A stretch of DNA of 28,170 bases. It comes from a virus. The stretch spans positions 10,740 to 38,909 of IMG/VR virus record IMGVR_UViG_3300023278_001976; one strand, written 5' to 3'. Position 1 is the first letter of the stretch. Each line of letters opens with the position of its first letter. The position numbers and the translations under genes are program-made. This document shows positions 1-28,170 of the stretch, piece after piece. The notes beneath the pieces were generated by a model. The model ran no database searches, had not been told where the DNA came from, and saw only the letters and a list, made by a program, of their open reading frames with translations.

Positions 1-75
1 ATGCACTGGCAGGCGGCGGAAGGTTTCCAGAATAGCGCCACGGAGGTTACCGATGTCACCCCAGAGTTCTGCTGA
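1..75 (+). CDS. C-terminal end of an upstream gene (partial)
   Basis: Frame 1 is open from the first base and stops at TGA 73-75, giving about 24 C-terminal residues that end in PEFC. It overlaps the next well-supported start (ATG 53) by 23 bases, as is common in this compact cluster. The ATG at base 1 may be an internal methionine. The product cannot be identified from so short a tail. Frame 2 is also open to the window edge, so it is not certain that this is the real upstream gene; I prefer frame 1 because its residue mix is more protein-like. Confidence 0.4.
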   Translation: MHWQAAEGFQNSATEVTDVTPEFC

Positions 76-307
76 TGTCGTTCCACGGGCCTATCCGGAG
101 TGTCTCCCCACTGAGGGAGGGAGCAACGTCTACGTCTGTTCGCTCTGCGGAGACGCCCTTGCCACCGGCTACAGTGCTCTCGCCCCTGTGTGGCGAAGGC
201 TCCGTCTGCATCTTGCTTCTTGTTCCACCAGCGCATCGTATCAAGGCGATGAAGTATATGCGCCAATATGCGATGGAGAACTTCAAGGCTTTGTGTGGTA
301 TGATTGA
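53..307 (+). CDS. Small protein with C2HC zinc-finger-like pattern
   Basis: This is an 84-residue protein of unknown function. The start at ATG 53 is supported by a strong GGAGG at 42-46 with a 6-base spacer. Cys29 and Cys32 (CSLC), followed by a basic helix-like stretch (WRRLRLHL) and His53 and Cys57, form a CxxC...HxxxC pattern typical of a small zinc-binding finger. It lies at the head of a run of very small genes just upstream of the terminase genes, where phages often carry small regulatory or DNA-binding proteins. The zinc pattern is seen directly; a nucleic-acid-binding role is inference. Frame 2 is open upstream to the window edge, so a longer form cannot be fully excluded. Confidence 0.6.
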   Translation: MSPQSSADVVPRAYPECLPTEGGSNVYVCSLCGDALATGYSALAPVWRRLRLHLASCSTSASYQGDEVYAPICDGELQGFVWYD

Positions 308-419
308 TGCGCGCATGGATGAACCGTACGAAGCGGAGCGCCAATTGCGTCTTGACGGGGGAGCAGACGCGCTTTGGACGGCGAAGTTGACATCTCGGAC
401 TACTACGAGGGCGAAGTGA
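249..419 (+). CDS. Small hypothetical protein, start uncertain
   Basis: A 56-residue ORF in the frame that stays open through the gap between the ORFs ending at 307 and starting at 437. The stretch from Met300 codon onward (DEPYEAERQLRLDG) reads as plausible soluble protein, and the stop at 417-419 lies 17 bases before the well-marked ATG 437. The start is uncertain: ATG 249 has an AAGG only two bases upstream, ATG 273 has no clear ribosome site, and ATG 300 overlaps the stop of the preceding gene in the arrangement ATGATTGA. No family is recognised. The basic Thr/Arg/Lys C-terminus is the only distinctive feature. It could be spurious. Confidence 0.35.
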   Translation: MKYMRQYAMENFKALCGMIDARMDEPYEAERQLRLDGGADALWTAKLTSRTTTRAK

Positions 420-436
420 GCGAGTGGGGAGCCCCG

Positions 437-589
437 ATGACGCATGACGGGACACTTCCGACCACTCAAGTCTTCTATGTGGACGCCGTGCGCGATATCA
501 CGGGGGACGGATGGGAGTATATGGAGAAAACGCGTCAAATCGACTGGGTTATCATCCCCTTGAGGACTACACGACATGGCAATTACTAA
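437..589 (+). CDS. Small hypothetical protein
   Basis: A 50-residue ORF of unknown function. I chose ATG 437 because GGGGAG at 426-431 sits 5 bases upstream. A longer form from TTG 374 would also be in frame and adds an acidic segment (DGEVDISDYYEGEVSEW), with a GGGGGAG 10 bases upstream of that TTG, so the longer 71-residue product is possible. The segment around residues 10-40 (VFYVDAVRDITGDGWEYMEK) looks like a folded alpha/beta peptide. It overlaps the next gene's ATG 576 by 14 bases, consistent with translational coupling. Confidence 0.5.
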   Translation: MTHDGTLPTTQVFYVDAVRDITGDGWEYMEKTRQIDWVIIPLRTTRHGNY

Positions 590-767
590 GACACAGGCCG
601 GTAGAGGGCGTTCCGGCCTATCTGGCAAGCCCGTTTGCTGGGATTGTGGTGAAGAATCGTTCGCATTTGTCATTTCTCCGTCAGATGGCAGAAATAGGTG
701 CGAAAAGTGCGACCCTATCAACTTTGTAGGCGTTCGTCCGGTGAAGAAGCGTGCCAAGAAGGCTTAA
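576..767 (+). CDS. Small zinc-ribbon protein
   Basis: This 63-residue basic protein has two CxxC pairs, Cys21/Cys24 (CWDC) and Cys42/Cys45 (CEKC), separated by 17 residues: the layout of a zinc ribbon. The C-terminus is strongly basic (KKRAKKA), which would suit nucleic-acid contact. GAGG lies about 9 bases before ATG 576. It overlaps the preceding ORF by 14 bases and the following GTG start at 751 by 17 bases, so it is part of the same operon as the packaging genes. The zinc ribbon is seen in the sequence. A role in transcription or DNA binding is inference, and no named family is recognised. Confidence 0.65.
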   Translation: MAITKTQAGRGRSGLSGKPVCWDCGEESFAFVISPSDGRNRCEKCDPINFVGVRPVKKRAKKA

Positions 768-1314
768 ACCGACTCGATACGTCGTAAATGGCGATTGTGG
801 CAACCAATGTACGCTGAATCCGAAGAAACTCGGTGAATCGCGGGCTGCCATGATTCTGGAGTGGTACGGTTCCGCCCTGAACGACAAAAAGATGGAAATC
901 CGGGCTCGTGAGGCCGGGATGAACATCACATACGGCTCATTTGGGCGTCATCGCCGTTTGCACCTCACGGAAGCCGATTCTATCGAGATGGACGAGTCCC
1001 TTGCGGAACTTGGCGACGTAGAGGCGCTGGACGAGATTCTTAAGCAAGGTCAGAAGAACATCCGGAACTGGAGGGTGACTCCCAGTGAGTACTTCAAGGC
1101 CATGGAACTCAAGTACAAACTGACTCAGGGCTCGACCATGGACGCGATGTATGCGGCGATGGCGAAGGCTGGTTCAGACGAGGGAGACGAAGATTCAGAG
1201 AGAGAAGATAGACCCGAAGACATGGAAGAGAATCGCGAAGGACTCAACACTCTTCGCGAGGACGTTTCTCTGGTCAGGCCCCCATCCGGGGCAGGAGACG
1301 TGGCTAAACAATAG
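751..1314 (+). CDS. terS: Probable terminase small subunit
   Basis: This 187-residue protein directly precedes the large terminase, the usual position of the small subunit that recognises viral DNA and regulates the motor. The N-terminal half (residues about 25-75) has a helix-turn-helix-like segment with basic residues (EIRAREAGMNITYGSFGRHR). The middle (residues about 85-130) is helical and could form the oligomerisation core. The C-terminal 50 residues are highly acidic and probably flexible. The start is GTG 751, overlapping the zinc-ribbon gene by 17 bases, with a purine-rich GAAGAAG just upstream; the next in-frame ATG (850) would cut into the HTH region. The last part of the gene overlaps the start of the large subunit. 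The assignment rests on position and HTH-like character, not on a recognised signature. Confidence 0.6.
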   Translation: MPRRLKPTRYVVNGDCGNQCTLNPKKLGESRAAMILEWYGSALNDKKMEIRAREAGMNITYGSFGRHRRLHLTEADSIEMDESLAELGDVEALDEILKQGQKNIRNWRVTPSEYFKAMELKYKLTQGSTMDAMYAAMAKAGSDEGDEDSEREDRPEDMEENREGLNTLREDVSLVRPPSGAGDVAKQ

Positions 1315-2638
1315 CATCTTCCACATGAACGTTCTTGTCCCCGGCAACCGCTGGGGCAAGACGTATGTCATTGCTATGAAGCACATTCACCAGAATGTCT
1401 TCAAAGTTGGCCTGCCCAAGATGTCTTCGCAGGAATGGCTTGCTCATCCCTATCAGACAGTATCCACCGCGCCCTCGTTCGACCAAGCGGGATTGGTCTA
1501 CAAGGCGGCGCGTCAACTTATGGCTACGGAGGCAATGAAACCCCTTGTCAAGAAATATCGTGCAACCCCATTTCCGTCGATTGAATTCTGGAATGGAAGC
1601 ATCATGCAAGTGCGCTCGCTGCACGATGATGCTAGATACATTGATGGTCACGGTTACCAGTTTCTGTCGGTCGATGAAGCAGGTTGGATTCCGAATCTAC
1701 GGAAACTGGTGGATTCGGTACTCCTCATGCGGCTCGCTGGAGGCGGAAACATCGACTTCATCGGGACCCCTAAAGGTAAGAATGACCTCTACTGGTACTA
1801 CATGCAAGGCTTTCGTGAAGTGGAAGGCTATTACTCCCAGCGTGGCAGCATCTTTGACAACCCGTACCTCCCTAAAGAAGACTTGGATATCCGCGCTCGA
1901 CTCCTATCTGGGTCAGATGAAAAACTCAAGCGTCAAGTTCTGTACGGTGACTTCATCGACTTCGAGGGGCTGGCATTCACTTCAGACCAGTTGGAAAATG
2001 CCATCCGAGATGACCGACCCATCGAAGTGCTCCCTCAACCTGAACACAGGTACGTTACCGCTTGGGACTTGGGACGCATTACAGACTTTACAGTTGGCGT
2101 CACTATGGACATCACCCGCCGACCTTGGGAAGTTGTTCGATACGACAGGCTGAATCGTGTCCCTTGGGAGCAGATTTACGACCTTATCGGGCGGGTTCGC
2201 GAGATGTACGGGTGTCGCTGGGCCTACATCGATGCTACCGGCCCACAGGGCGATGTTATCGAAGAAGAACTGCTGAAACGCAAAATCCCGGTCCAAGGGG
2301 TGAAAACAAACACGAAGAATGCTAAACTAGCCTTAATCAACGGAATTCAGGCTGCATTCGATGAGGGACGGCGCGTATTTGGCGAAACTCGGGTTCTTGA
2401 CCATACGGGCGCTCTGGTTACCACCCCTAGTCTGGAAGAACCGCTTTCAGGCGACTGGGGCATCATCCGCATGCCTCTTCACAAGCAAATGCGGAATGAA
2501 CTAGAAATGTATCAACTGGACGACAAAGACCTCGTGCAGGACTCTGTTTTCGCTCTGGGGCTGGCTGTGCTGGCTGCGAGGGAGATGGAGTACGTCAAGC
2601 CGCCCGTTATCGGCGGGCTTCACTGGGACGGTAAGTAA
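1151..2638 (+). CDS. terL: Terminase large subunit
   Basis: This is the ATP-driven packaging motor and headful nuclease, which docks on the portal. The ATPase domain shows the Walker A motif GNRWGKT (residues 65-71), Walker B FLSVDE (171-176, catalytic Glu176) and the coupling motif GTPKG (205-209). The RNase H-like nuclease domain shows the expected acidic residues: Asp306 in AWDLGRITDF, Asp361 in YIDATG and Asp464 in LVQDSVFA. At up to 495 residues it has normal length and appears intact. The start is uncertain. ATG 1151 lacks a Shine-Dalgarno site and overlaps the upstream gene by 164 bases, while the next in-frame ATG (1325) would remove the region around HPGQ just before Walker A. An ATT at 1193 with GAGGGAG six bases upstream is an alternative. 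It ends in TAATG, shared with the portal start. Confidence 0.95.
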   Translation: MRRWRRLVQTRETKIQREKIDPKTWKRIAKDSTLFARTFLWSGPHPGQETWLNNSIFHMNVLVPGNRWGKTYVIAMKHIHQNVFKVGLPKMSSQEWLAHPYQTVSTAPSFDQAGLVYKAARQLMATEAMKPLVKKYRATPFPSIEFWNGSIMQVRSLHDDARYIDGHGYQFLSVDEAGWIPNLRKLVDSVLLMRLAGGGNIDFIGTPKGKNDLYWYYMQGFREVEGYYSQRGSIFDNPYLPKEDLDIRARLLSGSDEKLKRQVLYGDFIDFEGLAFTSDQLENAIRDDRPIEVLPQPEHRYVTAWDLGRITDFTVGVTMDITRRPWEVVRYDRLNRVPWEQIYDLIGRVREMYGCRWAYIDATGPQGDVIEEELLKRKIPVQGVKTNTKNAKLALINGIQAAFDEGRRVFGETRVLDHTGALVTTPSLEEPLSGDWGIIRMPLHKQMRNELEMYQLDDKDLVQDSVFALGLAVLAAREMEYVKPPVIGGLHWDGK

Positions 2639-4320
2639 TGGCAACGGACCTTAAGGACATCACGTGGGCGTTCGTTACGGAGCAGGTGGAACGCCTGACG
2701 GCTGAGAACTCTCAGCGCAACGGCGAATACGACCTTTCCCGCAAGCGCGTGGATGGCATGCTGTGGGGGGACACTACTAACCCGACCCCGGATAACCGCT
2801 ACTCGTTGCCCGTGAACTATCTCATGCCCATTACTGAGAAGTTCGTTCAGTTGCTGATGGGCCGACAGCCGGGAATCCAAGTCATGCCCTCTGGTACGGA
2901 AGAGGACTCCCGGCGCCACGCCGAGAAACTCGAAGGCGTGCTCTACTCGACGTGGGACATGAACGATGCCCATGAACTGTTCCAGCGCGTGGCGTGGGAC
3001 AGTTTCGTGTTACGCCGGGGAATCGTGTACTACGGGTGGAACAAGGACGACAAGCGTGTCACGTACACCTACGTGACCCCGGACGACTTCTATCCCGAGT
3101 ACGATGGTGAGTCTATCTACCATTGCATCCTCCTGCATCGGCGTCACGTCGATGCCCTGAGGGAAGAGTATCCCCAGTTCGCTGCGGACATCGACCCTGA
3201 CCCCACGGCGCAACTGGCTCAAATCTACGGGCAGGACCAGCCCCGCCTGAACCAGACCAACTACGTCACGGTCTACGACTACTACGACAAGCATGGTAAC
3301 TGGGCGCGTACGACTGGCGACATCATGCTCAACAAGATGAACCTTGGCTACCCCGTCAAGGAGGTGCCCTTCATCGAGTTCCCCTATCACCCCAGCAATG
3401 GGAACCGGGAACCCAAGAACGGTATCGACCAGTTGGTCGAGTTGGTTCAGTACCTGAGCCAGTTGGTGAGCCAGAAGGCTGACATCATCCGTACGTACGC
3501 CAACCCTACCATCCTTGACGAGATGAGCGGTCAGGCGCCCGAAGAGATTCGCCGCGCTGTAGCAGCGGAAGGCTCGGTCTTGCCTGTTGCTCGCGAGGGC
3601 AATATTCGGTTCCTGAACTGGGATGGGCAGACGCCTAGCATCGATGAGCAGATTGAACTCATTCAGGACGTGATTTTCGACCTGAGTGGCAAGCCACGTA
3701 GCGCGTTCGGACAGACTGTCACGAACCAGTCCGGGGTTGTGACCAACCTTGCGCTGACTCCTACGCTACAATCTAATGAGGCACATGAGACGCTTTGGGG
3801 AAAGCGCCTCTCCCACCTGAACCGTAGGAGCCTCGAACTCATCGAGCACTTCGGTAGCAAGAATATGGTCTTCCGTGGGCGTCAGCCTATCGGTAAAGAC
3901 CTTGGCTCGACTCGTCTCTTTGACCTTCAGTTCGATGCGAAAGAAATCGCGGGTTGGTACGAGTCGCGCATCAAGTGGCCGTCTGCCATTCGGACAGACG
4001 ACCCGGTTTACGTCCAGAACATTCTGAGCCAGTTGACAGCGGACCCCCCGTCCATCTCACTGTACACGGCTCTTGAACTTCTGGGGCATGAGGATGTCGA
4101 AGCCGAAATCGATAGGATTCTGGAACAGAAGGAAGACCCGCGTCTGAGCCCCGAGACAGTAGCGACTAACAGTGCTACTGCCTTGGAGGGTGCGCCGGGA
4201 GTCCTACCGGGCGAACTTTCTGGAGCAGGAGCCTTCGGGCCTGACGAGGGTGGCGAACCGTCGCTCCCCGGTGAGGCACTACAGGCATCAGCGTCACCGG
4301 CCCTTGAAGAACTGAGTTAG
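2638..4320 (+). CDS. Portal protein
   Basis: The portal forms the dodecameric ring at one capsid vertex through which DNA enters and leaves, and it binds the terminase and the tail adaptor. The 560-residue product has the standard size and the order of segments typical of portals. These are an N-terminal helical region with YLMPITEKFVQLLMGRQPG, a wing/clip region with HELFQRVAWDSFVLRRGI and YYGWN, and a stem/crown region with PFIEFPYHPSNGNREPKNG and QLVQYLSQLVSQKADI-like helices. The last 60 residues (about 500-560) are acidic and rich in Pro, Gly and Ala, and are probably disordered. ATG 2638 overlaps the terminase stop (TAATG), implying coupled translation. The giant gene begins two bases after its stop. 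Confidence 0.88.
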   Translation: MATDLKDITWAFVTEQVERLTAENSQRNGEYDLSRKRVDGMLWGDTTNPTPDNRYSLPVNYLMPITEKFVQLLMGRQPGIQVMPSGTEEDSRRHAEKLEGVLYSTWDMNDAHELFQRVAWDSFVLRRGIVYYGWNKDDKRVTYTYVTPDDFYPEYDGESIYHCILLHRRHVDALREEYPQFAADIDPDPTAQLAQIYGQDQPRLNQTNYVTVYDYYDKHGNWARTTGDIMLNKMNLGYPVKEVPFIEFPYHPSNGNREPKNGIDQLVELVQYLSQLVSQKADIIRTYANPTILDEMSGQAPEEIRRAVAAEGSVLPVAREGNIRFLNWDGQTPSIDEQIELIQDVIFDLSGKPRSAFGQTVTNQSGVVTNLALTPTLQSNEAHETLWGKRLSHLNRRSLELIEHFGSKNMVFRGRQPIGKDLGSTRLFDLQFDAKEIAGWYESRIKWPSAIRTDDPVYVQNILSQLTADPPSISLYTALELLGHEDVEAEIDRILEQKEDPRLSPETVATNSATALEGAPGVLPGELSGAGAFGPDEGGEPSLPGEALQASASPALEELS

Positions 4321-4322
4321 CC

Positions 4323-7300
4323 GTGCCTTACGGTGTAACGGGCACCGGGCATTGGGAGGGGTCGTCTAGCGGAATTCCCTATTGGGTCGAGGACCCCGTT
4401 CAGCCCCCGGCGCCCCCGAAGCCCAAGCGTACGACTAACAAGTTTGGCGGTCCCAAGGGCACGAAGAAGGATGCTCAGGGACGCAGCCCCAAGCAGCGGC
4501 GGCAGGCTGGCCGGAATACCGACTCAGAGTCGGTGGAGTCGAAGAATTCTGCCGTAGCGGCGAATACCCAGCGTAAGATAGATAAGCGCGCCCGCGCGGC
4601 TGCTATTGCCCAAAAACGGGCGAAGGTCGAGGCCAAGCAAGCCCGTCGTCTGGCGAAGATTGAGAAGAAGGTCGCCAAGGCTGAGGCGGATGCGCAGGCG
4701 CTTATCGACGCTAACAACCAGAAGATTGCCGCGCTTAACCAGCAACGCGTTGCGGCGGCGAAGTCTGGTAATGTGACTGCCATTCGCGGTATCGGTAAGA
4801 CCATTGATAGCCTGTTGAGCCAGAACGCCGGTTATGTCGCGCAGGGTGCGGACGCGAAGGTCGGACTCGCTCGCACACTGGCGAATAACACTTTGCAGAA
4901 GGATACTGCCGCTGACGGGGAGCCATTGACTCCTGAGCAGAAGCGTCGGCGTAAGCGGCGTACTCGCAACGCCAAAGATGACATCATCGAGCAGTCTACG
5001 ATTCCTAGTTTGGCAGCCGTGGTTCACGGCGAGAAGCGTCCGGGTGACTTTGGTTTCGCGAAGAATATCGACCGCGCTCGTGCGGACTTGGAGGCGTACT
5101 ACGCCGCGCATCCGGAGCAGTACGATACCAAAATCCTGAACAAGTTGTCCGGCTATCTGGCCAAGCACCAGAAGTCCGTGAATGACGAGAATGAGGAGGC
5201 CGTGGCCGAGGGCGAGCGCCTCATGGCGGCGCTGAAGAAGTCCAAGCCGGGGAGTCCGGCCTATAACAAGGTTGTCAACAAAATCATCAAATTGAAGGCG
5301 AAGTTTGATGAGTCTAACGTTGCGCAGCAACTGGATTACTTGTACGGCAAGGATGCGTCCTCGAACATCAAGGGTACGAAGCGCAAGAAGCCGGGTGGCT
5401 TGATTGGTCGCTATGTGAAGTCGCAGGACGCGATGTACGACTCTGCGCAGCAGAGCCAGAACAACCAGATGTTCGGCCCCGGTCTGGGCGGGATTATCCG
5501 TGGCGCCCGTGCCAAGGGCAGGGCTGCGGTTCTCATCAGTGACGCTGAGAAAACGGCGCACATGATTGAGGACCCCGCCTTTCCGGGCGGGAAGCGCATG
5601 CAGACCACCGAAGAACGTCTCATCGAGATGTACGCGGAGCGTGGCGATGCCCTGACCGAAGAACAGGCTTTGGCACAGGGTCAGGCTGAGTTGATTGACT
5701 ATCGGAACCGTGGTCTTGAGTGGATGAATGACCCTGTGATGAAGCACATCGTTCCGTTGCTGGTCGAGAATGACATCAATACGAACCTTGACTTGACCGG
5801 GGACTTCGATGAAGTGGTGTTGGAGAAGAACATCATCGCCCCCGGCGTGAGTGCTGCGCAAGACGAGTTTAAGGCTGACCCCAGCAATTATGAGCCCGCA
5901 GGCGTGGCGCTCGGTATCTACAACTATGACCAGTATGGGCGCGACTCTGAGGGTGAGTACTTCATCCTGAACGACGGCACTATCGTGCGGCCCGGTGACC
6001 GTATGCCAGAGGGTCACGAGGAACCCCGGTGGAAGCATGGACCCGACCAGAGCAAGGCGCTGTGGGACAGGGTAGATTTCTTCGACCTTGCGCACAGTGA
6101 TGACCTGTTTGCCGTTCCGCTGAGCGTCCAGCAGGAGAAGGACGCGGCGCTGAAGTTGAAGAAGGGTCTTCAGGATATCGAAGACCAAGTGCGTGCGGAG
6201 TTCAGGGTACAGGACCCCGGTTTTATCGGGGACCTTCAGAGTGCGCATGTCGTTGGACCTATCGTGGACTTCTTCGGGGGTATCGGTGGCTTCTGGTTGG
6301 GCGCTGCGGACCTTCTCGCTCCCGGTGACATTGGCGTCGGCTTCTCGAATGACATCATCCAAGGCGAGCACGTTTCGAGCATCCTGACCGAGAAGATGTG
6401 GGACCCAGAGGCCGGTGAGGCTGGCGAGGAAGTCCTGAAGTTTGGTCCGAATCAGGGTTGGAAACAAGTAGAAGAGATGCCGAGTGGCGTGGGCTGGACC
6501 CACAATGTTCTTGACTTCTTGTTTGATACGCAGACCACTGCGGTCGGTAGGACTGCGGCAGATGGCTCTCAAGAGGGAGTTATCACTTGGGTGTACAATG
6601 TCGGCTTTGGCAATATCGAGATTACTTCGGTCCAGTCTGTAGAAGCCATTGAGCGCGAAGAAGAGATGCGTGAGGCCAACCTTGAGGGCCTCAAGTCAGG
6701 TGATTTTGGGCTCTATGGGCGCCTCGCGGGCACTAATCAGGCGGTTCAATTAGGTGGCGCAGCGGGTGGCATTAACTTCGCTATCGAGATTCTCACTGAC
6801 CCGACGAACGTCTTCCCCTTTGCCGCAGTTTCTAAGGGCGGGCTCCGGGCCGTCAAGGCTGGCGTGAAGGCTGGTCGAAATATTGATGGCTCGTTGGCCT
6901 CTCTGGCGAACGTTGTGGACGCCATGCGTGGTGCTGGCCGTATCGACCCTGCTACGGTGGAACTGGCTAATATCCGGAAGTTCCTTGATGATGTTGCCCC
7001 TAATGCTTCCCCCGACGAGGCGACCGAGGCCTTCGTGAGGGCCATTCACAACATGAACCAGAATCTTAAGGGTGACTCGGCCATCAACGACCTTGGCAAA
7101 CAACTGGACCATGCGCTGGGGTTGTCCGCGAAGGGCTATGATGCCGGTCAGATTCGTGCGTTTGCGGCTGAGCAGTTCGAGGCCGTCATTAAGAACCGTG
7201 GCTGGATTATCCACTCTCAGGCGGATGCTATTGCGCTGCAACTCGATGCTGCTGCTGCGGAGGTGGCTTTCGCTGCCGCCAACAACGCGGCCACTATCCA

Positions 7301-10300
7301 GCGCATCGGTATCCGGAACCAGAAAATCATCGATGATTTGTCCCGTATCGGGGAGCAGGCTCGCCGGAAGGTGTCTCCTGTGCGTGCGGGCCAAGAGGCG
7401 TTCGAGCGCGAAGCCCTCAAACTTGCGGACGAGATTCCCCTGAACAAACTGGAAGCGATGGCTGTCGAGGATGGGTTGTCCAAGTCTCGTAAGGCCCTTC
7501 TTGAACGCGCACGGGACTTGTCGCGGGAGCGGGCTGGCATCAAGGCTGGCGCGGTTACCAAAGAGGGCGCGAAGGGCCGAGTCATTCTGGACGAGAGCGC
7601 CTTTAAGGGTGCCAAGCGAGTGTCGAAGGCTGAAGCCGCTAGGGTACGCAAGGCTGAGGTGGATGCTCTGGCTGTTAGGAATCAGAAGGCGCGAGCGGCT
7701 CGGCTTGCCAAGCGGCGCGCCGCCGAGGCCGATGCTGCACGAGTTCGGAAGTCGCAGGCCCCTGCCGAGGGAATCCGTGCGCCACGCGTTAAGTCGGCGC
7801 AACAGAGCCTACCTGCTGGTTACATCGACCAAGCCAATCCCGCGTGGGCGCAGAAGAGTGGTGGGCCTCGCTTCTGGGACGAGTCGCTTGCTGCTGGTCG
7901 GGCTGGTGGCCGCACGATAGAGCAGAACGGCAGCGAGGCGCTGAATTTCGTGGAGTCTGTCGTGGAGCGGTTCGGCAAGTGGACCCACTCGGTCCCTGCG
8001 CGGAAGGCTATGACCAACCGTGGCGTGGCAAGAGTGTTCAAAGACCCCAAGGCTTTGAACGGTTCTGAGGGTCGGGCGCTCTATGCGGCATATATTCGTA
8101 ACGCTCCGGGCTTCCCGCCTAACGGGCGCTTGAACCGTGCGGGCGATACCATCACCGACCTTGATACGGGTGAAATCATCAAGTTGGCTGATACGGATGC
8201 CCCGTCCTTCGATGACTTCACTCGGATGTGGGCTGAGAGGGGCCGCAAGGGCGCCGCCAGCGTCTATGGTCCGGAGATTGCGGGCGCGTATGAGGACGCC
8301 CTTGCTCTCGGGCGTATCGGTGCCGAGAGCGCCTATGAGCGGACCGTTCAGTTCACGCTTCGCATGCAGTTCAACCCTAATGCTGGTGCGGATGAGGCGC
8401 TCCGCTATCTGGACGACATGGCGGCGTTTGGCGAGGACGCGAAGGTGTTTGTACGCGGGTTCTTCGCAGACGAAATCAACGCCTTCCACGCACAGGTTGG
8501 CGAGGCCGTTACGCGCTTGGGGCCGGGTGCCGAGGACCTCTTCGATGCGAGTATCGGTCGCTTGGCCCTGCGGATTGATGGCCCTCCTCAAAACCTTGCG
8601 GGGCGCGTGGTTGATGTAGGTCCAGCCGTGCGCAAGGCTGACGACCTTCTCGGTGCTCGCGAGGTGAACGTGGAAGCCATGGTCAACCGCGTCATTACCA
8701 ATCCCGAGGACCTTGCAAACACTCAGGCGCTTGCTCATTTGCTTGTCATTGCCAACCTGACCGGCGACCAGTGGGATGCTGCCGCGAAGGCGGCTCGTGC
8801 ATTTGGCAAGGCGTCTCATTCCTCGAAGACTGGCAAGGCAGCACGTGCCCTACGCGAGCAGATGTCTAAGGAAATGGAGGCTGTTGGCTATAAGGCTGGG
8901 CCTCGCCAGAAGGCGCCCGCCGTTAGTTTACATGGTCCAGAGATTGTGGATGATGTTGTTGCGCAGGATTTCATTCTTTATACTGGTGGCCGTAAGGGGC
9001 TTCAGGGTGCTGGTGATGCGAAGGAAACGACGCTTGGGCGTGGTATCTATCTTACGGATGAGACTTCTGCTGCTGGATATGCTAAGCGTCGTGCCCGTCC
9101 GTTAGCGCAAGGCGGGGATGAAGGTGAAGTTCGTCAGATGGTGGCCCCGGCTGGTAGGTATTTGGATTCACGCACGCAGCCGCTTCCGCAACCCATTCTT
9201 GATGAGTGGGTGACTTATTTGCGAACCGTGATGGCCGATGAAAGTCGAGGGTGGGCGGTGCAGGCTCGTGCGGCGTCGACGTTAGAGAACTTTGCTGAAG
9301 CCTCGAAAAAGCCTCTTTCTCGTGATTTGGTCGAAGGGTTTGATGCTGACTTTACCAAGATGCTTCAAAAACGCGGTTATGTTGGACTGTTGGCTAAAGA
9401 AGGTGGCGAAGGTGCAGATGTTGGGACGCATCTGAGCGCACTTGTGTTTGATTCAAAATCGGTTCGCCAAACTGAGTCGTCGTTTATCCCCGATGCCCAG
9501 CGCATTGCCAGCCAGCAGCACGCTGCCTTCCTGAATGAGATGGGTCAGTCGGAGACGCAGTGGCTTCAGGCTCAGTTGCGCCGGAACACGGGTCGCATCA
9601 ACAACAGCAAGACAGTCAAGCAAGAGCGCGCGTGGCTGCTGCAACAGAATGATGAGTTGCGTCTTGCGATTGATGACATCAAGATTAGGAAGGAGGGCGG
9701 TACCTACAAGCCGCCTCGCGCGACTCAGGAGCAGGCCATGAACGGCGCGGAGAACGTGCGCGAGAAGGTCAAGGGGGTCATCCCCCCGAAGGTGCATGCT
9801 TTCTTCGCTCGGACCTTGGAGCAGGCGAAGGTGGAGTTGGCGCGCTCTATCCGCGTGTCCGTGAAGAACTCGACCGTCAGGGGCGCGCGCAATGCGGAGT
9901 TGGACGAGTTCATGTCGTGGTTCCCCATTGCGAAGTACGCTGACCTGAACGACCGGGTGGGTCGTGCCATTCAGAAGGTGCAGGGCAAACGTGAGTCCTC
10001 GCTGAACCTGCGCCGTCCTCCGGGCGATGAACTCCCTGATGAGATTCTGCGGACGCTCTCCGACGAGCACCCCCTTATCCTGAAAGCCAAGGTGGATGAG
10101 TTGGCGGCGTTCGCTCGGGAGAATAATCTTCAGGAGATTCCAGTGGAGATGTACGACCGCCTTCGTACGCTTATCCAGCCCCAGCAGTCTCGTTACAACC
10201 GTACGCAGGTGCTTATCAAGGCCGCTGACGGCCAGAGTGACGAGGCGTATCTTGCGATGCGTAGGGTGGCTACGGACCAAGACGCCGTGGACAACATCGC

Positions 10301-13300
10301 GTGGATGCTACGCGAGAATCCCGGCATGACCGTGGATGAGGCCCAAGAGATTCTGGCTGCCTCGTACTACACCAGCGGGCGCGTGAAGCCTGTCCCGAAG
10401 GTTATCACGCCCTCTGATGCTGATGTGCTGGGCAAGTACTTCGAGCACCTGACGGGCTCCAATATCGATGATATCGAAGGCGTCAAGTCAGCCCTGAGTG
10501 CGCACGGTACGAAGCCCAACTTCGACAAGAAGTACCGCTTCAGCCAGCATCAGGAGCGAACGGGTGAGTGGTCGCCGCGCGCTGCTGCTGACGTGGATGA
10601 GACGCGGCCTGCGTGGAGTCTGGACGAAGAGAAGAAGTGGTTTATGGACCGCTATGGCGAGGCGCCTGCTTGGGTGACGGACGAGGCCATCACTAGTGGC
10701 AGGGCCTTCAAGACTCGCCAGTCGTACAATGAGACGATGGAGCGTGTTGGTAGTTATGATGAGCGGCAGCGCCTGCTGAAGTCGTTGGTGGAAGACGACC
10801 CGAAGAGTCTGGAGGACATCGCTCACGGCAACATCCAGAAGGGTATCAAGCCCGTGAAGGATAAGGCTCGTGAGCGCCTGTGGAACGTGCAGCGGTATGG
10901 CGACCGTGTGGGCAGGGTGGACCCGGATGGCACGGTACATATGACGGATATGCCGTGGCTGATGAACTCTGATGAACTGGCTGAGTTGGGCATGTCGAGT
11001 GTGGATGATGCTGGCGCGGTGTTCTTCAAGGCTGATGATGTGGCCGCGATGAAGAAGGCTATCGCGGACATCGTGGAGAAGCATGCCGATGATTTCGAGC
11101 GGGCGCTGAGCGTTCCCGATGATTCGTACAAACTTGTTCCCTCATCTGCCGTCCATGAGTACTCCTATCGGATGATGCTGGAACTGGGGTCCTCGCAACC
11201 GTGGCGCAAGGCGTACCAGTGGATGGACAACAACCATTTCTTGGCCGCGTGGTCAGCGGTCTGGACGGGCCTCATTACTGGTAACCCGGCGTGGATGGTG
11301 AGCAACTTCGTGGACAACCCCACCAAGGCGCTGTACTTTGCGTTTACTAACCCGTTCTCTCGTCAGGCGAGCAAGAGTTCGCATGAGGCTATTCGCTCTC
11401 TTGATGACTTGGGTATTAGTTCTACGGCGTACTTCGATGAGATTGCTGAGCGGGGTATCCGTACGCGGCTGAATCCCACCACGTCGTATGGTAAGGCGGA
11501 TGCCCTGCGTGGTCTTTGGGACCTTGCCACTCTGCGTCCTGTCTCCATGAAGGCTGTGTCGGAGCCTGAGATGTGGGCCAAGACGAAGTTGGCTCGGCGT
11601 ATCTACACTGGCCTAGAGGAAGAACTGACCCCCGGACTCCGGGCTATGGGGCTGAGTGACGAGAACGTTAAGTTGGCATTGCTCAAGGCGACGAAGGACA
11701 ACATCAACAGGATGTTCCCGATTCTGGAGAACGCGGGCTTCGCGCAGAAACTGCTGAACAAGATTCTCCCGTTTATCTCGTACAACGCGAAGAACAAGAT
11801 TCTCTGGATTACCGAGGTGATGGACCACCCGTGGATGATTTACGTGCTCGACCAAGCGAAGGGCGGGCTCATCGAGTACAACGAACGCAACTGGCGTGAA
11901 GACCATCCGGGTGAGCGGTTTATGCCTGAGCATCTCTTTAATCAGATTCGTATTCCGGGGACTGATATCCATATTGACCTTGGGATGTTCACTGACTTTG
12001 CCCGTGGCCGCTTCCCCTTGTGGGAGGCGCAGACCGTTGGCTCCATCCTCAATAATGGCGTCCGTCCACTGCCTTCGCAGGTGGCTTTCCTTGAGTCGGC
12101 TGGCTGGAATCTCTTCGGTGCCTTTGGACGGCAGCGTTGGGAGAAGGTGCTGAATGAGGATGGCACGTGGAGTGGTGAGGTCAAGCGGGTTACCGTGCCA
12201 CCGGGTACGCCGTGGGGCGATAGCGCCTTCGACCTGTGGAAAGACTTGGCGTGGCCCGCCAGTTTCATCGAGGCTGTTAACAAGGCTGCTCAGAATGATG
12301 AGAGGGGCCTTGCGGATGTCGTGCGGATTATCGGCTCGCTGGCTTCGTTCGGGGAGTTTGCTGAGCCTAGTCGTTACTTCTATGCCAATCAGCAGTATCA
12401 CTTGCTGTACGACTCAGACCCCGAGTTGGCCCGTGACTGGCTGAACGATAGTGAGGAAGGCAAGTTCCTCAAGTCTATGTGGGATGCGCAGTTCACGAAG
12501 CCTACCCATACGGCGGTGGACCCGGCTATCCTCACGATGCTGAATCTCGAAGGCCCGATGCCTAACCCGATGGACCCGAAGGTCATTCGTAAGGGTTGGT
12601 ACATGGACCAGAGCCCCGAGTACCGTGCCATGCTGGGTGACGGGTGGAACGAACTGTCGTGGGCTAAGGAATATTGGGACGAACAGTACGACTTGGCGAA
12701 GACCGATGCAGAGCGCGAGCGGCTTCAGTTGCTGCGCCGCACGTGGTACTCCGACTTCTACCATCGCAACCCGCATCTCTGGCAGTACATTGGCATGGGC
12801 ATGACCGAGGGCGAGTACATGGAGGAGGTGGCGAAGAACCAGATGGAGGACGAGGTGACTCGTTTCTACTCTGTGTTTGACTGGGACCTGAAGCCCGAGG
12901 GTGAGAAGGCAGGCGCCATATGGGAGAAGAACCGCGAAGAGTATCTTAAGAAGAACCCTGCGCTACTTAAGTACTTTGAGGAAGCGAAGAGTCAGTACGA
13001 CCAGAACCGCGATGATGTCAACGCGGCGTGGGACCAAGCGTTCGATAATCTGGAAGACATGAAGCACCTGCGCGACGAGGCGTGGGAGATTGACGACCCG
13101 CGAGCCGCTCAAGCCCTGACTGAGTTGGGGGACATCTTCGACAACTCCTTCAACTGGGAGTCGTTCGGGGTGGACGAGGATAGCAAGTCTGGCGTGAAGA
13201 TGGGCAAGGACTTGCTGGGGCTGTCCATCAAGAAGGTCCTTCGCGAGGGTGGCGACGTGAAGGACGCGTGGTACGGTCAGCGGATGCAGGCCGTGTCTGA

Positions 13301-14546
13301 GAAGGCTGGGGACGAGCGGGACCGCTGGTTCGGCATCATGGACAAGAACCCTGACCTCAAGAACATTTACTTCGAGAAGCACCCCGACAAGGCCGTGTCG
13401 TGGCATCGTGATAGGGAGTACGCCCAGTTCTGGGGTCGCTTCTCCCGACTGGCTGATAAGGGTAAGTGGGACGCGGCGTGGGACTCTTGGGCTGAGGCGC
13501 CTCAACGGGTGAAGGACCGTTACCGCCAAGAGAGCCCCGCGAAGTACCGTTCCTTCGTGCAGTCCTATCAGTACCAGAACTACATGGGCCGCTGGATGGC
13601 CTACTTCGACCGGGGCGATAAGGCCGGTGCCTTCGCCTACTTCGATAGCCTCCCCCAGTGGGTGAAGGACAAGTACTTCGCGAACCACCCCGGTAGCAAG
13701 ATGAACCGGGGACAGGGTTCTGCCTACGTCAGCAACCTCAATGCGGTGTTCGACCAGATTGATAAGGGCAATTGGGACGCTGCTGAGAAGTTGTGGAACG
13801 CCATGCCCGCGTGGATGCGCCGTCGTTACTATGCGAACAACCCTTCGTCCACCCTCTTCAATGGCAAGGCCAAGGGTGGCGGTATCTCTGACGCGAAGTA
13901 CAAGCAATACATCCGCCACATGAAGCAATGGGTAGACCTTCTGCGTGACGGCAAGGACAAGGAAGCCGACAAGTTCTTCAAGTCCATGCCCGAGTGGATG
14001 CAGGACTTCTATCTGAAGGCGCATCCCGACAAGGCGTTGCTCAAGGAAACCCTGAAGATGCAGTCGCTGCTTCAGGTGTACTTCGGTGCTAACAAGGCTA
14101 GCCAGCGTGCGATGTTGGAGAACAACCCGGCTCTTGCTCGGTGGCTGAATGCGAACGACACGAAGGCCGCTCGTATCAATGCCATCATGTTCGCCTACAG
14201 CAGACTCCCTGATGACCCGTGGTTGAAGCGTGTCTACCGTGAGAAGTACCCTGAAATCTTCTCGAAGGAAGCGAAGGGCGAGCAGACCAAGAAGAAGATT
14301 CAGGACATCCTCGATGACAACCCCGAGTTGCGTCCTCTCTGGCAGAAGTGGCTGGAGGATATCAACTATACGCTGTCCGAGGCTGAGAAGCACGCCCTGA
14401 AGCGCCCGAAGCAAGTCGAGGTGGACCACGAGTATCAGCGTAGGTCCAGCCATGCGGGCATGAGTGCTGCCGAGATTGGCGAGGATATCGATGAAATCGT
14501 TAAACACGAGGATACATCGACCATTAGAGACGCTCGTATCTCCTAA
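4323..14546 (+). CDS. Giant multidomain (polyvalent-type) probable virion protein
   Basis: A single uninterrupted 3407-residue protein lies between the portal and decoration genes. It starts at GTG 4323, two bases after the portal stop, with only a weak ribosome site. In order it shows: a Pro/Lys-rich N-terminus (1-60); a Lys/Ala/Arg coiled coil (about 78-160); a Gly-rich hydrophobic segment (about 643-668) and another with ILTDPTNVFPF (about 810-846); a second very basic coiled coil (about 1003-1156); an ADP-ribosyltransferase-like domain (about 1534-1722); a hydrophobic AWSAVWTGLITGNPAWMVSN region (about 2301-2332); and Trp/Asp-rich helical repeats (about 3032-3240). The ART module and the overall size resemble the phage 'polyvalent' proteins that enter cells with the DNA. 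Packaging in the capsid and ejection are inferred from position and architecture. No N4-type RNA polymerase, lysozyme or protease motif was recognised. The coding sequence looks intact. Confidence 0.85.
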   Translation: MPYGVTGTGHWEGSSSGIPYWVEDPVQPPAPPKPKRTTNKFGGPKGTKKDAQGRSPKQRRQAGRNTDSESVESKNSAVAANTQRKIDKRARAAAIAQKRAKVEAKQARRLAKIEKKVAKAEADAQALIDANNQKIAALNQQRVAAAKSGNVTAIRGIGKTIDSLLSQNAGYVAQGADAKVGLARTLANNTLQKDTAADGEPLTPEQKRRRKRRTRNAKDDIIEQSTIPSLAAVVHGEKRPGDFGFAKNIDRARADLEAYYAAHPEQYDTKILNKLSGYLAKHQKSVNDENEEAVAEGERLMAALKKSKPGSPAYNKVVNKIIKLKAKFDESNVAQQLDYLYGKDASSNIKGTKRKKPGGLIGRYVKSQDAMYDSAQQSQNNQMFGPGLGGIIRGARAKGRAAVLISDAEKTAHMIEDPAFPGGKRMQTTEERLIEMYAERGDALTEEQALAQGQAELIDYRNRGLEWMNDPVMKHIVPLLVENDINTNLDLTGDFDEVVLEKNIIAPGVSAAQDEFKADPSNYEPAGVALGIYNYDQYGRDSEGEYFILNDGTIVRPGDRMPEGHEEPRWKHGPDQSKALWDRVDFFDLAHSDDLFAVPLSVQQEKDAALKLKKGLQDIEDQVRAEFRVQDPGFIGDLQSAHVVGPIVDFFGGIGGFWLGAADLLAPGDIGVGFSNDIIQGEHVSSILTEKMWDPEAGEAGEEVLKFGPNQGWKQVEEMPSGVGWTHNVLDFLFDTQTTAVGRTAADGSQEGVITWVYNVGFGNIEITSVQSVEAIEREEEMREANLEGLKSGDFGLYGRLAGTNQAVQLGGAAGGINFAIEILTDPTNVFPFAAVSKGGLRAVKAGVKAGRNIDGSLASLANVVDAMRGAGRIDPATVELANIRKFLDDVAPNASPDEATEAFVRAIHNMNQNLKGDSAINDLGKQLDHALGLSAKGYDAGQIRAFAAEQFEAVIKNRGWIIHSQADAIALQLDAAAAEVAFAAANNAATIQRIGIRNQKIIDDLSRIGEQARRKVSPVRAGQEAFEREALKLADEIPLNKLEAMAVEDGLSKSRKALLERARDLSRERAGIKAGAVTKEGAKGRVILDESAFKGAKRVSKAEAARVRKAEVDALAVRNQKARAARLAKRRAAEADAARVRKSQAPAEGIRAPRVKSAQQSLPAGYIDQANPAWAQKSGGPRFWDESLAAGRAGGRTIEQNGSEALNFVESVVERFGKWTHSVPARKAMTNRGVARVFKDPKALNGSEGRALYAAYIRNAPGFPPNGRLNRAGDTITDLDTGEIIKLADTDAPSFDDFTRMWAERGRKGAASVYGPEIAGAYEDALALGRIGAESAYERTVQFTLRMQFNPNAGADEALRYLDDMAAFGEDAKVFVRGFFADEINAFHAQVGEAVTRLGPGAEDLFDASIGRLALRIDGPPQNLAGRVVDVGPAVRKADDLLGAREVNVEAMVNRVITNPEDLANTQALAHLLVIANLTGDQWDAAAKAARAFGKASHSSKTGKAARALREQMSKEMEAVGYKAGPRQKAPAVSLHGPEIVDDVVAQDFILYTGGRKGLQGAGDAKETTLGRGIYLTDETSAAGYAKRRARPLAQGGDEGEVRQMVAPAGRYLDSRTQPLPQPILDEWVTYLRTVMADESRGWAVQARAASTLENFAEASKKPLSRDLVEGFDADFTKMLQKRGYVGLLAKEGGEGADVGTHLSALVFDSKSVRQTESSFIPDAQRIASQQHAAFLNEMGQSETQWLQAQLRRNTGRINNSKTVKQERAWLLQQNDELRLAIDDIKIRKEGGTYKPPRATQEQAMNGAENVREKVKGVIPPKVHAFFARTLEQAKVELARSIRVSVKNSTVRGARNAELDEFMSWFPIAKYADLNDRVGRAIQKVQGKRESSLNLRRPPGDELPDEILRTLSDEHPLILKAKVDELAAFARENNLQEIPVEMYDRLRTLIQPQQSRYNRTQVLIKAADGQSDEAYLAMRRVATDQDAVDNIAWMLRENPGMTVDEAQEILAASYYTSGRVKPVPKVITPSDADVLGKYFEHLTGSNIDDIEGVKSALSAHGTKPNFDKKYRFSQHQERTGEWSPRAAADVDETRPAWSLDEEKKWFMDRYGEAPAWVTDEAITSGRAFKTRQSYNETMERVGSYDERQRLLKSLVEDDPKSLEDIAHGNIQKGIKPVKDKARERLWNVQRYGDRVGRVDPDGTVHMTDMPWLMNSDELAELGMSSVDDAGAVFFKADDVAAMKKAIADIVEKHADDFERALSVPDDSYKLVPSSAVHEYSYRMMLELGSSQPWRKAYQWMDNNHFLAAWSAVWTGLITGNPAWMVSNFVDNPTKALYFAFTNPFSRQASKSSHEAIRSLDDLGISSTAYFDEIAERGIRTRLNPTTSYGKADALRGLWDLATLRPVSMKAVSEPEMWAKTKLARRIYTGLEEELTPGLRAMGLSDENVKLALLKATKDNINRMFPILENAGFAQKLLNKILPFISYNAKNKILWITEVMDHPWMIYVLDQAKGGLIEYNERNWREDHPGERFMPEHLFNQIRIPGTDIHIDLGMFTDFARGRFPLWEAQTVGSILNNGVRPLPSQVAFLESAGWNLFGAFGRQRWEKVLNEDGTWSGEVKRVTVPPGTPWGDSAFDLWKDLAWPASFIEAVNKAAQNDERGLADVVRIIGSLASFGEFAEPSRYFYANQQYHLLYDSDPELARDWLNDSEEGKFLKSMWDAQFTKPTHTAVDPAILTMLNLEGPMPNPMDPKVIRKGWYMDQSPEYRAMLGDGWNELSWAKEYWDEQYDLAKTDAERERLQLLRRTWYSDFYHRNPHLWQYIGMGMTEGEYMEEVAKNQMEDEVTRFYSVFDWDLKPEGEKAGAIWEKNREEYLKKNPALLKYFEEAKSQYDQNRDDVNAAWDQAFDNLEDMKHLRDEAWEIDDPRAAQALTELGDIFDNSFNWESFGVDEDSKSGVKMGKDLLGLSIKKVLREGGDVKDAWYGQRMQAVSEKAGDERDRWFGIMDKNPDLKNIYFEKHPDKAVSWHRDREYAQFWGRFSRLADKGKWDAAWDSWAEAPQRVKDRYRQESPAKYRSFVQSYQYQNYMGRWMAYFDRGDKAGAFAYFDSLPQWVKDKYFANHPGSKMNRGQGSAYVSNLNAVFDQIDKGNWDAAEKLWNAMPAWMRRRYYANNPSSTLFNGKAKGGGISDAKYKQYIRHMKQWVDLLRDGKDKEADKFFKSMPEWMQDFYLKAHPDKALLKETLKMQSLLQVYFGANKASQRAMLENNPALARWLNANDTKAARINAIMFAYSRLPDDPWLKRVYREKYPEIFSKEAKGEQTKKKIQDILDDNPELRPLWQKWLEDINYTLSEAEKHALKRPKQVEVDHEYQRRSSHAGMSAAEIGEDIDEIVKHEDTSTIRDARIS
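8922..9491 (+). other. Embedded ADP-ribosyltransferase-like domain (ART-PolyVal type)
   Basis: This is a domain inside the giant gene, residues about 1534-1723. LYTGGRKGL (Tyr1553, Gly1555) followed by LGRGIYLTDETSAAGYAK (Gly1572, Tyr1576, Thr1578) matches the pattern seen in phage ART-PolyVal domains, where a His/Tyr-Thr-Gly strand is followed by G-x-GIY-(L/F)-T and a helix starting with Ala. The end (SALVFDSKSVRQTESSFIPD) resembles the closing strand of that family, 'lVFd...iR'. ARTs transfer ADP-ribose from NAD to a target. I did not identify the catalytic acidic residue with certainty, so activity is not assured. G+C by hand count is about 52% over 8941-9480, against 62% in three sampled flanking lines. 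Confidence 0.65.
13416..14040 (+). repeat. Protein-level tandem repeats at the C-terminus of the giant protein
   Basis: At least four units begin near residues 3032, 3086, 3135 and 3194, with a period of 49-59 residues. The shared pattern is an N-terminal helix with aromatics, then D-(K/R)-G-(x)-(W/K)-(D/A)-A, a second helix ending in (S/A)-(M/L)-P-x-W-(V/M), then (K/R)-x-x-Y-x-x-x-x-P. Clear examples are SLPQWVKDKYFANHP, AMPAWMRRRYYANNP and SMPEWMQDFYLKAHP. Weaker related units occur just before (KNPDLKNIYFEKHP) and after (LENNPALARWL). The repeats are degenerate in DNA, so they are old rather than recently duplicated. I do not recognise a named repeat family; a helical-pair solenoid is inferred. 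Confidence 0.6.
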
Positions 14547-14549
14547 GGC

Positions 14550-14578
14550 TTGACAAGTCGCTTCAATACACCTATTAT
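14550..14578 (+). promoter_or_regulatory. Sigma70-type promoter
   Basis: TTGACA at 14550-14555 and TATTAT at 14573-14578 are separated by exactly 17 bases: a perfect -35 and a five-of-six -10 at optimal spacing. It lies in the 77-base gap after the giant gene and before the first decoration gene, where it could supply abundant mRNA for the coat proteins independently of the very long upstream transcript. Confidence 0.7.
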
Positions 14579-14623
14579 AGTCAAGACGCTGGCAGACTGC
14601 CTGCGCAATAACAAAGGTGCAAA

Positions 14624-15148
14624 ATGGCACGAATTAATACGGTAGACCGCCGTAACCCGACGCTGGGCGCTGGGGCCGTTCGTATCGTGGGTGGCGCGTT
14701 CGTGGAGTCTGATGGCTCTGCTGCGGGTACCTATAACCTTGATGTGTTCATTCCAGCGTATGCTGTTATCCTTGACGTGATTTGCTTCACGAACGTTGTG
14801 TTCGGTGCGGGCACATCTGCTGTCTTGGATGTCGGTACGTGGTCTGTCGATTCAGGTGTTATTGATACGGTTATTGACGTGGACGACATCTTCGATGCTG
14901 TCAACGTTAAGGCTACAGACCTCGTGCATGGCGAGTCTATTTCCCTGAACTTCGCAGGCGGCAAGCATGGCAACATGGCTGGCGTCGTGGCGACTCAGGA
15001 TGCGATGATTGACCAAGTGGACATCGTTGACCGCTTCGTCAAGTTCCAGTTGGTGACGGTTGGTACTGTTGCTACTACGGGTCGCGTGTATACGTACATC
15101 GTGTACGGTGTTCCTGAGATGGACCCCGTTACATTCACCGCCACTTAA
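14624..15148 (+). CDS. Probable capsid decoration / structural protein
   Basis: A 174-residue protein, almost entirely beta-strand in character, rich in Val, Asp, Gly and Thr with very few Lys or Glu. The N-terminus (TVDRRNPTLGAGAVRIVGGAF) leads into alternating hydrophobic strands. AAAGGTG lies 5 bases before ATG 14624, and the gene is the first after the strong promoter at 14550. Position between portal/giant and scaffold/capsid, together with its own promoter, suggests a high-copy head protein. No named family is recognised with certainty; a beta-sandwich decoration protein is the best inference. Followed 15 bases later by the head-fibre-like gene. Confidence 0.6.
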   Translation: MARINTVDRRNPTLGAGAVRIVGGAFVESDGSAAGTYNLDVFIPAYAVILDVICFTNVVFGAGTSAVLDVGTWSVDSGVIDTVIDVDDIFDAVNVKATDLVHGESISLNFAGGKHGNMAGVVATQDAMIDQVDIVDRFVKFQLVTVGTVATTGRVYTYIVYGVPEMDPVTFTAT

Positions 15149-15163
15149 GACTAGGAGGGAAAC

Positions 15164-15745
15164 ATGGCATACGGAAATACGTCAAACATTCCTTCTACGA
15201 TGCAGAGTACGCCTTCGGGTGTTACTGCTTCGGCTGGTGAACTCAATGACCTCGATGGGGTCACGGACGGTACGGTCACGGCCAGCAAGGCTGTGGTCGT
15301 AGATGCAAGCAAGGACGTTACGGCCTTTGGTAGTTTGACTGCTGCCACGGTGGTTGCTACTGCTGGTGCTACTATTGCAGACTTGACGGCTTCTACGTAT
15401 GCGCCTGTGGCGCGTACGGCGACCTCTGATGGTCTGACTACGGGCACTATCGCGGATTCCGGTTCGCTTCAGGTAGTCGCGGTCACTTCGGCTGGTGCTA
15501 ACAACATCATTGTCCTCCCGACTCCAACGCCGGGTACGATTGTGGTCTTGTATGTTGGCGCGAATGGCTTTGAACTTCGCTCGGATACCCCTGCTTCTGT
15601 CGCTATCAGCGGCGGAACTGGAGCCTCTGTGGAGTCAGCGATTCCGGCAGACAGTCTTGCTGTCTTGGTTTGCATTTCAGCGACCAAGTGGCTTGGCTTC
15701 GATATCACAACGACTACGCTCGCTGCGATTGAGGCGGCTGCCTAA
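15164..15745 (+). CDS. Probable head-fibre / decoration protein
   Basis: A 193-residue protein with an excellent AGGAGGG ribosome site about 5 bases before ATG 15164. The N-terminal third carries the motif VTASAGELNDLDGVTDGTV followed by ASKAVVVDASKDVTAFGSL, which recurs in phage head fibres and tail-fibre shafts as a trimeric beta-structured stalk. The rest is Ala/Thr/Val/Gly-rich beta sequence with a compact C-terminal domain containing GTIVVLYVGANGFELRS and ATKWLGFDI. It probably trimerises and projects from the capsid surface. The motif is seen directly. The location on the head rather than the tail is inferred from neighbours. Its stop overlaps the next ATG (TAATG). Confidence 0.65.
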   Translation: MAYGNTSNIPSTMQSTPSGVTASAGELNDLDGVTDGTVTASKAVVVDASKDVTAFGSLTAATVVATAGATIADLTASTYAPVARTATSDGLTTGTIADSGSLQVVAVTSAGANNIIVLPTPTPGTIVVLYVGANGFELRSDTPASVAISGGTGASVESAIPADSLAVLVCISATKWLGFDITTTTLAAIEAAA

Positions 15746-16119
15746 TGACCTCCCGTATCAAGTCTGGTACTCTGTACGACAGTGAAGCGCGTACGACCCT
15801 CCAGACCGGAGCGGTCATTACGAATGACTGGGGGGCTAACGCCCTCCATGTCTACATCGATTGGACGGTTGAGGTGGCTACGGCCACCCTAACCTTCACC
15901 ATTCAGGGTCGTACTGGCCCTGAGGGTCCGTGGTACACGGTGCTTGCTAGTGCTGCGCTCACGGCAGTTGGAGATGTTCACCTTCGGGTAGACCCTCGCC
16001 TTACGGCGTCGGCCAACCTGATTGCGAAGGACAATGTTCCCAGCGAGTTCCGGGTTAACGTGGCTGTTGGTGACGCCGATAGCACGACCTATTCGGTCAC
16101 ATACGCCCTTCTCGCCTAA
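15745..16119 (+). CDS. Small beta-rich structural protein
   Basis: A 124-residue protein translationally coupled to the preceding gene through a TAATG overlap. The sequence alternates hydrophobic strands and turns (ATLTFTIQGRTGPEGPWYTV, EFRVNVAVGDADSTTYSVTY), the style of a single Ig-like or jelly-roll beta-sandwich, as in small capsid decoration or fibre-capping proteins. It is the last gene of the promoter-terminator unit at 14550-16185. No enzymatic motif is seen. The exact family is not recognised; a head decoration role is inferred from the operon. Confidence 0.6.
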   Translation: MTSRIKSGTLYDSEARTTLQTGAVITNDWGANALHVYIDWTVEVATATLTFTIQGRTGPEGPWYTVLASAALTAVGDVHLRVDPRLTASANLIAKDNVPSEFRVNVAVGDADSTTYSVTYALLA

Positions 16120-16125
16120 ATACAG

Positions 16126-16148
16126 CCCCTGCGGTTTCGCCCGTAGGG
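16126..16148 (+). other. Hairpin just after the decoration operon
   Basis: Arms 16127-16134 (CCCTGCGG) and 16141-16148 (CCGTAGGG) pair over 8 positions with one G-U, around a 6-base loop. It begins eight bases after the stop codon and lies directly before the stronger terminator hairpin. It may slow polymerase or protect the mRNA 3' end. Confidence 0.45.
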
Positions 16149-16153
16149 TAAAA

Positions 16154-16185
16154 GGCCCCTAGATTAGAGTCTAGGGGTCTTTTCT
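16154..16185 (+). terminator. Rho-independent terminator
   Basis: CCCCTAGA (16156-16163) pairs perfectly with TCTAGGGG (16170-16177) around a 6-base loop, extended by two outer pairs (one of them G-T), and is followed by TCTTTTCTT. It closes the decoration-protein transcription unit and separates it from the scaffold/capsid unit. Confidence 0.85.
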
Positions 16186-16187
16186 TG

Positions 16188-16211
16188 TGTCTAAGACTAG
16201 ACAACTGTCTA
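16188..16211 (+). repeat. Three alternating TGTCTA half-sites (possible operator)
   Basis: TGTCTA at 16188-16193, its reverse complement TAGACA at 16198-16203, and TGTCTA again at 16206-16211. The outer two can each pair with the middle one, giving two mutually exclusive small inverted repeats with 4-base and 2-base centres. They lie just after the terminator and before the leader of the scaffold/capsid genes, the expected place for an operator or a switch in RNA structure. Confidence 0.4.
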
Positions 16212-16227
16212 TACGATGTACTAACAT
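16198..16227 (+). promoter_or_regulatory. Weak candidate promoter for scaffold/capsid genes
   Basis: TAGACA (16198-16203) and TAACAT (16222-16227) with an 18-base spacer. The match to sigma70 is moderate. The argument is mainly positional: a terminator lies just upstream and the highly expressed capsid gene lies downstream, so some promoter is expected here. It overlaps the TGTCTA half-sites. Confidence 0.3.
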
Positions 16228-16239
16228 AGTGTTTGTAAC

Positions 16240-16408
16240 GGCGTATAGCCTTCATACGGGACGAGAGGTGATGTCCAAACCCGGAGAGATTCGCGGCGCG
16301 GGCACCTGCTAGTACAGCACCGGAGGGGAACCTTCGCGCTGACTGCGTACCAGCCCCGGCCAATCGAACCGGCGAGGAAATCCCCGCTGGGCAACAGTGG
16401 AGTTTGGA
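16240..16408 (+). other. Structured 5' leader of the scaffold gene (possible ncRNA element)
   Basis: This G+C-rich gap carries no convincing ORF. Potential helices are CGTAT/ATACG (16242-16246/16254-16258), TGCT/AGCA (16307-16310/16316-16319), and an outer CCAGC/GCTGG stem (16350-16354/16386-16390). The outer stem encloses CCGG/CCGG (16356-16359/16369-16372) and a GCGAGG/CCCCGC hairpin (16372-16377/16382-16387) that competes with part of it. The ribosome site GGAG (16399-16402) follows within 9 bases, so folding could affect translation of the scaffold. No known riboswitch or ribozyme was matched. Confidence 0.35.
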
Positions 16409-16984
16409 ATGCCAGACACGGATGACTTCGAGAATCAGGACAGTGGAGACGACAAGGGTACCCAAGACAAGGGCACCACGGATGATGGTAAGCAAGACTC
16501 AGGCGCAGCGGAGTCGAGCAAGTCATCGGAGGATACACAGTCTGGGGACGACCTTCGGAAGATGCAGAGTGAGCGCGATAAGGAAACTGCTCGTGCGAAC
16601 AAGGCTCAGAAGGAAGTTGACAAGATGAAGGCCGCTTCTGCGAAGAGTGCGGGAAGCACCGAGGTGCCACCTCAGGTGCAAGAGTGGATTGTTGCGGCAC
16701 AGTCGCGAACGCGGGAGACTTTGTACGAGTCTAATCCCAAGTTCAAGGCTTTCGGCATCGACCCTACCCTCATTAGCGGAGATACTCCCGCTGAGATGAC
16801 GGCTTCGGCCAAGTCTCTGTCCGAGTTTGTTGAAACTCTCGAAGGCACAGTGCGCGATTCAGTGTTGAAGGAACACGGTTTCGACCCCGCACCTAAGGCT
16901 TCGGCGGCAATGGGCCGCAAGGACTTCAACGCGATGGACACCAAGGAGTTCGACGCAATCGTTGAAGAAGCCCTTCGGGGCTAA
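16409..16984 (+). CDS. Capsid scaffolding protein (probable)
   Basis: A 191-residue protein that would guide assembly of the procapsid and then leave it. The first 50 residues are extremely acidic and Ser/Gly/Thr-rich (DSGDDKGTQDKGTTDDG). Next comes a charged coiled coil (about 50-85, SERDKETARANKAQKEVDKM), a helical middle, and a C-terminal segment with DFNAMDTKEFDAIVEEAL that could contact the capsid protein. This domain order and the position directly before the capsid gene are typical of scaffolds. I chose ATG 16409 (GGAG 6 bases upstream) over GTG 16397, which would place the ribosome site inside the gene. Confidence 0.75.
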   Translation: MPDTDDFENQDSGDDKGTQDKGTTDDGKQDSGAAESSKSSEDTQSGDDLRKMQSERDKETARANKAQKEVDKMKAASAKSAGSTEVPPQVQEWIVAAQSRTRETLYESNPKFKAFGIDPTLISGDTPAEMTASAKSLSEFVETLEGTVRDSVLKEHGFDPAPKASAAMGRKDFNAMDTKEFDAIVEEALRG

Positions 16985-17009
16985 GCCCTATAGACAAAGG
17001 TAAAACCTA

Positions 17010-17981
17010 ATGGCTCTACAGACTACCGGCTCTGCCGGTCTATCTGATGAGATGAAGACCTTCTATGACCGGATGCTACTTGAGCGCACGGTCCCCAATC
17101 TCCTGCATGGACGTTGGGGCCAGACCAAGAGGATTCCGGCCAATGGTGGTCGTATCATCGAGTGGCGTAAGTTCAGTGCTCTAAGCACTGCGACTACAGC
17201 GCTGGTCGAAGGTTCTCTCTACACCGACCTCAAGGACCTGACGGTCACCGCTATTACTGGCACAGTCGCCCAGTATGGTGACGCGGTTGGTTTCTCGGAC
17301 CTCGTGTCCGTGGTCGCTATCGACCCTATCTTGGCAGAGACTACCAAGATTCTCGCTGAGCAGGCCGCTCAGACCATCGATGAACTTGTTCGCGATGTTC
17401 TGGTCGCCGGTACCACAGTGGAGTATGCGAATCAGGCTGCGAACCGCGCTGCGGTTGCTGCGAATGATGACTTCTCTGCGATGGACGGCGCGGGCTCGAC
17501 TCAGACCGGCGGCTCCCTCGCGGACCTCCGACTCATTAGCCTTACGCTCGAACTGAACCGCGCTCGCAAGATTGGCGGCTTCTGGCAGGTGATTACTCAC
17601 CCGCGAGTTATGTTCGATATTCAGGCTACGACTGAGTGGCGAGAACTCCAGTTGTACAATCAGACCAACCGAATCGTTGACGGTTCTGTGGGCGAGATTT
17701 ACGGCTTCAAGTTCTGGGTGACTGATGTCGCTAAGGTGTTCACCGCTGGTGGCGCTGGCTCGATTGACGTTTACACCGCTTTGGTGTTTGGTCAGGACGC
17801 GTTCGGCTCGGTCGAACTGTCCGGTCATAACCTACAGACCATTTACAAGCCTCTGGGCTCGGCGGGTACTAGCGACCCACTGAATCAGCAGCAAACAATG
17901 GGCTGGAAGGTTACCTTCGGAACGAAGATTCTCCAGCAAGCGTTCATGCTCCGCTATGAGTGTGCGGTCAGCACTTCGTAA
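17010..17981 (+). CDS. Major capsid protein, N4-gp56 type
   Basis: The 323-residue product has the features of the N4-gp56 major capsid family, an HK97-fold shell protein. The N-terminus has LLERTVPNLLHGRWGQTKRIP. It is followed by the conserved GGRIIEWRKFSAL...ALVEGSLYTDLKDLTVTAITGTVAQYGD block (residues about 46-92). A long spine-like helix follows (ETTKILAEQAAQTIDELVRDVL), and the C-terminal half carries ITHPRVMFDIQ, GEIYGFKFWVTD and ALVFGQDAFGSVEL. Length is slightly short of typical N4-gp56 members but no segment is obviously missing. AAAGG lies about 9 bases before ATG 17010. It follows the scaffold by 25 bases and is trailed by strong hairpins, in keeping with very high expression. Confidence 0.9.
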   Translation: MALQTTGSAGLSDEMKTFYDRMLLERTVPNLLHGRWGQTKRIPANGGRIIEWRKFSALSTATTALVEGSLYTDLKDLTVTAITGTVAQYGDAVGFSDLVSVVAIDPILAETTKILAEQAAQTIDELVRDVLVAGTTVEYANQAANRAAVAANDDFSAMDGAGSTQTGGSLADLRLISLTLELNRARKIGGFWQVITHPRVMFDIQATTEWRELQLYNQTNRIVDGSVGEIYGFKFWVTDVAKVFTAGGAGSIDVYTALVFGQDAFGSVELSGHNLQTIYKPLGSAGTSDPLNQQQTMGWKVTFGTKILQQAFMLRYECAVSTS

Positions 17982-18011
17982 GTGCTAAGGGGGTGGGGTC
18001 TTCCCACCCCC
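17970..18011 (+). other. Tandem hairpins at the end of the capsid gene
   Basis: The first hairpin, AGCACTT/AAGTGCT (17970-17976/17980-17986, 3-base loop), contains the stop codon. The second, GGGGGTGGG/CCCACCCCC (17989-17997/18003-18011, 5-base loop), is a perfect 9-bp G+C stem. No T-run follows, so complete termination is unlikely; mRNA 3'-end protection or partial attenuation after the capsid gene is more likely. Confidence 0.65.
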
Positions 18012-18032
18012 TCCACCAATTAGAGGTACAGA

Positions 18033-18305
18033 ATGTCAGCGACCAAGATTGATGCTATCGCGCCAGAGGAAATTGTGGCTAAGCCGCGAACTTCCCCTCC
18101 GGTCGGTGTCATGGAGCAGAGTTCCCGTGTGGCTCGGATGCGCGAATACTTCAAGAACCAGCCCAAGGAAAAGATTCGGATTCGTCCGGATGAGGGCGAG
18201 CAGTGGGTGCAAATCAACGGCTACGCTTTCCGTATTCAGGCAGGCGAAGATGTGTACGTTCCCGAGGACGTGGCGAACATCCTGAGGGATGCTGCCGTTA
18301 TCTAG
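18033..18305 (+). CDS. Small head-cluster protein of unknown function
   Basis: A 90-residue protein with AGAGGT 8 bases before ATG 18033. Residues 1-30 are flexible and Pro-rich. A basic helix follows (RVARMREYFKNQPKEKIRIRP). The C-terminal half, WVQINGYAFRIQAGEDVYVPEDVANIL, has the beta-strand-turn pattern seen in short phage proteins encoded directly after the capsid gene. It could be a head-completion or minor capsid protein, but no family is firmly recognised. It is followed 7 bases later by the next start. Confidence 0.65.
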   Translation: MSATKIDAIAPEEIVAKPRTSPPVGVMEQSSRVARMREYFKNQPKEKIRIRPDEGEQWVQINGYAFRIQAGEDVYVPEDVANILRDAAVI

Positions 18306-18312
18306 GAGTGAC

Positions 18313-18525
18313 ATGGTTAATGCCAGCCCGAATGGACTGACAACAAAGGAATTGCTTCTGGAACTGAGGGAAGATGTGAGGGTCATAGACAAGAAGGTCG
18401 ATGACCTCATCAATCGACAACCCGCTATCGAGCACCGGTTAGACTCGATGGACCGTCTGCACCAATGGGGTGCCGGTTTGGGGATGCTGATTCTCGCTGG
18501 TATTGCCCTTACATGGCTTGGCTAG
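18313..18525 (+). CDS. Small coiled-coil membrane protein (XhlA-like; holin-like candidate)
   Basis: A 70-residue protein starting at ATG 18313, with AGGAG 5 bases upstream; the in-frame ATG at 18289 lies within the previous gene and has no good ribosome site. Residues about 12-50 form an amphipathic, charged coiled coil (LLLELREDVRVIDKKVDDLI). Residues 52-69 form one hydrophobic span, GAGLGMLILAGIALTWLG, at the very C-terminus. This N-terminal coil plus C-terminal anchor is the plan of haemolysin XhlA-family proteins, which are associated with phage lysis systems. No endolysin is next to it, so a lysis role is unproven; a membrane-docking virion protein is the alternative. Confidence 0.7.
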   Translation: MVNASPNGLTTKELLLELREDVRVIDKKVDDLINRQPAIEHRLDSMDRLHQWGAGLGMLILAGIALTWLG

Positions 18526-18537
18526 TTGGGGTATACT
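18508..18537 (+). promoter_or_regulatory. Candidate promoter before the tail adaptor gene
   Basis: TATACT (18532-18537) is a good -10. CTTACA (18508-18513), with an 18-base spacer, matches four of six -35 positions. It sits at the junction between the head genes and the tail-adaptor gene, about 10 bases before ATG 18548, so a transcript starting here would have a very short leader that still includes GAGAGGT. Confidence 0.35.
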
Positions 18538-18547
18538 GAGAGGTACG

Positions 18548-19210
18548 ATGACGACCTACAACAGTGAGATGATTGATGAACTGCGTGACCTGTTGGAAGA
18601 CTCCGACGACTCGCAGGTTTCCTTCCTTCGGAAGCAAGTTTACCTGAACGCTGGGATGCGGGCCATGTGGCCGCGCATTCATCAGATTGTTTCCGACGCA
18701 ACCCAGACGTTCACCGATGACACGTATGAGTACACCCTGCCTGCTGCTGTGCGCGGCGGGCGGATGCTCACTATTGAGAAGTCCAAGGTGTCCGACACGG
18801 ATTTCTTCTACATGATGGATTTTGATGACTACGAAATCAAGCACGCTGCGGCTGGGGCCAATATCCTTGTTCTCAAATGGGACCCCGGTAGTACGTGGGG
18901 AGACACGGGGGTCATCAGGTATACCACGGCTCTCCCGTTGACCGCGTTCGCCTCTGCGAACTACACCGCCGCCCAGACAGAAGCCTACACGGGTCCGGAC
19001 TATACAGCAGAGGGTCCAGCCCTCTACGCCATGTCGCGTATCTCTGCTTTCCCGTTGGACAACCGTATGGACTACGGTCGCCTGAGCGTTCAGCAACAGA
19101 ACCGTGCGGCCAACCCACAGGAGCACCTAGCCGTCTCTGCCTACTGGCTCGATGAGTTCGAGCGTCGGGTGGACGAGTGGAAGATGCCACTGCCAGTTTC
19201 GAGGTACTAG
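18548..19210 (+). CDS. Head-tail adaptor / tail tubular protein A-like
   Basis: A 220-residue protein likely to sit under the portal and join the head to the tail. I chose ATG 18548, preceded by GAGAGGT at 18538-18544, rather than an upstream start that would overlap the membrane protein gene. The helical N-terminus (MIDELRDLLEDSDDSQVSFL, then RKQVYLNAGMRAMWPRIHQIV) is typical of phage adaptor/connector proteins, where two or three long helices line the ring. The middle is beta-rich (YTLPAAVRGGRMLTIEKS), and the C-terminal helix DEFERRVDEWKMP would complete the bundle. Length is close to T7 gp11-type adaptors. The family call is by pattern and context. Confidence 0.65.
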   Translation: MTTYNSEMIDELRDLLEDSDDSQVSFLRKQVYLNAGMRAMWPRIHQIVSDATQTFTDDTYEYTLPAAVRGGRMLTIEKSKVSDTDFFYMMDFDDYEIKHAAAGANILVLKWDPGSTWGDTGVIRYTTALPLTAFASANYTAAQTEAYTGPDYTAEGPALYAMSRISAFPLDNRMDYGRLSVQQQNRAANPQEHLAVSAYWLDEFERRVDEWKMPLPVSRY

Positions 19211-19213
19211 CAC

Positions 19214-21358
19214 ATGGCTGGTGTCGGCACTACCCACCAAGTCAAGATTGGGACCATCTTCTGTCAGTTGATGCCGGGGGGCTACCGTAAGCGGTTCGCC
19301 CCGCTTCGTGGTGCCCGCATTGCATCTGGTGACCCGGACTGGAATGACCTGTCCGTGTGGCAGGTGTGGAACCAGCACTGTTGGGCTGGTGGGCTCGGTG
19401 CCGACAAGTGGGTCGATGACTCCATGTTCGATTCTGGGGTAGGCGTTGACAGTACTCTGCACGAGCAGATGAGCCTGTCCCGTGACATAACGCGCGTGGC
19501 GAACGGTGGCAACCTGAACTCTACCTCGCGTAACCAGCCGCGCCGGTTTATCGTGTACCGCAAGCCGAGTGGGGCTAAGCGGTTGTATTGCATCACGACC
19601 CCCGATTCGGGAGACTCTCATCTTTGGAAGTACGCGCACTCTACGAATACGTGGTCGTTGCAGCGTACGTTTACTGGCATTCAGGCGACCTGTATCGTGG
19701 CTCATTCTGGTGAGTTGGCGATTGGGTTTACGAATGGCAAGATTAAGTCGAAGGCCAATCCGGATACTGGCACTGGCGCGATGACGAACCGCAACCCGCC
19801 TAAGGGCGAGGACAACGGCGTGACTGCTATGATGCGGTACCGCCAGCGCCTGTACGTGGCGTATGGCCGCACCATCTATCGGCGCAAGTGGAACTGGAAG
19901 ATTGATGGCAAGACGGAGTTCTATGACCCACAGGGCGGCGGCTCGATTGTGGCTATGGAGACGCATCTGGGCTTCCTGTATATGGGTAGCCGCAATGGGC
20001 ATATCCATCGCACGGATGGCAACAACTCATTCGACCTGTGGTCTTGGGATGGCGGGACCGAGGTTGTGTCCCTGCGCTCATTCGATGGCCGGTTGTTCAT
20101 CGGCACGTACGAGTTCAATGACGATGCCAAACTGGGCATCGGTGCCATCTATCAGATGACCGGCTCGGCTGTGACGCAGTTGAAGCGGTGGGGCGAACTG
20201 GACCGCTCGACTAACATCGGTCAGTTTACCGAGTACGACCGAAAAATGTACTACGGTGCTAGTGCCCTCTGGTCTATGAACAAGAACGCTGCGGGCACGG
20301 ACCTTGGTGGGTTCGGCGTGGCTATCTATGACCCCATTGAGGATGCGCATTCTATCTGGGCGACCAACAAGGATACTGTGACGTATCCCGATGCCAGCGG
20401 CACTGGCGAAGACTGGATTGTGGATGATTGCATCTACTATCGTGGGTATATGCACGTTGCCGTGAGGGGGTCTGGCAACTTTATTACAACCGTGCAGTAC
20501 CGTGACTACATCACGGGGACGGTGAACTATGACACGACGACTACCGCTGCCACTGGGAGTGCTAACAACGGGTTCCTTGTGTCCAGTATCTATGATGGCG
20601 GGACACCCGGACTTCAAAAGTTGTGGCGGTTCGGGCAACTGGAAGTCTTCTTGCCCAGCAATAACTCTTCGGCTACGCTGCAATACTCTATCGATAAAGG
20701 GGGAACGTGGACGGAACTAGGCACAGTTCAGCGTACCCTGACCGGCACGCTCGCGACGACTATCAGCACCGCTACCATTACGGGAACCACCACCGATTTC
20801 ACGTCCGAGGTACACCCCGGCGACGAACTGAATATCCAAGGCGAGGTGTTAAGCGTCTTGTCAGTCGATTCCGACACTCAGTTAACTGCTACCGCCAACG
20901 CCGCGTCTAGCCAGAGTGGCACGGCCTACCATACCAAGAAGGACTTCTTGCGCAAGTGGTATATGAGCACGGAGAATTCCGAGGTGCTGTCTCCGAGGAT
21001 GCAGTATCGCGTGGTGCTGAATAGCACGACTGGGACGGAGACTCCGACTATCCGCAGCGTCACGTTCTGGTATCTCCCAGAACCTGAGCCCAACTGGGTC
21101 TGGGACCTGACCATCGTGGTTGCGAATCAGGTGGAGTTGCTGGATGACACGGATGACACGCAGAACATCGAAACTCAGTTGAACACTATCTCTGCGTACG
21201 CCCGTGACCAGAAGATTGTCACCTTCATCGACCGTGACGGCGTGTCGTGGGATGCGATGGTCTGGGATTACGTGGAGGACTTCCATATTCCGGGCGTGGC
21301 GGGCGAGCCGAAGGAAGCCTATCTTCGCGTGAGCATGCTCGAAGTCGCGGACGAGTAA
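19214..21358 (+). CDS. Tail nozzle / tubular protein B candidate (beta-propeller-like)
   Basis: The 714-residue product directly follows the adaptor. Residues about 110-430 contain successive short blades with recurring patterns: RRFIVYR...RLYCITT, ATCIVAHSGELAIGFTNG, GVTAMMRYRQRLYVAYGRTIYR, SIVAMETHLGFLYMGSRNGHIHR, VVSLRSFDGRLFIGTYE, TEYDRKMYYGASALW and YYRGYMHVAVRG. These look like a beta-propeller of six to seven blades. Residues about 510-575 form an Ig-like insertion (TATITGTTTDFTSEVHPGDE). The C-terminus is a second beta domain ending in LRVSMLEVADE. T7 gp12 and P22 gp10 nozzles also use propeller folds and follow the adaptor, hence the call. Start ATG 19214 has GAGG about 10 bases upstream. 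Confidence 0.6.
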   Translation: MAGVGTTHQVKIGTIFCQLMPGGYRKRFAPLRGARIASGDPDWNDLSVWQVWNQHCWAGGLGADKWVDDSMFDSGVGVDSTLHEQMSLSRDITRVANGGNLNSTSRNQPRRFIVYRKPSGAKRLYCITTPDSGDSHLWKYAHSTNTWSLQRTFTGIQATCIVAHSGELAIGFTNGKIKSKANPDTGTGAMTNRNPPKGEDNGVTAMMRYRQRLYVAYGRTIYRRKWNWKIDGKTEFYDPQGGGSIVAMETHLGFLYMGSRNGHIHRTDGNNSFDLWSWDGGTEVVSLRSFDGRLFIGTYEFNDDAKLGIGAIYQMTGSAVTQLKRWGELDRSTNIGQFTEYDRKMYYGASALWSMNKNAAGTDLGGFGVAIYDPIEDAHSIWATNKDTVTYPDASGTGEDWIVDDCIYYRGYMHVAVRGSGNFITTVQYRDYITGTVNYDTTTTAATGSANNGFLVSSIYDGGTPGLQKLWRFGQLEVFLPSNNSSATLQYSIDKGGTWTELGTVQRTLTGTLATTISTATITGTTTDFTSEVHPGDELNIQGEVLSVLSVDSDTQLTATANAASSQSGTAYHTKKDFLRKWYMSTENSEVLSPRMQYRVVLNSTTGTETPTIRSVTFWYLPEPEPNWVWDLTIVVANQVELLDDTDDTQNIETQLNTISAYARDQKIVTFIDRDGVSWDAMVWDYVEDFHIPGVAGEPKEAYLRVSMLEVADE

Positions 21359-21361
21359 GCC

Positions 21362-22165
21362 ATGCCACGCACGTATTTCCGTGGCCCCGGTCAGCGAGTT
21401 CCACGGGATGAACAGAAGCCCCAGCGCTTCTATACACCCAAGTTCTACGACCCCTACTTCTTTATTCAGGGCTCTGTCCCTGAGAAGATGGTGATGAAGG
21501 AACTGGTGCGTCGTGGTATCTACTTCGAGCACACGCCACAAACTAACGACATCAAGTGGGGCAACCTTAAGCAAGTGGCGACCTCCGACCCCTCCAAGTG
21601 GGAGGCTGACTTCCTGTTCCCCCAGTTCAAGATTTGGCTGGAGGTACAGGGCGCCTACTTCCATACCATGCCGGGTGTGCCTGAGAAGGAAGCCCTGCGG
21701 TTCGCTATCATCCAGACGGCTGGCTGGCGGCCTATCTACTGGTGGGACTATGACATCGAGGCTCGTCTTGTCGAACTCATGGACTCGGTGCCTGAGTTCT
21801 ACGCGCCACCTAGCGATGTCAAGGGCGCCAAGGGTCCGGGTCGTGGCTGGGCAGACCGCATGGTCGGGGGCACGGGCGATACGTGGCCCAAGAGCAAGGA
21901 GCATCCGCAGGGTGGACATGCTCCGTGGCACTCCAAGAAGGACCGCTTCGGCCAGAAGTCTGGTTACGGCTCTCACAACAACCGGCCTCGCAACTTCGGT
22001 CGTACGACCAAGGGTATCCCCTTCTACGAGGGTGGTACTGGTATTGACCACCTAGCGGGTCTGCGTACGGCCAACCGGAACCGGGCTACCACGCCTCAGT
22101 ACCGGAGTTCGTTCCGGCGTAAGCGTCATAGCAAGATTAGCAAGAAGTATCGTCACTATGGTTAG
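21362..22165 (+). CDS. Vsr/DUF559-like PD-(D/E)XK nuclease in the tail cluster
   Basis: The 267-residue product has a compact nuclease-like N-terminal domain and a long basic tail. Key residues fit the Vsr/DUF559 version of the PD-(D/E)XK fold: Glu41 in VPEKMVMKELVRRGI (first helix), Asp83 in WEADFLFPQF, then Glu94 and Gln96 in IWLEVQGAYFH (E-x-Q in place of E-x-K), His101, and a helix-strand AIIQTAGWRPIYWWDYDIE that matches the closing part of that fold. Residues about 150-267 are Gly/Lys/Arg-rich and probably disordered or DNA-binding. Its stop overlaps the next ATG by 8 bases, so it is co-translated with tail proteins. Catalytic activity and target are not known. Confidence 0.65.
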   Translation: MPRTYFRGPGQRVPRDEQKPQRFYTPKFYDPYFFIQGSVPEKMVMKELVRRGIYFEHTPQTNDIKWGNLKQVATSDPSKWEADFLFPQFKIWLEVQGAYFHTMPGVPEKEALRFAIIQTAGWRPIYWWDYDIEARLVELMDSVPEFYAPPSDVKGAKGPGRGWADRMVGGTGDTWPKSKEHPQGGHAPWHSKKDRFGQKSGYGSHNNRPRNFGRTTKGIPFYEGGTGIDHLAGLRTANRNRATTPQYRSSFRRKRHSKISKKYRHYG

Positions 22166-23933
22166 CAATCCCAAGAACCAGTTGCATCGCAAGAAGTCCG
22201 TGCATACCGGCGTTGGCACGGCTGAGCAGTATGTGCGCATTCGTCACCCGGAGTTCCCCGAGGACGATGTTTCGGGGACGCCAGAAGGGACGCTGATTGC
22301 CGGTGCTAATTTCGATAGCATGGCCAACCCTGAAGATGGCGTGCTGTCTCTCGACCAGCCTTGTGAGCCTTTTGCGGATACCAAGTGCTACCTGTTAGAC
22401 GACTTCTCACGGACGTATGCCACGGGCACGTACTCGGCTGGTGATGCGTGGTCTGCTGCGGTGCAGTGGGAGGCCCGCGAGCGTCACGATACTCCCTTCT
22501 ATATGGTGGTGGATACGCCGGTCTACAACCACAGCGTTGACTCTTCGCTGGGCGGCGGCGGGGCCATCGCCTATCCCGACAACCCCGGCTGGGGCTGCAC
22601 CGGCAAGGACTTCACCTTCTGGGGCTGGTTCGAGCAGTCGAATTGGTTCCAGTACACCGTGCCTGCGCACCCCGGCTCGATGGCTGGTATCATTCTAGGC
22701 GCTGTGACTTTCACCGGGCACAGTGCGGGCGCGAACGTGGTGGTCAAGTCTGACACGCCCACTGGCATTCGAGATGGCACGATTGTGGGCCACTGTCCCT
22801 CCGGTGTCTCCACTACGGTCTTCGTGCCGGGTTCCCTTATTCCCGCTGAGGGGGAGAGCCTGTGGGTCGGTTATGTTCCGGCTTGGCAGGCCAATCTAGG
22901 CGAAATCATTTGTGGCTTCACGTGGCCGTGGATGGGTGGCGACTCTGGTAGCGCCAAGGGCGTGTTGAGTCCCATTTCTGAGTCCGCTACGTGGCAGACG
23001 TGGGACGCCGGGTCGGAGAGTTGGGGCGGTGCCCTGAGCAGCGATGTGACCGACGCGTGGTGGGATGGTAACCTGCCGTGGAACGTGTCTTTCTCTGGTG
23101 GGACACTGGGGCTGGATGGGGAGAGCCTGTATCTGACCGTGGCGGCTGGTTCACAGGAGACGCTGGTGGCCACGATGTTGGGTACGAGCGAGTACAGTCC
23201 TGACGATAGCGATGATGACCCGTACGGCGAACCGTGGACCCTGAATCGCGGGGTACGCATGAAGGCCCGGTTCAAGTTGACGACCGCCGGGGATGTTACC
23301 GAGTCTGGGTCGCGGTATCTGTCGTTCGCATGGCACACTGGCCGGGACCTGCATACGGTGACCGTCTGGCTGGGTGATACGTCGCACGCTCAGGGTCTGT
23401 CGGTGACGAACACCGGGGTGTCAGTCGAGACGGAAAAGGATATCACCGAGGCTGTGTGGATGTGGGTGTCGATGGATGCCCGTAATCCCGAGTACCTACG
23501 CGGGCGGATGTGGGCCGAGGCTGGTTCTTACGGGAGCGGTGAGCCTGCGGTCTACGATGTGGAAGTTGCGGTAGGCGATGATGCGGAGTCCCCTTCGTCG
23601 CGTAACTATTTGGAAGTGGCCATGTCGGCTGGCAACCAGACGGGCGCGGCCCAAACGGTGGCCGTGGATGCCATCTGGTTCTGTGGTTCTGGCGAAGATT
23701 GTGAGTGGGTGCAGGAGCGTCTTGGGCAGGGCGATGGGGAGACGAATGTGTTTGCTACCTCCCAATCGTACAAACCCGGCTCTCTTTGGTTTTTTGTGGA
23801 TGGCCACCATGTCAGAACCGTCCCGATAGACTATACTAGGGGTACATTCATGGCAGTGGATGGAGTAGCCGCCGATAACAACGCTGTGATGGTGGCTCGC
23901 TATCGCGCAGACTTAAACCCAAGCGGAGATTAA
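22158..23933 (+). CDS. Large beta-rich tail/appendage protein
   Basis: A 591-residue protein starting at ATG 22158, overlapping the nuclease stop. The sequence is acidic, low in Lys, and rich in Gly, Trp, Ser, Thr and Asp. Three regions can be seen: an N-terminal attachment segment (1-90); central beta domains (about 100-480) with jelly-roll or lectin-like strands such as FQYTVPAHPGSMAGIILGAVTF and RYLSFAWHTGRDLHTVTVWL; and a C-terminal module (about 535-591, PGSLWFFVDGHHVRTVPIDY) of a kind found repeatedly in phage baseplate/tail-tip proteins. No enzyme motif was recognised. It is likely a structural tail or host-binding protein. Confidence 0.6.
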   Translation: MVSNPKNQLHRKKSVHTGVGTAEQYVRIRHPEFPEDDVSGTPEGTLIAGANFDSMANPEDGVLSLDQPCEPFADTKCYLLDDFSRTYATGTYSAGDAWSAAVQWEARERHDTPFYMVVDTPVYNHSVDSSLGGGGAIAYPDNPGWGCTGKDFTFWGWFEQSNWFQYTVPAHPGSMAGIILGAVTFTGHSAGANVVVKSDTPTGIRDGTIVGHCPSGVSTTVFVPGSLIPAEGESLWVGYVPAWQANLGEIICGFTWPWMGGDSGSAKGVLSPISESATWQTWDAGSESWGGALSSDVTDAWWDGNLPWNVSFSGGTLGLDGESLYLTVAAGSQETLVATMLGTSEYSPDDSDDDPYGEPWTLNRGVRMKARFKLTTAGDVTESGSRYLSFAWHTGRDLHTVTVWLGDTSHAQGLSVTNTGVSVETEKDITEAVWMWVSMDARNPEYLRGRMWAEAGSYGSGEPAVYDVEVAVGDDAESPSSRNYLEVAMSAGNQTGAAQTVAVDAIWFCGSGEDCEWVQERLGQGDGETNVFATSQSYKPGSLWFFVDGHHVRTVPIDYTRGTFMAVDGVAADNNAVMVARYRADLNPSGD

Positions 23934-23935
23934 GA

Positions 23936-24385
23936 ATGGTACAGACGGTTTATCAAGGCTTTTATGATGACATCATGGGTGGGACGGTTATCGCTGCGTC
24001 TGACTTGCGTGCCATCTTGGTGATGTCGAATACGACTACAGACACGGAAGAGGATGCTCAAACCATGTCTGACTTCACCACTATTGATGAATGTGACGGT
24101 GTTGGCTACGCCGAATATGATGTTGTTTCTCATGCCGTTGCGTATAATTCGACCACTGACGTACTCGCGATTGATGGTGACGATGGTGATATGGATGGGG
24201 GCGGCGATGTGATTCAAGTGTCCACGCGCGATGTCACTGGTATCGTATTCTACCGCTATGTTGATGGTACCGATGCGAATAATGTGCCTTGGTTCTCCGA
24301 GACTATCGGTCCTTTCACGTTGAGCGGCGGTCCGTTTAACGTGGTCATCAACGCAGCCGGGATTGCGACTATCGGCTCTGCATAA
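23936..24385 (+). CDS. Small tail structural protein (paralogue of 26445-26870)
   Basis: A 149-residue acidic protein with GGAG 8 bases before ATG 23936. It follows the plan of a phage structural family with an N-terminal F/Y-x-x-(I/L)-(M/L)-G-G/E segment (GFYDDIMGGTVIAASDLRAI), strands around residues 28-32 (ILVMS), a 'DVIQVSTRDVTGIVFYRYVD' core, and a C-terminal glycine-rich strand pair ending in GIATIGSA. The gene at 26445 has the same order (GILGEHATRVDLDTDSINMI, GDECEWLVMFKDTG, GADVTVVMASGGIL), so the two appear to be diverged paralogues. Its stop overlaps the next start (TAATG). Confidence 0.6.
   Translation: MVQTVYQGFYDDIMGGTVIAASDLRAILVMSNTTTDTEEDAQTMSDFTTIDECDGVGYAEYDVVSHAVAYNSTTDVLAIDGDDGDMDGGGDVIQVSTRDVTGIVFYRYVDGTDANNVPWFSETIGPFTLSGGPFNVVINAAGIATIGSA

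Positions 24386-28170: not shown

What the first reader, a model, noticed from the sequence alone, without database searches (positions are those of the whole stretch)
4323..14546. A 3407-residue multidomain protein between portal and capsid genes
Seen: one intact 10.2-kb frame taking up over a third of the window, with two basic coiled coils, hydrophobic Gly-rich segments, an embedded ART-like domain and a C-terminal repeat array. Established: phage 'polyvalent' proteins combine many effector domains in giant polypeptides, and podoviruses such as N4 carry a protein of about 3500 residues that is ejected with DNA. Inference: this is a virion-packaged, ejected effector. Much of its length matches no domain I recognise, so it may hold undescribed modules.
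Basis: partly seen in the sequence, partly recalled or inferred. Interest (0 to 1): 0.8.

Follow-up and report, generated by a model that had tools for sequence, protein, structure and literature searches.

The report
Giant cysteine-free ejected phage protein family
A bacterial virus carries an unusually large protein, made without a single cysteine, whose relatives sit in the same gene position in six other viruses; by every indirect sign it is stored in the virus head and threaded into the host cell with the DNA, which makes it a new, previously unnamed family of a known kind of infection protein.

Summary
The 3407-aa frame (4323-14546) is real and intact: GTG start 3 nt after the portal stop, 380 kDa. 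It matches nothing in Pfam, PHROGs, NCBIfam, PDB or 50,697 phage records. IMG/VR holds six relatives (about 2770, 3727, 3927, 4283, 4345 and at least 2748 aa), all upstream of scaffold and capsid and, where the contig shows it, directly after terL-portal. They share a C-terminal core of ~1640 residues; the N-terminal half diverges strongly and the middle is a variable slot. Flanking terL/portal are 48-57% identical, the giant only ~25%. The protein has zero cysteines; the family has 2 in over 25,000 residues, while other proteins on the same contigs carry ~5 per 1000. Cysteine absence marks the large ejected proteins of N4 (vRNAP), T7 (gp15, gp16) and P22 (gp7, gp16, gp20), and this phage has an N4-gp56-type capsid. 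Sister phages carry, in the same position, giants with real polyvalent domains (SNF2, methyltransferase, ART-PolyVal, LPD38). Best reading: a head-packaged, ejected protein with a conserved delivery core and variable cargo. The ART domain failed every test; no enzyme domain was found, RNA polymerase included. Virion packaging itself is untested.

The parts
4323..14546 (+). giant gene, 3407 aa, GTG start, zero cysteines, 380 kDa
   Evidence: homologues
4353..4397 (+). N-terminal GHW...WVEDP motif, seen by eye also in P0007 (L038) and G002; not supported by profile comparison (residues 1-80 gave no hit above noise)
4503..4772 (+). first basic charged-helix stretch (residues 61-150)
6180..6290 (+). 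weakly conserved island (residues 620-656), overlapping the only strongly hydrophobic Gly-rich segment (643-661)
6717..7094 (+). conserved island with DPTN..P motif (residues 799-924)
   Evidence: hhalign E 1.5e-4
7563..7802 (+). second basic charged-helix stretch (residues 1081-1160)
8247..8483 (+). weak collinear island (residues 1309-1387)
   Evidence: score 35 against at most 23 for shuffles
8913..9467 (+). ART-like segment (residues 1531-1715) in the variable slot; motif-level resemblance only, not supported by any profile test
9540..14471 (+). conserved C-terminal core (residues 1740-3383), homologous in all six relatives as far as their contigs reach
11235..11837 (+). motif pair W..L..NPA.M..N..D and N.ILPF.SY..KN......HP (residues about 2305-2505), resembling by eye the PF motif of the LPD38-bearing giant; the LPD38 profile itself does not match
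13227..14372 (+). C-terminal all-helical repeat array (residues 2969-3350), about seven three-helix units
1151..2638 (+). terminase large subunit
   Evidence: phrog_2 1.5e-23
2638..4320 (+). portal protein
16397..16984 (+). scaffold-like protein
   Evidence: phrog_2592, 0.002; homologues just before the capsid gene in relatives
17010..17981 (+). N4-gp56 family major capsid protein

Best explanation
The gene encodes an internal virion (ejection) protein of a short-tailed phage. It would be made late with the portal, packaged in the head and, at infection, threaded at least partly unfolded through portal and tail ahead of or with the DNA, refolding in the envelope or cytoplasm. The conserved C-terminal ~1640 residues (helical, ending in a basic repeat array) are the shared packaging and delivery core; the fast-evolving N-terminal half and the central slot are lineage-specific cargo or envelope-spanning parts. 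Cysteine is excluded because disulfides would jam a chain that must unfold and pass through an oxidising compartment. Shown: gene, family, synteny, core, variable slot, cysteine exclusion. Inferred: packaging, ejection, unfolding, cargo role, the reason for the cysteine exclusion.
For: Zero cysteine in 3407 aa against 26-28 in about 5,000-5,300 aa of other window proteins (P about 2e-8); about 49 Cys codons expected from positional base composition, while Trp is abundant at 76. Six family giants: 2 Cys in 22,437 aa against 64 in 11,845 aa of neighbours; a seventh (G002) adds none. Ejected proteins of T7 (gp15, gp16), N4 (gp50) and P22 (gp7, gp20, gp16) have none, while large non-ejected virion proteins of the same phages have 3-11. 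N4-like papers attribute the lack of Cys in the injected vRNAP to passage into the host (PMC3715699, PMC2784036, PMC3915230). N4-gp56 capsid. Conserved order terL-portal-giant-scaffold-capsid. In sister phages the giant between portal position and capsid gene is a polyvalent protein: L119 LPD38 3e-23, SNF2 and methyltransferase-type domains; L118 ART-PolyVal 5e-21. Variable slot: relatives P0004 and G002 are 48% and 52% identical on either side of a ~160-aa module that only P0004 has.
Against: No proteomics; no homology to any protein shown to be ejected; no recognisable lytic, RNA polymerase or polyvalent domain. T7 gp14 has one Cys and relative P0007 has two, so the rule is not absolute. Some other virion proteins are Cys-poor (tail-region proteins of ~1000 aa with 1 Cys; N4 capsid with none). 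AlphaFold and Foldseek were uninformative for most of the chain. That the phage is short-tailed rests on its relatives, not on a micrograph.
Confidence: 0.8

Rival explanations
1. It is a polyvalent effector in the strict sense: several enzymatic domains (an ART among them) delivered to disarm the host early in infection.
For: Giants in the same position in sister phages have SNF2, methyltransferase, ART-PolyVal and LPD38 domains; residues 1531-1715 carry HG, GRGIY and VFD motifs like the H-Y-D ART clade described in PMC5512222; the segment falls in the variable slot.
Against: No enzymatic domain detected at E<=10 in slices; ART-PolyVal search misses; profile comparison probability 3%; single-sequence fold pLDDT 39, uninformative.
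Confidence: 0.35
2. It is a structural ejectosome component only (like T7 gp15/gp16): it lines or extends the tail channel across the envelope and carries no enzymatic cargo; the variable middle reflects envelope differences between hosts.
For: Predominantly helical with a helical repeat array; no enzyme domains; Cys-free like T7 gp15/gp16 and P22 gp16/gp20.
Against: Over twice the size of T7 gp16; sister phages use the same gene position for enzyme-bearing giants; module gain or loss in the middle suggests cargo.
Confidence: 0.4
3. It is a virion RNA polymerase of the N4 type.
For: Same size class (3407 against 3500 aa), Cys-free, N4-gp56 capsid.
Against: No match to Pfam, PHROGs or NCBIfam models, RNA polymerase families included, even at permissive cut-offs.
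Confidence: 0.04
4. It is a tape-measure protein of a long-tailed phage.
For: Large, helical, coiled; tape measures are also ejected (own knowledge); weak BFVD matches include tape measures at E 0.01-1, probability 0.2 or less.
Against: Lies between portal and scaffold, not after a tail-tube gene; no tail-tube gene was recognised; related cultured phages with this capsid family include named podoviruses; length varies 2770-4345 aa among relatives with otherwise conserved structural genes.
Confidence: 0.05

Closest known systems
N4 virion RNA polymerase gp50 and its Schitoviridae relatives
   Same: single polypeptide of about 3500 aa, no cysteine, phage with N4-gp56 capsid; N4 gp50 is packaged and injected (literature)
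   Different: no RNA polymerase domain, no sequence similarity, gene between portal and scaffold instead of beyond the capsid gene
Phage polyvalent proteins (Iyer et al. 2017, PMC5512222), including the giants of Pseudoalteromonas phage Y3 and of contigs L118/L119
   Same: giant, virion-gene context, portal-terminase phages, same position in L118/L119, modular middle
   Different: no recognised effector or LPD domain; strictly Cys-free, whereas the L117-L120 giants are Cys-depleted but not free (7-15 Cys)
T7 gp15/gp16 and P22 gp7/gp16/gp20 ejection proteins
   Same: cysteine-free virion proteins, largely helical (T7 gp16, review PMC8954989)
   Different: much smaller, encoded as several proteins downstream of the capsid gene, no sequence similarity
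StenR_269 putative vRNAP and Zobellviridae internal virion proteins (PMC10747016)
   Same: large, Cys-free, helical; StenR_269 shares the capsid family
   Different: no detectable homology; different gene position

Membership tests
N4 virion RNA polymerase | single-subunit T7-like RNA polymerase domain | tested here: not met
   no Pfam/PHROGs/NCBIfam match
N4 virion RNA polymerase | about 3500 aa and devoid of cysteine | tested here: met
   3407 aa, 0 Cys; N4 gp50 3500 aa, 0 Cys
N4 virion RNA polymerase | packaged in the virion and injected | not testable with these tools
   needs proteomics
Polyvalent proteins (Iyer 2017) | two or more recognisable, biochemically distinct domains in one polypeptide | tested here: not met
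   no credible domain at Pfam E<=10 in slices
Polyvalent proteins (Iyer 2017) | LPD-type associated domain (LPD38 tested) | tested here: not met
   PF18857 absent in G000 and the tested family records (G001, G003, G004, G006, G009), present in G013 and Pascal
Polyvalent proteins (Iyer 2017) | encoded among virion genes of a portal-terminase phage | tested here: met
ART-PolyVal ADP-ribosyltransferases | match to the PF18760 profile | tested here: not met
ART-PolyVal ADP-ribosyltransferases | H (strand 1), Y (strand 2), D (strand 5) triad | tested here: inconclusive
   H1537, Y1576, D1710 look like the triad, but hhalign gives probability 3%
Podovirus ejection proteins (functional class) | absence of cysteine (common sign of the class, not a formal definition) | tested here: met
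Podovirus ejection proteins (functional class) | present in the mature virion, absent from particles after DNA release | not testable with these tools
   needs proteomics of full and emptied particles
Tape measure proteins | located after tail-tube and tape-measure chaperone genes | tested here: not met
   lies between portal and scaffold in all relatives where the flanks are visible

The most novel reading that the evidence does not exclude
A previously unnamed family of giant ejection proteins (about 2770-4345 aa) that couples one conserved C-terminal delivery core to an exchangeable, fast-evolving central cargo of undescribed domains, with near-complete exclusion of cysteine as a sequence signature that can predict ejected phage proteins from sequence alone.
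Probability: 0.4. Interest if true: 0.7.

Novelty: new variant of a known kind. Interest (0 to 1): 0.5.

Why it matters
Ejected proteins decide the first seconds of infection, but they evolve fast and are usually annotated 'hypothetical'. This family gives a conserved core to recognise them, a natural comparison of cargo slots, and support for a simple, testable sequence sign: total loss of cysteine in a very large late protein. Earlier papers used that sign for N4-type RNA polymerases and for StenR_269; here it also holds for T7 and P22 ejection proteins and for a family with no RNA polymerase domain. The ejection-protein review (PMC8954989) and the polyvalent-protein paper (PMC5512222) do not contain the word cysteine in the text held. 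If confirmed, the core could serve as a marker of proteins naturally delivered into bacteria by short-tailed phages.

Tried and rejected
ART domain: Pfam whole and in slices, ART-PolyVal genome search, alignment to true ARTs, hhalign and a single-sequence fold, none supportive. LPD38 in the core: rejected by profile despite a similar PF motif. Homologues in cultured phages: tblastn of both halves against 50,697 records, nothing at E<=1. Homologues in bacterial genomes: none. Solved structures: none by sequence or profile. AlphaFold on the last 1167 residues: mean pLDDT 51.5, only the C-terminal array usable; Foldseek gave no significant match. LPD38 in sister contigs with other Cys-free large frames: none. 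Homology between this core and the L117-L120 giants, FlowerPower gp9 or the L014 giant: none detected except a weak match of L014 to P0002 at the PF motif (E 0.03).

Full report
What was checked. The window is bases 10740-38909 of a 38.9-kb viral record. The frame 4323-14546 is intact and codes for 3407 residues, 380 kDa, pI 6.2 overall, with strongly basic stretches at residues 1-400 (pI 10.1), 1001-1200 (10.6) and 2960-3407 (9.3). It starts with GTG 3 nt after the portal stop codon. The neighbours are a terminase large subunit, a portal, a scaffold-like protein and an N4-gp56 family capsid.

Is it known? No match in Pfam, PHROGs, NCBIfam or PDB sequences at a meaningful level, none in 50,697 phage records by tblastn of both halves, none in one genome for each of 84,980 prokaryote species.

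The family. Searching IMG/VR with the capsid protein and then with a core alignment gave six relatives: P0002/L036 4345 aa, P0007/L038 4283 aa, P0008/L116 3927 aa, P0003/L037 3727 aa, P0004/L003 at least 2748 aa, and G002, whose gene is split by the contig ends and adds up to 2770 aa. The last was analysed in separate pieces and not joined. Two short contigs (L007, L041) and L002 hold further C-terminal fragments. Order is conserved: terL (51-55% identical to the window's), portal (48-57%), giant, scaffold (29-34%), capsid (55-63%), then the homologues of window genes 18503, 19214 and 21362; terL and portal are visible only where the contig extends that far. The giant itself is only about 25% identical in its core.

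Anatomy. Residues 1740-3383 form a core found in all relatives (hhalign probability 96-99% for its start, blastp E 1e-93 over most of it). Upstream there are collinear islands: 620-656 (weak), 799-924 with a DPTN motif (hhalign E 1.5e-4), 1309-1387 (weak, but above shuffles). The N-terminal GHW..WVEDP motif was noticed by eye only. Between about 1390 and 1740 lies a slot without detectable counterpart; it holds the ART-like segment. In two closer relatives, P0004 and G002, the flanks of such a slot are 48% and 52% identical while one carries about 160 residues where the other has about 15: direct evidence of module gain or loss. The C-terminal end is an all-helical repeat array, about seven three-helix units, modelled at pLDDT mostly 70-83.

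Cysteine. P0001 has no cysteine in 3407 residues; about 49 cysteine codons would be expected from position-specific base composition, and Trp, a similarly rare residue, occurs 76 times. Six family giants hold 2 Cys in 22,437 residues against 64 in 11,845 residues of other same-strand frames on those contigs (the binomial P of about 1e-49 treats residues and relatives as independent and is only indicative). As controls, the ejected proteins T7 gp15 and gp16, N4 gp50, and P22 gp7, gp20 and gp16 have zero, while T7 gp12, N4 gp65 and the P22 tailspike have 5, 11 and 8; T7 gp14 has one. That these proteins are ejected is established knowledge; the counts were made here. The giants of Pascal, FlowerPower, StenR_269, Y3 and ctQWt234, whose phages share the capsid family, are also Cys-free. 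The link between missing cysteine and entry was proposed for N4-like RNA polymerases (PMC2784036, PMC3715699, PMC3915230, citing Kazmierczak 2002) and used for StenR_269 (PMC10747016).

Sister phages. Four IMG/VR phages with about 38-42% identical capsids have giants of 3267-4099 aa directly after a 505-535-aa gene in portal position and upstream of the capsid gene. L119 has LPD38, SNF2-type helicase and methyltransferase-type domains; L118 has ART-PolyVal and a methyltransferase. Their cysteine is depleted 3- to 7-fold but not absent. So this position is used for polyvalent proteins elsewhere, although no homology to our core is detectable.

ART. The segment 1531-1715 shows HG (1537), GRGIY (1572-1576) and VFD (1708-1710), which line up with true ARTs and would fit the H-Y-D triad of PMC5512222. 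Against this, Pfam at E<=10, the ART-PolyVal search and hhalign (probability 3%) give no support, and the single-sequence fold is uninformative. The claim is left as unproven.

Conclusion. An ejected, head-packaged giant is the best explanation (0.8). Whether it is an enzyme-bearing effector (0.35) or mainly an envelope-spanning ejectosome part (0.4) is open; these two are alternatives within the main reading, so their probabilities are not additional to it. It is filed as a new family within a known functional class, not as a member of the N4 vRNAP or polyvalent families, whose defining domains were tested and not found.

Noticed in passing
window 21362-22165: A 267-aa protein in the tail-gene cluster reads like a PD-(D/E)XK-type nuclease (WEADFLFPQFKIWLEVQGAYFH...); homologues at the same place in relatives. 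No profile support.
   Followed up: partly
window 14624-15148: A 174-aa gene lies between giant and scaffold here, but its homologues in L003, L009, L037, L038 and L048 lie after the capsid gene: a local rearrangement.
   Followed up: partly
L118 104-9907, L119 7000-19299, L117 8843-19027, L120 46-10473: Giants of 3267-4099 aa in capsid-related phages, two of them with polyvalent domains; Cys depleted 3- to 7-fold rather than absent, most Cys between residues 800 and 2600. Could the constraint be weaker for their hosts?
   Followed up: partly
L117 7232-8839, L118 9879-11486, L119 5453-6988, L120 10486-12003: The 505-535-aa protein directly upstream of these giants is also entirely Cys-free; the one tested has no family match. 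It sits where the portal lies in the window.
   Followed up: no
L014 4494-9359: Another phage with a related capsid (35% identical) has a Cys-free protein of about 1600 aa upstream of the capsid gene with a similar N.IVPF motif but no clear homology to the core.
   Followed up: partly
P0007 (L038) residues 3183 and 3354: The only two cysteines of the whole family, both in the core of one relative.
   Followed up: no
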